DNA of 64,000 bases, taken from the NCBI RefSeq assembly GCF_013407165.1, contig NZ_CP026994.1, forward strand, positions 1,516,187 through 1,580,186, in the 5' to 3' direction. Position numbers and translations under genes: made by a program. Under the pieces are notes generated by a model. It searched no databases, was not told where the DNA came from, and saw only the letters and a program-made list of their open reading frames with translations. This document shows, in pieces, positions 1-64,000 of this stretch. Position 1 is the stretch's first letter; each line of letters opens with the position of its first letter. The stretch comes from Nitrosopumilus oxyclinae. Lineage in GTDB: Archaea > Thermoproteota > Nitrososphaeria > Nitrososphaerales > Nitrosopumilaceae.

Positions 1-184
1 TTCCAGATGCAGATAAAGCTACAATATCATTTTGTGTTTCAAATACTTGTTGAGTTTTATCAACAACATCAGTGTACAACTCTACAAAATCATCACTTCT
101 GTGATTGATGATAGGTGCAAGCATTGCCCTCATTACTCTATTAGGTACATTTGTTGGACCAGGAAGCATTGATAGATATTCCAT
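1..184 (-). CDS. Class V aminotransferase, alanine/serine-glyoxylate type (N-terminal fragment)
   Basis: Only the first 61 codons are in the window; the gene runs off the left edge. The ATG is at 184 and the protein begins MEYLSMLPGPTNVPNRVMRA, followed by a NHRS motif about 25 residues in. This LPGPTNVPxRV...INHRS opening is typical of the PLP-dependent alanine-glyoxylate/serine-pyruvate aminotransferase family (class V fold). The PLP lysine lies outside the window, so the substrate cannot be judged. It points the same way as nadM, whose stop codon lies about 40 nt upstream of this start, so the two may share a transcript. Confidence 0.8.
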   Translation of the reverse strand, partial: MEYLSMLPGPTNVPNRVMRAMLAPIINHRSDDFVELYTDVVDKTQQVFETQNDIVALSASG

Positions 185-223
185 ATGTTATCTATCAGCA
201 GTTATTTTGGGGTTTATTTATAA

Positions 224-718
224 TTAGAGATTTTTCAAATGTTCTTTAGCACTAATTCTTTCCAAAAAATTTCTTGTTCCAGAAGGTACTAGATTATCCC
301 ATTTTTGATCGCGAATTATAAGATCGCGAATATTGGTTCCAGATAATGATTCCCTATTCAAAAAAGGAATCGAAAGAACCTGAATCTTTCTTTTCGAATA
401 TAGATGCTTTGTCAAATCATCATTTGAAAAAATTATATCAAATTTTGGTACAATAGTATCTATTTTTTCAATCCATTTCACATGATTATCAACATCAGGA
501 ATAAAATAAATTGAAATTTTTTCTTTCATTGAATCATCAATAGAAGATAAAATCATTTCTTTTCGTTGTTCGGCAGTAAATGGATTGTTTTTTTCTACAG
601 GTTTGTTTGAGCTTCCCAAGCCTATCCATAATTTATCAACTTTAGATAATGCAAATTGTAATGCTTCAAGATGGCCCAGATGAAAAGGTTGGAATCTTCC
701 TATCAATAAACCATCCAT
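224..718 (-). CDS. nadM: Nicotinamide-nucleotide adenylyltransferase (archaeal NadM type)
   Basis: A 164-aa protein that should join NMN and ATP to make NAD+ in the cytoplasm. The nucleotidyltransferase signature GRFQPFHLGH is at residues 7-16, with the HxGH-type histidines. A second family motif, SGTNIRDLI, follows near residue 125 and matches the ISGTxIR element of archaeal NadM. Length fits the family (about 165-190 aa). The start is the ATG at 718; an A/T-rich TTTTTAAAAAG element about 25-30 nt upstream fits a leaderless archaeal promoter. It is divergent from rtcA, and the two promoters must lie within about 60 bp. Confidence 0.9.
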   Translation of the reverse strand: MDGLLIGRFQPFHLGHLEALQFALSKVDKLWIGLGSSNKPVEKNNPFTAEQRKEMILSSIDDSMKEKISIYFIPDVDNHVKWIEKIDTIVPKFDIIFSNDDLTKHLYSKRKIQVLSIPFLNRESLSGTNIRDLIIRDQKWDNLVPSGTRNFLERISAKEHLKNL

Positions 719-779
719 ATCATCTATAGAAAATTTCTTTTTAAAAAACTATCATAAAGAGTGATTAATTGAAAAAACT

Positions 780-1805
780 ATGGATTTTCTAAAGATTAAT
801 GGAGGCCACGGCGAAGGTGGTGGACAAATTATTCGCTCAGCAATTGCACTATCATGTATTACAAAACAAGCAATACATTTAGAAAATATTAGAAAAAATA
901 GAAAAATTTCTGGATTAAGGCCACAACATCTTACAGCAATCAAAATTCTTCAAAAAGTTGCAAATGCTAAAGTCATTGGAGCAAAAATAGGATCTACAGA
1001 AATAAAATTTATCCCAGGTAATATTGAAAATTTAGAATTAGTTGAAAACGTTGGAACAGCTGGAAGTATTCCATTAATTTTACAGGTTTTAATTCCGGTA
1101 GTTGCAATATCAAAAAAACATCTTGATTTAAAAATTAAAGGCGGTACTGATGTACTTTGGAGTCCAACTATTGATTATACTCAATACGTATTACAAGAAG
1201 CATATTCAAGAATGGGTATTAATTTTTCACTTGAATTAATCAAAAGGGGTTATTATCCTAAAGGCGGTGGAGAAGTAAAATTACAAGTAACCCCATCTAA
1301 TGTAAAAGCAACATCATTTTCAAAAAGAAAAACAAATGAAGTTAAATTAATTTGTTCTTTTTCAAAATCTACAAACAACAAAATTAAAAATAAAGTAAAT
1401 CAAATTGTAAAAAAATTAACTGAAGCAAACCATATTGTAAACGTAAAAATAATATCTGAAGAAGCACTAGATTCTGGTGCATCTTTGTTAATTTACAGTA
1501 TTGATCATGATTCCATTATGGGGATTGATGCATTATATAATAAAAAAACAGATGAATTTGATTTAGACTTGGATAATTTTATTAAAAATTATTCTATTGA
1601 TAATAATTTAGCAGACATGTTAGTCGTTCCTGCCAGTTTATCTGCTGGAAAAACAATTTTTCCTGTTAAAGAAATTACAAAACATTTAGAGACAAATTTG
1701 TTTGTAACATCAAAAATCACTGGTTGTAAATATGGTATTGGAAAAACAAGTAATGGTTTTGAAGTAATTATTGAGGGAATCTCAAACTCCAGCATCAAGC
1801 AATGA
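780..1805 (+). CDS. rtcA: RNA 3'-terminal phosphate cyclase
   Basis: A 341-aa RtcA-family enzyme that uses ATP to convert an RNA 3'-phosphate to a 2',3'-cyclic phosphate. The family opening INGGHGEGGGQIIRSAIALS is at residues 6-25, and GLRPQHLTAI near 45-54 is the usual second motif. The KGGGEVKL stretch at about residue 161 and the C-terminal half fit the full-length family. The 3' end overlaps the convergent CopD-like gene by 24 bp. Other RNA-end and tRNA enzymes lie elsewhere in the window (ThpR, CCA enzyme, RNase Z), but not in this transcript. Confidence 0.93.
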   Translation: MDFLKINGGHGEGGGQIIRSAIALSCITKQAIHLENIRKNRKISGLRPQHLTAIKILQKVANAKVIGAKIGSTEIKFIPGNIENLELVENVGTAGSIPLILQVLIPVVAISKKHLDLKIKGGTDVLWSPTIDYTQYVLQEAYSRMGINFSLELIKRGYYPKGGGEVKLQVTPSNVKATSFSKRKTNEVKLICSFSKSTNNKIKNKVNQIVKKLTEANHIVNVKIISEEALDSGASLLIYSIDHDSIMGIDALYNKKTDEFDLDLDNFIKNYSIDNNLADMLVVPASLSAGKTIFPVKEITKHLETNLFVTSKITGCKYGIGKTSNGFEVIIEGISNSSIKQ

Positions 1806-2279
1806 AGCAAAGAATAGAATTGCTATAGACAATACTACAGTTATCTCTCCAAGTATGATAATTTTTTTTCTAAGTTTTTGAATTTCAGGTTCTGACATCT
1901 GGTTTGACATAATTTTTTCCTCAACATCTTTACGAATTACTCTAACATGAACAGCATATGTAATAATTAATGCAATAACAAGAATTATCTTAATAATTAG
2001 AAAAGTCCCATAGCTTGTTGAAAAAAGAAGTTCAGGTTTTCCAATTAATGCATGTGAAGTATACAAACCGGTGATCATTAAAATTATCAATGAAGGAACA
2101 GCAACTTTGTTAAACCGTTTACCAACACGAATCATTATTTGCATTCGTTCTTCAATAGAACTAGTCATTGTTTTTAAAAGAGGAGAAAATACAATTCCAA
2201 TAAATAAAGAACCACCAACCCAAATTGACGCAGCTATTAGATGAATCCAAGTGATTATTGCCTGTTCTATTGCAGTCAT
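1782..2279 (-). CDS. CopD-like four-helix membrane protein
   Basis: A 165-aa integral membrane protein with four hydrophobic segments at about residues 7-30, 52-74, 88-110 and 138-163. The first helix carries WIHLIAASIWVGGSLFIG, resembling the HxxxxxxWxG pattern of CopD/DUF2269-type membrane domains that can bind heme or copper. Histidines in the helices could be ligands. It converges on rtcA with a 24-bp overlap. A copper-related role would suit a copper-dependent archaeon, but nothing here proves it; the call rests on one motif and topology. Confidence 0.6.
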   Translation of the reverse strand: MTAIEQAIITWIHLIAASIWVGGSLFIGIVFSPLLKTMTSSIEERMQIMIRVGKRFNKVAVPSLIILMITGLYTSHALIGKPELLFSTSYGTFLIIKIILVIALIITYAVHVRVIRKDVEEKIMSNQMSEPEIQKLRKKIIILGEITVVLSIAILFFASLLDAGV

Positions 2280-2360
2280 AGTTAATGATATTTTAAATCA
2301 AATATTATGTATTTGGATCTTGCCAACCTTTTTTAGTTGTACAAATCTGGAATCATTGAA

Positions 2361-2855
2361 ATGGCACTTCAAAGTAAATTGATAGTTTATCTAGCAATAG
2401 TTGGAGTTTTAGCATTAATGGGAGGAATTATTTTCTATGCTAGTCTTGATAATGATGAACTTGCTTTAATTGAGATTGAACTAACAAATGTGAAATTATT
2501 AGATGTGAACACAGTAAATAATCAAGCAAAATTCGAGGTTACATTTTTGGTAACAAACCCAAGTGACAAAACACTAACAGTTTCACAAATAGATTTCCAA
2601 TTATATGGTAATGGTGAACTATTAGGTTCTGGATTATATTCTACAGCAGACATAGCATTGCCTGGCAGAGCATTATTTGTTTCAGGTGCAGAAATTCCAT
2701 TAAAAAACATATTTGTTATTTCTAAATCAGACGTTAATTCAGAAATTTATGAAGATGTCATTAATGAAAAAATTACTAGTTTTTCTGCTGAAGGAAATAT
2801 CATCACTCAAACTTCATGGAGTGAAACTGAGAAAAAATTCAAAACTGGTTATTAA
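2361..2855 (+). CDS. Membrane-anchored LEA14-like (WHy-type) protein, function unknown
   Basis: From the ATG at 2361 the product is 164 aa. The frame is open to a TTG at 2337, but the ATG gives a clean MALQSKLIVYL N-terminus that leads into one transmembrane segment (about residues 6-25). The remainder is beta-rich with the pattern VKLLDVNTVNNQAKFEVTF then NPSDKTLTVSQIDFQLYGNG, typical of LEA type 2/WHy domains (hydrophobic-polar strands, conserved NP). The domain should sit outside the membrane. A second protein with a similar pattern lies at 8311-8760. Role unknown; stress protection is a family association only. Confidence 0.6.
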   Translation: MALQSKLIVYLAIVGVLALMGGIIFYASLDNDELALIEIELTNVKLLDVNTVNNQAKFEVTFLVTNPSDKTLTVSQIDFQLYGNGELLGSGLYSTADIALPGRALFVSGAEIPLKNIFVISKSDVNSEIYEDVINEKITSFSAEGNIITQTSWSETEKKFKTGY

Positions 2856-2863
2856 TTAAAAAG

Positions 2864-2937
2864 TGGGCCTAATGAGATTCGAACTCATGATCACCGCCAT
2901 GTCGAGGCGGTATCCTAACCAGCTAGACTACAGGCCC
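2864..2937 (-). tRNA. tRNA-Val (anticodon GAC)
   Basis: A 74-nt cloverleaf on the minus strand. Acceptor GGGCCTG pairs with TAGGCCC (one G-U), with discriminator A and no encoded CCA. The T arm is ATGAG-TTCGAAT-CTCAT. The anticodon stem CCGCC/GGCGG encloses loop TCGACAT, giving anticodon GAC. Position 33 is C instead of the near-universal U. No intron is needed to fold it. It lies in the gap between the LEA-like gene and bluB. Confidence 0.92.
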
Positions 2938-3006
2938 ATTGAAAAATAAATCGAATAATTGACATTATTAACGTTTAACAAAAGAAAGAATGAAGGTACA
3001 AAATAG

Positions 3007-3717
3007 ATGACAGAAAATTTTACTGATGAAGAAAAACAGGGCTTCTACAAGGCAATTTATTCAAGAAGAGATGTAAGATCTCACTTTATCTCAAAGCCAA
3101 TAGAAGATGAGGTTTTATCAAAAATTCTAAACGCAGCACATCACGCTCCTTCAGTAGGATTTTCTCAACCATGGAATTTTATTTTAATTAAAGATCAGGA
3201 TACTAAAAAGAAAATAAAAGAATCTTTTGAGGAAGAGAAAAATCGATCATCACAATTGGTTGAAGAACCAAAAAAATCAAAATATCTTTCTTTCAAATTA
3301 GAAGGGATTTTGGAATCTCCTGTAAATCTATGTGTCACATACGATCCTACAAAGTTTGGGCCTTTTGTAATTGGTAGATCAAGTATTCCTGAAGCTGGAC
3401 TTTACAGTGTATGTTGTGCTATTCAAAATTTATGGTTATCAGCTAGAACAGAAAATATAGGTCTTGGCTGGGTTAGCATTCTATCAAATGACACATTAAA
3501 AGAAACTTTAGATTTACCTGAGCATGTTATTCCTATTGCATACTTGTGTTTAGGATATGTTGATGAATTTGCTGAAAAACCAGATCTTGAAACTAAAGGT
3601 TGGTTACCAAGACTAGAATTGAAAGATGTTGTATTTTTTGAAAAATGGAATGATAAAGAAAATAAAAATTGGGAAAAAATTCAAAAAATGATTAAAGAAA
3701 ATCTTGATTACGCTTAA
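3007..3717 (+). CDS. bluB: 5,6-dimethylbenzimidazole synthase (BluB)
   Basis: A 236-aa nitroreductase-fold flavoprotein of the BluB branch, which fragments reduced FMN with O2 to make 5,6-dimethylbenzimidazole, the lower ligand of cobalamin. BluB hallmarks are visible: RRDVRSHF at residues 20-27, APSVGFSQPWNF near 49-60, LKLEGI-like FKLEGI near 98-103, and LWLSARTENIGLGWVSI near 143-159. Length matches BluB rather than generic nitroreductases. With CbiH at 23219-24013 it supports de novo B12 synthesis, as established for ammonia-oxidising archaea. Confidence 0.92.
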   Translation: MTENFTDEEKQGFYKAIYSRRDVRSHFISKPIEDEVLSKILNAAHHAPSVGFSQPWNFILIKDQDTKKKIKESFEEEKNRSSQLVEEPKKSKYLSFKLEGILESPVNLCVTYDPTKFGPFVIGRSSIPEAGLYSVCCAIQNLWLSARTENIGLGWVSILSNDTLKETLDLPEHVIPIAYLCLGYVDEFAEKPDLETKGWLPRLELKDVVFFEKWNDKENKNWEKIQKMIKENLDYA

Positions 3718-3741
3718 ATAATTAAGAATGTTTTTTTTGCT

Positions 3742-3834
3742 GGGCTTGTAGCGCAGAGTCAATATGACGCGCAACATGGATAGCGCAGTAGCCTCCTAAG
3801 TTACAGGTCGAGGGATCGAAGCCCTCCAAGCCCG
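3742..3834 (+). tRNA. tRNA-Arg (anticodon CCT) with a probable 18-nt D-loop intron
   Basis: Acceptor GGGCTTG (3742-3748) pairs with CAAGCCC (3827-3833), discriminator G. The T arm is GAGGG-ATCGAAG-CCCTC. The anticodon arm GTAGC-CTCCTAA-GTTAC gives anticodon CCT. The gene is 93 nt; the excess sits in the D arm, where GCGC...GCGC would otherwise pair around a normal loop. Removing 18 nt around 3757-3774 restores a 75-nt tRNA with loop AGCATGGATA and a G15-C48 pair. The insert contains GTCA-ATA-TGAC, a small hairpin. GCGCA is repeated at both sides, so the exact splice sites are uncertain. Position 54 is A instead of T. Confidence 0.85.
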
Positions 3835-3875
3835 TTTAATTTTAATAAGTAATGGAAATTTAAATACAAAGACGA

Positions 3876-4415
3876 ATGGCTGAAGATATGAAAGTTATTG
3901 TCATTTCTGGTAGTCCAAGAAAAAATGCAAATACGCAAATTATTATGAAATATGTTTTTGAATATGCCAAAACAAAAAATCAAGATACAAAATTAATTAA
4001 TCTCTCTGATGGTCAGATTGAATACTATAGAGGACCAGACATAGAATATGATGAAACAACAAAAACTGCTGCAAATGACATCATGGATGCAGATGTATGG
4101 TTAATTGGTTCACCAATTTATAATTCATTTTTTAGTTCAGCACTGAAAAATCTTTTTGAATATGTAAATTATAAAAAGACTCCAGGAAAAGTGGCTGGAA
4201 TTACAATTTTGGCTGCTGGGAACATTGGATTTGTCAACGTACAGGCATTAATCACACAATTGATGTCATATTTCAGAGTAATAACAAATCCAAAGGCTGT
4301 ATTTTTAACTACAGAATCAATAAAAGAAAATTTAGTTGATGATGATGCAAAAAATAGACTACGAGATATGGTCGATGAGACTTTAGATATTGCATCAAAA
4401 ATGCATCAAAAATAG
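3876..4415 (+). CDS. NAD(P)H-dependent FMN reductase-family flavoprotein
   Basis: A 179-aa flavodoxin-like protein. The phosphate-binding loop ISGSPRKNANTQ is at about residues 9-20, GSPIYNSFFS near 82-91 is the second flavin-binding loop, and AAGNIG near 113 the third. These are features of the NADPH-dependent FMN reductase/iron-sulfur flavoprotein superfamily. No cysteine cluster is present, so it is a plain flavoprotein. The ATG at 3876 is annotated; an ATG at 3888 (MKVIVIS) is also possible. It follows tRNA-Arg by about 40 nt. Electron donor and acceptor are unknown. Confidence 0.8.
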   Translation: MAEDMKVIVISGSPRKNANTQIIMKYVFEYAKTKNQDTKLINLSDGQIEYYRGPDIEYDETTKTAANDIMDADVWLIGSPIYNSFFSSALKNLFEYVNYKKTPGKVAGITILAAGNIGFVNVQALITQLMSYFRVITNPKAVFLTTESIKENLVDDDAKNRLRDMVDETLDIASKMHQK

Positions 4416-4792
4416 GCTCAATTAATCCCTCTAGTAAAATCAAATATTCTAAATTTAATATTAGTAAATTTACATTACGATAATTTTAATAAATTATTTT
4501 ATTTTTAAAAAATTCATAGTGATCATTAGGAATTTAGAATGTATGAAATGATTTACATAATTAATTTAATTAATTCTAACCAATTTTTTATTTTAAAATT
4601 TTTGATTTATCAAAATAATTAATTTAAAAGAACTTTTGTTAAAAAGAACTTGAGAAATATTTCATTAATAGTTAAAATTCACACTATTCAAATAAATTCA
4701 TTTCAAATATCAAAAATTTATCAATAAAAGAATAATCAAAATGTCAATTTTGATGCAAAAGTCAAATAATAACATCATTTAAAGAACATATT
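4416..4792. other. A/T-rich intergenic stretch without a recognisable gene
   Basis: About 377 bp of extremely A/T-rich DNA. A 10-bp direct repeat, AAAAGAACTT, occurs at 4626-4635 and 4642-4651. I see no tRNA, rRNA or convincing ORF in it. The right end should hold the promoter of the miniprotein gene at 4793. Confidence 0.5.
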
Positions 4793-4912
4793 ATGAATTT
4801 GAAAGAAGATCCAACCGAATTATGTTCATGTAAATGTCATTTTGGAGGGGCAGTTAGTTGTCCAGGTTGTAAAGAAAATCATGGTGAAGTATGTCCCCAT
4901 TGTAAAGATTAG
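4793..4912 (+). CDS. 39-aa cysteine-rich zinc-binding miniprotein
   Basis: A short ORF of 39 codons plus stop, beginning MNLKEDPTELCSCKCHFGGA. It has seven cysteines arranged as CSCKCH, CPGC and CPHC, the last two as CxxC knuckles, plus histidines: enough ligands for one or two zinc ions. The concentration of CxxC pairs in so short a reading frame argues that it is real. It ends 2 nt before the convergent gene at 4915. Function unknown; RNA or protein binding is possible for such knuckles. Confidence 0.65.
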   Translation: MNLKEDPTELCSCKCHFGGAVSCPGCKENHGEVCPHCKD

Positions 4913-4914
4913 AT

Positions 4915-5388
4915 CTATTTACTCTTAGTTTTTCTTTCAGATGCTAGCATTTTGAGATTAGCTAATTCAGTTTTTAATGACTCTATTTGAACAAGAGTTT
5001 CAAGATTAGAAATTTCTTGATTTAATCTTTCAATTTCACTGTCTTTTAGTTTTACAGTTTCTTTCACATTATTTAGTTCAAGAGATAATTCATTTTGAAT
5101 TTGTTTGATTTCTGAAAGACTAACTTGTGAACCAGTAGTTGTAGTTTCAATAGTTTGTGTATTACTCAAGCTTTTTTTTTCTACATGAGATGGTGCATGA
5201 TTATGCATGTAATCTGTACTTTTCTGAGATATCCAGCATGTGAAAGCCATAAACCATGTAATAGGAACTGCCATCAGAAATACGAAATCTAGTATTGGTG
5301 ATAAATCCCAAAATGCCCAAAGCCCGGTCAATACTGCTGCAAAAACTCCGGTTACTAATGTGGCTAAATGGTTACCAACATATCCCAT
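4915..5388 (-). CDS. Membrane protein with C-terminal coiled coil, function unknown
   Basis: A 157-aa protein. Two hydrophobic segments near the N-terminus (about residues 8-27 and 32-52) are followed by a polar linker and a heptad-patterned region at about residues 85-155, rich in Leu/Ile with Glu/Lys. That region should form a cytoplasmic coiled coil that may dimerise or recruit a partner. No enzymatic motif is visible. The 3' end is 2 nt from the convergent zinc miniprotein gene. Likely lineage-specific. Confidence 0.6.
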   Translation of the reverse strand: MGYVGNHLATLVTGVFAAVLTGLWAFWDLSPILDFVFLMAVPITWFMAFTCWISQKSTDYMHNHAPSHVEKKSLSNTQTIETTTTGSQVSLSEIKQIQNELSLELNNVKETVKLKDSEIERLNQEISNLETLVQIESLKTELANLKMLASERKTKSK

Positions 5389-5470
5389 AATTATTTTAAA
5401 ATTTCATTATTTATAACAGTAATGCTAAAAATCATAAAATAATATAATTAAAAAGAAAAAAGAGCTGAAT

Positions 5471-5704
5471 TTATTCGTCTGCTTCAGTGGTAGCGACAGT
5501 TGCTTTTGGCATATCTGATTGTAAGATTTGAATTTTTTGCAATAGTTCAGTTCTTAGATCTCTTGCAACTCTTCTTACAGTTGGTCTTGGAACTCCAAGT
5601 TCATCAACCACTTTGGTGTAGATATCCTGCTTGTCGGTTACCCCTTTGTCAAGATAAGAATTAATCGCTTCTTTAATTATCGTGCTTTGGTTTGTACGAT
5701 TCAA
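5471..5704 (-). CDS. Small HTH DNA-binding protein
   Basis: A 77-aa protein. Residues about 15-50 read as a helix-turn-helix: VTDKQDIYTKVVDELGVPRP followed by TVRRVARDLR, the latter fitting a recognition helix. The tail is acidic (ATTEADE). Small single-domain HTH proteins are common regulators or chromatin-associated proteins in ammonia-oxidising archaea. The gene has its own A/T-rich upstream region; no target can be inferred. The start is the ATG at 5704. Confidence 0.65.
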   Translation of the reverse strand: MNRTNQSTIIKEAINSYLDKGVTDKQDIYTKVVDELGVPRPTVRRVARDLRTELLQKIQILQSDMPKATVATTEADE

Positions 5705-5950
5705 CGAATTCTACATTTTAATTGTTCTATATAAGACTATAACTTTTGTAATTTCAAAATTGTCATTTTTGATTAATTCAAATAGTATAGATAATACTAA
5801 AACAAAAAATTTCATAGTCCACAAAAATTAATTTTCTAACGAAAACCGTACAGAACGTTATGGATTTTTCAATAATGCTAAACTATCTGTAAGAATATTC
5901 CAAGTCATTTCCACAAAAGACTATTAAGATGTATTTACAGATTCATCCTA

Positions 5951-6427
5951 ATGGCCACAGTGAATATTGAAACTAATTTAGGAAAGATTTCATTTAAACT
6001 ATTACCTGAACTAGCTCCAGAAACTGTAAGAAATTTTGAAAAATTAGCTAAAGACGGATTTTATGATGGAACTCTTTTTCACAGAGTCATCCCAGGATTT
6101 ATGATTCAAGGGGGCGATCCTAATACAAAAACAGATAACAAAGGTTCATGGGGAATGGGAGGACCAGGTTACAATATCAAGGCTGAATTTAGTTCAAGAT
6201 CTCATTTACGAGGCATAGTTTCCATGGCTAGATCGCAAGATCCAAACAGTGCAGGTTCACAATTCTTCATCGTTACCTCTGATAGTGCATTTTTAGATAG
6301 AGAATATACTGTGTTTGGGGAAGTAACTGAAGGAATGGATGTTGCAGACAAAATTGTAAATCTTGATAGAGATGGAAATGATTGTCCACTAGAAAAAACA
6401 TCAATGATTCATGTTACAGTGGAATAA
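5951..6427 (+). CDS. Peptidyl-prolyl cis-trans isomerase, cyclophilin type
   Basis: A 158-aa cyclophilin that isomerises X-Pro bonds, probably in the cytoplasm as no signal peptide is present. The hallmarks LFHRVIPGFMIQGGDP (about residues 42-57), the SMARSQDPNSAGSQFFI block (about 91-107) and VFGEVTEGMDV (about 121-131) are all present, including the catalytic arginine of FHRV. Length matches the compact bacterial/archaeal type. The stop codon is immediately followed by the ATG of the next gene (6428), so the two are probably co-transcribed. Confidence 0.95.
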   Translation: MATVNIETNLGKISFKLLPELAPETVRNFEKLAKDGFYDGTLFHRVIPGFMIQGGDPNTKTDNKGSWGMGGPGYNIKAEFSSRSHLRGIVSMARSQDPNSAGSQFFIVTSDSAFLDREYTVFGEVTEGMDVADKIVNLDRDGNDCPLEKTSMIHVTVE

Positions 6428-7321
6428 ATGAAAATAATTGGAATATTTATCATAATTTTACTAGTATTAATAATTCCTTCAGCAACTGCTCAAGAATTCA
6501 GTATAGGTGAAAAAGCAAATCAAAAATCAGTTCAAGTAGTAATCGATATTGAAGGAAATATTCATGTTAAACATGTTGTAGGTTCCTCTACCACTACAAA
6601 ACAAGTAGAATTGATCAGTGGAGATATTGAAAATTTGGTTTTATTTGATAAGGAAGGGAATGAACAAATGTTAGTTGAAACAGCCAGTAATGATTCTGTA
6701 CTAATTTTACCATCAAGCAGTGATTCAATTATAGAATATGATTTAAAAAATGTACTTTTACTTAAAGATAATTTATGGAGATGGGAATTTAGATATTTAC
6801 AAACAACAGATTTTCTAATTCCTGAAGAATTAGATTTGATTTTTTTAAATGATAGACCAGTTTACTTGGATGAGAAAAAAGGATTTTCATGTCATGGTTG
6901 TCAAATAATTTTGGAATATGCAATTGATGAACCAAAAAATATCTTTGAAGTTAATTGGGAAGATAAAAAATTTCTAGTAGAAATTGGAACTTTTGCAAAT
7001 ATAGATAATTTTGAATTTGATCAACCTACAAAAAAAATTAGTTTTGATATTAATGATAGTAATCAATTTTTTACCATAGTAATCCCATTGGAATTATTGT
7101 GGGGGCCATATGTAATAATCCACGATGATAAGAATATTCAATTTCAAGATCATAGAAATAATGGAACACATGTTTGGATTAACATGAGGCCTGATACAGT
7201 AGGTGAAACTCTCATCACAGGAACTACAGTTATACCTGAATTTCCAATAATTACACCATTAGCAATTGGATTTTTATTAATTATGATTATGCCTTTTGTA
7301 AGAAAAATTAATCTCCCTTAG
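6428..7321 (+). CDS. Secreted, C-terminally anchored beta-rich protein with PEF-CTERM-like tail
   Basis: A 297-aa protein with an N-terminal signal peptide (hydrophobic residues 2-18, then SATAQE, a plausible cleavage site) and a C-terminal tripartite tail: a PEF motif in VIPEFPIITP, one hydrophobic helix, then a basic end (RKINLP). This matches the PEF-CTERM type sorting signals of archaea, which are processed and anchored to the envelope. The body is beta-rich with one CHGC pair near residue 159. It starts directly after the cyclophilin stop. Function of the body is unknown. Confidence 0.7.
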   Translation: MKIIGIFIIILLVLIIPSATAQEFSIGEKANQKSVQVVIDIEGNIHVKHVVGSSTTTKQVELISGDIENLVLFDKEGNEQMLVETASNDSVLILPSSSDSIIEYDLKNVLLLKDNLWRWEFRYLQTTDFLIPEELDLIFLNDRPVYLDEKKGFSCHGCQIILEYAIDEPKNIFEVNWEDKKFLVEIGTFANIDNFEFDQPTKKISFDINDSNQFFTIVIPLELLWGPYVIIHDDKNIQFQDHRNNGTHVWINMRPDTVGETLITGTTVIPEFPIITPLAIGFLLIMIMPFVRKINLP

Positions 7322-7463
7322 ATCCACAAGAACAAAAACCATATTCGTCAATTCGAACATTACAAACTGCACATTTTTCTCCATATTCTACTTCCCATGG
7401 TTCCTTTCCAAAAAGCTTGAAATGATCATCAATTTCTATTGGTATCTCCCTTTTCTTTTCCAA
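7308..7463 (-). CDS. 51-aa zinc-ribbon miniprotein (TTG start)
   Basis: A short minus-strand ORF starting with TTG at 7463 and ending with TAA at 7308-7310. It reads LEKKREIPIEIDDHFKLFGK, then PWEVEYGEKCAVCNVRIDEY, then GFCSCGSKGD. The spaced CxxC and CxC pairs make a compact zinc ribbon, and the N-terminal part looks protein-like instead of random. Its 3' end overlaps the end of the secreted-protein gene by 14 bp. The start is uncertain because no ATG is available. Confidence 0.5.
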   Translation of the reverse strand: MEKKREIPIEIDDHFKLFGKEPWEVEYGEKCAVCNVRIDEYGFCSCGSKGD

Positions 7464-7511
7464 TGATTTGTATAGTCATTCCAACTATACATACATTATC
7501 TGAGAATAATC

Positions 7512-7703
7512 ATGAAAATTGAATGTGGATGTCATTGTATAAAGTGCAAAAGTACAGATTTAGAATCAAATAGAATTGGAGAAGTTGAAAAAGATGGATA
7601 TTTTGACATGCATCACACATGCAAACAATGCAATACACATTTTGATCATTTAGATGGAGAAATTTTTTCAAACTGTGAAAAATGTAAATATTTTTCTAGT
7701 TAG
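7512..7703 (+). CDS. 63-aa zinc-finger-like protein
   Basis: A small protein whose cysteines and histidines come in knuckles: CGCHCIKC at residues 5-12, CKQC near 37-40, and CEKC near 55-58. Eight or more potential ligands suggest two zinc sites. It is one of several small zinc proteins in this window. The 3' end overlaps the convergent gene at 7696 by 8 bp. No specific family recognised. Confidence 0.6.
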   Translation: MKIECGCHCIKCKSTDLESNRIGEVEKDGYFDMHHTCKQCNTHFDHLDGEIFSNCEKCKYFSS

Positions 7704-8181
7704 CTACTAAAGATTCGTGAACAAAATAATGAGTACGATTTTCTTCAGAATTTTTCATTATTTCTTTGTTAGAAGCCATTTTAGCTAAAGATTTTGAAAC
7801 ATCTAATGGACTAGCTGCCCATCCATATTCTCTAAGTTGTTGAACAGTTTCAGTAACTGTTCTAGGAGAATCAAAAAATTTACTTGTTTCTAAAATTCTT
7901 AGCTTTGATTTAATCTCATGAGATGTGATATATTTTGGTTCATTAAATTCAGGTTCATATGCTTCAGCATCATCTAAATATTCCAATCCAAACTGTGCTG
8001 GATGTTCTGCCGGAATTGATGATTGGGCAGTATCTGTTTCATAAACAATTTTAGCTTGATTTTCAGGTAAATGCTGAGAAATATCATCAATGATTTCTCC
8101 TAATGTTTGATTATCAACATAGAAATCTCTAGAGTCAACCTCAATTTCATTTTCACCTAGTTTGAGTTTAATTCTAGCCAT
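7696..8181 (-). CDS. Conserved-looking archaeal protein of unknown function
   Basis: A 161-aa soluble protein without signal or membrane segments. It opens with a beta-hairpin-like MARIKLKLGENEIEVDSRDF, continues with an acidic middle (about residues 66-82), and ends with a helical region (about 85-150) containing an HTH-like stretch, TVTETVQQLREYGWAASPLD, that resembles a winged-helix segment. Regulatory or protein-binding roles are possible. No catalytic motif seen. Confidence 0.55.
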   Translation of the reverse strand: MARIKLKLGENEIEVDSRDFYVDNQTLGEIIDDISQHLPENQAKIVYETDTAQSSIPAEHPAQFGLEYLDDAEAYEPEFNEPKYITSHEIKSKLRILETSKFFDSPRTVTETVQQLREYGWAASPLDVSKSLAKMASNKEIMKNSEENRTHYFVHESLVAN

Positions 8182-8310
8182 ACGATGATATCACCTATTT
8201 TTGATTTATTCTGGTAGCTCTAAGGAGCTTTAAGATTAGATCAAAACTTTTACACAATTTATTGTGATTTTTTCCCTCTCAGGTTAAATGCAAATTTTCA
8301 AAAACTAGTC

Positions 8311-8760
8311 ATGAAATCTTCAAAAAAAGCAGGCATAGTTGTTTTGTTTGTATTAGGCATGAGTATTTTTGGATATTCACAATATGCATCTGCTTCACAG
8401 ATCGGAGTAAGCATTAGTCAAAGTGAATTATTAAATGAAAACGATAAAGGCTCAAACTATAATATTGAATTGCAATTTGAAAATCCTTCATTGTTGATAT
8501 TAACTGCAGGAGAAACAGAATTCTTTCTAATTTCAAACGATGAAATTATTGGAAAAGGTAATCTTGAATCATTTACTTTACAGCCATTAGGTAGTAGTTT
8601 TGTAAAGGGAACATTTCATACAGATATTAATTCTGATGAATCTCATTCAGTGAAAATTTCAGGAGTAATAAAATACGATCTACTAGTTACATCAATAGAT
8701 GTTCCATTTGTATACTATCCAACAGAAGAACAAGCAAGAGAATTTATACATCAAAATTAA
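8311..8760 (+). CDS. Exported LEA14-like protein, function unknown
   Basis: A 149-aa protein with a signal peptide or anchor at residues 7-29 (KAGIVVLFVLGMSIFGYSQY, then ASAS). The body has the LEA type 2 pattern: alternating strands, IELQFENPSLLILTAGETEF with the conserved ENP, and a C-terminal SIDVPFVY strand. It resembles the protein at 2361-2855 in design. The gap to the PfkB kinase gene is only 11 nt, so they are probably co-transcribed. Role unknown. Confidence 0.6.
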   Translation: MKSSKKAGIVVLFVLGMSIFGYSQYASASQIGVSISQSELLNENDKGSNYNIELQFENPSLLILTAGETEFFLISNDEIIGKGNLESFTLQPLGSSFVKGTFHTDINSDESHSVKISGVIKYDLLVTSIDVPFVYYPTEEQAREFIHQN

Positions 8761-8771
8761 TTTCTCATTAT

Positions 8772-9665
8772 ATGCTTACTGTTTTTGGATCTACAGCACT
8801 AGATACCATTAGAACTCCAAAAAAAACATTAAAAAATGTTTTAGGTGGGGCAGCTACATTTGCAGCAATTTCAGCTAGTAATTTTGTAGATACAGGTCTA
8901 ATTGCAGTAGTTGGAAAAGATTTTCCCAAAGAACATCATAAAATTTTATCAAAACATCTTGATTTACAAGGATTGACTATCAAAAAAGGAAAAACATTTC
9001 GTTACGATGGAAAATACGATAATACACTTAGTACAAGATCAACATTAAAAACAGAATTAAATGTGTTAGCGGATTTTAAAGCAACTGTACCTGAAGCGTA
9101 TAAAAAATCTCAATTTGTATATCTTGCAAATAATGATCCAGAACAAAACACTTCTCTAATTAAAGAGTTTGATAATGTTAAATTTTCCATGTGTGATACA
9201 ATAGACTTTTGGATTTCTACTAAACGTGAGGCAGTAATTAAAATGATCAAAGCAGTTGATGCTGTTGTAATTAATGATGAAGAAGCTAAACTCCTAACAA
9301 AAGAATTCAATTTAATTAAATGTGCAAAAAAAATGATGCAATGGGGAGCAAAATATGTCATCATTAAGAAAGGGGAGCATGGTTCTTTGATGTTTTATGA
9401 TGATGTAATTTTTCCAACTGCAGGATTCTCTCTAGAAGATGTTGTAGATCCTACAGGTGCAGGGGATTCATTTGCAGGTGCAATGATTGGATACCTTGCA
9501 AGTAAAAAATCTACAAAGATATCTGATATCAAAAAGGCTGTAATTTATGGAAATGTTTTAGGATCATTTGCTGTAGAGAAATATGGTCTTGATGGATTAT
9601 TAAAAATAAAAAATGGCGATATTGAAAAACGTATCAAGACATATGAAAAAATGATTCGATTCTAA
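8772..9665 (+). CDS. PfkB-family sugar/nucleoside kinase
   Basis: A 297-aa ribokinase-fold kinase. GGAATFAAISA near residues 26-36 is the first PfkB signature and DPTGAGDSFAGAMIGYLA near 223-240 the second, containing the catalytic aspartate (GAGD). The TxKxGxxG-like VIIKKGEHGS lies at about 196-205. The phosphorylated substrate cannot be read from sequence. It is the last core-type gene before the repeat-rich left end of the element. Confidence 0.88.
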   Translation: MLTVFGSTALDTIRTPKKTLKNVLGGAATFAAISASNFVDTGLIAVVGKDFPKEHHKILSKHLDLQGLTIKKGKTFRYDGKYDNTLSTRSTLKTELNVLADFKATVPEAYKKSQFVYLANNDPEQNTSLIKEFDNVKFSMCDTIDFWISTKREAVIKMIKAVDAVVINDEEAKLLTKEFNLIKCAKKMMQWGAKYVIIKKGEHGSLMFYDDVIFPTAGFSLEDVVDPTGAGDSFAGAMIGYLASKKSTKISDIKKAVIYGNVLGSFAVEKYGLDGLLKIKNGDIEKRIKTYEKMIRF

Positions 9666-9695
9666 AATTAAGCTTTCCCTCTTTTTACGCATAAC

Positions 9696-9728
9696 ATCTG
9701 ACAAAAAGTGTCAGATAGAGTGTCAGAT
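9696..9728. repeat. TGTCAGAT repeat cluster at the left end of the element
   Basis: Three copies of TGTCAGAT within 33 bp. ATCTGACA (9696-9703) and TGTCAGAT (9709-9716) form an inverted repeat with a 5-nt spacer. The third copy (9721-9728) repeats AGTGTCAGAT with a 12-bp offset. The same word, inverted, occurs at 19005-19014 by the integrase gene. Recombinase arm sites or a repressor operator are both possible. Confidence 0.7.
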
Positions 9729-9755
9729 TGTATAATTTCTAACAATAAACAATAC

Positions 9756-9930
9756 TGTAGGCACTACAATCTCTACACATTATTTTTCTACACGTTATAG
9801 TCGATAAACTAAATTTCCAAAAGTGTAGGCATTACAAATTCTACATTCTCTACATCTGCCCCTACACTGTCTCTACATTCTCTACAACATGCTTTGCAGT
9901 GCCTACACAATTGTTTTTGTAGTGCCTACA
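9756..9930. repeat. Four 13-bp near-palindromes TGTAGGCACTACA plus CTCTACA runs
   Basis: TGTAGGCACTACA at 9756-9768 and TGTAGGCATTACA at 9824-9836 are followed by the reverse-complement form at 9895-9907 (TGCAGTGCCTACA) and 9918-9930 (TGTAGTGCCTACA). Between and after them, CTACA recurs many times, often as TTCTCTACA, up to about 9965. This fills the roughly 335-bp non-coding stretch 9666-10000. Iteron-like replication or partition sites, or multiple protein-binding sites, would look like this. Confidence 0.7.
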
Positions 9931-10015
9931 TTCTCTACTGGAAAAGGTCTTGTTAATCTCTACATTGTAATTCATTAGAATTCCTTATCAATCTAATAAT
10001 TTGGAATTAGTTGTA

Positions 10016-10687
10016 ATGAAAAGTGTAAACGTCCTCTTTGTGATTAGTACTATTCTTGTCCCGTTACTTTTAATTTCATTAAACTATGGAGCCATTTCTG
10101 ATTTTTACTCTTACTCTGTTCCTCTGAACAGCCTTGTAGTTGACATTTATACATTCACTGATGATCCTGACAAATTTCAGAAAACACTGGACAAGAAAGA
10201 TTCCACCTGCTTTACAACTTTGAATGACAATTTCTTTTGCTATGAATACCCGCGAGTTTATGAGGATTCTGCCATATCCTATGTTCGAGGAGTTTCGGGA
10301 ATTGATGGTGAGTTGCACTTTGATCCTATTGAGAAAGGCGTATCCTATTTTACAATGAAGAACATGACAGTGATTTCAGGTGATACTGCACTTGTAACAC
10401 TTGCAGACAAGGATTATCGAGTTGGAAACTCTGAAAGAACAGATTATGAGATTACTGATGACTTTGAGTTCTCTGCTGTCTTGGAAAAATTTGATGTGTT
10501 TATTGCAAAATGCAATAACTATGAGGGGACAAGTGTAACTCTGGTACAGTATCTTGGCGTGGTTACTCTGGAGGACAAAGATTACTTTGCAACATGGCAT
10601 ACTCCTGCATCATCAAATGTCGGTGTTGCGTGCAACTACCCCGAGATCATAGAGCATAGCATGAAACATGACTTTGGAGATATGTAA
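10016..10687 (+). CDS. Exported or membrane-anchored protein of unknown function (element cargo)
   Basis: From the ATG at 10016 the product is 223 aa (a TTG at 10001 is also in frame). Residues about 4-24 form a hydrophobic signal/anchor (VLFVISTILVPLLLISLNYG). The rest is an extracellular domain with four or five cysteines (CFTTL, FFCYEY, KCNNY, ACNY), which could form disulfides. No family recognised. The next ORF starts 2 nt after its stop, so they form a pair. Codon choice is less A/T-biased than in neighbouring core genes. Confidence 0.6.
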   Translation: MKSVNVLFVISTILVPLLLISLNYGAISDFYSYSVPLNSLVVDIYTFTDDPDKFQKTLDKKDSTCFTTLNDNFFCYEYPRVYEDSAISYVRGVSGIDGELHFDPIEKGVSYFTMKNMTVISGDTALVTLADKDYRVGNSERTDYEITDDFEFSAVLEKFDVFIAKCNNYEGTSVTLVQYLGVVTLEDKDYFATWHTPASSNVGVACNYPEIIEHSMKHDFGDM

Positions 10688-10688
10688 A

Positions 10689-10856
10689 ATGAAAACAATT
10701 TATCTAATCTCAGTTGTCTTGGTTCTGATATTTGGAGGCCTGTGGGTGATTGTGGGCGGTGCTGCAAATACAATACTGTGCACATATTTTTGGACTATCG
10801 CTATACCTGACCAAGAAGTCTTCATGTTTCCTGATTTTGAGAATTGTGGTAGATAA
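10689..10856 (+). CDS. 55-aa single-pass membrane protein
   Basis: Starting at ATG 10689, directly after the stop of the preceding gene, the product opens MKTIYLISVVLVLIFGGLWV, a long hydrophobic helix, and ends in a short tail with two cysteines (one at ILC, one at ENC). The tight spacing argues for co-expression with the 223-aa exported protein. It could be a partner or lipoprotein-like small protein. The frame is open upstream into the previous gene, but the ATG at 10689 is the natural start. Confidence 0.5.
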   Translation: MKTIYLISVVLVLIFGGLWVIVGGAANTILCTYFWTIAIPDQEVFMFPDFENCGR

Positions 10857-10865
10857 AAATGAAAA

Positions 10866-11858
10866 CTAGACTTTTGACAATTCCTTTACCGCCTGTCTAT
10901 GTGATCCATCAGGATTAATCAAAAAATTCCAACTGTCAAAATCATCTGTATAGTTCTTGTAACCATATCTCCAAACCATACAACCTGAATATCCTAAATC
11001 TTTTGAATTTTTGAGGAATGCTTTGATTGTCTTTTTTTGTAAATTTTCATTATTATCTTGAGATTCTTGTCCACATTCACCAATTATGCATGGTTTTGAT
11101 AGTCCTAATTCTTGGTATGATGGTAAATTTCCTGCATCATTATATCTGTGAAAATCAAAAAAGTCAATTGATTGTTCTATCTCTTCTTTGAATTTCTTTA
11201 CTGTGTTGCTTTCCTGAAATCCACATGATACTCTGTGTCCTGTCTTTTGTTTTATCTGAGTACATGCATCATTGATGTACTGAATGATTTGAGGCCAATG
11301 GATATTTGTAGATACACTTCTGTCATTGAATATTTTTTCATGCTCTATTCCTTCTGGCTCATTAATTACATCTACTGCCCAAACTGATTTTTTTATTATC
11401 TCATCATTTAGCAATTCAATAACTGCATCAAGAAAGGTCTGGCGTTTTTGCTGAGTTGTTATAATTCCATTAATCATATCTGCATAATGTTCTCTGAATT
11501 GTTTTACACCCTCATCTGTAATTGCCCATGTATCCATAAGACAAAAATAAAATTTCACATCATACTTTTGTGCAATGGTACATGCATCACGCAAGTTATG
11601 CCAAAAGTCAGTTGTAATTCCCAAAACAGTTCCAATTGGACCAAATGACAGCCCCTCAAATCTCTCAAAGAGCCATAATCTTACCACTTTGACTCCCATC
11701 TCTGAAATGTCCTTGATTATTTCCTCAAATTCTTTTGAATTATACGCTACTGGGATATGGTCTCCATTGTCATGGTCTCTAGTTGAGTTTGTTCCAAAGT
11801 CATGATCATACTGTGTTCCTACCCATGCAAGATTGATTCCTACTGTAAATTCTGTCAT
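10866..11858 (-). CDS. GH5-like TIM-barrel glycoside hydrolase
   Basis: A 330-aa protein with the layout of clan GH-A cellulase/mannanase-type enzymes. GINLAWVGTQYDHDFG opens the barrel, VKVVRLWLFERFEG is the strand-2 region, VINEPEG at about residues 164-170 holds the acid/base glutamate, and IGECGQES near 257-264 the nucleophile glutamate. No signal peptide is visible, so it may be cytoplasmic or handled by the membrane proteins encoded upstream. It is the last gene of a four-gene operon and overlaps the preceding gene by 4 bp. Substrate unknown. Confidence 0.75.
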   Translation of the reverse strand: MTEFTVGINLAWVGTQYDHDFGTNSTRDHDNGDHIPVAYNSKEFEEIIKDISEMGVKVVRLWLFERFEGLSFGPIGTVLGITTDFWHNLRDACTIAQKYDVKFYFCLMDTWAITDEGVKQFREHYADMINGIITTQQKRQTFLDAVIELLNDEIIKKSVWAVDVINEPEGIEHEKIFNDRSVSTNIHWPQIIQYINDACTQIKQKTGHRVSCGFQESNTVKKFKEEIEQSIDFFDFHRYNDAGNLPSYQELGLSKPCIIGECGQESQDNNENLQKKTIKAFLKNSKDLGYSGCMVWRYGYKNYTDDFDSWNFLINPDGSHRQAVKELSKV

Positions 11859-12259
11859 GTTACCATCACATATGCCAAAAATATTACCAGTATTGCAAAA
11901 ATAACTACTCCTATCTGAGTGCTTTCCTTAAAGTGCTTAGAGCCATATGCAAACGGATGACCCATAGTGACTTCTCCCCTGTGTGTCTCTACTATCTGTC
12001 TCCATTCAGCAATGATGAATCCAAATCCTGCACCAACAAGGGCTGACCATACAATTGATAGTGGTATGGAGAATTCTTTTGATACAAAAATTAATGCAAT
12101 TGCAACTATGATGAGTTCCAGTCCAAAATGATAGTGCTCGTGGTTTACAAGTACTCCTTTCTCATATTTGCTAAATGATGGCTTTACCCACCAATACGTG
12201 TCTAGAAGAAATGATCCAAAAGCACCAATAACAAAGAAGATTAAATCAAACTCTTGCAA
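11855..12259 (-). CDS. Four-helix membrane protein of unknown function
   Basis: A 134-aa membrane protein with four hydrophobic segments (about residues 5-25, 47-62, 66-85 and 112-132). The loops carry several histidines (HEHYHFG near 40-46, plus HPFAYGSKHF near 100), a pattern that could bind metal. The stop overlaps the start of the GH5-like gene (ATGA), and the CBS gene ends 2 nt upstream, so it is translationally coupled on both sides. No known family recognised. Confidence 0.6.
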   Translation of the reverse strand: MQEFDLIFFVIGAFGSFLLDTYWWVKPSFSKYEKGVLVNHEHYHFGLELIIVAIALIFVSKEFSIPLSIVWSALVGAGFGFIIAEWRQIVETHRGEVTMGHPFAYGSKHFKESTQIGVVIFAILVIFLAYVMVT

Positions 12260-12261
12260 TT

Positions 12262-12684
12262 CTAGTCTACCATTTCTTCAATGGCATCTTTTAGTTTGTT
12301 TTTGTTAATAATTCCATGATACTTTCCATCCTTGTCTACCAAAACCAAATTATCTATCTTATTAGCAATAATGAAATCTAAAACTTTTCTTACGTTGTCA
12401 TCTACTTTGATTGGATTGTAATGTATTCGTGTTTGAATATCTTTAATTAGATTAGATGTATTCAAAGTAATTTCATTTGATAAAATGTGAGTAATATCTG
12501 ATTTTGATACCACTTGAACAACCTTGTCATTTTGATCCTTAATTGCAAGAACTCCATACTTGTTATCCAAACTTTTTCCAGCTTCTGCTATTTTGATACT
12601 ATTTGGAACAGTAATGTCTGTCTTGTCAATGATATGATCTAATATCTTTCCAACAGTTTTTTCTTCGAATTTATTTAGTCTCAT
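12262..12684 (-). CDS. CBS-domain pair protein
   Basis: A 140-aa protein formed by two CBS motifs: TDITVPNSIKIAEAGKSLDN to about residue 70, and IHYNPIKVDDNVRKVLDFII to the end, with the second ending NLVLVDKDGKYHGIINKNKL-like. Such pairs bind adenosyl ligands and regulate partner proteins. It sits between two membrane-protein genes in a tight operon (4-bp overlap upstream, 2-nt gap downstream), so it may gate or sense for them. Confidence 0.8.
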   Translation of the reverse strand: MRLNKFEEKTVGKILDHIIDKTDITVPNSIKIAEAGKSLDNKYGVLAIKDQNDKVVQVVSKSDITHILSNEITLNTSNLIKDIQTRIHYNPIKVDDNVRKVLDFIIANKIDNLVLVDKDGKYHGIINKNKLKDAIEEMVD

Positions 12685-13100
12685 TTATCCCACTCTAACC
12701 TTTTCAAGATGTCTTCTTTTTCACTTGATGGTTCTGTCTTAGAAGTGTATTGAGCAACAAGTAATGGCCATGTAATTCCCAACACAAATGACTGGATTGG
12801 AATAAAGTTTGGCAGTTCAGGTATCTGAAATACCGTGGCCACTGCACCTCCTATCATTGCATATCCAAATGCACGTCCATAACCCAATTCCTGAAATTTT
12901 TTGTTTTGATTAAACTTGATGAAACCTAGTTTTGAGGCAACAAGATATGCTGTAGATCCTACTATTCCCATAATCACTGAACCTATAATTGCAGACAGAT
13001 TATTGGTATTTTGTATAAACCATTCATCAATCAACGTTGAGAAAATATTGGTTTGCAGAAAAATATTTGAGAGATAAAAAAATGTATGTTCAATTGGCAT
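12681..13100 (-). CDS. Membrane protein of unknown function, first gene of GH5-like operon
   Basis: A 139-aa protein with hydrophobic stretches at about residues 35-57, 75-92 and 100-116 and a charged C-terminal tail (SSEKEDILKRLEWDK). It is the first gene of the operon 13100-10866. A TTAATAATATG element about 25-30 nt upstream of the ATG would fit a leaderless promoter. The stop overlaps the CBS gene start by 4 bp. No family recognised. Confidence 0.55.
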   Translation of the reverse strand: MPIEHTFFYLSNIFLQTNIFSTLIDEWFIQNTNNLSAIIGSVIMGIVGSTAYLVASKLGFIKFNQNKKFQELGYGRAFGYAMIGGAVATVFQIPELPNFIPIQSFVLGITWPLLVAQYTSKTEPSSEKEDILKRLEWDK

Positions 13101-13171
13101 GTTGTTATATTCATATTTTCATATTATTAAGAGTCCTGCACAAATGTTTTAAGATATAACAGTATGAATAT

Positions 13172-13181
13172 CGTAATTACG
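13172..13181. promoter_or_regulatory. Palindrome CGTAATTACG in divergent intergenic region
   Basis: A perfect 10-bp palindrome between the GH5-like operon (minus) and the nuclease gene (plus). It is a possible operator for either, but a short palindrome in A/T-rich DNA may be chance. Confidence 0.25.
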
Positions 13182-13236
13182 CTTGTTCATAAAATCTAAA
13201 GTCATACTTAACTAGTAATACTATATTCCAAGAAAT

Positions 13237-14196
13237 ATGTTACATGAGAACATTGATGCCCAAACTGCAAAGGGAATTAAGGAACTGCGAAATAGAATCA
13301 AGGTTCCATCCTCCGTTGTTGATGAGAAAATAAATATTGCAACTTGGAACATTCGCGCCTTTGGAAAAAAGAAAAGAGACAAGGCATCAATTCATTACAT
13401 TGCTGAAGTATTATCCAATTTTGATCTAATTGCAATTACAGAACTTGCAGAAAACCTCAACGATCTAAAAAGAGTCATAGATGTTTTGGGGCCTTACTGG
13501 AAGGTTGTATTTTCAGACATTGCAATGGATAGAGGAGGAAATTCTGAGAGAATTGGTTATCTATATGACAAGAGAGTAGTTACATTCACTGGATTGGCAG
13601 CAGAAGCCGACCCATTTAGAAAAAAGAACAAAAAGACTGGAGAGTACGAGCCTGAGATTACTTGGTGGAGAAGCCCTTACTTGGCATCATTTCGTGCAGG
13701 ACGATTTGACTTTGTACTGCTAACTGCTCATATCCGATGGGGCAAAGGTGCAATTGACAGGTATGATCCCCTATTGCAACTTGCAGAATGGGTTGAGAAA
13801 AGACGCAAGTCAAAACATGTTGTAGACAAGGATATCATTGTAATGGGCGACTTTAACATCCCAAATGAAAAAAGCCCCCTCTATGATGCAATTACAACCT
13901 ATAATCTCCAAATGCCAAAATCCTTGCTAGGAAAACACGGGACAAATCTTGCAAAAAAGAAAAGATATGATCAAATTCTGTATTACAAGCGTCACACAAA
14001 AAACATCAATGATGAAGGTGGTGTAGTTGACTTTTACAAAAAGGATTTCAGGAAACTATATCCTAAAAAGAAATTCCCTGACATGGATAAAGAGTCATTC
14101 ACATATGAAATGTCTGACCATCTTCCTTTGTGGATTCAGCTGGATATCTGGACTGATGATGAGGAACTTGATCAGCTGATTCGAAAAAAATCCTAA
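13237..14196 (+). CDS. Endonuclease/exonuclease/phosphatase (DNase I-fold) family protein
   Basis: A 319-aa EEP-superfamily protein. The catalytic stations are in order: INIATWNIRAFG (Asn38), ITELAE (metal-binding Glu69), LLTAHIRWG (His in the centre), VMGDFNIPN (Asp/Asn near 205-207) and the terminal SDHLPLW (Asp-His near 294-295). It lacks a signal peptide and therefore likely acts in the cell as a nuclease. It lies in the element, divergent from the GH5-like operon. DNA, RNA or phospholipid substrates all occur in the superfamily. Confidence 0.87.
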   Translation: MLHENIDAQTAKGIKELRNRIKVPSSVVDEKINIATWNIRAFGKKKRDKASIHYIAEVLSNFDLIAITELAENLNDLKRVIDVLGPYWKVVFSDIAMDRGGNSERIGYLYDKRVVTFTGLAAEADPFRKKNKKTGEYEPEITWWRSPYLASFRAGRFDFVLLTAHIRWGKGAIDRYDPLLQLAEWVEKRRKSKHVVDKDIIVMGDFNIPNEKSPLYDAITTYNLQMPKSLLGKHGTNLAKKKRYDQILYYKRHTKNINDEGGVVDFYKKDFRKLYPKKKFPDMDKESFTYEMSDHLPLWIQLDIWTDDEELDQLIRKKS

Positions 14197-14242
14197 AATC
14201 TTCTGCTATACAGTTATTAGTATATGATTCTCATACAATATC

Positions 14243-14548
14243 ATGGGATTTCCATGGCTTGTTCTTTTAGCAATAGCCGCAGCTGCTGCAATACTTGTTG
14301 CAATTATTGCACTGTTTGGTTCTGGCTCTACTGGAACCATGCCACAGCAAGTCCAAGATGAGATTCGAGATACTTTATCTACATTGCAAAGCCCAAATGA
14401 TTCTGATTTTTGTTCTAATCTTGATGGTCACAAATTAAGATTGCAGACTTATCTTAACACACTAAGCAGTCTTACTAATGCACAAAAGGATACGATTCGT
14501 GACACAATAGAACAAATTGATAAAGCCAAAACGGCAGCAGACTGTTAA
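14243..14548 (+). CDS. 101-aa single-pass membrane protein
   Basis: An N-terminal hydrophobic segment (WLVLLAIAAAAAILVAIIAL, residues 5-24) is followed by a soluble helical domain of about 70 residues with two cysteines (FCSN and the terminal AADC) that may pair. Starts 46 nt after the EEP nuclease gene and may share its transcript. No family recognised. Confidence 0.5.
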   Translation: MGFPWLVLLAIAAAAAILVAIIALFGSGSTGTMPQQVQDEIRDTLSTLQSPNDSDFCSNLDGHKLRLQTYLNTLSSLTNAQKDTIRDTIEQIDKAKTAADC

Positions 14549-14573
14549 AAATAAAACTCTAACTTTCGAGATG

Positions 14574-14600
14574 GATCATTGATCTGAATGAATCATTCAT
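14574..14600. promoter_or_regulatory. Two adjacent palindromes, possible operator
   Basis: GATCATTGATC (14574-14584) and ATGAATCATTCAT (14588-14600) are odd-length perfect palindromes separated by 3 nt. They lie upstream of the OLD-like gene and its TATA element, at a distance compatible with regulation of that transcript. Confidence 0.35.
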
Positions 14601-14633
14601 GAATGTTATAAACAGAATTGACTATACCATACC

Positions 14634-14699
14634 ATGTCACAAAATGAATCATGGGAAGAATTACTTGGATTGTCATGGGTTATCATTGATGATGAATAG
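14634..14699 (+). CDS. Possible 21-aa leader peptide
   Basis: A tiny ORF, MSQNESWEELLGLSWVIIDD plus Glu, stops 87 nt before the preferred start of the OLD-like gene. The sequence is plausible as a peptide but far too short to be sure. It could be a leader ORF or chance. Confidence 0.2.
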   Translation: MSQNESWEELLGLSWVIIDDE

Positions 14700-14757
14700 T
14701 TAGTTGGAAAAGAGATTATTTTCCATATAATGTGGAAATACTACAACGGTGTTTATC

Positions 14758-14767
14758 TTTATAAAAG
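14758..14767 (+). promoter_or_regulatory. TATA element of the OLD-like gene
   Basis: TTTATAAAAG centred about 25 nt before the ATG at 14787 fits a leaderless archaeal promoter. It falls inside the longer open frame from 14730, arguing that translation begins at 14787. Confidence 0.5.
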
Positions 14768-14786
14768 TCTCCCAAAATATGAATAT

Positions 14787-16574
14787 ATGAAATTAGAATA
14801 CAAAAATGATTTTCATTCCATTAAACAGTTCACTTCTACAGAATTGCCTGATTTTTCAATTTTAACCGGCGTTAATGGATCAGGCAAAACTCATCTTCTA
14901 AAAGCAATTCAAAATGGTGATGTTGTAATAGATTCTATTGAAGACGTAAACGATATAATTTATTTTGATTATATGGAATTTAGAGTAAGTAATGAACCTG
15001 AGCAGAATAGCTTTCAATTAAGACAAGAGCAAAAGGCTACTTGGGATCTACTTGACTCTCAAAATATTCCCCGATTTGGAACTTTAAAAAATAATTTGTT
15101 AAGTATAAAATCATCTATTTTTCCTATGACTGCCGACTCAGAAAAAATTTCTGAAATTGCTAAAACAAAAAATAAACCATTGTTATCATTAACTAAAAAA
15201 GATCTTGATGATGTAACATATGAAAAAATAAGTAATTATAAAAAAAGATTAAAACAAATTTTTTCTCACCCTGAGTTACTAAAACATGGTGGGACTTTAC
15301 CTACAATAGTATTTGTTTCAAAAAAATTTAATTCATTTTTAGATGAAATAACTTATGTTGAATTTACTAAATTATTTGAGCCTATTCATCTCAAGGAAAA
15401 TCTTTTACCTATTGAAATTGGTAAAATATTTCTAAAATATAGAATGAGTGAATTTCAGGAATGCTCTGCTAATTTACAAAAAATTAATGGAAATACTACT
15501 GAAATTAAAAAAAGAGCTGAAGAAAAATGCATGGAGCGTTATAATGGACAAAAACCATGGGAGGTAGTTAATTCATTTCTTAGTACATTTAGTAATTTTG
15601 ATTACAAACTTTCATTTCCTGAAGAATTAGATTTGTCCACTTATTCTAATCAGGATGGGCCTCTTTTCACACCTATGCTGTTAGATAAAAAACGTGACTT
15701 GGCAATTCCATATAATCAATTATCTTCTGGCGAACAAATTCTGTTTTCACTAGCCCTATGTTTATTCAAAAGTAAATCTGATAATATGTTTCCAAAACTA
15801 TTATTGCTTGATGAAATTGATGCTACACTTCATCCAAGTATGATTGAAAATCTTTTCAATGTGATTAATGAAGTATTTTTAAAAAATGGAACTAAGGTGA
15901 TATTATCTACTCACTCTCCTACAACAATTGCACTATCTGATGAAAATTCTGTTTTTGTTGTAAATAAAGATGGAGAAAATAAAATTGAAAAAAGTACTAA
16001 AAAAAATGCATTACATATTTTAACTGAGGGATTTGCAACCTTGGAAGAAGGATTACATTTAGCTGATCAATTAAGTAACAAAGAACTAGTTATCATTACT
16101 GAAGGAAAAAATGTACAATATATTAAAAAAACAATGGAATTTTTTGCAAATGACTTAATCGATAACGTAGATGTTCTTGAAGGTATTGAAGATATCACTG
16201 GAAAAGGGCAACTAAAATTATTTTGGGATTTGTTTTCATCTATTCCACATACTAACAAACTACTATTTGTTTGGGATCCTGATGTTGAAAATTATCGTAA
16301 TCTTGAAACCAAAAATAAAACATATGCTTATACATTTTTAAAAAATATATCAAATAACTTGTGTGACAAAGGAATTGAAAATCTGTTTTCAATTGAAATG
16401 TTTGATGGCTTTACTAAAACAATTACTGATGATGCAACTCAGGAAACAATTATTGAATTTAATGCTAAAAAATACAAAAATGATTTTCTTGATAGAATGA
16501 TGTTAAAAGGAGAAATTGAATTTCAGAATTTTAAACCTTTGTTTGACCACGTACGAACAATTCTTAATACTTAA
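14787..16574 (+). CDS. OLD-family-like ATPase with C-terminal TOPRIM nuclease domain
   Basis: About 595 aa from ATG 14787 (the frame extends to 14730; the internal TATA favours 14787). An ABC-type ATPase comes first: Walker A GVNGSGKTH at about residues 28-36, signature LSSGEQ near 312, Walker B LLLLDEIDATLH near 340, and switch histidine STHSPTT near 374. A TOPRIM-type domain follows: VIITEGKN near 435 supplies the acidic residue and LFVWDPDVEN near 494 the DxD. This order matches overcoming-lysogenisation-defect (OLD) nucleases, several of which act in phage defence. A membrane-protein gene follows 35 nt downstream. No UvrD-like GajB partner is encoded nearby. Confidence 0.82.
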   Translation: MKLEYKNDFHSIKQFTSTELPDFSILTGVNGSGKTHLLKAIQNGDVVIDSIEDVNDIIYFDYMEFRVSNEPEQNSFQLRQEQKATWDLLDSQNIPRFGTLKNNLLSIKSSIFPMTADSEKISEIAKTKNKPLLSLTKKDLDDVTYEKISNYKKRLKQIFSHPELLKHGGTLPTIVFVSKKFNSFLDEITYVEFTKLFEPIHLKENLLPIEIGKIFLKYRMSEFQECSANLQKINGNTTEIKKRAEEKCMERYNGQKPWEVVNSFLSTFSNFDYKLSFPEELDLSTYSNQDGPLFTPMLLDKKRDLAIPYNQLSSGEQILFSLALCLFKSKSDNMFPKLLLLDEIDATLHPSMIENLFNVINEVFLKNGTKVILSTHSPTTIALSDENSVFVVNKDGENKIEKSTKKNALHILTEGFATLEEGLHLADQLSNKELVIITEGKNVQYIKKTMEFFANDLIDNVDVLEGIEDITGKGQLKLFWDLFSSIPHTNKLLFVWDPDVENYRNLETKNKTYAYTFLKNISNNLCDKGIENLFSIEMFDGFTKTITDDATQETIIEFNAKKYKNDFLDRMMLKGEIEFQNFKPLFDHVRTILNT

Positions 16575-16609
16575 AAAATCGGATAATACATGTTTCTATA
16601 ATGTGATTT

Positions 16610-17437
16610 ATGTTGAATATCGATTTACTATTTGATTTTATTTCTGGTTTTGTATTTGCATTAATTGCATCAATGATTTTGTATATAGTGATAAAAACTG
16701 TATTTCCTTCTCCCCCTAGATTCATTCGTCGTCCTATAGATCAAAGAAGAAGGCATATTGAAGAAATAAGATATTCCTTAAAGCATGAATTTGGAGGATT
16801 TCGATATGTTCTACCCATTGTACTTGTTTTTTCAGTTGTAATGTATGCAACAGCAGTTGCAACAAGTACTGGATTTGATAAAAATTCAACATGGTATTCT
16901 TTAGTACTCACAACAGCCGTTGCTATTATCATTGCAATTGTTGTTGATGCTGTAAATAGAAAATCTAATCGTGAAATATTCTCTAGAATTAGAAAAATTG
17001 AAGGTTTAGTTCATGTAAAATTGGATCCAGATAACAATGGTAGAGATTCTGCACGATTCCATATTGGTTTTGCATTAGAAGGAATTTTGTATAATATGGG
17101 TGAATTGGAAAAGGAAATCAAATTATGGCTTAGAGAGGATAATATTGAAGAAAAAGAGATCATTAAGAAGAGATGTAATTATTTATGGAAAAATTCCCTT
17201 TGTCATTATGTTGAAATAATTAATGATTCAAAAAATTCTTCTGTATTGCTTTTTAATTCTGATATTATTAATAGATTAAGACTTATTTCAGAACAATGTA
17301 TAATCGATTTAACATTTGATGATGAACACCATATATGTAGACATATAGGATTTGATTTGATTATTATTCAATCATTATTACTGCTCGATATGTTGAAAAT
17401 TGAGACTAGATATAAGGATCTAATCTATCATGGATAA
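16610..17437 (+). CDS. Three-helix membrane protein with cytosolic domain, neighbour of OLD-like gene
   Basis: A 275-aa protein with hydrophobic helices at about residues 8-30, 66-85 and 96-114. A soluble helical domain of about 160 residues follows, with Cys and His (CRHIGFD near 246). It starts 35 nt after the OLD-like gene and shares its strong A/T bias. A membrane partner next to a nuclease ATPase would be compatible with an abortive-infection design, but the domain is not one I recognise. Confidence 0.55.
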   Translation: MLNIDLLFDFISGFVFALIASMILYIVIKTVFPSPPRFIRRPIDQRRRHIEEIRYSLKHEFGGFRYVLPIVLVFSVVMYATAVATSTGFDKNSTWYSLVLTTAVAIIIAIVVDAVNRKSNREIFSRIRKIEGLVHVKLDPDNNGRDSARFHIGFALEGILYNMGELEKEIKLWLREDNIEEKEIIKKRCNYLWKNSLCHYVEIINDSKNSSVLLFNSDIINRLRLISEQCIIDLTFDDEHHICRHIGFDLIIIQSLLLLDMLKIETRYKDLIYHG

Positions 17438-17479
17438 ACTTGGAACGCAATCATTTCCAATATTTTGGAGGTCTAAGAA

Positions 17480-17692
17480 ATGATTAGATCTATAGGTGTT
17501 ATTGGACTTCTGTTGAATTTATGGTCATTGATTACTTTATTTTCTATTCTTGGTCTGATATCACCAGATTTCAATTCTATTTCTATTGGTTCTATACTTT
17601 TTAGAAATATTTCTGATGGGTCTAATCTTTTATTGGGATTAATTGTATTTATTATTGGTTCAATAATGATCTACAAAACATTTGGACGTTAA
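17480..17692 (+). CDS. 70-aa two-helix membrane protein
   Basis: Two hydrophobic segments (residues about 5-28 and 48-65) separated by a short polar loop. The gene starts 42 nt after the preceding membrane-protein gene, with a GGAGG sequence (17467-17471) about 8 nt before its ATG that could act as a Shine-Dalgarno site. This spacing suggests a three-gene unit with the OLD-like ATPase. Function unknown. Confidence 0.5.
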   Translation: MIRSIGVIGLLLNLWSLITLFSILGLISPDFNSISIGSILFRNISDGSNLLLGLIVFIIGSIMIYKTFGR

Positions 17693-17700
17693 TTTTAGTA

Positions 17701-18921
17701 TTATTCTATAATTTCAAGAATTTTCTCTGGAGGAATTTGACCGTAACTTTTCTTCAATTCGTCCATGTTGTTCCATCCTCCGATCTCTGCAATTAATCCA
17801 TAATTGTAATCTGTTTTTGATAACCAGTAATGTGCACCAATATGGCGTAATGCATGTGTTGGGTGATGTTGAAAATAGGATGCTTGTTTTCCCAAGTGTT
17901 TGTAAATTTGTTTTAGATAATATGAGATATTTTTTGTAAACTTGTATTTTATGATATTATTTTCGTGAATTCTTTGTCCTCCTCTACTTTTTAGTAAATC
18001 CAAACTTGTCTGAGTATCTTTTCTGCTGATATACTTTAACCACTTTCCACCTCGAATATGATCAGTCTTTGTTTCGATTGCAGTCATTAGGTAAGTTGTA
18101 TTCCCTGATTTTTTAGAAACTGATTCTGTATATTCTAGTGGCATGTTGTATAATGCATCAAATCTTGCACAAGACTCTATTCCAACCCAGAACCAGCGGT
18201 AAACATCTGAATCCAATCCCCACTTTTCCTTGATGTATTCATCTGCTCTTTGTAATTCATCATCTGTTAGTCTGATGTCGCTGTACTTGCCATGCCCTAG
18301 AACTTTTTGTGACATAATACCCGTAACTCCTTTCTGCCAGAAGAGATTGTAAAACATACAAAAGTCTCTGACTGCTTGGACTCGCGCGTATATTCCTGTG
18401 TTTAGTCCAGTTGGTTTTGAGCCGCTCTTTGACTGGATTGCATTTCCTGACGTATAGAATTTGGCAAAGGTTCGCATAATTTTTTCAGTTCTCCTGTGAG
18501 ATACTATGAGATCTTGGGGTTCTATCTTGCAGGTATTGCATACTGTCTCAAGACAGCATATTCTTCTGTCCCAGTTCTTGAGCGGACTTCCTCCCTTTCT
18601 TGTTAATAGATCATCAATCCATTCTGTGACTAGCGGGTCTCCTGTAATTAGATGGTTCTTGTTAAACTGGCGGAACTTTGTATCCTCGGGAAGTTTTGGT
18701 AAGACTAGCCTGTCTTTAGTTTTGAGAATCTTTGATTCTCCTTTCATCTTTTTTACGTATCTGTATATTGTATCCCTTGACACTCCGAGGACTTTGGCAG
18801 TCTCCGTTACTGTTAGTGGATATGGTCTGGTACCTGTACCGTGTAACAGATTGTAGATTTCATTTGTTATTTGATCTTCTGTTGCTCTTTTCTTTTGTAG
18901 TCTTATGTGAGGTCTGCTCAA
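17701..18921 (-). CDS. Tyrosine recombinase/integrase with N-terminal HTH
   Basis: A 406-aa site-specific recombinase. Near residues 38-60 an HTH motif reads LTVTETAKVLGVSRDTIYRY, then a SAM-like core-binding region with a CCLETVCNTC cysteine group. The catalytic domain shows ARFDAL (first Arg, about residue 253), HALRHIG (HxxR, about 355-358), a GGWNN turn and the nucleophile in SYGQ (about 392). It lies at the right end of the element and reads inward, as integrases often do. The less A/T-rich codon use differs from its downstream neighbours. The gene appears intact. Confidence 0.88.
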   Translation of the reverse strand: MSRPHIRLQKKRATEDQITNEIYNLLHGTGTRPYPLTVTETAKVLGVSRDTIYRYVKKMKGESKILKTKDRLVLPKLPEDTKFRQFNKNHLITGDPLVTEWIDDLLTRKGGSPLKNWDRRICCLETVCNTCKIEPQDLIVSHRRTEKIMRTFAKFYTSGNAIQSKSGSKPTGLNTGIYARVQAVRDFCMFYNLFWQKGVTGIMSQKVLGHGKYSDIRLTDDELQRADEYIKEKWGLDSDVYRWFWVGIESCARFDALYNMPLEYTESVSKKSGNTTYLMTAIETKTDHIRGGKWLKYISRKDTQTSLDLLKSRGGQRIHENNIIKYKFTKNISYYLKQIYKHLGKQASYFQHHPTHALRHIGAHYWLSKTDYNYGLIAEIGGWNNMDELKKSYGQIPPEKILEIIE

Positions 18922-18988
18922 AAATATTTTCCTCCAAAAAGAAGGTCATACCAAAAATATTTTGAAAGTTTTTTTGATGTAAAGAATA

Positions 18989-19015
18989 GATATGATGGTT
19001 TCATATCTGACACTT
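18989..19015. repeat. Right-end hairpin and inverted copy of TGTCAGAT repeat
   Basis: GATATGA (18989-18995) and TCATATC (19001-19007) form a 7-bp inverted repeat with a 5-nt loop. It overlaps TATCTGACACTT (19004-19015), the reverse complement of 9706-9717. The site lies between the integrase start and the next gene, so it could be an operator or a recombinase-binding end. Confidence 0.6.
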
Positions 19016-19067
19016 GAACATCTTCTAAAAAGACTTAAGTTCAATTATTTCTCAAATTTATTTATCA

Positions 19068-19409
19068 TTGTCAGAAGAAAAAGATCGACTAGAGACAATA
19101 TTCAAACTTCAAAAAGGACTATCAAGTATGATGAAACTGGATAGATATCCAAAAGATTCTGAAGGAAGAATTTCTGCTTTATGTACTGCCATAATGCATG
19201 AGGCTGTAGAACTACAAAGAACAACAAACTGGAAATGGTGGAAAACTCCTGTAGAATTTGATGAAGCCGAAGCAAGGGAAGAATTAATTGATATTTGGCA
19301 TTTTGTTGTGCAGGCTTCTCTCGAACTAAAACTTACACCTGATGATATTTTAGATGAATACAAAAAGAAAAATGAAATCAATCGTGAAAGACAAAGAACA
19401 GGTTATTAA
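19068..19409 (+). CDS. All-alpha NTP pyrophosphatase (dUTPase/MazG-like)
   Basis: A 113-aa helical protein starting with TTG at 19068. It contains HEAVELQRTTNWKWWK (about residues 42-57) and REELIDIWHFVVQ (about 68-80), the ExxE...ExxD metal-binding pattern of all-alpha dUTPase/MazG-type enzymes that hydrolyse noncanonical or excess nucleoside triphosphates. The LQ-TNWKWWK element resembles dimeric dUTPases. It flanks the right end of the element and could belong to either side. The start codon is inferred from frame and length. Confidence 0.75.
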   Translation: MSEEKDRLETIFKLQKGLSSMMKLDRYPKDSEGRISALCTAIMHEAVELQRTTNWKWWKTPVEFDEAEAREELIDIWHFVVQASLELKLTPDDILDEYKKKNEINRERQRTGY

Positions 19410-19413
19410 AAAA

Positions 19414-19881
19414 TTAGAATTTTTTAAAAATTACTTCAGTTTCAGTTACATTAATCAAATTTACAAGTTTTACATTATCTTGAAAATATTTTATTTCTGA
19501 TTTTGAAACGGTGAGAAATGGATCTGGACTAGATGAATTAATTATTCTATTATTTTGATCAGTTCCATTTTTATGAAGTTGAAATAATGAATGACCTGAT
19601 TTATGTCCCCAAACATCTTTGCCACATACAATTATGGTATTGACTTTGTGATTTTTGTTTACATATTTTATAATAGAATCAATTCCTTTGTTTTCAGAAA
19701 GTAATCTCCCCACAATTGATATTTTGTTTAGCATTTCAGAATTTGCAATATTTTTGAGCAAATCCATGCTTGAAAGAGTACAAATTGCTATCTTAGAATC
19801 AGGATTTCCAAGATAAAATTCTTCATTAATAGGTAAAATGACTTTACAAAGTTCTCCAATTGCCTCACCAATTACATTCAC
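19414..19881 (-). CDS. MtrA-like (tetrahydromethanopterin S-methyltransferase subunit A family) protein
   Basis: A 155-aa protein whose pattern follows the soluble domain of MtrA, the corrinoid-carrying subunit of the methanogen methyltransferase. GNPDSKIAICTL is at residues 25-36, LSENKGIDSIIKYV near 61-74, and VCGKDVWGHKSGHSLFQLHK at about 85-104, keeping the histidine that in MtrA contacts cobalt. It lacks the C-terminal membrane helix and no other mtr subunits are present. It overlaps the upstream DegT aminotransferase gene by 4 bp. A B12-dependent or structural role is possible; methanogenesis is not implied. Confidence 0.7.
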   Translation of the reverse strand: MNVIGEAIGELCKVILPINEEFYLGNPDSKIAICTLSSMDLLKNIANSEMLNKISIVGRLLSENKGIDSIIKYVNKNHKVNTIIVCGKDVWGHKSGHSLFQLHKNGTDQNNRIINSSSPDPFLTVSKSEIKYFQDNVKLVNLINVTETEVIFKKF

Positions 19882-20963
19882 AATATTTCACGCATTGTTT
19901 TAGCAATAAATTCAATATTTTTCTGAGTTACATTTGGATGGATTGGTAAAGATAGTACATGTGAAGCTGCCCAATCAGTAACAGGCAATTTTGTTTTGAG
20001 TTTGTAAAATGGTGTTTTATGTACAGGTGTAGGATAGTAGGATGCTGCACCAATTCCTTTATCATTTAATTTTTTTAATAGTTTATCACGTTTATCAGTT
20101 GAAATTGTATATAGATACCAATTTACATTTTCATTTTTTCTTTCTTTTGGTAAAACAAGATCAAGATCAGAAATTAATTTTGTTAAACGTTGAGAATTAT
20201 TTTTTCTAGATTTTAAAAATTTAGGAAGTTTTTTTATTTGTACAGTTGCTATTGCTGCATTTATTTCTGGCAATCTTAAATTTAGACCAAACACTCGAGT
20301 ATCATAACCATGAACCATTCCATGATTTCTAATCATTAGCAGTTTATCTCTGAGATTTTTATTATTAGTTACAACAAAACCGCCTTCTCCTGCAGTCATT
20401 ACTTTAGCAGGATACATACTGTAACATCCCATTTCAAAGAAAGTTCCAGTGTGTTTTCCTTTGTAAGTAGAACCTAATGATTGTGCAGAATCTTCTATGA
20501 TAGGGATATTATGTTTTTTAGATATTTCAGAAAGTCTTTCAATATTTGCTACATTTCCATACAGATGAACTGGGATTATTGCTCGTGTTCTTTTTGTAAT
20601 TTTTTTTATTAAATCATCAGGATCTATAGTATAATTTTCTTTTAAGATATCAACAAAAACTGGTTTTGCTCCAGTTGCAACTACTGCATTTGCAGTTGCT
20701 ACAAATGTAAATGATGGGAGTAAAACTTCATCTCCTTTTTTAATATCCAATGCATAAAGTGCGGCCTGTAATGCTGCAGTACCAGAATTTACTGCAATGG
20801 CATATTTTGATTTTACAAAAGATGCCACAGATTTTTCAAATTCCTGAACATGTTTTCCGCCTAAATTAGCAGCAGATGTTAAAGCTCCATTTTTAAGAAT
20901 TGACGTGACTACATCTATCTCTTCTTTACCCACAATAGGAATGTTAATTGCAATTTTCAACAA
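19878..20963 (-). CDS. DegT/DnrJ/EryC1/StrS-family aminotransferase
   Basis: A 361-aa PLP-dependent sugar aminotransferase-like protein. SGTAALQAALYALDI (about residues 60-74) is the cofactor-phosphate region, FVDI then EDSAQSLGSTYKGKHTG the substrate region, and MYPAKVMTAGEGG near 183-195 carries the PLP lysine. The family aminates keto-sugars for surface polysaccharides. No glycosyltransferases lie adjacent here; instead it is coupled by a 4-bp overlap to the MtrA-like gene, an unexpected pairing. Confidence 0.88.
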   Translation of the reverse strand: MLKIAINIPIVGKEEIDVVTSILKNGALTSAANLGGKHVQEFEKSVASFVKSKYAIAVNSGTAALQAALYALDIKKGDEVLLPSFTFVATANAVVATGAKPVFVDILKENYTIDPDDLIKKITKRTRAIIPVHLYGNVANIERLSEISKKHNIPIIEDSAQSLGSTYKGKHTGTFFEMGCYSMYPAKVMTAGEGGFVVTNNKNLRDKLLMIRNHGMVHGYDTRVFGLNLRLPEINAAIATVQIKKLPKFLKSRKNNSQRLTKLISDLDLVLPKERKNENVNWYLYTISTDKRDKLLKKLNDKGIGAASYYPTPVHKTPFYKLKTKLPVTDWAASHVLSLPIHPNVTQKNIEFIAKTMREIL

Positions 20964-21042
20964 TATTCTTGTTTATAACTAGTCTATAAATCTCAGCAAA
21001 GAAACATGAATTTTTATATTTCAAAATTTGGCAAACGGCATC

Positions 21043-21618
21043 ATGAAGCCACGTCATCTTGAAAAAACAGATCCAGGCTACAAAGTATATCTATACATTT
21101 TCTATATCTGCGGAATCATAATGACATCATCATTAGTTTTCGGAGTATATGTCACCACAATAGAATGGCTGGAAAATGGAACATATGTTATGGGAGAAGT
21201 AATTCACAATACAACCATACCATTTGAAAATTTTGCAAGAGTAACTACTTGGATATTTTTCTCTACAATAATTGGATGGTATTGTGTTACAAGAATTGGA
21301 TGGAGAAGAACTGCTGGCGATAAAATTGTCGGTACAAAAATGGCATTACTTCAATTAATGTTATTAGGATTTTCAATAATTTCACTTTATGAAGTATTAT
21401 ACAATTTTACTGTGTTAAATGCACAAATGACTGCAGGTGTTATCAATGGGATGGTTCCAGACATTGATAAATTATCAGTTGCGTATCCAGATCCTGATAG
21501 ACCATGGAATTTAGTATTTGCAACCAAAGTTTTTCTTGCATCATTTATCATTAGTTCCCATGCATTTTATCTCAGTGTAAAACCAAGAAAAAATCTAGAT
21601 GAATCAAAAATTGATTAG
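21043..21618 (+). CDS. Four-helix membrane protein, function unknown
   Basis: A 191-aa membrane protein from the ATG at 21043; TTTTTATATT at 21011-21020 lies about 27 nt upstream, supporting this start over the in-frame TTG at 21028. Hydrophobic helices are at about residues 15-38, 64-84, 101-122 and 158-178. The proline-rich loop DKLSVAYPDPDRPW lies before the last helix. No cofactor motif recognised. It may be part of a lineage-specific membrane complex, but I cannot assign one. Confidence 0.6.
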   Translation: MKPRHLEKTDPGYKVYLYIFYICGIIMTSSLVFGVYVTTIEWLENGTYVMGEVIHNTTIPFENFARVTTWIFFSTIIGWYCVTRIGWRRTAGDKIVGTKMALLQLMLLGFSIISLYEVLYNFTVLNAQMTAGVINGMVPDIDKLSVAYPDPDRPWNLVFATKVFLASFIISSHAFYLSVKPRKNLDESKID

Positions 21619-21665
21619 TTTTTTCTTTACAGAATAATTTTCGAAAAAAACTATATCAACTATGA

Positions 21666-21869
21666 ATGGCTAATTTGTTCATGGGATTATTTGGTTCTAG
21701 TAAAAATGAATTAAAATGTAAAAAATGTGGTACAATCCTTCCAGATTCTGATAGATTAAAGAAACATCAAGAAAAAGCACACAATAAGAAAAAAGAAAAA
21801 TGCAGAGCTTGTGGAGCTGAATTTGATTATTCAGAAGATTTGAGAAAACACAAGAAGAATTGTAAATAA
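21666..21869 (+). CDS. Two-finger C2H2 zinc protein
   Basis: A 67-aa protein with two classic C2H2 fingers: CKKCGTILPDSDRLKKHQEK followed by AH, and CRACGAEFDYSEDLRKHKKN followed by C. The linker is lysine-rich, favouring nucleic-acid binding. The N-terminus MANLFMGLFGSSK is hydrophobic. The gene ends 2 nt from the convergent gene at 21872. Confidence 0.75.
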   Translation: MANLFMGLFGSSKNELKCKKCGTILPDSDRLKKHQEKAHNKKKEKCRACGAEFDYSEDLRKHKKNCK

Positions 21870-21871
21870 AA

Positions 21872-22081
21872 TTATTCAGACAACCCAGATTCATAATTTG
21901 GTTGTCTTTTCAGAGCTTTTTCAATTGCATCTAAATTTTTAATTTCATTTTTAGAATTCATTGATAAAGTATTGATCATTTCTGAGCCTAATTGGACTGA
22001 TTGTTCAGGTAACGTTTCAAGAAATTTTTCAAGGGCTTTTCTATAATTTGAAATTAATTCTAAACCTTCTTCGAGAGTCAT
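21872..22081 (-). CDS. 69-aa helical protein of unknown function
   Basis: A short acidic, probably all-helical protein (MTLEEGLELISNYRKALEKF and onward) without cysteines or membrane segments. It lies between the convergent zinc-finger gene and the divergent tyrosyl-tRNA synthetase gene. Nothing further can be inferred. Confidence 0.5.
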   Translation of the reverse strand: MTLEEGLELISNYRKALEKFLETLPEQSVQLGSEMINTLSMNSKNEIKNLDAIEKALKRQPNYESGLSE

Positions 22082-22175
22082 AAACAGTATGAAAATATCT
22101 TCTATTCAAACCTTCTAGATTGAAACTTGAACTTTGAATAACTTTATACGTTTACTTCTCAAAAGTTGTTTTGAT

Positions 22176-23222
22176 TTGGATATTACAGAAAAAGTAGATT
22201 TGATTCAAAGACCACCAACTGAAGAAATAGTGACACAAGAAGAATTAATTGAACTATTCAAAACTAATTCATCACCAAATCATTACATTGGTTTAGAAAT
22301 TTCTGGTTTCTTGCATCTTGGCAGTCTAATTAGTACAGGTTTTAAAATTAATGATTTCGTAAAAGCTGGTGTAAAATGTAAGATCTTTCTGGCCGATTGG
22401 CATACTCTGATAAATGACAAACTAGGTGGAGATTGGGAAACAATTGCAAAAGTTTCAAAATATTACCAAGATGCTTTCAAATTAGTTTGTCCTGATGCAG
22501 AAATAATTTTAGGATCTAAACTATATGAGGAAAAAACAGAATATTGGTCTGAGCTTGTAAAATTTACAAAACATATGTCAATTGCAAGAACAATGAGAAC
22601 TTTGACTATAATGGGTAGATCAGAGGACGACAAAAAAATTGATGTTGCAAAATTACTATATCCTGCAATGCAAGCAGTTGATATTCATTCTTTAGATGTA
22701 GATATTGCTCATGCTGGAATGGATCAAAGGAAAATCCACATGTTGGTTAGAGAAATATTTCCAAAAATGAAATGGAAAGTACCTGTTGCTGTTCATCATA
22801 AATTATTACCAGGACTTTCAAAACCTGCAGACTCTAGTGATGAGAAAATCGTAGGTAAAATGAGTAAATCTGATCCAAACTCAGGAGTGTTTATTCATAA
22901 TGCTGATGATGAAATAAGGAAAAAAATAAGCAAGGCATGGTGTGAAGAAGCAAATATTGAAAATAATCCATTATTAGAAATTTCAAAATCTGTAATATTT
23001 CATGAATTTAATGAAATGAATGTAGAGAGACCTGAAAAATTTGGTGGAAATGTATCATATATTAATTACAATCAACTGGAAAAAGATTTTGCAGAAAAGA
23101 AATTACATCCTGGAGATTTGAAACAAACAGTTGGAAATTATTTAGTCAAAGTAGTTTCTCCAATCAGAGAAAAATTGAATCTTAGTGAAGAATTGAATGA
23201 TGCAATTAAGAAAAGTTTTTAG
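22176..23222 (+). CDS. tyrS: Tyrosyl-tRNA synthetase (archaeal type)
   Basis: About 348 aa from the TTG at 22176 (MDITEKVDLIQRPPTEEIVT); the frame extends to a TTG at 22134, but CTTTATACG about 30 nt before 22176 favours the shorter form. Class I motifs are present: SGFLHLGSL (HIGH equivalent) and GKMSKSDPNSG (KMSKS). ADWHTLINDKLGG and the helical anticodon-binding end match archaeal TyrRS. It charges tRNA-Tyr. It converges on cbiH with a 4-bp overlap. Confidence 0.92.
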   Translation: MDITEKVDLIQRPPTEEIVTQEELIELFKTNSSPNHYIGLEISGFLHLGSLISTGFKINDFVKAGVKCKIFLADWHTLINDKLGGDWETIAKVSKYYQDAFKLVCPDAEIILGSKLYEEKTEYWSELVKFTKHMSIARTMRTLTIMGRSEDDKKIDVAKLLYPAMQAVDIHSLDVDIAHAGMDQRKIHMLVREIFPKMKWKVPVAVHHKLLPGLSKPADSSDEKIVGKMSKSDPNSGVFIHNADDEIRKKISKAWCEEANIENNPLLEISKSVIFHEFNEMNVERPEKFGGNVSYINYNQLEKDFAEKKLHPGDLKQTVGNYLVKVVSPIREKLNLSEELNDAIKKSF

Positions 23223-24013
23223 ACTTTAAGATTAGGATTTGTTTGTTCTTCTAAATTATATTTTGATTTGTAACCTCTTGGGTTGATCATTAAATCTTTG
23301 TAAGTATAAGTCGATGAATTTCCAACAATTACAGTACTAGTCATGCCTAGTTGATCTGAATGATTGGGTAAATTTTCTAAATCAGTCATTACAATAGATT
23401 CAGATTCTCTATATGCACTTTTGATAATTGCAACTGGTGTAGAAGGTTTTCTATATTTTAAAAGAACTTTTCTTGTATCTTGTAATTGATGAATTCTTTT
23501 TTTACTAGCAGGATTATAAATTACAATTACAAAGTCACCTTGAGCTGCTGCTTCAACTCTTTTTGAAATAACTTCCCATGGAACCAGTAAATCACTCATG
23601 CTAACAACTGCAAAATCAGTCATTAGAGGTGAGCCAATAATTGATGCGCATGAATTAAGTGCAGACACGCCAGGAACAATTTCCACTTGAAGATCATCTT
23701 TTGGATTCCAACCAGATTCAGCAAGTGTTTCATAGATTAATCCTGCCATTCCATAAATTCCTGGATCACCACTTGATACTAGTGAAACAATTTTTCCAGA
23801 TTTAGCAAGATCAATACATTGATGAGCTCTTTCAACTTCTTGTGTCATTGCATAACGATGAACAGTTTTTCCTTCAATAAGATCTTGTACTAAATTAACA
23901 TAAGTTTCATATCCAACAATTGTATTACTCTCACCAATCACTTCTTTTGCTCGAAATGTCATATGGTCATGATGGCCAGGTCCGACACCTACAATGTAGA
24001 GTTTACCAGTCAA
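23219..24013 (-). CDS. cbiH: Precorrin-3B/cobalt-precorrin-3 C17-methyltransferase
   Basis: A 264-aa tetrapyrrole methylase using SAM in corrin-ring synthesis. The family start GKLYIVGVGPGHHDHMTFRA, the VSLVSSGDPGIYGMAGLIYE block near 94-113 and VEIVPGVSALNSCASIIGSP are characteristic of CobJ/CbiH, including the GDPG loop for SAM. With bluB upstream it documents cobalamin biosynthesis; the rest of the pathway is outside the window. Confidence 0.9.
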   Translation of the reverse strand: MTGKLYIVGVGPGHHDHMTFRAKEVIGESNTIVGYETYVNLVQDLIEGKTVHRYAMTQEVERAHQCIDLAKSGKIVSLVSSGDPGIYGMAGLIYETLAESGWNPKDDLQVEIVPGVSALNSCASIIGSPLMTDFAVVSMSDLLVPWEVISKRVEAAAQGDFVIVIYNPASKKRIHQLQDTRKVLLKYRKPSTPVAIIKSAYRESESIVMTDLENLPNHSDQLGMTSTVIVGNSSTYTYKDLMINPRGYKSKYNLEEQTNPNLKV

Positions 24014-24058
24014 TTTTAAAAGAAATTTTTTATCAAGTAATTTATCCGTTTAGTGGAT

Positions 24059-25522
24059 CTATTGGAATGGATCAATAAATGGACAGTTTACTATATGATC
24101 ACTGTTAGTTGGTCTGGCAATACTAACTGAAAGTTTATCCTCTTTACTAAAAGAGTCAATATCAGACCTTGTTTCTAAAATTTTTGCAGATTTTTCATCA
24201 TTCCATTCAACTAGATAGATTCTCCACATAGGACTATAATTTGCATCTCCAAGTGATGCTCCAGCAATTCCTGCTTGGAATCCCAATGGGCCAGAACCAG
24301 TAATTCCATTTTTAAATTGGAACAAATCTACTGCGCCTGAATGAGTAATCAGATTTGCTGAACTAGGAGATGAGGCCACACCCATAGTTTCAGCAGGTCC
24401 TGATGGTGTTGCATCAGTTACAATATAGTAAATTGTTCTTCCATCAGGTCCCCAACCCCTATGAGCTACAAAAGTTACAGTCATTTCCTCTTTGTTAATT
24501 TCAGTAATTTGACCACCACTGTAAGACATTTCATCAGAAATTTCTTTGTCTGAACGAACTTTCATTTGTCCATCAGGCCAAATAATTTGAGGTGTATTCA
24601 GTACAATTCCTGTTTCATTAAATTTAACTCGACCACCTTCTTCAGCTGCAATTACATCTGCTGCAGATTTAAATTCAATTTCTTTTTGACCAACTTTCCA
24701 AGTAACTTCAACAATAGAATTTAGTGCACTGTATTCTGATTTTTGTGATGGTGTGCTAGAAAATACTTCGTTTTGGAATCCATATATTCCATTGCCCTTT
24801 ACTCCATTTTTAAAAACATATAATTTTTGAAGTGCTTTTTCTGGTACATCTGCAAGAACTGGTGCAAATTCTACATTCCATTCTTGTTTATCTGAAATAG
24901 TTTTTGCATAATTTTTATCACTACCATCAGTTATGATGTAATGGATTTGATTTCCTTCATAGATTCCTTTGTGCATTGGGATTGTGGCAGGGACATTTGT
25001 TCTTGAAAGTAAATATGATGATTCATCTTTTTCAAACTCAATTTTTTGCATTATTACATCAGTGGGTTGGCCTCTAATCCATCCGTCTAGACTAACAGTA
25101 GATGTAAATTTTTTGGAGTTTGGTGAATGCAATGCAAGCGCTGCTCCCGTAAACTCAAATGATCCTGAATTTTTTTGTAAATCAATTAATGATAAACCAT
25201 AGATTGTTTTTCCATCAACTGTCCATGTAGGTTGGCCTTTTGATTCTTGAGAACTAATTTCATGTAAAACTATAATCTGTACAGGCTCACTTGAGGTAAA
25301 TGTCATAGAACCGTCATAGATTGTTCCCTCATTTGGAGATAAAATCAATGCCAGTTGGTGATTTTCATGTCCTTGGCCAGGATCTTGGGATGATGTTATA
25401 GTTTCAGTGAAATGAATTTTCTTTCTAGAACCTGCATCAACTAGTTGATCAGATGATGATGATACAAAAATTATACCAATAGAAACAATTCCAATTATTA
25501 ACAAAGATTGAAGTTTATTCAA
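24059..25522 (-). CDS. Secreted protein with two related beta domains, function unknown
   Basis: A 487-aa exported protein with a signal peptide at residues 5-23 (LLIIGIVSIGIIFVSSSSD). Inside, two halves share a pattern: LYVFKNGVKGNGIYGFQNEV and LFQFKNGITGSGPLGFQAGI, each preceded by a YIITDGS/YIVTDAT strand, indicating internal duplication of a domain of about 100-150 residues. Another motif pair surrounds SLDGWIRGQP. No catalytic signature or C-terminal anchor is visible. Probably a periplasmic or surface protein of this lineage. Confidence 0.65.
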   Translation of the reverse strand: MNKLQSLLIIGIVSIGIIFVSSSSDQLVDAGSRKKIHFTETITSSQDPGQGHENHQLALILSPNEGTIYDGSMTFTSSEPVQIIVLHEISSQESKGQPTWTVDGKTIYGLSLIDLQKNSGSFEFTGAALALHSPNSKKFTSTVSLDGWIRGQPTDVIMQKIEFEKDESSYLLSRTNVPATIPMHKGIYEGNQIHYIITDGSDKNYAKTISDKQEWNVEFAPVLADVPEKALQKLYVFKNGVKGNGIYGFQNEVFSSTPSQKSEYSALNSIVEVTWKVGQKEIEFKSAADVIAAEEGGRVKFNETGIVLNTPQIIWPDGQMKVRSDKEISDEMSYSGGQITEINKEEMTVTFVAHRGWGPDGRTIYYIVTDATPSGPAETMGVASSPSSANLITHSGAVDLFQFKNGITGSGPLGFQAGIAGASLGDANYSPMWRIYLVEWNDEKSAKILETRSDIDSFSKEDKLSVSIARPTNSDHIVNCPFIDPFQ

Positions 25523-25560
25523 TAAATAATCTTGAGATTATTCCCTTAAATGATTTTGTC

Positions 25561-26964
25561 TTAATTGATTTTATCTAGTGCAAATTCATTGTGCAAAGCT
25601 CGTACAGCTGCATTTGTATCAGAATTTTTTACAACAAATGCAAGATTAAGTTCAGATGATCCTTGAGTAATCATGGATACGTTTACTTTGTTTTTCTCAA
25701 TTGCACCAAAAACTTTAGAGGCAACTCCAACAGTTCCTCTCATTCCTGAACCAATTAATGCAATTATTGCAACATCTGTAGTAATGTCTAATTTTTTGAT
25801 AATTTTTCCCAATAATTCCATCTCTAATGCACTAACTGCTTTATCAAGATCAGCATTTTTTACTACAATTGTAATGCTTGATTCAGATGGATTCTGTGAG
25901 ATCATCATTACGTTGATTCCAGCCTTTGCTAGCGTGGCAAATATTTTTGCTGCAGTACCTGGAGTTCCAACCATACTACCGCCTTGAACATCAATTAATC
26001 CATTATTTCGTACATTACTTACGCACTTTACTGTATTTTTTACAGCTGAAGAAGTTGATGCAGAAACTAGGGTTCCTTCATTTTTGATATTGAAGGAATT
26101 TCTAATCTTCATTGGGATTTTCTTTGTTATTAGAGGCTCAAATGTTCTTGGGTGTATCTGCTTTGCACCAAATAGAGCCATTTCAACTGCTTCAATGTAT
26201 GAAACTTCTTTGAGTAATTTTGCATTTTTTACAATTTTTGGATCTGCAGTCATTAGACCATCTACATCACTCATTAACCAAATCTCATCTGCTTTTATGC
26301 AGGAACCAACAATTGTTGCTGAATAATCAGAACCGCCTCTACCAAAGGTAGTAACATGACCATGTTGATCAGCACCAACAAATCCTCCAACAACCGGGAT
26401 TGTTTTCTTTGAAAATAAAGCATCTACAGTCTTTGATACTCTCAATCGTGTTGTATCAATGAGTGGTTTAGATTCACCAAAATTAGAATCAGTAACTATT
26501 CCCACTTCTTTGCCAGTGAGAGGAACTGATTTTTTTCCTGAATCAGTAATTGCTGATGAAACTAATTTTATTGATAACCTTTCTCCAAACGAAAATAGAT
26601 AATCCATTGTTCTTGGAGTAACTTCACCTAGTAACACCATTCCATCAATTAGGGCCACAAGTTCATCAAAGTCTTCATCATATTTTGAAAGTAATTTTTT
26701 TCTTATGTCAGATTTTTTGATCGTCTGTTTAGCTAATTGCTTATGTCTATTGGTAATTTTTGATGCAAGTTGTTCAGCTTTGGATTTATTTTCTTTTTTT
26801 ATTGATTCTGAAATTTCTATCAAATCATCTGTAGTTCCACTAGTTGCAGAACATACTACAACAATTTGGTTTTTCTTTGATAATTCATTAAGATGCTTAG
26901 CTACTGCTTGGATGTCTTTTGCGGCAGAAATTGATGTTCCACCATATTTTATTACAAGTCTCAA
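25561..26964 (-). CDS. lysC: Aspartate kinase
   Basis: A 467-aa enzyme phosphorylating L-aspartate for threonine/methionine/lysine synthesis. The amino-acid-kinase opening VIKYGGTSI is at residues 4-12, GRGGSDYSA near 211-219 is the nucleotide loop, and the MTADPKIV segment follows. The C-terminal third has two ACT-type regulatory repeats (INVMMISQNPSESSITIVV and VNVSMITQGSSELNLAFVV), so feedback inhibition is likely. It is monofunctional: no homoserine dehydrogenase domain is fused. Confidence 0.95.
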   Translation of the reverse strand: MRLVIKYGGTSISAAKDIQAVAKHLNELSKKNQIVVVCSATSGTTDDLIEISESIKKENKSKAEQLASKITNRHKQLAKQTIKKSDIRKKLLSKYDEDFDELVALIDGMVLLGEVTPRTMDYLFSFGERLSIKLVSSAITDSGKKSVPLTGKEVGIVTDSNFGESKPLIDTTRLRVSKTVDALFSKKTIPVVGGFVGADQHGHVTTFGRGGSDYSATIVGSCIKADEIWLMSDVDGLMTADPKIVKNAKLLKEVSYIEAVEMALFGAKQIHPRTFEPLITKKIPMKIRNSFNIKNEGTLVSASTSSAVKNTVKCVSNVRNNGLIDVQGGSMVGTPGTAAKIFATLAKAGINVMMISQNPSESSITIVVKNADLDKAVSALEMELLGKIIKKLDITTDVAIIALIGSGMRGTVGVASKVFGAIEKNKVNVSMITQGSSELNLAFVVKNSDTNAAVRALHNEFALDKIN

Positions 26965-26999
26965 TTCAAAATACCTGAACTAGTTAATCTTTAAATGCT

Positions 27000-27746
27000 T
27001 TAACTTTCGACGCGTGGAGCGAGGTAAAAGTGAATTCTACCGATATTTGCTACTTTAAATTCAATTCTAAGAGGCTTTGCGCTTGAAAACTCACATGTAA
27101 TTGAGCCTGCATTGGAACCTACTGCTTTGACTACAGGATTTAGATATTCAAGACTGTATGTACCAACACTGTCCTCTTTTGAAGAAATTTCTTCAATTTC
27201 TTTATCATCTTTGTCAAGTTCAATTACAACTTCACCAGAATCACCTTTTCCAGAAAAGTCCCCTTTTGAATCAGATGTTTGGATAGTAAGATAATCAGAT
27301 ACAACCTGTACATCACCAAGAATTTTGTCAAACTTTGATGAGGTTAAAACAATTTTTGAGTCATAAGGGATTTTTGGTAATGGAGTATCAGTTGCAGAAC
27401 TTTCAATTAATCGCATTTTGTATTTTTTATTTTTTCCAACTGTTACAAGTAACATGTTTTGTTCAGAGATACTGATCTCAATGCTATCTTTTTTATCTGC
27501 TCTTTTGATAAGTTTTGAAAATTCATCTATTCTTACACCAAATTTAATATCACTATCACATTCATATTTTTCAAATGCAGAATTTGGCCATGAGATATCT
27601 ATCAAAGCTACATGTGATGGATCCATTCCTCTAAAAGTAATTCCTTCTGCTGTTGCAACAAAAGTTGCTTCCTCAACAAGTGTAGATATTGCAGAAATGA
27701 TAGCTTTTAGATCATCAGATCCACTTGTTTTTGCACCAAAAGTCAA
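27000..27746 (-). CDS. pcn: DNA polymerase sliding clamp (PCNA)
   Basis: A 248-aa clamp protein. The PCNA pattern is visible: FRGMDPSHVALIDISWPN at about residues 38-55, a central region ending at the interdomain linker, and YSLEYLNPVVKAVG near 196-209, with IEFKVANIGRIHFYLAPRV at the end. It should form a trimeric ring as processivity factor for the replicative polymerase (PolD large subunit at 62607-64000). It heads a cluster with TFS and RpoL in the same orientation. Confidence 0.95.
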   Translation of the reverse strand: MTFGAKTSGSDDLKAIISAISTLVEEATFVATAEGITFRGMDPSHVALIDISWPNSAFEKYECDSDIKFGVRIDEFSKLIKRADKKDSIEISISEQNMLLVTVGKNKKYKMRLIESSATDTPLPKIPYDSKIVLTSSKFDKILGDVQVVSDYLTIQTSDSKGDFSGKGDSGEVVIELDKDDKEIEEISSKEDSVGTYSLEYLNPVVKAVGSNAGSITCEFSSAKPLRIEFKVANIGRIHFYLAPRVES

Positions 27747-27780
27747 ATCAATTTTCTTCCCTTTATGTTCCAGTTAAACC

Positions 27781-28098
27781 TTATGTGTAATCACGCCAGG
27801 TGTATTTGCATTTTTGACAACGATAGAATCTTGTTGTAGGTTCATCTGCACTTCTAGTTTGGAACATCCAACCAACTGCTTCATCATGTCCACATTTTTC
27901 ACAGTCTATCTTGACAGTTGGATTAGATTCTTCGCCTTCATCTCCTTCAAAAGCAAGTAATGAGAAATCTGGTTCTTCTTCAGCAGCAATTTTTTTTGTT
28001 GGTTTAGCTTTTTCTCCATCAGTATAACCACATTTAGAACATTGGAGGCCGGATCCACTATTTTTTAATTTGACCTCACATTTGGGGCAAAACTTCAA
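27781..28098 (-). CDS. tfs: Transcription factor S (TFIIS/RpoM-like)
   Basis: A 105-aa two-zinc-ribbon protein. The N-terminal ribbon is CPKCEVKL...CSKCGYTDG (residues 4-27). The C-terminal ribbon is CEKCGHDEAVGWMFQTRSAD with RCQKCKYTWRDY. The acidic pair that stimulates RNA cleavage (RSADEP, D-E) is present, so it should rescue backtracked RNA polymerase. It starts 1 nt after rpoL ends and lies upstream of pcn. Confidence 0.93.
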   Translation of the reverse strand: MKFCPKCEVKLKNSGSGLQCSKCGYTDGEKAKPTKKIAAEEEPDFSLLAFEGDEGEESNPTVKIDCEKCGHDEAVGWMFQTRSADEPTTRFYRCQKCKYTWRDYT

Positions 28099-28099
28099 T

Positions 28100-28378
28100 C
28101 TAATTTACCTTAATTTGAGAATGGAATAGTTGGTTGAATTCTTGAGCCATTTTGATGGCTGAATCTGTTGCTTTTTTAATTTCACCAAGTGGTTTTGAAC
28201 TAGAATTAACTCTCATCCAACATTCATTGGTAAGAGGATGCTTTACAATAACTCCTGCAAAATCAGTAGAAGATGCTTTTAGCAGTTCATGTTGAATTAT
28301 GTATAAAATTCCAATATCAGTTTCAGTAATTGAAAGGCTGATCTCTTTAGGCTCAGAACTGATCACTTGTGCATTCAT
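28100..28378 (-). CDS. rpoL: DNA-directed RNA polymerase subunit L (Rpo11)
   Basis: A 92-aa subunit of the D-L assembly platform. The alpha-like motif appears as DIGILYIIQHELLKASSTDF then AGVIVKHPLTNECWMRVNSS, matching the HTLxN-type pattern of Rpo11 in degenerate form. It is directly followed by tfs with a 1-nt gap, giving a transcription-factor pair. Start at ATG 28378. Confidence 0.88.
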   Translation of the reverse strand: MNAQVISSEPKEISLSITETDIGILYIIQHELLKASSTDFAGVIVKHPLTNECWMRVNSSSKPLGEIKKATDSAIKMAQEFNQLFHSQIKVN

Positions 28379-28429
28379 GTATTCAGAAAAAGCACATATT
28401 GCGGATATAAATCATTATGAGCGGTAACA

Positions 28430-28966
28430 ATGGGAGAAAGCAAGATTTCAGTAATAGAATTAGTAAAATCCAAGGATGAGTACTCATCTGAGGAAAATAT
28501 CGAGATAAATGTCCAATTTTCAGTCGAGGGAGACATTAGAAATGCCTTCAATGAGGCAAACTGGACTAAAGCCTACAACAATAACGATGTCTCTTTCAAA
28601 ATGAAACATGGCATAAAATTGACATCTGGAGGACTAAGAAAGAAGGAGTTAGGACGGACCATTGATAGTTATAGAAAGGCATCAATATTTTGGACTCGAA
28701 ATCCAAAACTAGTCAATCCAATGAAAGACAGACGAATTTGGGTACAGATAGCCAAAAATTTTGAACCATTTATCAGATTATCAGAAGAGGAAGTCAGACA
28801 GGAATTATTTGACTTTAATGAAAAATTTGTATTCAAAGCATCAGACTTGGGTAAAGGAAAACACAAGATTGGAGCAGAAGCTTTTGCATCTTGGCAGAAA
28901 CATGACTTTACAGAAACTGGAAATGTCAAAAACAGCTCAAGTGAAATTGAAATTACAATCAATTAG
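28430..28966 (+). CDS. Protein of unknown function, first gene of a three-cistron unit
   Basis: A 178-aa soluble protein, mostly beta with short helices (NIEINVQFSVEGDIRNAF near 24-41; the C-terminal SSEIEITIN strand). No signal peptide, metal cluster or enzyme motif is seen. It starts opposite the rpoL promoter and is followed after 31 nt by two tandem paralogous miniproteins, so the three may act together. Composition is slightly richer in G/C than neighbours. Confidence 0.55.
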   Translation: MGESKISVIELVKSKDEYSSEENIEINVQFSVEGDIRNAFNEANWTKAYNNNDVSFKMKHGIKLTSGGLRKKELGRTIDSYRKASIFWTRNPKLVNPMKDRRIWVQIAKNFEPFIRLSEEEVRQELFDFNEKFVFKASDLGKGKHKIGAEAFASWQKHDFTETGNVKNSSSEIEITIN

Positions 28967-28997
28967 GGATATAAGGAACTTTTTTGGGTAATAATTA

Positions 28998-29150
28998 ATG
29001 GCAAAATACGATGGTCTGTTAGGACAACCAATACTTGAAGTTGAAGAACCTGATAAGGAAGGTGGAATTACCTTTATCTTCAAAGACAACAGGTTTATGT
29101 TCATAAAAGCAGTTGATGGAAAAATTGAGACCGTATCAATTCCAGAATAG
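28998..29150 (+). CDS. 50-aa beta-hairpin miniprotein (paralog A)
   Basis: ATG 28998 to TAG 29150, opening MAKYDGLLGQPILEVEEPDK. The core VEEPDKEGGITFIFKDNRFM and then IKAVDGKIETV is shared in pattern with the next ORF: VExPDxxGGxTxxF...IKxVDGK. The conserved spacing across two adjacent short ORFs is strong support that both are translated. Probably a small beta-sheet domain. Function unknown. Confidence 0.7.
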   Translation: MAKYDGLLGQPILEVEEPDKEGGITFIFKDNRFMFIKAVDGKIETVSIPE

Positions 29151-29160
29151 GTGAATGTGA

Positions 29161-29307
29161 ATGGAAAAATTTGACGCAATCAAAATGTTAGAACTTGTTA
29201 AAGTAGAAGATCCTGATGCAGACGGTGGAATGACTTTGTTTTTTCAAGAAGAGAAAACCTTGAAAATTAAAGTTGTAGATGGAAAATTAGTTTCTGAATT
29301 TGTTTAA
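29161..29307 (+). CDS. 48-aa beta-hairpin miniprotein (paralog B)
   Basis: ATG 29161 to TAA 29307, opening MEKFDAIKMLELVKVEDPDA, then GGMTLFFQEEKTLKIKVVDG. It is paralogous to the ORF just upstream. An AGGTGA sequence at 29149-29154 overlaps the previous stop and lies about 7 nt before the ATG, a plausible Shine-Dalgarno site for an internal cistron. It ends 1 nt from the convergent phosphatase gene. Confidence 0.7.
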   Translation: MEKFDAIKMLELVKVEDPDADGGMTLFFQEEKTLKIKVVDGKLVSEFV

Positions 29308-29308
29308 A

Positions 29309-29803
29309 CTAATTTCTTACATGTTTTTCATAAAATCCGATAGCTAATTCTTGTACTTCAGATTGGATTGAACCTGGTCTTTCGTCTCGAATTTTTTTAA
29401 TTGCATTCTTGGCTGAAAAATTTTTGTATTTTATAAAATAACAAGCAAGTATTGTTCCAGCTCTTCCCATTCCGGCGGCACAATGAACCATTACTGATTG
29501 ATCATTTTTAATTTGTTCATGAATGAAATCAACTGCTGAATCTATTCTGTCCATATCAGGAGCAGTCAAATCAGGAGTTGGGACATGCAGATATCCAATA
29601 TTTTTAACCCAGTCATCTGGTAATGATTGCTCAGTCATAGTTACAATTGATTTAACACCTTGATTTAGAAGCCAATCAAATTCATCCAAACTTGTCGGAA
29701 TACCTGAGCCTGCTAATTTTTCTTCAATTAACCAAGAAAAGTTTGTAGGTTTTTTTGTAATTTTACCATGAACCTTTCTCCAAATATTACCAGGTTTACT
29801 CAT
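29309..29803 (-). CDS. Dual-specificity-type protein phosphatase
   Basis: A 164-aa cysteine phosphatase. The active-site loop VHCAAGMGRAG has Cys108 and Arg114 (CX5R), and the general-acid aspartate is probably Asp78 in PTPDLTAPD. Length and layout fit small archaeal DSP/atypical phosphatases. It could remove phosphate from Ser/Thr/Tyr or from RNA 5' ends or lipids in relatives. It lies about 30 nt after the cyclase-family gene, and the two are probably co-transcribed. Confidence 0.87.
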   Translation of the reverse strand: MSKPGNIWRKVHGKITKKPTNFSWLIEEKLAGSGIPTSLDEFDWLLNQGVKSIVTMTEQSLPDDWVKNIGYLHVPTPDLTAPDMDRIDSAVDFIHEQIKNDQSVMVHCAAGMGRAGTILACYFIKYKNFSAKNAIKKIRDERPGSIQSEVQELAIGFYEKHVRN

Positions 29804-29835
29804 GTTAAATTCATGATTACTCTGTATTTTTAGTA

Positions 29836-30504
29836 TTACGTAGTGTAATCATGAGCTACTGCACGGACAGGGGAACCTGTAGCATCTTTTAGCTTTAATG
29901 GAAGAATTGTAAAATTAAATTCCAAAGTTCGTATTTTATTCATATTTGCTAAATTTTCTACTATCAAAATATTATTTTTAGACAATATGTGATGTACAGA
30001 AAATGATTCATCTTTTCCAAGATCTATACTTGGGGAATCAATACCTACTAAATTGATTTTTTTGGATGCAAGATACTTTGCAGATGATGCATCTAATCCA
30101 GGATTTTCAGTGAAATAATTATTTTTTTTCAGATTTTTTTGCCAGTCTGTAAAGAAAAAAACAGAAGAATGGTTTGGGATATTACCGTTCTTTTTTTCAA
30201 ATGATGTGATATCGGATTTGGTAATTGGGGTATTCTTTGATTTTTTGAGTTTGATTAGAATTGCTTTTCCAAAGAGTCTATCAAGTGGAATTTGGTGAAT
30301 TTTTAGTCCATTTTTGACAAAATGATAAGGTGCATCCAGATGTGTTCCTGTATGTGAACTTAGGAATAATAATTCAAGATTATATCCATCATGATCTATA
30401 TCTGACCAATCAATGAATTGGGGAGTTGGAGATCCAGGGAAACTTGGAATGGATTCTGATATTGTAAGTGACAAATCTATTGGTTTCACATCATCAAGAC
30501 GCAT
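29836..30504 (-). CDS. Cyclase-family metal hydrolase (kynurenine formamidase-like)
   Basis: A 222-aa protein of the cyclase/arylformamidase fold. The metal-binding signature SSHTGTHLDAPYHF is at residues 49-62 (His51, His55, Asp57, His61), and GIDSPSIDL near 155-163 is the second conserved block. Members hydrolyse N-formylkynurenine or other formamides; the actual substrate is unknown as no tryptophan-catabolic neighbours are present. It is divergent from the RAM-domain gene. Confidence 0.82.
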   Translation of the reverse strand: MRLDDVKPIDLSLTISESIPSFPGSPTPQFIDWSDIDHDGYNLELLFLSSHTGTHLDAPYHFVKNGLKIHQIPLDRLFGKAILIKLKKSKNTPITKSDITSFEKKNGNIPNHSSVFFFTDWQKNLKKNNYFTENPGLDASSAKYLASKKINLVGIDSPSIDLGKDESFSVHHILSKNNILIVENLANMNKIRTLEFNFTILPLKLKDATGSPVRAVAHDYTT

Positions 30505-30549
30505 TAGTGATTTATCAATTTTGAAGAATGAAAGGTTAAATACGGTCTG

Positions 30550-30822
30550 ATGAAAAAAGCCCTTGTGCCTACAGCGTATGTTCTATTAAATTCTGATTTA
30601 GGATCAGATGAAACAATCATCAACGAAGTAAAACAAATTCTTACAAAAGAGGATGTAAAGTATGAGGTTCAAGGCGTATACGGCGTATACGATATTGTCC
30701 TAAAATTAACTTCTGATGATGCTGAAAAATTACGTGCAATTATTACCAACAAAGTTAGAAAAATTAGTAAAGTTCAATCTACACTAACAATGATGGTAAT
30801 AGAAGAACAAGAAAGCCTATAA
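30550..30822 (+). CDS. Stand-alone Lrp/AsnC ligand-binding (RAM) domain protein
   Basis: A 90-aa protein matching the effector-binding domain of Lrp/AsnC regulators without the DNA-binding part. AYVLLNSDLGSDETIINEVK opens the alpha/beta fold, VQGVYGVYDIVLKLTSDD is the conserved core (about 39-56), and TLTMMVIEE the last strand. It may bind amino acids and hetero-oligomerise with HTH-containing Lrp proteins. It overlaps the convergent aminotransferase gene by 6 bp. Confidence 0.85.
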   Translation: MKKALVPTAYVLLNSDLGSDETIINEVKQILTKEDVKYEVQGVYGVYDIVLKLTSDDAEKLRAIITNKVRKISKVQSTLTMMVIEEQESL

Positions 30823-31968
30823 TTTCTTTATTGCATCAATTACTTTTAAAATCTGAGATTCAGTATTAAAAAAGTGTGGAGATACACGTACAATCTTTTG
30901 GTCCATAATTTCTCTTACTGCTAAAATAATATTTTGTTTTTCAAGTTTATCAACAACAAGTTGTGAATCAATCCCTTTGATGTTAAATGAAACAATACTT
31001 GTTCTAACATCAGAATCCTCCGGCCCATACAAAATAATATTTGGAATTTTTGATAGTTCTTCTCTTAAAACATTTGACAAGTGTTGATTTTTCTTGCGAA
31101 TGTTATTCATTCCAAACTTTAACAAATAATTTGCAGATGATTCCAATCCGACAATTCCCACATAATTTCTAAATCCAGTTTGAAATTTATCTGGTAATTC
31201 TTTGTATGCTAATTTTGAATCATCATAAATTATTGCAGATTCGCCACCAATTGTTTTGGGTTCTAGTAATTCACTAGAATTTCTTTTGCAATAGAATAAT
31301 CCTGTGCCCATGGGGCCGCAAAGCCATTTAGATCCATTAAATGACATAAAATCACATTTAATTTTTGAAACATCGATATCTCCAATACAACCTATACTTT
31401 GTGCGCTATCAATGAAGAATGGAACCTTGTCTTCAAGAATTTTTCCTATTTCTTCTACAGGAATTATTGCACCTGTGTTATACAATACATGACTAAGTGC
31501 AACTAGTTTTGTCTTATCATTAACAAGTGACTCTAAATCATCTAACTTAAAAAAACCATTATCATCAATAGGTAAATTTTGAATAGAAATTTTTTCTTGT
31601 AACTTTATCCACGGATAAAAATTAGCATGATGTTCGTGTGACATTCCACGAATTATCATATTAGAGTCTTCATCAAAAGACAATCCGTTTGCTACAAAAT
31701 TAATTCCATCAGTAGTACTTTGGGTAAGAACCACTTCATCAGGTTGACAAGAAATGATTTTTGCAATAGTTTTTCTTACATTTCGCAATTTATCATTGAC
31801 AAGAGGTTCTGACTCTTTTGAATCAGGGCCAATAGAATTGTATGTGATTAGAAATTCTTTCATAGCCTCAATACTTTGAGTGGGCATTAAAGAAACAGAT
31901 GCATTATTGAGATAGATTTTCTCTGAGGTTGGAAAATCATCTGAAATGTCTTTAGATACCAAATTCAT
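30817..31968 (-). CDS. Class V aminotransferase (cysteine desulfurase-like fold)
   Basis: A 383-aa PLP enzyme similar in layout to SufS/CsdA. YLNNASVSLMP opens the chain, TQSTTDGINFVANGL is the cofactor phosphate loop, SHVLYNTGAIIPVEEIG follows, and SFNGSKWLCGPMGTG near 215 has the PLP lysine. The flexible loop where group II desulfurases keep the catalytic cysteine reads ILAVREIMDQKIVRVSPHFF and has no cysteine. It may therefore be an isomerase, lyase or aminotransferase instead of a desulfurase. Confidence 0.82.
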   Translation of the reverse strand: MNLVSKDISDDFPTSEKIYLNNASVSLMPTQSIEAMKEFLITYNSIGPDSKESEPLVNDKLRNVRKTIAKIISCQPDEVVLTQSTTDGINFVANGLSFDEDSNMIIRGMSHEHHANFYPWIKLQEKISIQNLPIDDNGFFKLDDLESLVNDKTKLVALSHVLYNTGAIIPVEEIGKILEDKVPFFIDSAQSIGCIGDIDVSKIKCDFMSFNGSKWLCGPMGTGLFYCKRNSSELLEPKTIGGESAIIYDDSKLAYKELPDKFQTGFRNYVGIVGLESSANYLLKFGMNNIRKKNQHLSNVLREELSKIPNIILYGPEDSDVRTSIVSFNIKGIDSQLVVDKLEKQNIILAVREIMDQKIVRVSPHFFNTESQILKVIDAIKKL

Positions 31969-31994
31969 TATTATATCTGTAGATTGCTAATTCG

Positions 31995-32585
31995 GTGTTG
32001 GATAAAAATCCTGAGATAATTATAGGTGATGATTTAACACCAGTTCAAATTAAATTTGAACAAAACAATCCCAACATTGTTTTATGTTCAAAACCATTTC
32101 ATAAAATTGAATTTCTTAACAGATTAATCAATTCAACTGAAGATCCAATAATTTTCATCGACATGGATTTGCTATACACTGGATATGTAGAATCTAAAAT
32201 GATTCAAAAAAAAGAAAATCTAACAATATTTTGCCCAAATAAAACAGATTGGGATGAGAAACTATCAGAAATTATTTCCAAAGTATCAAAAGATAGATTT
32301 TTGGTAATTATTGACTCCTTTAATGGAATCTATAATTTGTTTGATGATTTAGAATCGGCCATATTCATTAATTCATGTATAATGCTACTGGCATCAATTG
32401 GAAATCATGTAAATTCATCTGTTGTGATAACTGGAATGGCACGAAAAAAAGAAAATGATGGTTGGATTCTTTCACCAGGTGGAAGACACATCATTAAATC
32501 AGAAAAAACATGTGTTTATTTTCTCAAGAAAACTGAAAATAACTTGATAATTAGCACATTAGATCAAACAGATGGGAAAAAATAA
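31995..32585 (+). CDS. RecA-like protein lacking an obvious P-loop
   Basis: A 196-aa protein starting with GTG (TTG directly follows). Sequence blocks recall RecA/RadB-like ATPases: PIIFIDMDLLYTG, a Walker B-like strand FLVIIDSFNGIY near 102, and a C-terminal VVITGMARKKENDG then ISTLDQ. The expected GxxxxGK(T/S) is absent near the N-terminus (IIIGDDLTPVQIKF). It may be a degenerate ATPase, or an accessory protein. Family assignment is tentative. Confidence 0.45.
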   Translation: MLDKNPEIIIGDDLTPVQIKFEQNNPNIVLCSKPFHKIEFLNRLINSTEDPIIFIDMDLLYTGYVESKMIQKKENLTIFCPNKTDWDEKLSEIISKVSKDRFLVIIDSFNGIYNLFDDLESAIFINSCIMLLASIGNHVNSSVVITGMARKKENDGWILSPGGRHIIKSEKTCVYFLKKTENNLIISTLDQTDGKK

Positions 32586-32610
32586 AGATCAAAGATTGCG
32601 ATCAAAATTA

Positions 32611-32643
32611 AAACGCCGTTATAAAATATCAAACGCCGTTATA
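32611..32643. promoter_or_regulatory. Direct repeat AAACGCCGTTATA x2, 20-bp spacing, upstream of ferredoxin gene
   Basis: Copies at 32611-32623 and 32631-32643 are offset by 20 bp, about two helical turns, so both face the same side. The second copy overlaps a small inverted repeat CCGTTATACGG (32636-32646). The pair lies just upstream of the TATA element, a good place for an activator or repressor dimer. Confidence 0.6.
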
Positions 32644-32663
32644 CGGTGATATTTTTAGGTAAA

Positions 32664-32673
32664 TTATATAAAG
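32664..32673 (+). promoter_or_regulatory. TATA element of the ferredoxin gene
   Basis: TTATATAAAG centred about 29 nt before the ATG at 32698. It is a textbook archaeal TATA box, giving a nearly leaderless mRNA. Confidence 0.7.
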
Positions 32674-32697
32674 ATCAAATCGACAATTAATTTCGTT

Positions 32698-32997
32698 ATG
32701 CCAGTAGGAATTATTCCAGACATCAGCGAACAAATGTGTATCGGATGCGCACTATGTGTAGAAATCTGTACCACACTTGGACCAGATGTCCTTAGAGTAA
32801 AACCAGTTGAAGGCTGGAAAAGAGGTAAAGCATTTGTCTTCTACCCAGAAAGATGTATTTCAGATGGTGCATGCATCGGTGTATGCCCAACAAAAGCAAT
32901 CTTTTGGATGCGACCAATGGACTTTACAGTTGGACAACCAGTTCCACTCTACAAGAACTCAGTCTTCGTCAAAGGTTGGACTGAATTAATCGATTAG
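32698..32997 (+). CDS. Two-cluster [4Fe-4S] ferredoxin
   Basis: A 99-aa ferredoxin carrying electrons in the cytoplasm. The first cluster site is CIGCALCVEICTTLGP (CxxCxxCxxxC), and the second is CISDGACIGVCPTKAIFW, where the usual first spacing is CxxxxxCxxxCP: one ligand spacing is longer than in standard 2[4Fe-4S] proteins. A 25-residue insert separates the sites. Codon use is less A/T-biased than in most neighbours, as expected for a strongly expressed gene. It has a clear TATA box and operator-like direct repeats upstream. Confidence 0.9.
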   Translation: MPVGIIPDISEQMCIGCALCVEICTTLGPDVLRVKPVEGWKRGKAFVFYPERCISDGACIGVCPTKAIFWMRPMDFTVGQPVPLYKNSVFVKGWTELID

Positions 32998-33038
32998 ATT
33001 AGTTCGTCAAATTTTAATTTCTTTTTATTATTTTAAAT

Positions 33039-34025
33039 TTAAACAGCACTTGCTGATTCATCTTTGATTTTAGGTTTTTTCTTTAACCAAAACATGGCTA
33101 TAAGGAACATTACACCTGGAACAAGAATAATCAATAGCATTAATTCGTAATACGTTGTTAGTCTTTGAGCTGGTTTTGTGTGATAAGTTTCATGAGATGT
33201 TTTTTCAGGATTATCATAAACTGCTGTAGTAAAATCAACAGAGCGTTGTTCTTTACTTTCAACATTTCCAAATACAGTGACACTTTCCTCAGCAAAAATT
33301 GAGGGTGATTGAATTCCTTCTATTCTTACTATGATAGATCCAGATTCACTAAAAATAAAATTTCTGTAATCTCCACCAATTTGACTTAGTCCTTCATCTC
33401 TAAAAATTTCTTGTCCATTTTGAAATATTACAAAACTGTATTTCATTTCTGCAAGGTTAGAATTTGTTTGTGGATCATAGAATTGATAGACAAATTGAAT
33501 TTTTTCATGAGTTTTAATAACTGGAGGATCCCATGATAGATTTACCTCTATGTTTCTATCTGGTGTATATTGCAACAAAGGAAATTTTAATTTTTTGCCA
33601 GTTGCATCGTGTGGATAATCAGGAATTTGTTTTTCTACAATTAAAATTCCTTCCATCCATGGATGAATTGTACAATAATAAGAAAACGTACCAGAATCCT
33701 CAAACGTGTATGACCATGATTCACCTGGCATAAATCTACCACTATCAAAAATTCCATTTGATTTTCCAAAGTTATCACTCATCCAACCAAACCTTCCTGA
33801 ACCTTCCCCACTGGTAACAGTATGACCTTCTTTGTCATCATTATACCAAGTTACAGTATCACCTACTGTAACAAACAGTTGAGGCGGATCATACCATACT
33901 TCAGCCACTGTATTTAGTTCTGGATTGTATGCCCCTACTGGAATATCAATAATGTATTCTTCAGCATATGCAAAAGATGTAGAAGTCAAAATCACTAAAA
34001 ATAAAGAATACAGTAAAAATTTCAT
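33039..34025 (-). CDS. Plastocyanin-like copper protein with extra beta domain and C-terminal anchor
   Basis: A 328-aa exported protein with a signal peptide (residues 1-21, cut after FAYA). Residues 30-130 form a blue-copper domain with all type 1 ligands visible: His68 (EGHTV), Cys118, His121 and Met124 (YYCTIHPWMEG). A second beta domain occupies about 145-255, then a helix at about 290-312 anchors the protein before a basic tail. It should be an electron carrier on the outer face, in line with the copper-based respiratory chains of ammonia-oxidising archaea. Confidence 0.88.
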   Translation of the reverse strand: MKFLLYSLFLVILTSTSFAYAEEYIIDIPVGAYNPELNTVAEVWYDPPQLFVTVGDTVTWYNDDKEGHTVTSGEGSGRFGWMSDNFGKSNGIFDSGRFMPGESWSYTFEDSGTFSYYCTIHPWMEGILIVEKQIPDYPHDATGKKLKFPLLQYTPDRNIEVNLSWDPPVIKTHEKIQFVYQFYDPQTNSNLAEMKYSFVIFQNGQEIFRDEGLSQIGGDYRNFIFSESGSIIVRIEGIQSPSIFAEESVTVFGNVESKEQRSVDFTTAVYDNPEKTSHETYHTKPAQRLTTYYELMLLIILVPGVMFLIAMFWLKKKPKIKDESASAV

Positions 34026-34163
34026 ATTTTATAGCCGAAATTCAGATAATTAAAAACTAGAGGTCATTTTCAATATTGCAAGTGATTATCAATTCAAAGA
34101 ATTACTATAGGCACAATATATTCAAAAAGAGTGATATTCGTATAAAGAAAACATAGAACAAAA

Positions 34164-35909
34164 ATGGCTATTTCATTTAATCTTAGTAAAAAATTCATTT
34201 TTCTGATAATGATTGTATCATTTGTTGCTCTTTCAATTACAGGGTTTCTAAGCTTCTATTATGCAGATCAAATTCTAGGAGAAAGAGTAGGTGATCAATT
34301 ACTAGGAGAATCCACTGTAAGAGGTGACACACTAAGGTTACTTTTTGAATCAAGAATTGAACAAAATAAAATTCTTGCAAATGATCCTATGATTCAGTTA
34401 TTAGTTTCGGAAATGAATCAAATTCCTAAAGACAAACTAAAAGAATCTCAAGAAAATAATCGTAGGGATTTTTTAATTCAAATTCAAGCATTCCAAGAAT
34501 TGATTGGGTATTCCATAGGATTTGAAGATACTAAAATTATTGGTAAGGATGGAAAAATGTTTTTTTCTCTTAGTAGAAATTTAGATGAAGATTTTATTGA
34601 AGATAAATTATTCCAAAGAGGATTAAAAGAATCATTTATTGAATTTGAACCATCTAAAAATGGTAAAAAAATAGTTGTTGTTTCCCCAATTTTTGCAGAT
34701 GGGAATAAAAAAGGAGATGAACCTATAGGAGTGATAATTTCTAAAATGAGAACAACTTCAATTGACAATGTGCTAGTGAATAGAAGTGGATTAGGAGAAT
34801 CAGGTGAAGTATACATTGTGAACAATCAATCAATCATGTTATCAGAATCTAGATTTATTGAAGATGTAGTATTCAAACAAAAAGTGGATAGTTTAGCCGT
34901 ACAGAAATGTTTCAATGAAGGAGAAGAAATGGTAGGATTTTATGAAGATTATAGAAATGTTCCAATTTATGGATCATCATATTGTGCAGATGATTTAGGC
35001 ATAGTTTTACTTGTAGAAATTGACCAAGAAGAAGTTGAAAAACCAATAGATATTCTTCAGAACAGGATATTCTATACTGGAATAGTAATTACCCTATTAA
35101 TGGGAATTGTTGCATTTGTAATATCAAAATCAATTTCAAGACCCCTCCTTAAATTAAAAAATGCTGCAAATAAAATTGCAAGTGGAGATTTTAAAGTAAG
35201 AACTAACATAACAACTGGTGACGAAATAGGAGAATTATCACATGCATTTGATTCAATGGCTCAAAAGCTAGAAGAATCATTAATTGAGATTAAAGAGAAA
35301 GAAGAAGTCATTAAACAGCAAGAAGATATTTTGTTAAAATTTTCTCAACATGAACAAAATGATTGTGTAGGTGTTGTTGATATAACAGACTCTACAAGAA
35401 TATCATCTAAATTATCTGATGATGATGTTAGTAAAATGTATGAAATTTTCCTTAATTTTATGGCAAAAATTGTCCATAAACATCATGGAGAAGTAGTAAA
35501 AAATATTGGAGATGCTTTAATGTTTAGATTTGCAAATGTTGATCCAAAAAATATCGAGGTAATGAAAAATATCTTAGAATGTTGTTTGGATATGATAGAA
35601 TCTCATGATGAACTAAAAAAAGAACTTAATGCAGAAAACATAGATGAATTAGATTACAAAATTAGTGCAACATATGGTTCTGTTAAAGTGGCTGAAAGTA
35701 CGACTTCGAAGATTTCAGATATTTTTGGACCTACAGTGAATAAATGTTTTAAAATAAATTCACTTTGTCCAAAAAATAGTATAGTGGTTGGCATCAATCT
35801 CTATGAAATTTTAAAAGACTTTGATGAATACGAATTTTCTCAATTCCATTCCGCTGAAATGAAAGAGAAATATGGTTATAGTATTTTTGAAGTTAAAAGA
35901 AAAAAATAA
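34164..35909 (+). CDS. Membrane class III adenylate/guanylate cyclase with dCACHE-like sensor and HAMP
   Basis: A 581-aa receptor. TM1 is at residues 9-31, then an extracellular sensor of about 250 residues (double-CACHE-like, with GVIISKMRTTSIDNVLVN), TM2 at about 299-319, HAMP (SISRPLLKLKNAANKIASGD near 325-345) and a coiled linker. The cyclase domain (about 400-575) has VGVVDITDSTRIS with two metal-type aspartates and NIGDALMFRF. It should convert an external signal to a cyclic nucleotide. Substrate residues cannot be assigned by eye. Confidence 0.85.
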   Translation: MAISFNLSKKFIFLIMIVSFVALSITGFLSFYYADQILGERVGDQLLGESTVRGDTLRLLFESRIEQNKILANDPMIQLLVSEMNQIPKDKLKESQENNRRDFLIQIQAFQELIGYSIGFEDTKIIGKDGKMFFSLSRNLDEDFIEDKLFQRGLKESFIEFEPSKNGKKIVVVSPIFADGNKKGDEPIGVIISKMRTTSIDNVLVNRSGLGESGEVYIVNNQSIMLSESRFIEDVVFKQKVDSLAVQKCFNEGEEMVGFYEDYRNVPIYGSSYCADDLGIVLLVEIDQEEVEKPIDILQNRIFYTGIVITLLMGIVAFVISKSISRPLLKLKNAANKIASGDFKVRTNITTGDEIGELSHAFDSMAQKLEESLIEIKEKEEVIKQQEDILLKFSQHEQNDCVGVVDITDSTRISSKLSDDDVSKMYEIFLNFMAKIVHKHHGEVVKNIGDALMFRFANVDPKNIEVMKNILECCLDMIESHDELKKELNAENIDELDYKISATYGSVKVAESTTSKISDIFGPTVNKCFKINSLCPKNSIVVGINLYEILKDFDEYEFSQFHSAEMKEKYGYSIFEVKRKK

Positions 35910-35956
35910 CATAGAAAAAATATTTTTAATCAAAAAACATGTATTTTGAGGCTAAA

Positions 35957-36322
35957 TTATTCAGAATTTTTTAGAGCGGCATGAACAAAATCGATTATTT
36001 TCAAATAATCTGTTCTTGGTTCTGTACTAATCATAAACAAGTCATTGGAATTGATTGGAATACTAATCATGGAAACTATAGCGTATTCTGTAATTGATGA
36101 CTGTTCTTTTCCAAGTTTGTATGCTAAATTTGTGTAAAGATCTCTTTTTTGCAGTGCATAATGAATCGACATTTTGACGTTATCCCCATCTAAAATTTTC
36201 TCAACATTTTCTCTATGTCCACCTGCAATCATCTCACCCTTACTATTTGCAACACCTGCAAATCTGACTTGTGGATCTAAATCAAGAACTTGTTTTGACA
36301 ATTCATTATAATCTACTGTCAT
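35957..36322 (-). CDS. DUF6659/roadblock-like protein coupled to amt
   Basis: A 121-aa soluble alpha/beta protein. Its pattern VRFAGVANSKGEMIAGGHRE and then EYAIVSMISIPINSNDLFMI resembles roadblock/profilin-like sensor folds annotated as DUF6659 in these archaea. The ATG overlaps the end of the ammonium transporter gene (ATGA), so the two are translationally coupled. A role in controlling or sensing the transporter is an inference from this coupling. Confidence 0.6.
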   Translation of the reverse strand: MTVDYNELSKQVLDLDPQVRFAGVANSKGEMIAGGHRENVEKILDGDNVKMSIHYALQKRDLYTNLAYKLGKEQSSITEYAIVSMISIPINSNDLFMISTEPRTDYLKIIDFVHAALKNSE

Positions 36323-37647
36323 TTTTTATTACCATCTGATTTCTTTTTAAAAAGTATTTCATCCTTTTCTTCTAATTCTTCTGTATAATCATCCATATCC
36401 AGTAAGAACTCTTCTTCATCAGAATACGCAGATTCAGCATGCTCACTAATATCTAATCCTATATCTTCGACTTCAGCTGAAACTCGAATACCTATAGTAC
36501 GTTTTAACACTTGAAGAATTATCCAAGTTCCACCAAAGCCCATAGCAGCTGCTACTGCAACCCCTATTGCTTGAATCCAGAGTTGATCTGGATTTCCAAA
36601 TAGTAATCCATCTACCCCTCCAGGATTAATTGCAGTACTTGCAAAAATTCCTATAGCTAACGCACCAACAATACCTGCAACACCGTGAACAGAGCTAACA
36701 TCAAGTGCATCATCAATCTTTAATTTTTCTTTGAACAGCACTACACCAGAGTATGAGATTACACCTATTGCAATACCAATTACAAAGGCATGTTCGGCAC
36801 TAACAAATCCAGATGCAGGAGTAATTCCAGCAAGACCAGCAATTGCTCCATTAATTGTGGCTACAACTGATGGTTTACCAGTTCTAATCCATGAAAGTCC
36901 TGCCCAAATTAAAGCAGATACAGATGAGGCCATGTGAGTTACAATTACAGTATTACCTGCAACACCACCTGATGCAGAAAGTGCACTACCTGCGTTAAAT
37001 CCAAACCATCCTAACCACAATAATGAAGAACCAAGAACAGCAAGTGGAATACTATGAGGAATCATGATGGCAGGTCCGTAGTGTCTTCTTCTACCAAGTA
37101 CTAGTGCGGCAGCGAGGGCTGCCATTCCAACACTTGTATGAATTACAATACCACCAGCAAAGTCGACAACACCAAGTTCTGCTAACCAACCACCACCCCA
37201 AACCCAATGAACTAGAGGATAATAGATTAGCATGGACCATGCTGCAATGAAAATGATAAAGGAATTGAATTTCATTCTTTCAGCAATAGTTCCTGTAAGC
37301 AATAGTGGAGTAATTGCTGCAAACATTAGTTGGAATTTTACAAATAATACACCAGGAATTGTTGGAGCATATTGTTCCAATGGCGCATCAGATGGAACAC
37401 CTTTGAGAAATACCCAATCAAAATTCCCAATTAATCCTTCAGTTGAATCACCAAAGGAGACACTAAATCCAAAAATAAACCACATGACACTCAAAAGTGC
37501 TAAACCAAAAAAGATCTGCATGAAAATTGATGCTGCATTCTTTTTTCTTAAAAGTCCAGATTCAAAGAGACCTAATGCGGGGATCATTAGTAGCACAAGA
37601 CTGCCTGCGACAAGCATCCATGCTGTATCCCCAGAATCTAGAACCAT
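36319..37647 (-). CDS. amt: Ammonium transporter (Amt)
   Basis: A 442-aa transporter with about 11 membrane helices. The twin pore histidines are present as VIHTSVGM (His170) and SSVHGVAG (His321), with GTIAERMKF and FGFNAGSALS as further Amt blocks. After the DIGLDISEHAESAYS segment, the C-terminus continues with an unusual acidic then basic tail of about 35 residues (DEEEFLLDMDDYTEELEEKD). It is divergent from a PII gene; the 115-bp intergenic region has a TTATCA array. Confidence 0.94.
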   Translation of the reverse strand: MVLDSGDTAWMLVAGSLVLLMIPALGLFESGLLRKKNAASIFMQIFFGLALLSVMWFIFGFSVSFGDSTEGLIGNFDWVFLKGVPSDAPLEQYAPTIPGVLFVKFQLMFAAITPLLLTGTIAERMKFNSFIIFIAAWSMLIYYPLVHWVWGGGWLAELGVVDFAGGIVIHTSVGMAALAAALVLGRRRHYGPAIMIPHSIPLAVLGSSLLWLGWFGFNAGSALSASGGVAGNTVIVTHMASSVSALIWAGLSWIRTGKPSVVATINGAIAGLAGITPASGFVSAEHAFVIGIAIGVISYSGVVLFKEKLKIDDALDVSSVHGVAGIVGALAIGIFASTAINPGGVDGLLFGNPDQLWIQAIGVAVAAAMGFGGTWIILQVLKRTIGIRVSAEVEDIGLDISEHAESAYSDEEEFLLDMDDYTEELEEKDEILFKKKSDGNKK

Positions 37648-37691
37648 GTAAAAAATCTGAGTTTGAAATTAATAACAATGACTAAATTTGG

Positions 37692-37720
37692 TTATCATTT
37701 GATTATCATTTGGTTATCAA
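37692..37720. promoter_or_regulatory. TTATCA array with 11-bp period between amt and PII genes
   Basis: TTATCATTTGA (37692-37702) and TTATCATTTGG (37703-37713) are followed by TTATCA (37714-37719). One copy falls per helical turn, so all three face one side of the DNA. The array is roughly midway between the divergent amt and PII starts, an ideal place for a shared nitrogen-responsive regulator. Confidence 0.6.
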
Positions 37721-37762
37721 AATCAGAAATTATATTTGTGTAAATTACATTACAATAACTAA

Positions 37763-38092
37763 ATGCTCAAAATAGAAGTCATACTAGGAGAAAACGACGT
37801 TATGGCAATTAGTGAAGGATTAAAAAAAATCGGGATTGGTGGTCTTACTGTATCCAAAGTAAGAGGAAGAGGTAAAAAACCAGGTCCAGAAATTCACGCA
37901 TCAAAAGGAAGTGAAATTTTTGTGCCTCAATTCAGTGAAAAATACAGATTAGAAGCAATCATTTCAGATGCAATTGAAGATGAAGTTATAGGAATTATTA
38001 AACAAAATGGCAGAGTTGGTAAAATCTTTGTTTCTCAAATTTTACGAGCAGTGGATATTGCTTCAGGGGATGAAGGGGAAAACACAATCTAG
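37763..38092 (+). CDS. Nitrogen regulatory protein PII
   Basis: A 109-aa PII trimer subunit. The pattern MLKIEVILGENDVMAISEGL, the T-loop region VRGRGKKPGPEIHASKGSEI, YRLEAIISD and GRVGKIFVSQILRAVDI (B/C loops) cover the whole family. The usual T-loop tyrosine for uridylylation is not in place, so control is probably by ATP/ADP/2-oxoglutarate only. Its location, divergent from amt, is the classic glnK-amt arrangement altered in orientation. Confidence 0.93.
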   Translation: MLKIEVILGENDVMAISEGLKKIGIGGLTVSKVRGRGKKPGPEIHASKGSEIFVPQFSEKYRLEAIISDAIEDEVIGIIKQNGRVGKIFVSQILRAVDIASGDEGENTI

Positions 38093-38096
38093 AGTC

Positions 38097-38234
38097 ATGA
38101 ACATGAATTCTATTCGCAATAGTAAATTGTTTCACAGAGAAGAGATGCAACGTTTGGAATCTAAAGACGTACTCAAAGTCGTTGCGATAGCAGGAATCAT
38201 TGTTATACCACTACTTGTTGGTTTAGTTCTATGA
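38097..38234 (+). CDS. 45-aa single-pass membrane peptide
   Basis: ATG 38097 to TGA 38234, starting 4 nt after the PII stop. The N-terminal half is basic/polar (NSIRNSKLFHREEMQRLESK) and the C-terminal half is a hydrophobic helix (VVAIAGIIVIPLLVGLVL). The stop overlaps the ATG of the next mini-ORF (ATGA). Spacing in line with PII suggests a PII-amt accessory peptide, but this is untested. Confidence 0.6.
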   Translation: MNMNSIRNSKLFHREEMQRLESKDVLKVVAIAGIIVIPLLVGLVL

Positions 38235-38323
38235 AATTATCCAAAATTTCTATCGCTAAATTAGTACTTGCAGCAGTTGGAATGACGTTAGTTGGATTAG
38301 CTTTGTTTAACGGATACTATTAA
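38231..38323 (+). CDS. 30-aa membrane peptide
   Basis: ATG 38231 to TAA 38323, overlapping the preceding mini-ORF by 4 bp. MKLSKISIAKLVLAAVGMTL leads into a single hydrophobic helix ending VGLALFNGYY. It ends 4 bp inside the convergent PII-like gene. The coupling of PII and two tiny membrane ORFs is unlikely to be accidental. Confidence 0.5.
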   Translation: MKLSKISIAKLVLAAVGMTLVGLALFNGYY

Positions 38324-38901
38324 AAATCACCAAAATTATTTTCATAAATAATTGTAGGGTTTTTTAGTTGTTTTTCTATTGTCGGTAATGATTTCATTAT
38401 ACAATAATTTACAAAATCACTAAATGATTTTATTCTATAATCATTACGCAGTGTTTCTTTGTTATCTTCATAAATTATTTGTAATTTTTTTAAAGTAAAT
38501 TTTTGCAATGGAACAAATCTACTTCGTTTAGGTAATTGTTTTGATTCTGAACTTGCTTCTGTGGTAAATTCAAGATCTTGTTTTCCATCAAGTGTTTCCA
38601 TATCTACGACTTCTTCCATTTCAGAAACAAAGATTTTTCCACCATGTATTGATGACAAGCCAGAATTTTTTGAAATCATTTCAACTACTTTTCTTGCATC
38701 TTTATCAGAAACTACCATTTCGATTTTTGCTAATGGTACTGACTTTAATCCAGTTGAACCTATTCTAGAACCTTGAGACTCATCGTAAATATTACTATCA
38801 TCTAAATTTCGTTTATCAATAATGTAAGTTCCAACTATATTCAAATTTGTTTTAATGGTAGGAAAATTTTTTCGCTTAATTACAGCCTCTATCTTTTTCA
38901 C
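38320..38901 (-). CDS. PII-like protein with C-terminal extension
   Basis: A 193-aa protein. The N-terminal about 108 residues follow PII: MKKIEAVIKRKNFPTIKTNL, then LAKIEMVVSDKDARKVVEMI and GGKIFVSEMEEVVDMET. The T-loop region (about 28-52) differs and lacks the usual glycine/tyrosine pattern. A further 85 residues (charged linker with SKQLPKRSRF, then a helical domain with ESL-like SFSDFVNYCIMKSLPTIEKQ) have no PII counterpart. It may be a PII paralog that talks to another partner through the extra domain. Confidence 0.75.
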   Translation of the reverse strand: MKKIEAVIKRKNFPTIKTNLNIVGTYIIDKRNLDDSNIYDESQGSRIGSTGLKSVPLAKIEMVVSDKDARKVVEMISKNSGLSSIHGGKIFVSEMEEVVDMETLDGKQDLEFTTEASSESKQLPKRSRFVPLQKFTLKKLQIIYEDNKETLRNDYRIKSFSDFVNYCIMKSLPTIEKQLKNPTIIYENNFGDF

Positions 38902-38975
38902 GTATAATATTCAAAAACAGGCATATTTATGAGAAATGATCATTATCACGCCTAAAAATTAGCATTCAGACTTAA

Positions 38976-40121
38976 TTATTTTTTAGAAAGTCCAAATTTT
39001 GATGCCCATCCTTGTTTTTTAGCAGGCTTCATAGAGAGATTATCTAGCATTGCATATGTAATAGTAAATCCATTTCCGATCATAGTAGCATCTTTTGTGT
39101 AATTTTCTTTGTTTGATATAAATTCATCAGCTAAATCTTTAATTTTTTTGGTTTTGAGATCAAACAATCGTATTTTTTTACCATTCTCAAGTTTAATTAT
39201 AGCATCACCACTTAGCCCCTGAATAGAAAAATTCTCAAAAAATCTAATCGTTCCACCTTCTTTAAGGATAATCTCAGAATCAAAAGTTAACTTTGCACCA
39301 TAAAATAAAATTTCTCTTGCAGAAATTTTTACATCATCTTCAACATTTAAAACAATTATAGAATCAGCTTCAAGTGATACTGTATTTGCAATATTTTCTG
39401 CAATAATTTTTCCATTTAGTGCTGAAATGTGAGTTCTATGTTCTTGAATTTGGAAAACTCCTACACGTATAGGATCTTCAATTTTAAATTTTCTTCCATA
39501 AACATTTCCAATGACAACATTACCGTTATCTACAATTATTTTTGCACCATTATCAATTTTATATTTATTTTCTAGGGGATTAACAAATTTAAAATCCCCA
39601 TTGGTTAGATGGATATTTGTCTGAAATTCTTCTGTCCATGAAGGGCTAGTAATACTTCCTTGCATAATGATAGGGCCATCATAAGAAAAACTTCCTGCCA
39701 TAAAATTTCCTTTAATTGATAAAGCACCATTAGCCTTTCGTTCTAATTCAATTTCTCCAAGGGTTTTTGAACCAAACAATCTAGAAGCAGTTGTGTTTGA
39801 ACTGTTCAAAGCAGCTGCCCATTCTTGAGCAGTTTTCATTTCTTTGAATAGTTCTTGACCCAAAATTTGATTTTTTCTTCTTACATCAGCCTCAGTATCA
39901 CCAGAATATACTTTTGAATTTTTTAATTTTTCATAATCTGTTTCAGGATATTTTTTACCAATTTTTAGATCATCATATGCTTGTTTAATTTGTATAAATT
40001 GTTCATTTTCACCTCCACGATCTGAGTGAAATTGAAGAGCTAATCGTCTAAACGCATCTCTAATTTCTTTCTCAGTTGTTCCCTCTACAATTCCTAAGAT
40101 ATCATAATTACTTTCTACCAT
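38976..40121 (-). CDS. J-domain protein fused to a beta-rich (bactofilin-like) domain
   Basis: A 381-aa protein. Residues 4-60 are a J domain (NYDILGIVEGTTEKEIRDAF, then RRLALQFHSDRGGENEQF), but the diagnostic HPD is HSD (His32-Ser33-Asp34). After a linker comes a repetitive beta region (about 120-330) with short strands such as GKIIAENIANTVSLEADSII and DVKISAREILFYGAKLTFDS, resembling polymer-forming or beta-helix proteins. It ends in a basic tail. A scaffold recruiting Hsp70-like or other partners is possible. Confidence 0.75.
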   Translation of the reverse strand: MVESNYDILGIVEGTTEKEIRDAFRRLALQFHSDRGGENEQFIQIKQAYDDLKIGKKYPETDYEKLKNSKVYSGDTEADVRRKNQILGQELFKEMKTAQEWAAALNSSNTTASRLFGSKTLGEIELERKANGALSIKGNFMAGSFSYDGPIIMQGSITSPSWTEEFQTNIHLTNGDFKFVNPLENKYKIDNGAKIIVDNGNVVIGNVYGRKFKIEDPIRVGVFQIQEHRTHISALNGKIIAENIANTVSLEADSIIVLNVEDDVKISAREILFYGAKLTFDSEIILKEGGTIRFFENFSIQGLSGDAIIKLENGKKIRLFDLKTKKIKDLADEFISNKENYTKDATMIGNGFTITYAMLDNLSMKPAKKQGWASKFGLSKK

Positions 40122-40221
40122 ATCCTATACCAATGATAATTTTTCAAATTCCTATACTTGTAGGTTATTAGACATAGAATATCAAGGATATGAAAAAAAT
40201 GGGAAAAAAGTCTAGATTTGA

Positions 40222-40644
40222 CTATTTTACTACTAAAACAGGAACTGCAGTTTTATGCATTACATAATTTGATGTACTTCCGAGAAATGCCTCTTTTGCA
40301 CCACCCAATCCTCGTGCACCTATTACAATCATGTCAAATTTTCCATTTTTAGCAAATTTAACAATTTCAGAACCAGTATTTCCACCACCAGTTTTGTATT
40401 TGAAAACAGCACCGGCCTTTTGAGTTTTATTCATAGCAGGACCAATAGCTTTGACAGCTTTTCTTTGTGCTTCTTCTTTCATTTTTGCTGTATATTTGAT
40501 TCCTGCTGCTATTGGCAAATGAAATACATAAAATCCTGTAATTTCTGCGTCTCCACCTTTAGCAATTTCAATTGCTCTATCTAATCCTCTCATAGAATTT
40601 GATGAACCATCAAGAGGAACTAGAATTTTTTTGAATTTGGCCAT
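40222..40644 (-). CDS. Universal stress protein (UspA family)
   Basis: A 140-aa USP domain. ILVPLDGSSNSMRGLDRAIE opens the fold, and the ATP-binding C-terminal signature is GARGLGGAKEAFLGSTS (G-x2-G-x9-G-[ST]), so it is an ATP-binding type. Single-domain USPs dimerise and modulate stress responses; target unknown. It stands alone between the J-domain gene and the VIT-like transporter. Confidence 0.92.
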   Translation of the reverse strand: MAKFKKILVPLDGSSNSMRGLDRAIEIAKGGDAEITGFYVFHLPIAAGIKYTAKMKEEAQRKAVKAIGPAMNKTQKAGAVFKYKTGGGNTGSEIVKFAKNGKFDMIVIGARGLGGAKEAFLGSTSNYVMHKTAVPVLVVK

Positions 40645-40745
40645 AAATTACAACAAAATTTGTTCAATATAAGAAAGGTTTATGATTTTCAATATTGGAA
40701 TTGCTCATGCATATTAATCAAATATCTAACTTGATTTAATTAAAA

Positions 40746-41429
40746 ATGAAAATACATTTTGATGATTTTATTTATGGTTCCATAGATGGAGCAGTTACAA
40801 CTTTTGCAATAGTTGCAGGTGTTATGGGCGCATCATTATCTTCTACAATAATCTTAATTCTAGGATTTGCAAATTTATTTGCTGACGGGTTTTCTATGGC
40901 TGCATCAAATTATCAAGCATCAAAAGCAAGAAATGAGTTTGTACAAATGAAAAGAAAACAAGAAGAATGGGAAATAGATAATTTAGAAGAACAAGAAAGA
41001 GATGAAATCAGGGATATCTACAGAGAAAAAGGTTTCAAAGATGAATTGTTAGAAGATGTTGTAAGAATAATCACATCAAAGAGAAAAGTATGGATAGATA
41101 CAATGATGAAAGAGGAATTAGGATTAATTGAAGATGCTAAAAATCCCATGCATAGTTCTGTAAGCACTTTTGTTGGTTTCAATTTTGTTGGATTAATTCC
41201 ATTAATTCCATTCATGATTTTCATGATGATAGGAATTGAATTAAATAAAGATGCTTTTGTATATTCTATCGCAGGAGTTTGTGCTGCATTCTTTCTTGTT
41301 GGAATGATAAAAGGAAAGATTGTAAAAAAATCAATGATGCGCTCTGGAATTAATACATTAATTATTGGAGGAATTGCTGCAATTGTCGCATATTTGGTAG
41401 GTTATGGATTAAATTTTCTAGTATCTTAG
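40746..41429 (+). CDS. VIT/CCC1-family transporter
   Basis: A 227-aa membrane protein with helices at about residues 12-33, 38-55, 145-165, 171-193 and 203-225. IYGSIDGAVTTFAIVAGVMG and LFADGFSMAASNYQASKA are the family's first two helices. A charged cytosolic segment of about 80 residues (EEQERDEIRDIYREKGFKDE) sits between helices 2 and 3 and should bind metal. Relatives move Fe2+/Mn2+ out of the cytoplasm. Confidence 0.88.
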   Translation: MKIHFDDFIYGSIDGAVTTFAIVAGVMGASLSSTIILILGFANLFADGFSMAASNYQASKARNEFVQMKRKQEEWEIDNLEEQERDEIRDIYREKGFKDELLEDVVRIITSKRKVWIDTMMKEELGLIEDAKNPMHSSVSTFVGFNFVGLIPLIPFMIFMMIGIELNKDAFVYSIAGVCAAFFLVGMIKGKIVKKSMMRSGINTLIIGGIAAIVAYLVGYGLNFLVS

Positions 41430-41457
41430 TATAATATCTGAATTAAACTGTCTCTAA

Positions 41458-42903
41458 TCATGCATCTGCATACATAGAAACTTCCCAGGCTGTAGGTGTT
41501 TGTGCAAATGCAGTGTATTCTTTATATTTTAAATCGGAATATGCAGCTAGAAAATCTTTTGTAAAAATATCAATTAAGAAATTTGAATCACTAGACAAAG
41601 AATCTAATGCACCCTTCAAAGAGACAGGCAGAGTTCCGATATTGTATTCTCGTTTCTTTTCGGTAGAAAGTTTGTAGACATTCTCTTCAACTGGATCGCC
41701 GGGATCTATTTTGTTTTTAATTCCATCTAACCCTGCAAGTAATAATGCAGCTTCTAAAAGATAGATATTTGCTGTTGGATCAGGTACACGATATTCAATT
41801 CTCTTACTTTTTTCTTGGTTTCGATTATACATTGGAACTCTAATAGCAGTGGAACGATTTGCTAATCCCCAGCATACATTAACTGGTGCTTCAAATCCAG
41901 GAACAAGACGTTTGTAAGAATTTGTAGTGGGATTTGAAATTGCACATAGAGCTGAAGCATGACTTAGAATTCCTCCCACATAATATCTTCCAGTTTGACT
42001 CATTTGTGCAACATCATCATCTTTATCATACATTACATTTCTATTTTCATTCCATAAACTCTGATGAGTATGCATGGCAGATGCGTTGTCACCAAAAATT
42101 GGTTTTGGCATAAAGGTCGCAACTTTATTTTTTCTTTTAGCTTTAACCTTTACTAAATTTTTAACTGCAATGACATTATCAGCCATTGTAATCATTTCAT
42201 CATAAACTAAATTAATTTCACATTGACCAGAAGTTGCAACCTCATGATGTTCAGCTTCGATCTTTATTCCGAAATAATTGTATAAATCTTCACAAACATC
42301 TTTCCTAAAACCATTAAGAGTATCTTTTGGTTGTGATGGATAATATCCCTCCTTGATATCAATTGCAGTACTTACATTTCCTTTTGCCCATGGGGATTCT
42401 TTGGATTCAATTGAGTAACCTGAGCCTCCACCAGAATGAGTTGCTGCATATGGAGATGGATAAACATTGATTGCATCAAAAACAAAAAATTCTATTTCAG
42501 GACCCCAATTAGTATGAGTTAATCCAAATTCTTTTAGTTTCTCAGATGCTTTGAAAGCTATACCTCTAGAATCTCTAGTGTATCTTGATTCTTTGTTTGT
42601 GCTTCCATCATAAAGATCACAAAATATTCTTGCATTTTTTCTATTGCCTGGATCATAGTCATTAGGAAGAATTTTGAATGTATTCGGATCAGGCATTAAA
42701 ATCATATCAGAATTATTAACAGATTTGAAGCCAACAATTGAACTTGCATCTAATTTTTCAAGACCATTGACAAAACTATTTTCATCAATTGCATAGCTTG
42801 GCATTCCAACATTATGAAGTTCACCAAAAATATCTACAAACCAAAAGTCTATGAACGATATATTTTCATTTTGAATAGTCTGTAAAACTTGATCTGAATT
42901 CAA
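41458..42903 (-). CDS. glnA: Glutamine synthetase (copy 1)
   Basis: A 481-aa type I glutamine synthetase making glutamine from glutamate, ammonia and ATP. FIDFWFVDIFGELHNV at the start, WGPEIEFFVFDA, AEHHEVATSGQCEINLVY and NPTTNSYKRLVPGFEAPVN are family blocks. The metal glutamates of EIEFF and EHHEVA are present. The usual adenylylation loop cannot be confirmed. A paralog is encoded at 57667-59139; this copy is less than 5 kb from the amt/PII cluster. Confidence 0.95.
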   Translation of the reverse strand: MNSDQVLQTIQNENISFIDFWFVDIFGELHNVGMPSYAIDENSFVNGLEKLDASSIVGFKSVNNSDMILMPDPNTFKILPNDYDPGNRKNARIFCDLYDGSTNKESRYTRDSRGIAFKASEKLKEFGLTHTNWGPEIEFFVFDAINVYPSPYAATHSGGGSGYSIESKESPWAKGNVSTAIDIKEGYYPSQPKDTLNGFRKDVCEDLYNYFGIKIEAEHHEVATSGQCEINLVYDEMITMADNVIAVKNLVKVKAKRKNKVATFMPKPIFGDNASAMHTHQSLWNENRNVMYDKDDDVAQMSQTGRYYVGGILSHASALCAISNPTTNSYKRLVPGFEAPVNVCWGLANRSTAIRVPMYNRNQEKSKRIEYRVPDPTANIYLLEAALLLAGLDGIKNKIDPGDPVEENVYKLSTEKKREYNIGTLPVSLKGALDSLSSDSNFLIDIFTKDFLAAYSDLKYKEYTAFAQTPTAWEVSMYADA

Positions 42904-42975
42904 CTGACATTAATTCTAAATTAGTTTACTAATGTTATCTTGTAAGTTAGAGTTGTCAAGTTAGTCAGGTTAATT

Positions 42976-44391
42976 CTAAGATTCAGGATAATCTTCAGTT
43001 GGATGTGTTGCTTTGAAATTTTTCATTTCTTCATCAAAAAAGAATTTGTCAGTAAGAGCAGGCTTCAAATCATCTAACCAAATTGCATTTTCATCATATT
43101 TTGCAAAGAATGGAACTTGAACCCAATCAGGATTTCTGCCCTGTAAAAATCTCAATACAATTACTTTTTGATCACTCAGATTTGCAGTTCCAATAACATG
43201 TACTTTTCCTGGAGTTGCAGACATACTTGGTCCACGAACAGTTCTGGCTAATCCACTAACTGAAGAATATGCTTTTTTGAAAATTTGATAAGCTTTCACC
43301 AATGGAATCCCAAAGTAATGTTGAGCACCAGTATCTCTAACTACAAACATGTAGTATGGAATACATCCGAGTTGAACTTGTTTAGTCCACATTTTAGCCC
43401 ACATTTCTGCATCGTCGTTGATATGTGCTAGTATAGGAGATTGGGTTCTAATTTGTGCTCCTGTTTTTCTTACTTCTTTAATTGCATTTTTTACTGCATC
43501 AGTGGATAATTCATTCAAATGGTTAAAGTGAGCCATAAATGCAAGATGCAAGCCGTTGTCGGTAATTTTTTTGAAAACATCTAACATTTCTTGAGAGTCT
43601 GAATCAGTCAAAAACTTGTATGGCCAGTAGGCTAGTGCTTTTGTTCCAATTCTAATTGTTTTAAGATTTGGAAGTTTAGCATCAATTAAAGCATCAACAT
43701 ATTTTGAGAAAATTTTTGCTTTCATTATCATTGGATCACCACCAGTAAAAAGCACATCAGAAATTTCTGGATGCTCTCTAACATATTGAACTAATTGCTC
43801 TCCCTCTTGCATTGCAAATTTCATCTCATCCATTCCAACAAATTGTGGCCACCTAAAACAAAAGCTACAATATGCATGACATGTTTGACTCTGACTAGGG
43901 AAAAAGAGACAAGTTTCTTTGTATTTGTGCTGCATTCCATAAAGTTTTGTTCCATCCTTTAATGTTGGAACATTTAATTCCATTTGACCTGCTGGATGTG
44001 GATTTAACTGTAAACGAATTTCATTTGCAATTGCAGTAATTTCTTTTTTATCTAAATTATTTTTTAAAGCAGTCTCCATTTTTTTATAATGTTCTGGTTT
44101 TAGCATTCCTTTTTGAGGAAATGTCAAGACAAAAATCGGATCATTTGGGATATTATTCCAATCAATTAATTGTTCAACAACATAATTATTTGCTTTAAAT
44201 GGCAAAACATTTCCCACAACTTCCATTTCAAATCTAGTTTCTTCACTAAGCTTTTGAATTTGTGGAAGAGTACGAAAATTTGCTAATGTATATGATTTTA
44301 GTGATGGTGAATCACTCCATGCTGATTCTTGATAGGTCATTTTGTAATTAGTAACTTTACCCTTGTTAAAGGTTACAGGGTTTCTAGGCAT
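42976..44391 (-). CDS. KamA-family radical SAM protein (lysine 2,3-aminomutase-like)
   Basis: A 471-aa radical SAM enzyme. The cluster site CHAYCSFCFRW (CxxxCxxC, about residues 169-176) is followed by VLFTGGDPMI, as in KamA-like aminomutases, and RIGTKALAYWPY. Lysine 2,3-aminomutases are PLP enzymes; the C-terminal region is present, but the PLP lysine is not certain by eye. Products could be beta-amino acids used as osmolytes (beta-lysine), a known theme in archaea. Confidence 0.85.
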   Translation of the reverse strand: MPRNPVTFNKGKVTNYKMTYQESAWSDSPSLKSYTLANFRTLPQIQKLSEETRFEMEVVGNVLPFKANNYVVEQLIDWNNIPNDPIFVLTFPQKGMLKPEHYKKMETALKNNLDKKEITAIANEIRLQLNPHPAGQMELNVPTLKDGTKLYGMQHKYKETCLFFPSQSQTCHAYCSFCFRWPQFVGMDEMKFAMQEGEQLVQYVREHPEISDVLFTGGDPMIMKAKIFSKYVDALIDAKLPNLKTIRIGTKALAYWPYKFLTDSDSQEMLDVFKKITDNGLHLAFMAHFNHLNELSTDAVKNAIKEVRKTGAQIRTQSPILAHINDDAEMWAKMWTKQVQLGCIPYYMFVVRDTGAQHYFGIPLVKAYQIFKKAYSSVSGLARTVRGPSMSATPGKVHVIGTANLSDQKVIVLRFLQGRNPDWVQVPFFAKYDENAIWLDDLKPALTDKFFFDEEMKNFKATHPTEDYPES

Positions 44392-44487
44392 AAATTTATC
44401 AATATTTTAAAAAAGGGAATGAAATTGCATTTAGAAATGATAATAGAGGTTACCTTTGTATTCTATAATGGGAGAATGTGTTAGTTA

Positions 44488-46275
44488 ATGGCCGAGGATG
44501 AAATAATAGGTGCAGTAGCTGGACAAGCAAGTGAATTTCAAAGTGTTACTGAACTAATAGCATCATCAGAAGCATTACAGATTGCATTCACCGTTCTTGT
44601 AATTGGAATTATTGGTATTACTCTAGTTTATCGAGTTTTTTCAAAATGGGTTTTATCTCAAAAATTTAGTTATGTTAGACCTCATCTTTCAAGATTTGTC
44701 AGAGTTGGAGTTTTACCATTTTTTGCAATTATTTTAATCACCAGCATGAATGCATACATTCAATCTTTTGATTTGTTTGACAATGTCATAATCCCAGATT
44801 TACAAAATAACTTGTCAGATATGCCAGAAAATTTTGTTGTTAGTGATAATTTATCTTCAGCTGGAACATTTGCTAAAATTCTCAATACCATCAATATACT
44901 AGTAATAGGCTATTCAATCGCGCACCTTATACCAATTATCATAAGTAAACGTGAAAAATCAAATTTGGAAAAAGAAGATTTTGAATCTTGGAAGGACATG
45001 AGAGGATTTCTTGATGACAAAAATGATTTATTTCATAGATGTTTTCAATGGGTTCCTCCAAAAAATACTCCTGAAGATATTTCAGATGAAGAATTTTTAA
45101 AAAATCTTAAAACAGAAGACGGTAGAAAATTTCTAGAAGAATTTAGAACCACAAAAGGACTACCAATTGGAAGTTATCAACAATTAGTAAAGAATCCGTT
45201 TGGAGAATGGAAACAATCAGAGAGAGAGAAATATCTTGATTATTTTGAAAAATGTATTTCTGGAAATAATCAATCTGGGAAAAAACTTAGACTTGGTCAA
45301 TCAGATGAAGAAATTTATCCAATAGATACTTGGAGAGAAGAGAAGAGATTAGAATCGTATGAACCAATTGTTGCTGGTGGAAGACCACCAGGTTATGCAA
45401 CACGAAAGAGGAAAAATCTTCCAAAATCAATTAGCCAAATACTACCACTAGGGATTTTTGTTGCAGTAATTATTGGTGTAGTTAGTTGGTGGGGTGTTGA
45501 TCTTTTTGTACTTGCTACTGCTACAGGCGGATTAGCAATTGGTGTTGGATTAGCATTACAAGAAACAATGCAGAACTATTTTGCATACATTCTGATTAGA
45601 AAAGACAAAATATTTGCAGAAGGTGAACGAATCAAATTAGATACAGGTTACAATGGCTATGTGCATAAAATTACTCCTAGAGTTACGTACATCAGAGATG
45701 CATTAAATGAGTCCTTTGCAGTAATTCCAACAAGACAGCTTGTAAATGCACAGATCATTAACTTTTCAAAAGAGATCAAAATGGTTCCTGCAATGGTTAA
45801 AGTTGGAGTTTCATATCTCAATGATCCTAAACAAGTTTCAGCAATACTTGTAAAAGTTGGAAAACGCGTAATGAAAGAATCAGTAGATAGTAAAGGTAGA
45901 CATCTTGTAACTCAATTAAGATGTCCATATGTGGAAGAAAACAAACCTAGTTGTGGATGTGATAAAGACATTCATGTAGACATCAATCAACCAGTTGTTA
46001 GGTTTAACAATTTTAATGATTCTTCATTAGATTTTTCATTATGGCTTTACGTTAGAGATTACGGTTCACAATTCAAAGCTAAAACAGAAATGAGGATAAT
46101 TATGTATGAGGAATTTAAAAAATATGACATTAGAATTCCATGGCCTATTAGAACTGTATATCAAGGAGATGAAAAACGTGAACAAGAAGAGATCGATCAG
46201 CTCAGTGAACAAAGGGATGGTGTTATTGATGAATATGGTATCGGTGACATTGGTCGTGGTAGTGGAGAAGAGTAA
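44488..46275 (+). CDS. MscS-family mechanosensitive channel
   Basis: A 595-aa membrane protein. Helices lie at about residues 35-52, 75-92 and 135-152, then a large cytosolic insert (about 155-305), and a final pair with VVSWWGVDLFVLATATGGLA and then IGVGLALQETMQNYFAYIL (the MscS pore helix TM3 and beta domain start). The IRKDKIFAEGERIKLDTGYN and GYVHKITPRVTYIRDALNES blocks match the MscS beta domain. Opening under tension would release solutes at osmotic downshift. The insert is larger than in basic MscS. Confidence 0.88.
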   Translation: MAEDEIIGAVAGQASEFQSVTELIASSEALQIAFTVLVIGIIGITLVYRVFSKWVLSQKFSYVRPHLSRFVRVGVLPFFAIILITSMNAYIQSFDLFDNVIIPDLQNNLSDMPENFVVSDNLSSAGTFAKILNTINILVIGYSIAHLIPIIISKREKSNLEKEDFESWKDMRGFLDDKNDLFHRCFQWVPPKNTPEDISDEEFLKNLKTEDGRKFLEEFRTTKGLPIGSYQQLVKNPFGEWKQSEREKYLDYFEKCISGNNQSGKKLRLGQSDEEIYPIDTWREEKRLESYEPIVAGGRPPGYATRKRKNLPKSISQILPLGIFVAVIIGVVSWWGVDLFVLATATGGLAIGVGLALQETMQNYFAYILIRKDKIFAEGERIKLDTGYNGYVHKITPRVTYIRDALNESFAVIPTRQLVNAQIINFSKEIKMVPAMVKVGVSYLNDPKQVSAILVKVGKRVMKESVDSKGRHLVTQLRCPYVEENKPSCGCDKDIHVDINQPVVRFNNFNDSSLDFSLWLYVRDYGSQFKAKTEMRIIMYEEFKKYDIRIPWPIRTVYQGDEKREQEEIDQLSEQRDGVIDEYGIGDIGRGSGEE

Positions 46276-46314
46276 GATTCTCAAAACTTAAGAATCCCAA
46301 TAAATCACATTTCT

Positions 46315-47193
46315 TTGTTGAGTAATTTATCAGTAATTGCAGGTAAATCATCTGAAGATGTAGCTAAAAAATTATCTAGAAAAATAAAGGCAAATTTTGT
46401 AAAATCACAAATAAGAGTTTTTGAGGATGGAGAAAGTAAAATTACTCTCAACGGAAAAATATCAAAGAAAAAATCCATTGTTGTACAATCAATTTATCCC
46501 CCAGTTGATACAAATCTACTCCAAGCATTATCACTAATTTCAAAAGCTAAAGAAACATCATCAGAAGTAATTGCTGTAATTCCATATATGGGATATGCAA
46601 GACAAGATAGAGAATTTTTACCAGGAGAAATTGTGACGATGAAAGTTCTTGGCAAGCTGTTCAAAGGAGCTGGTGCATCAAAAATTATTGCTGTAGATAT
46701 TCACAGTATGATTGGATTCAAACATTTTTCCATTAAAACAAAGAATGTTTCTGCAATTCCAGAACTTGTGCAATATTTTAAGAAATTGAGCCTAAAAAAT
46801 CCACTTGTTGTATCACCAGACCAAGGAGGAAAAGAGAGAGCCAAGGAATTTGCAAAGGAATTAGGTTCAGAATACATTGCTTTAGAGAAAAAAAGAGATA
46901 GAAAAACAGGTAAAGTTCAGATTAAAACAAAGAATCTAGATGAAGTTACAAACAGAGATTTGATATTAGTTGATGATATGATTAGTACAGGTGGGAGTAT
47001 TGTGAAAGCTACTCAATTTCTTAAAAAACAAAAATGTAAAAAAGTGTATGTTGCATGTACACATGCACTTTTAATGAATGATGCAGAAAAAAGAATTAGA
47101 GAAGCAGGAGTAACTAAAATTATTAGTGCAAATACAATTCCAGGTAAAACATCTATTGTAGATATTTCCAATACTATTGCAAAGGCAATTTAA
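46315..47193 (+). CDS. prs: Ribose-phosphate pyrophosphokinase (PRPP synthetase)
   Basis: A 292-aa enzyme making PRPP from ribose 5-phosphate and ATP. FEDGESKITLNGKI and PYMGYARQDREFLPGE (ATP-binding flexible loop), HSMIGFKHF, and LILVDDMISTGGSIVKA (PRPP signature) are all present. The start is TTG at 46315, with a second TTG directly after. It starts a string of genes: TrmG10-like, RNase Z and Sir2. Confidence 0.95.
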   Translation: MLSNLSVIAGKSSEDVAKKLSRKIKANFVKSQIRVFEDGESKITLNGKISKKKSIVVQSIYPPVDTNLLQALSLISKAKETSSEVIAVIPYMGYARQDREFLPGEIVTMKVLGKLFKGAGASKIIAVDIHSMIGFKHFSIKTKNVSAIPELVQYFKKLSLKNPLVVSPDQGGKERAKEFAKELGSEYIALEKKRDRKTGKVQIKTKNLDEVTNRDLILVDDMISTGGSIVKATQFLKKQKCKKVYVACTHALLMNDAEKRIREAGVTKIISANTIPGKTSIVDISNTIAKAI

Positions 47194-47195
47194 TT

Positions 47196-48143
47196 ATGCC
47201 AGAAAGTTTTTTTGTTCTATCTAAAGATTATCTAGAACTTGCAACAGATGAAATCAGTGCAATAGCAAAAATGTATGATAGATTTTCTAAAATCAAAGTA
47301 ATTTCCAATTTGGTAATTGTGCAATCTAAAACAAATGTAAATGAAATAACAAAACGTGCTACTTTTGTAAAAACTTCGGGGCAGATTTTACGAAAAATGT
47401 CTGGATTATTTCTAGATGAAGAAAACGTTGGGGTTTTAAAAAATGCAAAAAGTTTTGTTTGTAGAGTCATTAATTTATCACCAAATCAATTCAACGTTCC
47501 AGAATTAGAGAGTTCTATGGGAGATATGATATCAAAATTTTCTCATGCAAAAGTAAATTTAGAAAATCCAGATATTACAGTATATTTGATTTTTACAAAT
47601 AATGAAAACTTTTTTGGTTTTTCAAAACGATCTAAAGAACAGGTAAGACCAAAAAAGATCAAGAAATACCCTCATGAATTAGATTGGAAACTGACCAGAG
47701 TAATGATTAATCTGATTGGGATGAAAAAAGGAGAGACCGTATGCGATCCATTTTGTGGAACAGGTACTACACTTCTTGAGGCAGAATCAATGGGAATTCA
47801 TGGTATCGGGTTAGATTTTGATGAAAAAATGTGCGAAATTGCTAAGAAAAATCTCAAGGTGAATAATTATCATTCAAAGATAATAAACTCAGAATTTCAT
47901 GGATTATCAAAAATAGCAGACAAATTTGATGGAATTGTAACTGATTTGCCATATGGAACAGCCTCAAAAACATCAGAAAAACCTCAAGAAATACTGAAGA
48001 AATTTTTCTCAATGCTGCCTAAACGAAAAAAAGTTGCAATTATGTACAAAAAAGAAATGGACTTTAATTCCAAATTAAATGGATTAAAAAAATATCATAT
48101 CTATAGGCATAAAAGCTTGACAAGAACAATTCTGATAAAATGA
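47196..48143 (+). CDS. TrmG10-like tRNA (guanine-N2) methyltransferase
   Basis: A 315-aa SAM enzyme. The N-terminal half fits a THUMP-type RNA-binding region, and the C-terminal half is a Rossmann methylase with DPFCGTGTTLLEAESMG (SAM site near 184-200) and VTDLPYGTASK near 249-259, the D-[PL]-P-Y catalytic loop for N2-guanine methylation. It likely modifies G10 of tRNA. The gene overlaps RNase Z by 4 bp (ATGA) and follows prs by 2 nt, indicating one transcript. Confidence 0.85.
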   Translation: MPESFFVLSKDYLELATDEISAIAKMYDRFSKIKVISNLVIVQSKTNVNEITKRATFVKTSGQILRKMSGLFLDEENVGVLKNAKSFVCRVINLSPNQFNVPELESSMGDMISKFSHAKVNLENPDITVYLIFTNNENFFGFSKRSKEQVRPKKIKKYPHELDWKLTRVMINLIGMKKGETVCDPFCGTGTTLLEAESMGIHGIGLDFDEKMCEIAKKNLKVNNYHSKIINSEFHGLSKIADKFDGIVTDLPYGTASKTSEKPQEILKKFFSMLPKRKKVAIMYKKEMDFNSKLNGLKKYHIYRHKSLTRTILIK

Positions 48144-49039
48144 AACTTGTATTCCTAGGTACTTCTGCTGCCCAACCCACTGAAAATAGAGGATTGTCAT
48201 GTATTTGTCTAGAAAGAGATGGTGAGATCTTAATGTTTGATGCAGGTGAAGCTGCCCAGATATCATTTATGAAATCAGGTTTGGGTTGGAATAAAAAAAT
48301 GAAGTTGTTTGTTACGCATATGCATGGAGATCACTGTGTAGGAATTTTGGGATTATTACAAACCATGTCAATGCAAAATAGAACTGAAACATTAGAAATT
48401 TTTGGACCAAATGGAATTGAAGAATTTATTGCAGCAAATATCAAAGTGTTAAATTTTGGATTATCATTTTCTGTATTAATCACTACCATTAAAGAGGGAA
48501 AAGTGTTTGAAGATGAAAAATTTTCTATTTATGTATGTAAAGCAAATCATTCAGTAACTGCTTTTTCATATTTGTTTGAAGAAAAAGATAAACCTGGACG
48601 ATTCAATCTTGATAAAGCTAAACAATTAGGAATTCCTGAAGGAAAACTATGGAGTGATCTACAAAAAGGTCAGGATATTACAATTAATGATAAAATAATA
48701 AAGCCAGAACAGGTATTGGGAGAAAAACGTCCAGGTAAAAAAATTGGAATTTCTGGCGATACAATGCCGACTATAGAATTGGAGAAATTTTTTGAGAATT
48801 GTGATTATTTGGTATTTGATTCAACGTTTTTAGAAGAAGAAAGAGATAGAGCACAGGATACATGTCATTCTACTGCAAAACAAGCAGCAACATTAGGAAA
48901 AAATGCTAAAGTAAAAAATTTAGTTTTAACACATTTTTCAGCTAGATACAAAGATGAAAAAGGACATTTGAAAGAAGCAAAAGAAATTCATGATTCAGTG
49001 ATCACTGCAAAAGATCTCTTAGAGATAGAAATTAAATAA
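48140..49039 (+). CDS. rnz: Ribonuclease Z (tRNA 3'-processing)
   Basis: A 299-aa metallo-beta-lactamase nuclease that trims tRNA 3' ends. The metal motif THMHGDHCVG (about residues 59-68) is preceded by FLGTSAAQPTENRGLSC, an RNase Z opening. The GDTMPT near 206, with later His residues (LTHFSARYKD), supplies further ligands. tRNA genes in this window lack encoded CCA, so cleavage after the discriminator base and CCA addition are both needed. Overlaps the TrmG10-like gene by 4 bp. Confidence 0.93.
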   Translation: MKLVFLGTSAAQPTENRGLSCICLERDGEILMFDAGEAAQISFMKSGLGWNKKMKLFVTHMHGDHCVGILGLLQTMSMQNRTETLEIFGPNGIEEFIAANIKVLNFGLSFSVLITTIKEGKVFEDEKFSIYVCKANHSVTAFSYLFEEKDKPGRFNLDKAKQLGIPEGKLWSDLQKGQDITINDKIIKPEQVLGEKRPGKKIGISGDTMPTIELEKFFENCDYLVFDSTFLEEERDRAQDTCHSTAKQAATLGKNAKVKNLVLTHFSARYKDEKGHLKEAKEIHDSVITAKDLLEIEIK

Positions 49040-49040
49040 A

Positions 49041-49760
49041 ATGTTTGAATCAATCAGTGATCAAATCAAAAATTATAAAAAAATTGTTTTTGTTACGGGA
49101 GCTGGGATTTCACAAGAAAGTGGAATTCATACATTTAGAGGAAATGAAGGATTATGGCGAAATTATGATCTAATGAAGCTTGCAACTATTGATGCATTTT
49201 ATGAGAATCCTAAACTGGTATGGGAGTGGTATAACGATAGAAGGAGCAATATTTTTCAGGCACAGCCAAATCAAGGCCATAATGCAATATCTGAACTTGA
49301 AAAGTATGCCCAAGTTGTGGTTCTAACACAAAATATTGATGGATTACACAAAAAAGCAGGAAGTTCAAACGTTTTAGAATTGCATGGGAGTATTGTAAAG
49401 ATCAAATGTTCTGTTTGTGATTATAATGAGGATATTTTAACTGAAATTTCTGATTTTCCACCTCTTTGTAAATGTGGGAATATACTAAGACCTGATGTAG
49501 TATGGTTTGGAGAACCACTACCACAAGATGTATGGCAAAATGCTATTGATTTTGCAAGTGAATGTGATTTGATGGTCATAGTTGGAACATCATTTGTAGT
49601 ATCTCCAGCAAATACACTTCCATTATATGCAAAACAAAATAATGCAACACTGATTGAAATAAATCCAGAAACAACAGAGATGTCAGGAGAAATGGATGAA
49701 ATTATTAGAAATACAAGTGTAGAAATTCTACCAAAATTAGTTTCATTATTTAAAAAATAA
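49041..49760 (+). CDS. Sir2-family NAD-dependent protein deacylase
   Basis: A 239-aa sirtuin. GAGISQESGIHTFRG (about residues 20-34) is the NAD-binding loop, TQNIDGLHKKAG near 92 the Asn/Asp region, LELHGS the catalytic histidine, and the four zinc cysteines appear as CSVC and CKCG. VVWFGEPLP confirms the family. It may deacylate chromatin proteins such as Alba or metabolic enzymes. It follows rnz by 1 nt in one transcript. Confidence 0.93.
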   Translation: MFESISDQIKNYKKIVFVTGAGISQESGIHTFRGNEGLWRNYDLMKLATIDAFYENPKLVWEWYNDRRSNIFQAQPNQGHNAISELEKYAQVVVLTQNIDGLHKKAGSSNVLELHGSIVKIKCSVCDYNEDILTEISDFPPLCKCGNILRPDVVWFGEPLPQDVWQNAIDFASECDLMVIVGTSFVVSPANTLPLYAKQNNATLIEINPETTEMSGEMDEIIRNTSVEILPKLVSLFKK

Positions 49761-49761
49761 A

Positions 49762-50484
49762 TTATGGCTGAGAAAAGACACCATTAATTTTGGTATCAGA
49801 AGAATCTCCTGGATTGTAAACTGATGATGTAACTGTTCCATAATATTCATGCTCTACAATCATATCTACATAATATGGGATTCCTGTTGCATCATTTACA
49901 TTAGTATCAAACTTTGAGGTAAAGAAAGTACCAGAAAAAATTTCTTTGTCATCAGTTCTAATAACCACATTAACACTCTTTGTTTTCCTACTTGTATCAA
50001 CATATTGAAGTAAAATATTGTCATCTGATTGTTGTTTGGTAGATAAAGAAAGAGTTTCCGATATTTTTAAAACAGTATTTTGAGATGAAATGTTGTTATC
50101 AGATAATTGACTGTTAGTGTCAGAATTTGAATTACCAGTAAAAATATTTTGAATTGACTCTATTGGATTAAAATTTGAAATTTCATCTTTGATGGTTTTT
50201 TGAGATGATTCTTTCACTTCGGAAATTTCAGTGGATATTTTATCTCCAGCATCACTTAATTCATTGGATATTGATTCACTAGTCTTATCTACAATTTTAT
50301 CTATTGATGAATCAATTCTTTGCTCTACTGAATCAGATGCCTTTGAACCGAAAATATCAGCATCATTTTTCAGAGAATCAATCACAGTTGCTGAAGTGGT
50401 AGGAAACAAATTATCAATTTCATTTGAAAATATCATCCCACCTAAGATTACAATGCCTGCAATTATGCCTAGTTTAATGAACAT
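49762..50484 (-). CDS. Exported or anchored repeat-rich protein, function unknown
   Basis: From ATG 50484 the product is 240 aa (the frame is open to 50538). One hydrophobic helix (KLGIIAGIVILGGMIF) is followed by a Ser/Asp/Lys-rich coiled region with SDSVEQRIDSSIDKIVDKTS-type repetition (about residues 40-100). An Asn/Ser-rich linker and a C-terminal beta domain (VNVVIRTDDKEIFSGTFFTS) complete the protein. The pattern suggests a surface stalk. It converges on the Sir2 gene, 1 nt away. Confidence 0.55.
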   Translation of the reverse strand: MFIKLGIIAGIVILGGMIFSNEIDNLFPTTSATVIDSLKNDADIFGSKASDSVEQRIDSSIDKIVDKTSESISNELSDAGDKISTEISEVKESSQKTIKDEISNFNPIESIQNIFTGNSNSDTNSQLSDNNISSQNTVLKISETLSLSTKQQSDDNILLQYVDTSRKTKSVNVVIRTDDKEIFSGTFFTSKFDTNVNDATGIPYYVDMIVEHEYYGTVTSSVYNPGDSSDTKINGVFSQP

Positions 50485-50573
50485 TACATAATAATTCAAA
50501 AAAACGGATTTTACATTCAAACTGAAAAAAATAGTCAAAAATGAGTTAATTTTCTTAGCTAATTTTCCAAGAT

Positions 50574-50975
50574 TTAGTCAAAAATCCAATCAATTATTCC
50601 ATCAATGTTTGATGAATCCAGGATTACCTTAATTGGTCCAAGGGGAGATTCTTCTGCCTCATCACATATTGCAATTTGATCTACAAAAGCTGCTTGCTTA
50701 TTTAGAAAAAACCAGGTACTGTTTCCTTCTAAATTATTTTCTAAATTACGTGTATAACTTTTTTGAGATTGTGTAGAAACAATTGATTCATAAATTTTTT
50801 CTAAAGATCTTAATTCATTTGATTGTGCTTTAATTGAAAAATTTTCATTTTTAATATTCGAGTGTGGAAAAATATTAGAAATTGCTTGTATAACTTTATC
50901 AGGATCTTCTGATAAGTTTACTGGGCAGACCATTTCAATTTTACAATTAATGTTCGGAATTTTCATTCTAACCAT
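50574..50975 (-). CDS. UPF0201/DUF54-type RNA-binding-like protein
   Basis: A 133-aa protein with alpha/beta pattern CPVNLSEDPDKVIQAISNIF and later FLNKQAAFVDQIAICDEAEE, then SPLGPIKVIL, matching the archaeal UPF0201 family, whose fold recalls ribosomal protein L5/RNA-binding. It overlaps the upstream nucleotide kinase gene by 13 bp. In archaea UPF0201 and the COG0237-like kinase are frequent neighbours, which supports both calls. Confidence 0.75.
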   Translation of the reverse strand: MVRMKIPNINCKIEMVCPVNLSEDPDKVIQAISNIFPHSNIKNENFSIKAQSNELRSLEKIYESIVSTQSQKSYTRNLENNLEGNSTWFFLNKQAAFVDQIAICDEAEESPLGPIKVILDSSNIDGIIDWIFD

Positions 50976-51514
50976 TTTTGAATAATTTTAAAAGTTTGTT
51001 CAATTAATTCTTCTTTTGTTTTACCGACATTAGATATTGCATTATCAGAGAGTGCAATAGAATTACTTACACCAACTCCTAATTCACGATTGTCTCTTTC
51101 TTCGAAATGTTGTTTTGTTTGAGGATCATCTGATCTTCCTCTTTTTTGTAAGAAATCGAATCTAGTATCAGTAGAAGCATGAACTGCTAATAATTTTACG
51201 GTACCATATTTTTTCAATACTTGAATTTCATCATTGGATCTAACTCCATCAATTAAAATTACATTTGAAGTTGAAGATTCAATTTGTGGTTTAACTAATT
51301 CAGCTATTGCGCCAGGACCATTTTTTTCTCTTAATTCAAGCATTAATTTTCCTAGATTTTCTCTAGTGGATTCTAAATTTCTTTTTTTAGCTTCTTCTCT
51401 AACAGTATTTCCCATATTGATTATTTCATATCCTTTAGATTGTAATCCTTCTGCAATGGTAGACTTGCCTGCTCCGGGCATTCCTGTTAAACATACAATT
51501 AGTTTTGTCAACAT
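50963..51514 (-). CDS. UPF0200 P-loop nucleotide kinase-like protein
   Basis: A 183-aa P-loop protein similar to dephospho-CoA kinase/adenylate kinase relatives. LTGMPGAGKSTIAEGLQSKG is the Walker A region, with GNTVREEAKKRN and GRSDDPQTKQHFEERDNREL near 125-144 as lid-like segments. The substrate is unknown in this archaeal family. Overlap of 13 bp with the UPF0201 gene indicates coupling. Confidence 0.82.
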   Translation of the reverse strand: MLTKLIVCLTGMPGAGKSTIAEGLQSKGYEIINMGNTVREEAKKRNLESTRENLGKLMLELREKNGPGAIAELVKPQIESSTSNVILIDGVRSNDEIQVLKKYGTVKLLAVHASTDTRFDFLQKRGRSDDPQTKQHFEERDNRELGVGVSNSIALSDNAISNVGKTKEELIEQTFKIIQKWLE

Positions 51515-51580
51515 ATATCAAAAAAAAGGCTCGTCTATGAAGCTACCGGAAATTATTATAAACATCCTTCAAAAATTATT

Positions 51581-52126
51581 ATGATGCGTGTTTTTGTAGC
51601 GATAGAAATTTCAAATAATAATATAATTAATGCGATTAAAAAATTTCAGAAAGGGGTCAATATCGATGCTAAACCTGTAGAATTGAAAAACCTACATTTT
51701 ACCTTACAATTTTTAGGGGAAATTTCAGAGGAAATTACTCAAAAAATTATTCAATCTCTTAAAACAATCGAATTTTCAAGTTTTGATGTCAATTTAAAAG
51801 AAATTGGAGTATTTCCTAAGCCTAAATTTCCAAGAGTAATTTGGATTGGAACAGATGAAGTTGGAGGAAATATGTTAATTCGGCTATCCAAAAAAGTAGA
51901 AAAAATGTTAGAACCACTGGGATTTTTTTCAGATAAACCATTCAAACCTCATATCACAGTATTTAGAATTAAAAAGAAGATTGGAGACATATCAGGAGAA
52001 ATGGAAAATTATAAAATGATAGATTTTGGAATTCAAAAAGTATCGAATATTAAATTGAAAAAAAGTGTCCTTACTACAAATGGACCAATTTATTCAGATT
52101 TAATGGAGGTTACTGCAAAAAAATGA
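51581..52126 (+). CDS. thpR: RNA 2',3'-cyclic phosphodiesterase (ThpR/LigT type)
   Basis: A 181-aa 2H phosphoesterase. Both HxTx motifs are visible: LHFTLQFLG (His39) and KPHITVFRIK (about 124). MRVFVAIEI at the start is typical. It opens cyclic phosphates on RNA 2',3' ends. The stop overlaps the CCA enzyme gene by 4 bp, linking end-healing and CCA addition. Confidence 0.93.
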   Translation: MMRVFVAIEISNNNIINAIKKFQKGVNIDAKPVELKNLHFTLQFLGEISEEITQKIIQSLKTIEFSSFDVNLKEIGVFPKPKFPRVIWIGTDEVGGNMLIRLSKKVEKMLEPLGFFSDKPFKPHITVFRIKKKIGDISGEMENYKMIDFGIQKVSNIKLKKSVLTTNGPIYSDLMEVTAKK

Positions 52127-53454
52127 ATCCAATAATTTCTAAAGTTTCTAAAACTGTAATTCCTTCAAAAATAATTGAAAAATCAAAGAAGCAAATTGGA
52201 GAAACAGCTTTTAGACTGGTTGAAAAAGAAATTGAAAAATATTCAGAAGTGGAGGAATTAGAATTTGGCGGATCATTTGCTAAAGGAACTTGGTTAAGCA
52301 AAGATGCAGATGTGGATATATTCATAAAATTCAAAAAAAATGTATCTGAAGAAAAATTTGAAAAAATTTCTAAGAAAATTGGGTTTGATTCATTGAAAAA
52401 ATATTCTCCTTACGTTAGATATTCTCAGCATCCATATGTTGAGGCTAAAATAAAAAATACTAAGATCAATGTTGTACCATGTTATGATGTAAAGATCGGA
52501 GAATGGAAAAGTGCTGCAGATAGATCACCATTTCATACAAAATTTATGGAAAAATCATTAACACCAAAAATGAGAAACGAGGTACGAGTTTTGAAGACAT
52601 TTCTAAAATCAAATGGAATTTATGGTGCAGAAATAGCAAAACAAGGATTCAGCGGATATATTTCTGAAGTTTTAATTTTAGAATTTGGAAGTTTTGGAAA
52701 TCTAATAAAATCAATTTCAAAAATTAATGAAAATCAAATCATTGGAAAAACAACTAAAAAATTTGATACATCAATTGTAGTGATTGATCCCATAGACAGT
52801 AATCGAAATTTAGCTGCTGCCATTTCAGATGAAAATATTGGAAAGTTCATACTTATTTCAAGGGCCTTTAAGGAAAAACCAAGTTTAGAATTTTTTAAGA
52901 TTAGAAAAGCAAGAACGTCAAATAAATTTTGGAATAATTTATTGGTTGTAAAATTTAATTTCAAAGCGAGGAGTCCAGATATTATCTGGGGGCAAATTAA
53001 AAGAGCAACCTCAACATTGTCCACTCAGTTAGAACTAGGAGGATTTACCGTATTGAGAAGTAAATCTCATACAGATCAGCAAAAAGAAGCCTATCTTTTG
53101 TTCTTTTTAGAGTCTATCAAAATCAATGAAATTTATTCCAAAAGTGGACCTGAATTTTTCAGAGAAGATAGCACACACAGCTTCATTGCTAAAAATCTCA
53201 AAAATGCAGAATTAGTATGGGTTGGAAATAATAAAAAAATTATTTCCTTAGAAAAAAGAAATCATACTGATGCAGTAAATTTTATGAAAGAATTTTTGAA
53301 GAAAAATCTTCAAGTAGGCATACCAAAAGGTCTTCAAAGTGATTTTAAACAAGGTTTCAAAATATCCATAGGAAACAAAAATCTAAGCAAATCAATTAAA
53401 GAGGAAGCAGCTGAATTAATTTCAGTAGATGGCACACTCCTTCATTTCAATTAA
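52123..53454 (+). CDS. cca: CCA-adding enzyme (class I, archaeal)
   Basis: A 443-aa tRNA nucleotidyltransferase. The nucleotidyltransferase core GGSFAKGTWLSKDADVD (about residues 46-62) has the GS and DxD catalytic pattern, followed by GEWKSAADRSPFHTKFM and a long C-terminal region of the archaeal class I type. As the tRNA genes seen here lack CCA, this enzyme is needed for all of them. The gene overlaps thpR by 4 bp and the protein kinase gene by 26 bp. Confidence 0.93.
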   Translation: MNPIISKVSKTVIPSKIIEKSKKQIGETAFRLVEKEIEKYSEVEELEFGGSFAKGTWLSKDADVDIFIKFKKNVSEEKFEKISKKIGFDSLKKYSPYVRYSQHPYVEAKIKNTKINVVPCYDVKIGEWKSAADRSPFHTKFMEKSLTPKMRNEVRVLKTFLKSNGIYGAEIAKQGFSGYISEVLILEFGSFGNLIKSISKINENQIIGKTTKKFDTSIVVIDPIDSNRNLAAAISDENIGKFILISRAFKEKPSLEFFKIRKARTSNKFWNNLLVVKFNFKARSPDIIWGQIKRATSTLSTQLELGGFTVLRSKSHTDQQKEAYLLFFLESIKINEIYSKSGPEFFREDSTHSFIAKNLKNAELVWVGNNKKIISLEKRNHTDAVNFMKEFLKKNLQVGIPKGLQSDFKQGFKISIGNKNLSKSIKEEAAELISVDGTLLHFN

Positions 53455-54190
53455 AAAATTTTTAGAAAAACCATATTCTAACATTATAGGATATCCAAAT
53501 GCAACTAGTCGTCAAATTAAATCAAGAATAAATGAATTAGAAAAATTAAAAATTAAATCAATTTCCTTAACAGGCCCTACTACACTTGGAAATTTAGCAA
53601 TTTTAGGAAAAGGATACGTTGGTGTTGTAGTAATTGCAAAGAAAGGCAACAAAGAAGTTGCCCTAAAAATTAGAAGAACCGATTCTCCAAGAAAAGATAT
53701 GAAAAACGAAGCAGTGTTATTAAAATTAGTTAATTCAGTTAAAGTGGGTCCAAAAATGATAGATGTTAGTAAAAATTTCCTAGTTATGGAATATCTTGAA
53801 GGGGAGAAATTTAGTAATTGGATTGAAACGTTAAAAGGAGTTGGAAGTGCAAAAAAATTAAAATCAACAATAAAAAGTGTATTAGAAGATTGTTATAGAT
53901 TAGACCAAATTGGATTTGACCATGGTGAATTAAGCAATATTTCAAAACATGTTATTGTAGGTAAAACAAAATCTTCACTAATTGATTTTGAAAGTTCAAG
54001 TACGAAAAGAAGACCATCTAATGTTACATCAATAACTCAGGCCTTTTTCATCGGATCTGGAATTTCCAAAAAGACTCAAAAAATTTACAAAAATTCATCC
54101 AAAGAAAAAATCATTGGAGCACTCAAATCATACAAACAAGAAAAATCTCAAGAAAATTTTGAAAAATTACTCAAAATTTTAAAATTATAA
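53429..54190 (+). CDS. Putative serine/threonine protein kinase (COG2112 type)
   Basis: A 253-aa kinase-fold protein. LGKGYVGVVVIAKKGNKEVA, then LKIRR (Lys of subdomain II, about 81-85), MEYLEGE (hinge), FDHGELSN (catalytic loop, about 162-169) and SLIDFESS (DFG-equivalent, about 180-187) are visible. This set fits archaeal COG2112 kinases, related to RIO/Bud32. It overlaps cca by 26 bp and is followed at once by tRNA-Pro. A function in tRNA or ribosome biology is guessed from neighbours. Confidence 0.75.
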   Translation: MAHSFISIKKFLEKPYSNIIGYPNATSRQIKSRINELEKLKIKSISLTGPTTLGNLAILGKGYVGVVVIAKKGNKEVALKIRRTDSPRKDMKNEAVLLKLVNSVKVGPKMIDVSKNFLVMEYLEGEKFSNWIETLKGVGSAKKLKSTIKSVLEDCYRLDQIGFDHGELSNISKHVIVGKTKSSLIDFESSSTKRRPSNVTSITQAFFIGSGISKKTQKIYKNSSKEKIIGALKSYKQEKSQENFEKLLKILKL

Positions 54191-54264
54191 TGGGATCGGC
54201 AGGATTTGAACCTGCGACCACTAGTCCCCCAGACTAGTATCATACCAAGCTAGACTACGATCCC
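54191..54264 (-). tRNA. tRNA-Pro (anticodon GGG)
   Basis: A 74-nt cloverleaf on the minus strand: acceptor GGGATCG/CGATCCC, anticodon arm CTAGT-CTGGGGG-ACTAG with anticodon GGG, T arm GCAGG-TTCAAAT-CCTGC, discriminator A, no CCA encoded. It abuts the stop codon of the convergent kinase gene with no spacer. Confidence 0.93.
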
Positions 54265-54320
54265 TCGCTTCAGAGGCACAAAATGAAATTATTAAATCGT
54301 CCTATTGATAAATAGAATTA

Positions 54321-54530
54321 ATGAAACTTTGCAATATTTGCCATAAGATTTCTGCTACAGATCAAGATCACCTTGATTGTGTTCAAAGAAGAAGTATTGA
54401 AACAGAAGCTGAAGATTTTAAAAACAATATTCCAGAAAAACTCAATCTTTCAAAAAATACTCAAGAAATAGATGTAGGGGTTAAAGCAATTTTAGAGCAT
54501 CTTTCAAAAAGTAAAGATTCAGATAAATAA
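54321..54530 (+). CDS. 69-aa protein with a zinc-knuckle-like start
   Basis: A short protein opening MKLCNICHKISATDQDHLDC, with Cys, Cys, His, His and Cys ligands suitable for a small zinc site. An acidic helical tail (TEAEDFKNNIPEKLNLSKNT) follows. It ends 1 nt before the convergent oxidoreductase gene. Function unknown. Confidence 0.55.
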   Translation: MKLCNICHKISATDQDHLDCVQRRSIETEAEDFKNNIPEKLNLSKNTQEIDVGVKAILEHLSKSKDSDK

Positions 54531-54531
54531 A

Positions 54532-55680
54532 TTAAAACCATTTTTCTAATCTTTCTTTTTCAAATTCTATCTTTTTAGAAAGATTATCAGAAGTTGATTC
54601 TGTGAGATTTGTCAATGGTTTTGATTGTGAAAACATATCAACTTCAATTACTGATGCAGTATCTCTGCCAGACTCAATAAAACAACCTCCTTTTCCATTA
54701 AACAATGCAGATTCTTCTTTGGACTGAATTTTTGCAATAATGTTTTGTGCTACTGCAATACCTTCTCCTTCTGCAAAAATTCCAGCTTTTGGAATTGCCA
54801 TTTTTTCTGCAACAGTTAAACTAGTTACATCACCTACTGCAAAGACATTTTCAATTGGAGTTTTACAATCTCTATCAATTGGAATAAATCCAGAATCTTT
54901 AGCTAATCCAGAATCATAAATTACTTTAGGAGCAACATGTGGGGGAATAGCTAAAAGTATATCAAAATCAGCTTCACTGTTTTCAAAAATTAACTTTTTA
55001 GATTCAACAGATTTTATTTTACAAGAATTATGAAAAATAATTTGTTCTGAATTTACTAGTTCAAGAATTTGTTTACTAACTTCAGGTCCAGCAGCTGGTA
55101 AAGTAATAGGGGCAGGACTGTAAAAATCAATTTGAACAGAATCACGAATTCCTCGTTTTCGAAGCATAGAATCAATCAATAAACTGGCCTCAAATGGTGC
55201 TGGAGGGCATTTGTAAGGCATTCCCATTATAGAAATTGCAATTTTTCCAGATTCAATACTCTCAAGTCTCTCCCGTATTTGTAAAAGTTGATTGTGATCA
55301 TAAAGATTGAAGCCATTTTGTTCCAATCCAGGAATTTTTTGAGGAGCCAATACTGCCCCCATTGAAATAATTAGAAAATCAAATGAAATTTCTTTAGTTT
55401 TTGTTTTTACATTCTTATTTTTAAAATTAATTGATAAAATTTCATCTTTAACGAAATCAATTTCTTTCTTTTGTAGTTCGTTTAATGATCCTATTGAATT
55501 TTCAAAAGTACGGGTTCCATTTATGATCCATAGTTTTGCAAATCCTACCATAAACCAATCTTTTTTATCAATTACAGTGATTTTTACTTGTGATGACAAT
55601 AGTGTGTTTCTCAATTCATTTGCAGCTGAGAGTCCACCAAAACCTCCACCTAAAATTACAACATGCGGAATATTGGCCAA
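54532..55680 (-). CDS. FAD-dependent pyridine nucleotide-disulfide-type oxidoreductase (SQR/NDH-2-like)
   Basis: A 382-aa flavoprotein. GGGFGGLSAANEL near residues 11-23 is the FAD dinucleotide fold, VIDKKDWF the end of the second strand, and FAVGDVTSL near 286-294 the GD motif. The layout resembles sulfide:quinone reductase or type II NADH dehydrogenase, which feed quinone. No obvious SQR cysteine pair can be confirmed. It begins 1 nt after the SDR gene ends, so the two are probably one transcript. Confidence 0.82.
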   Translation of the reverse strand: MANIPHVVILGGGFGGLSAANELRNTLLSSQVKITVIDKKDWFMVGFAKLWIINGTRTFENSIGSLNELQKKEIDFVKDEILSINFKNKNVKTKTKEISFDFLIISMGAVLAPQKIPGLEQNGFNLYDHNQLLQIRERLESIESGKIAISIMGMPYKCPPAPFEASLLIDSMLRKRGIRDSVQIDFYSPAPITLPAAGPEVSKQILELVNSEQIIFHNSCKIKSVESKKLIFENSEADFDILLAIPPHVAPKVIYDSGLAKDSGFIPIDRDCKTPIENVFAVGDVTSLTVAEKMAIPKAGIFAEGEGIAVAQNIIAKIQSKEESALFNGKGGCFIESGRDTASVIEVDMFSQSKPLTNLTESTSDNLSKKIEFEKERLEKWF

Positions 55681-55681
55681 C

Positions 55682-56422
55682 TTAAAGTGCTTGAGTAGTA
55701 GGTCGTATCAAAATCTCATTTACATTAACATGTGGCGGAGAATCAACTGCATACAAAATTGCGTTTGCAATATCCTCTGCTTGTAAAGCTTCCATCTTCT
55801 TTGCATTTTCAACAAATCCTTGTAAAGATTCATCAGTAATTGTATCATTTAGTTCCGTTGCAACAACTCCTGGTTCAATACTAGTTACTCTAATGTTAGA
55901 ACGAACACTGAATTCTTGTCTTAATCCTTCAGTAAATGCTGCAACAGCATATTTAGTTGCACAATAAACACTACCCCCAGCAAAAACTATTCTTCCTGCT
56001 ACGGATGATAGATTAACTATATGGCCTGATTTTTTTTCTTTCATATGTGAGATTACCGCGCCTGTAGAATACAAAACACCTTTGATATTCACATCAACCA
56101 TTCTATCCCATTCATCAACTTTGAGGCTTTTGAATAAACTCAAAGGCATCAAACCTGCATTATTTACAAGAATGTCAATAGAACCCCATTTCTCTAAAAC
56201 TGCTTTTGCAAAATTGTCACATTCAGCTCTTTGTGTTACATCTAATTTTTGATAAAATACTTCTCCACCATCAGATGTAATTTTTTTTGCAAGTTCTTCT
56301 AATCTGTCAACTCTTCTAGCACCTATTGCAACTTTTGCACCTGCTTTTGATAAGGCCAAAGCAGTGGCAAATCCTATTCCACTACTAGCTCCGGTAATTA
56401 TTGCAACTTTATCTTTAATCAT
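55682..56422 (-). CDS. Short-chain dehydrogenase/reductase
   Basis: A 246-aa classical SDR. TGASSGIGFATAL near 11-23 binds NAD(P), NNAGLMPLSL near 87-96 is the NNAG motif, and SSVAGRIVFAGGSVYCATKY near 137-156 provides Ser and the YxxxK pair. ARRVDRLEEL after strand 2 suggests NADP preference. Substrate unknown. Ends 1 nt before the FAD-oxidoreductase gene. Confidence 0.92.
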   Translation of the reverse strand: MIKDKVAIITGASSGIGFATALALSKAGAKVAIGARRVDRLEELAKKITSDGGEVFYQKLDVTQRAECDNFAKAVLEKWGSIDILVNNAGLMPLSLFKSLKVDEWDRMVDVNIKGVLYSTGAVISHMKEKKSGHIVNLSSVAGRIVFAGGSVYCATKYAVAAFTEGLRQEFSVRSNIRVTSIEPGVVATELNDTITDESLQGFVENAKKMEALQAEDIANAILYAVDSPPHVNVNEILIRPTTQAL

Positions 56423-56529
56423 CTAATCTTCAAGCAAACTATGGTTGAACATCGTAAAAATGTTTAGACACTAAGAAATTTTAAGAAAATTCTAGCACCT
56501 TTATTAAAAGAAAAATAGTATTACACAAT

Positions 56530-56757
56530 ATGCAATCAGAAAAATGCGCTTACTGTGGTGATTTAACTGATTTGCCTTTTCAATGCAATTATTGCAAAGA
56601 TCCTTTTTGTGCAGAACATAGACTACCTGAAGAACATAGATGTGTAAAACTTAGTCAAATTAGAGCTAAAAGATTTGGAGAGAGAAAAGTTATTCGTGAT
56701 GGTGGACGTAACAAACCAAATATTTTAAAACGGATTTTTAGAAGACTACGAAATTAA
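56530..56757 (+). CDS. AN1-type zinc finger protein
   Basis: A 75-aa protein with CAYCGDLTDLPFQCNYCKDP, then FCAEHRLPEEHRC, matching the AN1 C-x2-C-x9-C-x-C-x4-C-x2-H-x5-H-x-C design in close variation. A basic tail follows (RAKRFGERKVIRDGGRNKPN) that could bind nucleic acid or ribosomes. AN1 proteins occur in archaea near protein-quality-control genes. Overlaps the convergent gene by 4 bp. Confidence 0.85.
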   Translation: MQSEKCAYCGDLTDLPFQCNYCKDPFCAEHRLPEEHRCVKLSQIRAKRFGERKVIRDGGRNKPNILKRIFRRLRN

Positions 56758-57038
56758 TACGGACTTTTGTCAGGAGAAATTTTTGCTCTTCTTCCTTGAT
56801 AAATTAAAGCTATAGCAAGTGCAAACATCACCATTGCAGTTAATGGGAAATTTTGTGGTGCTGGTAAAATGAACCAATAATAAACTCCAAAACCTATGGA
56901 CACAATTGCCTGTGTCCATAATTTTATCCATTTTGGTGCCTTTACTAATCTGCTGACAAGTTCCACTGCAAAAATTCCAATTACAGGATAAATTGTATAA
57001 AAAAGAAAATCAACTACATCAACGCCTGTATGAGACAC
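56754..57038 (-). CDS. Three-helix membrane protein, function unknown
   Basis: A 94-aa membrane protein with hydrophobic segments at about residues 7-27, 38-58 and 63-82. The end is basic (RRAKISPDKSPY). No motif is recognised. It lies 31 nt after the GINS-like gene in the same orientation, so they could share a transcript. Confidence 0.5.
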   Translation of the reverse strand: MSHTGVDVVDFLFYTIYPVIGIFAVELVSRLVKAPKWIKLWTQAIVSIGFGVYYWFILPAPQNFPLTAMVMFALAIALIYQGRRAKISPDKSPY

Positions 57039-57069
57039 ATTTTATGATAATTAAAGGTATAATTTCTAT

Positions 57070-57627
57070 CTAGTCTTCCAAATGAACCTTAGTTGCTATA
57101 TTTTTTGCAATTAAGGCCTGAGCATTCTCATATGGAATAGTAGCTATATCTTCAGTCTTGAAAGGACCATATTTTTCAAGATCTGCACCAACAATTTCAT
57201 CTACTTCATGTAAAAATCTAATAACAATTTTTTTTGTTTTATGATTCTGGGCTAATGATTCTAGAAATTTTGATTTTCCATTAATTGTTGCCGATACAAT
57301 CATCTCTATTCTTTCTTTCTGATCCTCTTGTGAATCAAGAATAAATTTTTCTTCATCTAGTAAATAGCTTATTTCTAAATCAGAATTTTTTGAAATTTTA
57401 TCTAATCGAATTTCTATTAATAGTGATGTTAATTCTGTCACCATCTCCACCATCGTATTTTTAATTTTATTTTCCACTCCATCAAATTCTTGTTTTTGTA
57501 AATTTCCAATGAAATCAGCTAGGTTTCTGTAAAAGTTAGGATCGATTTCTGAAATTGAATCATCTTCAATTTCACGTAAAACTATATGATGTAAAGAGTT
57601 AATATCGATTTGATTTGATTCTGACAT
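57070..57627 (-). CDS. GINS complex-like protein (GINS51/15 type)
   Basis: A 185-aa acidic helical protein. The C-terminal block EIVGADLEKYGPFKTEDIAT, then IPYENAQALIAKNIA, matches the beta-domain of archaeal GINS51, in which YGPFKxGDIATLPxENAxxLI is typical. The N-terminal part fits the helical A-domain. GINS joins MCM and GAN in the replicative helicase. PCNA (27000) and PolD large subunit (62607) are the other replication genes here. Confidence 0.72.
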   Translation of the reverse strand: MSESNQIDINSLHHIVLREIEDDSISEIDPNFYRNLADFIGNLQKQEFDGVENKIKNTMVEMVTELTSLLIEIRLDKISKNSDLEISYLLDEEKFILDSQEDQKERIEMIVSATINGKSKFLESLAQNHKTKKIVIRFLHEVDEIVGADLEKYGPFKTEDIATIPYENAQALIAKNIATKVHLED

Positions 57628-57666
57628 TCTTACCTAATCCTTAAATGACTGTGTATTTGTGTTTGA

Positions 57667-59139
57667 TTGAAGACTAAATTGCCATATAAAGTCAGCCACG
57701 GTAAAGCAATCCCAATATCATACTCACCAGACGAAGTTTTTTCAAGAATTCAACATGAAGATATTCAGTTCATTGATCTACAATTTACAGGTCTTACAGG
57801 TCATTTTCATCATACTACAATTTCAGCAAATACCTTTACTCCAGAACAAATGAGAGATGGATTACCAAAATTAGATGGTTCATCAATTATTGGATTTGCC
57901 GACATTAATGATTCAGATTTACTTTTAAAACCTGATCCAAATACATTTGCAATAATTCCTTGGATGACTGAAAATAAAACAGCCAGATTACTATGCGATG
58001 TTTATTGGGGAGAAGATAGAGGACGATTATCAAGAGACCCAAGAGGAATTTCTCAAAAGGCTGAAGAATATATCAAAACACAAGGATTTGATTTTAGTAC
58101 GTGGGGTCCAGAAGTTGAATTTTTTGTATTTGACAAAGTACACTGGGATGTTCTAACACCTTACAAAGGTCAATCATATTCTATTGAATCAAAAGAAGCT
58201 CCATGGAATCAATCAGGTGATGGTTATCCTATGGGATTACAAGAAGGATATTACCCAAGTACTCCAGCAGATACTCTTACGCCATATAGAAATGAATGTG
58301 TAAATATTCTCAATAAGAATTTTGGAATTTTATGTGATAATCATCATCATGAAGTAGCAACAGCAGGTCAATGTGAAATTGATATCAAATATGATCGCAT
58401 GACAAATGCTGCTGACGCTGCACAATCATACAAATTTGTTATTAGAAATGTTGCACAAAAATATGGAAAAGTTGCAACAATGATGCCAAAACCAATTGCA
58501 ATGGATTCAGGTTCTGGTATGCATGTTAATGTTAGTTTATGGAAGGATAATCTAAATGCATTTTATGATTCAGATGATGAAATTGAATTAAGTCAACTTG
58601 GACGATACTTTTGTGGCGGTATCATTAATCATGCAAAATCATTATCTGCTATTTGTAATCCTACAACTAACTCATATCACAGATTAGTTCCAGGATATGA
58701 AGCTCCAGCATACATTGCATGGAGTTCTGGAAATCGTTCTGCCATTGTAAGAGTTCCAAAACACCTCAAAGGAAAAAATTATGCTAATTTAAAACGACTT
58801 GAATTCAGAGCCCCTGATCCTTCATCAAATCCATATCTAGTATTTGCAGCAGTAACTGCAGCAGGAATGGATGGAGTGAAGAAAAAGATGGATCCAGGAC
58901 CTGAAGTTCGTGATGATATCTTCAAGATGACTAAATCTGATAGAGCAAAAAGAGGAATTGGTGTTCTTCCAAAAAGTCTTGGAGAAGCATTAGATGAATT
59001 AGAAAGTGATAGAAAATATCTTAACACAATTTTCACAAATGATGTAATTGATAAAATTATAGAATTAGAAAGAAGAGACCAACGAGAAATAGCCATTAGA
59101 CCACATCCACACGAATTTTATCTGTACTTTGATGTTTAA
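57667..59139 (+). CDS. glnA: Glutamine synthetase (copy 2)
   Basis: A 490-aa type I glutamine synthetase starting with TTG at 57667. FIDLQFTGLTGHFHHTTISA, FSTWGPEVEFFVFD, DNHHHEVATAGQCEIDIKYD and NPTTNSYHRLVPGYEAPAYI are the family blocks. It differs clearly in sequence from the copy at 41458 (for example HHH in place of EHH at the central motif). It could be the main enzyme or a specialised paralog. Confidence 0.95.
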   Translation: MKTKLPYKVSHGKAIPISYSPDEVFSRIQHEDIQFIDLQFTGLTGHFHHTTISANTFTPEQMRDGLPKLDGSSIIGFADINDSDLLLKPDPNTFAIIPWMTENKTARLLCDVYWGEDRGRLSRDPRGISQKAEEYIKTQGFDFSTWGPEVEFFVFDKVHWDVLTPYKGQSYSIESKEAPWNQSGDGYPMGLQEGYYPSTPADTLTPYRNECVNILNKNFGILCDNHHHEVATAGQCEIDIKYDRMTNAADAAQSYKFVIRNVAQKYGKVATMMPKPIAMDSGSGMHVNVSLWKDNLNAFYDSDDEIELSQLGRYFCGGIINHAKSLSAICNPTTNSYHRLVPGYEAPAYIAWSSGNRSAIVRVPKHLKGKNYANLKRLEFRAPDPSSNPYLVFAAVTAAGMDGVKKKMDPGPEVRDDIFKMTKSDRAKRGIGVLPKSLGEALDELESDRKYLNTIFTNDVIDKIIELERRDQREIAIRPHPHEFYLYFDV

Positions 59140-59414
59140 GCTCTTCCAGTAAATTGAAAAATATAGAATAATGAAATAGCCATTAGTGCAAATCCACTTC
59201 CTAGAAATATTATTCTATTATTTTCAGATGTTGCAGCTCTGTATAGTAGAATTCCACCTGCAAGACCTACAAACAATATCAATACTCCACTAATCACTCC
59301 ATCAAAACTAGTGTTAGTGATAAGTGGATGAAATAATCCTGAAAGTAATGCAAAAAATGCAATTAAGTAAATGTATTTGAATCCAGTAAGGGCTTTAGAT
59401 GTGGTTTGATTCAA
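59136..59414 (-). CDS. 92-aa three-helix membrane protein
   Basis: Hydrophobic segments at about residues 12-30, 38-58 and 68-86 with short loops; ends QFTGRA. Overlaps the 3' end of the glutamine synthetase gene by 4 bp. No motif recognised. Confidence 0.5.
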   Translation of the reverse strand: MNQTTSKALTGFKYIYLIAFFALLSGLFHPLITNTSFDGVISGVLILFVGLAGGILLYRAATSENNRIIFLGSGFALMAISLFYIFQFTGRA

Positions 59415-59468
59415 TATTTTTCGTAAATAGATTTAGCAATTAAAGGTTTGAAATATTTTCAAAATGAT

Positions 59469-61178
59469 TTACATCATTCCGCCCATGTCAGGCATGCCAC
59501 CCATTCCAGGCATTCCGCCCATACCAGGCATTCCAGGTGGCATTCCAGGCATTCCACCTTCTCCTCCTCCAGGAGGTCCACCTGCTGATTTTTGAGTAGC
59601 AATAACATCATCGATTCTAAGAATCATACATGCAGCTTCTGCAGCTGCTGAAACAATTTGTAGTTTAACTGCTAATGGTTCAATAATATCACTTGATTTC
59701 ATATTTGCAATTTTTCCTTTCATAACATCAATTCCAGTCCATTTTTCTCCTTTCTGTTGCTTAGAACGTAAAACTGTGAGAGTATCAATTGGATCCATTC
59801 CAGCATTTTCAGATAATGTTAATGGGATTTCTTCTAAAGCATCAGCAAATTTTTCTGCTGCAAGTTGTTCTCTACCTTCTAAAGATTTAGCCCAACTTCT
59901 AATTTTTGTTGCTGCATAAGTTTCTGGGGCACCGCCACCTGCAACAATTTGAGGTTTTAAAATCACATCTTTTACAACCATTAAAGCATCATGAACAGAA
60001 CGTTCTACTTCATCTACTACTCTTTGTGAACCTGCACGAAGAAGTAATGTTACTGATTTTGGATGTTTACATCCTTCAACAAATACCCATTTGTCTTCTT
60101 CAATTTTTCTTTCTTCTACAGTTTCAGCAATACCAAGATCTTTTTCAAATAAATCATCAAGATTAGTAACTATTCTAGCTCCTGTTGCTTTTGCAAGTTT
60201 AGTAAGATCACTTTCTTTAATTCTTCTAACAGCAATAATGCCAGCCTTTGCAAGATAGTGTTGAGCCATATCATCTAATCCTTTTTGGCATAATACTACA
60301 TTAGCACCAGAACCAATTACTTTGTCAACCATTGTTTTTAGCATTCTGTTTTCTTCATCTAAAAATGATTTTAGTTGTTGAGGATTTGAAATGTTAATTT
60401 TTGCATCAGTTTCAGTTTTACTAATTTCTAATGCAGTATTGATTAATGCAATTTTAGCATCGGTAATTTTTCTTGGCATTCCTCCATGAACAATTTCTTT
60501 ATCAAGAACAATGCCTTGAATAATAGTTGAATCTCTGATAGAACCACCTGCTTTCTTTTCTACTTTAATATCATCAATATCAACTTCAAAAGATTCACCA
60601 TCTTTTTCTGCAACAGCAAGTACCGATTTTACAATAATATCTGCAAGTAAATCAGAATCTTTTCTAACTAGTTTAGTTTGCATAGAAGTTTTTGCAATTT
60701 TATTTAGAATAGTTTTATCATTTGCTGAAATTGTAACTGCAATTTCTTCAAGGTATTCTTTTGCTTTTCTTGCAGCTTTTCTATATCCATCTACAATAAT
60801 TGTTGGATGAACATCTTGATCAATTAATGATTCAGCCTGTGAAAGTAATGCGCCTGCTAATACAACAGCAGAAGTTGTACCATCTCCTACTTCATTATCT
60901 GTAGTTTTTGATATTTCAACTAGCATTTTTGCTGCTGGATGTTGAACATCAATTTCTTTTAGAATTGTAGCACCATCATTTGTAATTGTAACGTCGCCTA
61001 AGGAATCAACTAGCATTTTATCCATGCCTCTTGGACCAAGGCTGGTATGAACAATTTCAGCAATAATTTTGGCTGCTGCAATGTTATTCTTTTGAGCTTC
61101 ACGTCCTTTAGTTTCAGTACCGCCTTCTTTTAGCAAAACAACAGGCATGTTGCCTTTTGAAGTTGCTTGCATTCCCAT
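59469..61178 (-). CDS. Thermosome (group II chaperonin) subunit
   Basis: About 569 aa from ATG 61178 (the open frame extends to 61238, but the TATA box at 61203-61209 falls inside that extension). [27 protein letters not shown] and [16 protein letters not shown] are ATP-binding blocks, with the GGGAPE near 390-395 as the last. The C-terminal tail is built of GGMPGM-type repeats ending in GGMM. It forms a double ring that folds proteins in the cytoplasm. Confidence 0.95.
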
Positions 61179-61202
61179 AGATGCCAAAACTCCGGATTCC
61201 CC

Positions 61203-61209
61203 TTTTATA
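61203..61209 (-). promoter_or_regulatory. TATA element of the thermosome gene
   Basis: Read on the minus strand this is TATAAAA, 25-31 nt before the ATG at 61178, as expected for a leaderless archaeal transcript. It decides the start in favour of 61178. Confidence 0.65.
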
Positions 61210-61223
61210 CCTTCCAGATCAAG

Positions 61224-61255
61224 ATCGGTGTTTTTCAAATCATATCGGTGTTTTT
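61224..61255. promoter_or_regulatory. Direct repeat ATCGGTGTTTTT x2, 20-bp spacing, between thermosome and glyA
   Basis: Copies at 61224-61235 and 61244-61255 are identical over 12 bp and offset by 20 bp. They lie upstream of the thermosome TATA box, and the second overlaps the probable glyA TATA region (TTTTTAAATT at 61251-61260), so a bound factor could affect both genes. Confidence 0.55.
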
Positions 61256-61281
61256 AAATTGGGAAAATCAAGATGCAAAAT

Positions 61282-62604
61282 ATGGCAAAATCCCAGAATA
61301 AAGAATCTTATGATAAAATTTTTACAAGTTTAAAAGAACATCACAAATGGTTTGAAAATTCAATTCCATTGATTGCAAGTGAAAATATTCCCAGTCCGGC
61401 AGTCAGGGAAGCAATAATTTCTGATTTTGGAAATAGATATGCAGAAGGATGGCCTGGAGAAAGAGTCTATGCAGGTTGTGTCTACATTGATGAGGTAGAG
61501 TTTGAATGTATGAAATTAGCTAAAAAATTATACAAAGCAAAATTTGCAGATGTTAGACCAATTTCAGGAGTTGTTGCAAACTTAGCAATTTATTCTGCAT
61601 TTACAAATCCTGGTGACATTATGTTAGCACCATCAATTCCTGCAGGCGGACATATCTCTCATGGTAAGAAGGAACATTCTGGAACTGCTGGATTAGTTCA
61701 TGGATTAGAAATTGAATTCTATCCATTTAATGCTGAAGAAATGACAATTGATGTAGATAAAACAAAACAAAAAGTAAAAGATCTCAAAAAACAAAATCGT
61801 CTTCCAAAAATGGCAATGTTTGGTGGTTCATTATTCTTGTTCCCTCATCCTGTCAAAGAATTATCAGATTTTCTAAAGAGTTACGATATGCATATCAATT
61901 ATGATGCAGCTCATGTTGCAGGATTAATTGCTGGAGGGAAATTCCAGGATCCTTTACGCGAAGGAGCAGATACAATGACTATGAGTACTCATAAGACTTT
62001 GTTTGGTCCTCAAGGAGGACTTGTCTTAGGTTCAAAAGAACATGAAGAAGTTATCAAAAAAGCAACTTTCCCGGGTCTTACTAGTAGTCATCATATTCAT
62101 CACATGGCTGGAAAAGCTGTTGCATTTGCAGAAGCATTAGAGTTTGGAAAAGATTATGCAGTTGAAGTAATTAAAAATGCCAAAATATTTGCAGGAGCCT
62201 TGAGTGATATGGGATTCAAAGTATTAGGTGAAAGTAGAGGCTTTACAGAATCACATCAAATTGCAGTTAATGTTTTAGATTATTCTGATGGTGGAAAAGT
62301 AGAAGCAGATTTAGAAAAAGCTAACATCATTGTTAACAGACAATTAATTCCTGGAGATATTAAAGCAGGAAGAAATTATTTCCATCCAGGCGGAATTAGA
62401 TTAGGAGTTTCTGAAATTACACGATTAGGAATGAAGAAAAATGAAATGCAAGAAATTGCTTCCTATCTAAAACAAGTTGTAATTGATAAAAAAGATCCAA
62501 AGAAGATACTTTCAAAAGTTAAATCATTCAGAAAAGACTTTCAGAAAGTTAAATTTTGTTTTGATAATAAATTGGGCGCCTACGAATACGTCAAATTAAG
62601 ATAA
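61282..62604 (+). CDS. glyA: Serine hydroxymethyltransferase
   Basis: A 440-aa enzyme (an ATG at 61273 is also in frame; 61282 gives MAKSQNKESYDKIF and sits about 27 nt after a TTTTTAAATT box). It interconverts serine and glycine with a folate or pterin. ASENIPSPAVREA, NRYAEGWPGERVYAGC and TMSTHKTLFGPQGG (PLP lysine) are conserved. It fits the archaeal-type SHMT, shorter in some loops than bacterial forms. Confidence 0.93.
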   Translation: MAKSQNKESYDKIFTSLKEHHKWFENSIPLIASENIPSPAVREAIISDFGNRYAEGWPGERVYAGCVYIDEVEFECMKLAKKLYKAKFADVRPISGVVANLAIYSAFTNPGDIMLAPSIPAGGHISHGKKEHSGTAGLVHGLEIEFYPFNAEEMTIDVDKTKQKVKDLKKQNRLPKMAMFGGSLFLFPHPVKELSDFLKSYDMHINYDAAHVAGLIAGGKFQDPLREGADTMTMSTHKTLFGPQGGLVLGSKEHEEVIKKATFPGLTSSHHIHHMAGKAVAFAEALEFGKDYAVEVIKNAKIFAGALSDMGFKVLGESRGFTESHQIAVNVLDYSDGGKVEADLEKANIIVNRQLIPGDIKAGRNYFHPGGIRLGVSEITRLGMKKNEMQEIASYLKQVVIDKKDPKKILSKVKSFRKDFQKVKFCFDNKLGAYEYVKLR

Positions 62605-62606
62605 AT

Positions 62607-64000
62607 TTACGAATAGTCTGAAAGCAGGGATTGATCTCCTCGACTCTTCCCAAATACTAATTCAATTTCATCTGATAAGGCATGAATTCTTCCTTTTTGA
62701 TATTCACCAACATCATATTTTTCAACTAGTCTTTTTGCAAGTTTCAAATATTTTTCTACAGAACCCCTAGTAATTGTGGCAATTAGTTTATGCCCACAAA
62801 CACATGTTTGAATTAAAGGCATACGACGATATGATTTTCCACATGCTGTACATCTGAAACTTTGTCTTGCATATGCTCTAAGATTTCCCATTAAATCTGG
62901 AACTAAATGAGTTGAAATTACGTTTGAAACAAGTTCTGCAGGATTTACTACGTTGATTAATTCAGCATTTCTGACTTGCATATCAAATTTGTCAAGCATA
63001 GAGCCAAGTGTGGAATATGCACTTCTTGATTTGGATGTTGTAAGTGATAAAGTGGAATGTGTAAAGTGATAATCATAGAATTGTCTTTCAGTATCAAGTC
63101 GCGATTTAATAATCTCAATTGATGATACATCTGATGCTTTTACTTGTTCAAATGTAGATTCAAAAAATTCCAAAGGAAGTATTTTTGTAACCTCAAGATT
63201 ATGTGCTTGTGGTTGAGATTCATGTGGTAAAACATGTGGTTGAATAAGTAACGGTGCATCCATTAAACCACCAATTCTATCTGATAGAAACTGTCTTGAG
63301 AAATTTAGAAGGCTATCCATTAGTAATATTATAGAATCAGCATCTCCATCAGCGTCTCTTCTTTTTGCAGAATGCCAATTTGGAGTTCCAAAACAAACAT
63401 GAGTTTCAGTATATCCAATAATTCTTCCAACTATTCCTACTGATGTGTGAGGAGCTAAACCAATTATTAGATGTCCAACTAATTCCTCTAAATTTTTTAC
63501 ATTGTAAAACGAAGATTTTCCATAGAATTTTTCTAAAAGAACATCAACATATTTACAAGTATTAACTAGATATTTTCCGATTTCATTTGGTATAATGACA
63601 TCCTGCATTCGAATCTCAATAATTTGATCAATAGATTCGAGAGGTTTTCCATCTACATCATGAGAATACCCAAGTTCTTTTAGTTTCTCTATAGATGTTC
63701 CAATCCAAGATGGTTTGAATTGAGTAAGAGGAGAATTTGTTGCGTCACATCTCACTGTTCCGTCTTTGAAAGTGGTTAAACCAAAGTTTTGTCTTACAAG
63801 TCCCTTTTCTAATGGTTCTGCAATTTTATCTTGATTAATTAATTCCTTGACTCCTTTGAAAGGCTCTTTTGCACGAATTCCCATTTTTTCCTGAGCTAAA
63901 AGCAATCTAGATTTTAATGGAAATGCTTGGTGAGAATGAGCTGGGGCTTTTCGCTTGCATTTTTCACAAAATGGTTCATTAAGAGTATCTCTGCAATTGG
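62607..64000 (-). CDS. polC: DNA polymerase II (PolD) large subunit, C-terminal part
   Basis: The frame is open to the right edge, so the 5' part is outside. Upstream of TTG 63905 the frame still reads NCRDTLNEPFCEKCKRKAPA, a zinc site. The large-subunit catalytic block RDADGDADSIILLMDSLLNF, then GGLMDAPLLI, is present, near the usual DCDGDED-type motif with alanines in place of Cys and one Glu. A C-terminal zinc module follows (CTACGKSYRRMPLIQTCVCG). It is the replicative polymerase partner of PCNA. Confidence 0.92.
   Translation of the reverse strand, partial: NCRDTLNEPFCEKCKRKAPAHSHQAFPLKSRLLLAQEKMGIRAKEPFKGVKELINQDKIAEPLEKGLVRQNFGLTTFKDGTVRCDATNSPLTQFKPSWIGTSIEKLKELGYSHDVDGKPLESIDQIIEIRMQDVIIPNEIGKYLVNTCKYVDVLLEKFYGKSSFYNVKNLEELVGHLIIGLAPHTSVGIVGRIIGYTETHVCFGTPNWHSAKRRDADGDADSIILLMDSLLNFSRQFLSDRIGGLMDAPLLIQPHVLPHESQPQAHNLEVTKILPLEFFESTFEQVKASDVSSIEIIKSRLDTERQFYDYHFTHSTLSLTTSKSRSAYSTLGSMLDKFDMQVRNAELINVVNPAELVSNVISTHLVPDLMGNLRAYARQSFRCTACGKSYRRMPLIQTCVCGHKLIATITRGSVEKYLKLAKRLVEKYDVGEYQKGRIHALSDEIELVFGKSRGDQSLLSDYS

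Follow-up and report, generated by a model that had tools for sequence, protein, structure and literature searches.

We conclude that the OLD-like ATPase–TOPRIM gene of a small integrase-encoding element in the marine ammonia-oxidising archaeon Nitrosopumilus oxyclinae is probably a lone accessory gene with a likely defensive function, and that the two membrane-protein genes behind it are probably neighbouring cargo. The analysis covered a stretch of 64,000 nucleotides (nt), hereafter the window, in which the features collected in Table 1 were located. The ATPase probably belongs to a known and widespread type of lone OLD-like proteins carried by mobile elements, and the locus provides a precisely bounded archaeal example of such a gene on an integrating element. 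Lone OLD proteins are still poorly understood: according to a 2023 review, protection against a phage had been demonstrated for a single class 1 protein, P2 Old (PMC10568477), and anti-phage phenotypes were reported for E. coli ybjD after that review (PMC13261556).

Table 1. Features of the element and of its target gene, in window coordinates
Feature	Position	Strand	Evidence or remark
PfkB-kinase gene	8772-9665		target gene, element at its 3′ end
Integrated mobile element, about 9.37 kb	9660..19030	.	empty sites in congeneric genomes
Left attachment core TTCTAAAA, 8 bp, holds the PfkB-kinase stop codon	9660..9667	+	found once in the sister genomes
TATA-like sequence in the CTTTATAA region, would serve a leaderless start at 14787	14757..14764	+	archaeal promoter knowledge
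OLD-like ABC-ATPase with C-terminal TOPRIM, 595 aa	14787..16574	+	Pfam, PADLOC, motif alignment with 31 relatives
Walker A, GVNGSGKT	14868..14891	+	alignment with relatives
ABC signature LSSGE and Walker B LLLDE	15720..15815	+	alignment with relatives
TOPRIM core: TEG (E439), DPD (D497, D499)	16080..16286	+	aligned columns and low-confidence model
275-aa membrane protein, two or three helices and C-terminal helical domain	16610..17437	+	ORF, membrane prediction
70-aa two-helix protein, preceded by Shine-Dalgarno-like GGAGGT	17480..17692	+	ORF
Tyrosine integrase with N-terminal HTH, right end of element	17701..18921	-	Pfam HTH_17 4e-6, weak Phage_integrase 0.006
Right attachment core TTCTAAAA, 8 bp	19023..19030	+	repeat of left core

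An OLD-like ATPase with a C-terminal TOPRIM domain

The three open reading frames (ORFs) of 595, 275 and 70 amino acids (aa) described in an earlier note on this DNA were all recovered; they share one strand, are separated by gaps of 35 bp and 42 bp, and have a low, coding-like GC3 of 0.15–0.17. For the first of them an in-frame ATG also occurs at 14730, giving a 614-aa reading. We preferred the start at 14787, because the relative in another Nitrosopumilus genome (G139) begins at the equivalent residue and because TTTATA lies 29 nt 5′ of 14787, within the longer reading.

Alignment with 31 relatives revealed intact Walker A, LSSGE, LLLDE and His-loop motifs, conserved throughout the set, and placed E439, D497 and D499 (595-aa numbering) in the E and DxD columns of these relatives. 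Both results bear out the earlier reading of a large OLD-like protein with complete ABC ATPase motifs and a TOPRIM-type DxD. The nearest relative has DPE where the protein here has DPD. Pfam returned AAA_21 (1e-21, far above chance) and AAA_15 (6e-16). The top PADLOC profiles were mad3, AriA and ATPase-Toprim_I-B, with AriAB, PtuA, Old and GajA below these. The best matches in PADLOC are ATPases of PARIS, the type I-B retron, MADS and Septu. No NCBIfam model came near its cut-off, and no profile named the family at a curated cut-off. In a structure model built from three sequences (pLDDT 50), residues 433–495 follow a beta-alpha-beta-alpha-beta order, with the TOPRIM region at pLDDT <50, and a Foldseek search with this model returned ATPase-head matches only, such as the retron I-A PtuA, SMC and Rad50. 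The protein thereby combines the ABC motifs with the C-terminal TOPRIM E and DxD of the OLD family in the broad sense, its TOPRIM fold being modelled at low confidence.

An integrated element at a PfkB-kinase gene

To place the borders of the element, we compared window 8000-24000 with 45 other genomes of the genus Nitrosopumilus, about 40 of which have an uninterrupted site in which window 8000-9667 abuts ~19023-24000. At base level, four empty sites hold one copy of TTCTAAAA as against two in the window, and the PfkB-kinase gene stays whole because the left copy contains its stop codon. HxxR and the terminal Tyr are visible in the integrase sequence. The tyrosine integrase, the flanking att repeats and the empty site in relatives mark out an integrated element, and the earlier placement of the genes on an element was correct. 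Short repeats of TCTACA / GTAGGCACTACA type at window 9750-9960, near the left end, are possibly iterons or integrase arm sites.

Window 10866-13100 is occupied by a block encoding a 330-aa glycoside-hydrolase-like protein, two membrane proteins and a CBS-domain protein. Relatives of this four-gene block to the left of the ATPase occur together in G139 (locus L063) at 45–78% identity, which suggests that the block moves as a unit; they lie on a different contig from the OLD relative of that genome and are accompanied by neither the 275-aa gene nor this integrase. At a contig end in a further genome (G147, L064:6839-7249), an integrase N-terminus is 90% identical to that of the integrase here and the adjoining att region matches too (window 18512-19032), so that G147 may hold a related element.

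Relatives of the ATPase and their neighbours

Within the family, one full-length relative of the ATPase was found, in G139 (34% identity), and a profile search across 398 genomes of the phylum yielded a full-length match in this genome only; the other matches were short, covered the ATPase part only and were discarded. Two narrow pattern scans with a two-row alignment of the ATPase gave one bacterial relative and none, respectively, and a five-row alignment gave 31 loci. A comparable membrane partner is absent from some 30 other relatives, many of which sit on prophage contigs or plasmids. Relatives were recovered from prophage-type contigs and plasmids, and none was found in phage records. 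In Aquimarina, Planktothrix and Rhizobium, the bacterial relatives lack a membrane partner like the 275-aa protein, a rough hydropathy count found a multi-helix gene downstream of the ATPase in 0 of the 31 viral-contig loci, and about 36 ATPase loci share no recurrent partner gene.

Some relatives are accompanied by defence genes. In Aquimarina brevivitae (L054:4476-7986) the gene for the SduA (Shedu) nuclease is followed directly by the OLD-like ATPase, and elsewhere a type I restriction subunit (L073) or TIR-domain proteins (L074) keep company with the ATPase. Because of this company and of the domain order, defence or the exclusion of competing elements is probably the role of the ATPase, and it is the likeliest one that we see.

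DNA maintenance is also a role of TOPRIM and SMC-like ATPases, and an ATPase–TOPRIM protein that serves the element's own replication, maintenance or excision, and not defence, would suit a gene lying close to the integrase. We consider this unlikely, because the pairing is absent from the related block in G139 (L063) and from other relatives, and because relatives reside on unrelated prophages and plasmids and near defence genes, although the archaeal OLD protein Cran1 does act in the cell cycle (PMC12796447).

Two membrane-protein genes without conserved linkage to the ATPase

In the 275-aa protein, membrane stretches were predicted at residues 1–35, 60–89 and 93–117, followed by a C-terminal helical part, and the 70-aa protein has two predicted stretches, in line with its earlier description as a two-helix protein. 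For the 275-aa protein the earlier count of three helices agrees with the three stretches predicted, but the one clear relative of the protein among 250 family genomes, 233 aa long and with 26–28% identity (genome G037), lacks the first helix. Profile searches of the Pfam, PADLOC and NCBIfam type gave no family match for the 275-aa protein, and its model from a single sequence (pLDDT 49, all helical) was unfit for a fold search. A profile search of the 398 phylum genomes gave nothing clear beyond G037, no relatives were found in viral contigs or plasmids, and the 70-aa protein had no convincing relative in the 250 family genomes. In G037 (L066:12165-17972), the relative lies ~4 kb from a Cas1 gene (Pfam 8.5e-55) and adjoins a C-terminal fragment resembling an integrase, perhaps in a casposon or CRISPR neighbourhood.

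The earlier note had combined all three genes into one candidate antiviral system and had proposed a search for homologs of the membrane proteins beside OLD-type genes. That search went against the proposal: in the few genomes that bear on it, the 275-aa gene is seen apart from OLD homologs, an outcome that the earlier note had named as refuting. For the 275-aa homolog in G037, the 20 kb around it gave no match to the ATPase, and none was detected in that genome. The ATPase relative in G139 is followed, 12 bp on, by a gene for a 151-aa one-helix protein that is unrelated to the 275-aa protein and has only one further, weak match in the genus, and G139 has no match to the 275-aa protein in the search of 250 family genomes or in the profile search of 398 phylum genomes. 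Conserved linkage of the ATPase with the membrane genes is therefore not supported on the little data available, which comprise one close relative for each of the two larger genes, and a three-gene antiviral system lacks good evidence, because the membrane genes do not travel with the ATPase elsewhere.

A true two- or three-part system, in which the ATPase–TOPRIM protein would be the sensor and one or both membrane proteins a pore or anchor effector, would explain the shared strand and the short gaps, but, as this locus shows, close packing of genes on an element says little about whether they work jointly. The membrane-anchored gene next to the G139 relative and the membrane-protein gene adjoining class 5 archaeal OLD genes (PMC12796447) point in the same direction. 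We nevertheless judge such a system improbable, because the 275-aa relative occurs without an OLD gene, the G139 membrane gene is unrelated and about 30 other ATPase relatives lack one, the 70-aa gene is without convincing relatives, and SiRe_0087, the membrane-protein neighbour of Cran1, appeared functionally unlinked to it (PMC12796447). Still less probable is a modular sensor–effector defence in which OLD-like ATPases of Nitrososphaeria would work with interchangeable membrane-anchored proteins, the 275-aa one here and the 151-aa one of G139. That the ATPase gene is the inactive relic of a decayed OLD-type gene is likewise highly improbable: the residues after the catalytic Glu read EGKNV as against ES..D in most relatives, but the frame is open over its full length, the ATPase and acidic residues are intact and GC3 is coding-like.

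Proposed mode of action

For a lone, defensive ATPase–TOPRIM protein, the reading that we favour, we infer a nuclease activity and a trigger along the following lines. On the model of OLD, PARIS and retron effectors, the protein would dimerise through its ABC heads, and ATP or bound nucleic acid may keep it inactive. On infection by a virus or a rival element, the TOPRIM domain would be released to cut DNA or tRNA, which would protect the cell and hence the element too; the 275-aa and 70-aa membrane genes would be cargo that happens to lie alongside.

Comparison with known systems

PARIS has in AriA an ATPase of the same AAA_21/AAA_15 type, and the fused AriAB profile aligns to residues 27–528 of the 614-aa reading (8.6e-15); PARIS differs in that no AriB gene lies beside the ATPase here and Pfam gave no DUF4435 match. 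The ATPase–TOPRIM effectors of type I-B retrons have the same domain order (profile match 5.5e-20), but no reverse transcriptase or Rfam-matching RNA was found nearby or in the element. Gabija (OLD class 2) is excluded, as the earlier note had argued, by the lack of a UvrD-like GajB among the neighbouring ORFs.

Archaeal class 5 OLD proteins already offer a case of an OLD gene next to a gene for a membrane protein: Cran1 forms a potential operon with SiRe_0087, a likeness to the arrangement here (PMC12796447). In the search of 398 phylum genomes, which bears on a place in the Sulfolobales U11 clade of class 5, G139 alone gave a full-length match to the ATPase. Cran1, which we set beside the ATPase by its description, is inherited vertically in Sulfolobales, where it is conserved and apparently essential, and had no antiviral effect when tested (PMC12796447), whereas the ATPase here is sporadic and carried by a mobile element. 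That element resembles the cryptic integrated elements described in Thaumarchaeota (PMC6563490) in its tyrosine integrase, its mixed cargo and a short attachment site where a protein-coding gene has its 3′ end. Such 3′ ends are used by 14 of the 68 mapped thaumarchaeal elements (PMC6563490), but the PfkB-kinase target is unlike theirs, and the OLD nucleases of that study lie on casposons whereas the element here has an integrase.

Class 1 OLD proteins are single genes by definition (PMC10568477), and the ATPase here is a single gene with no conserved partner. P2 Old and the Thermus scotoductus OLD (TsOLD, 6p74) likewise unite an ABC ATPase and a C-terminal TOPRIM in one gene, and P2 Old shares with the ATPase its carriage by a mobile element. 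TsOLD gave a profile match of only E = 0.024, and the PtuA and AriA types score better. By its gene context the ATPase thus fits the class 1 description, while its sequence is closer to the AriA, PtuA and retron ATPases than to TsOLD.
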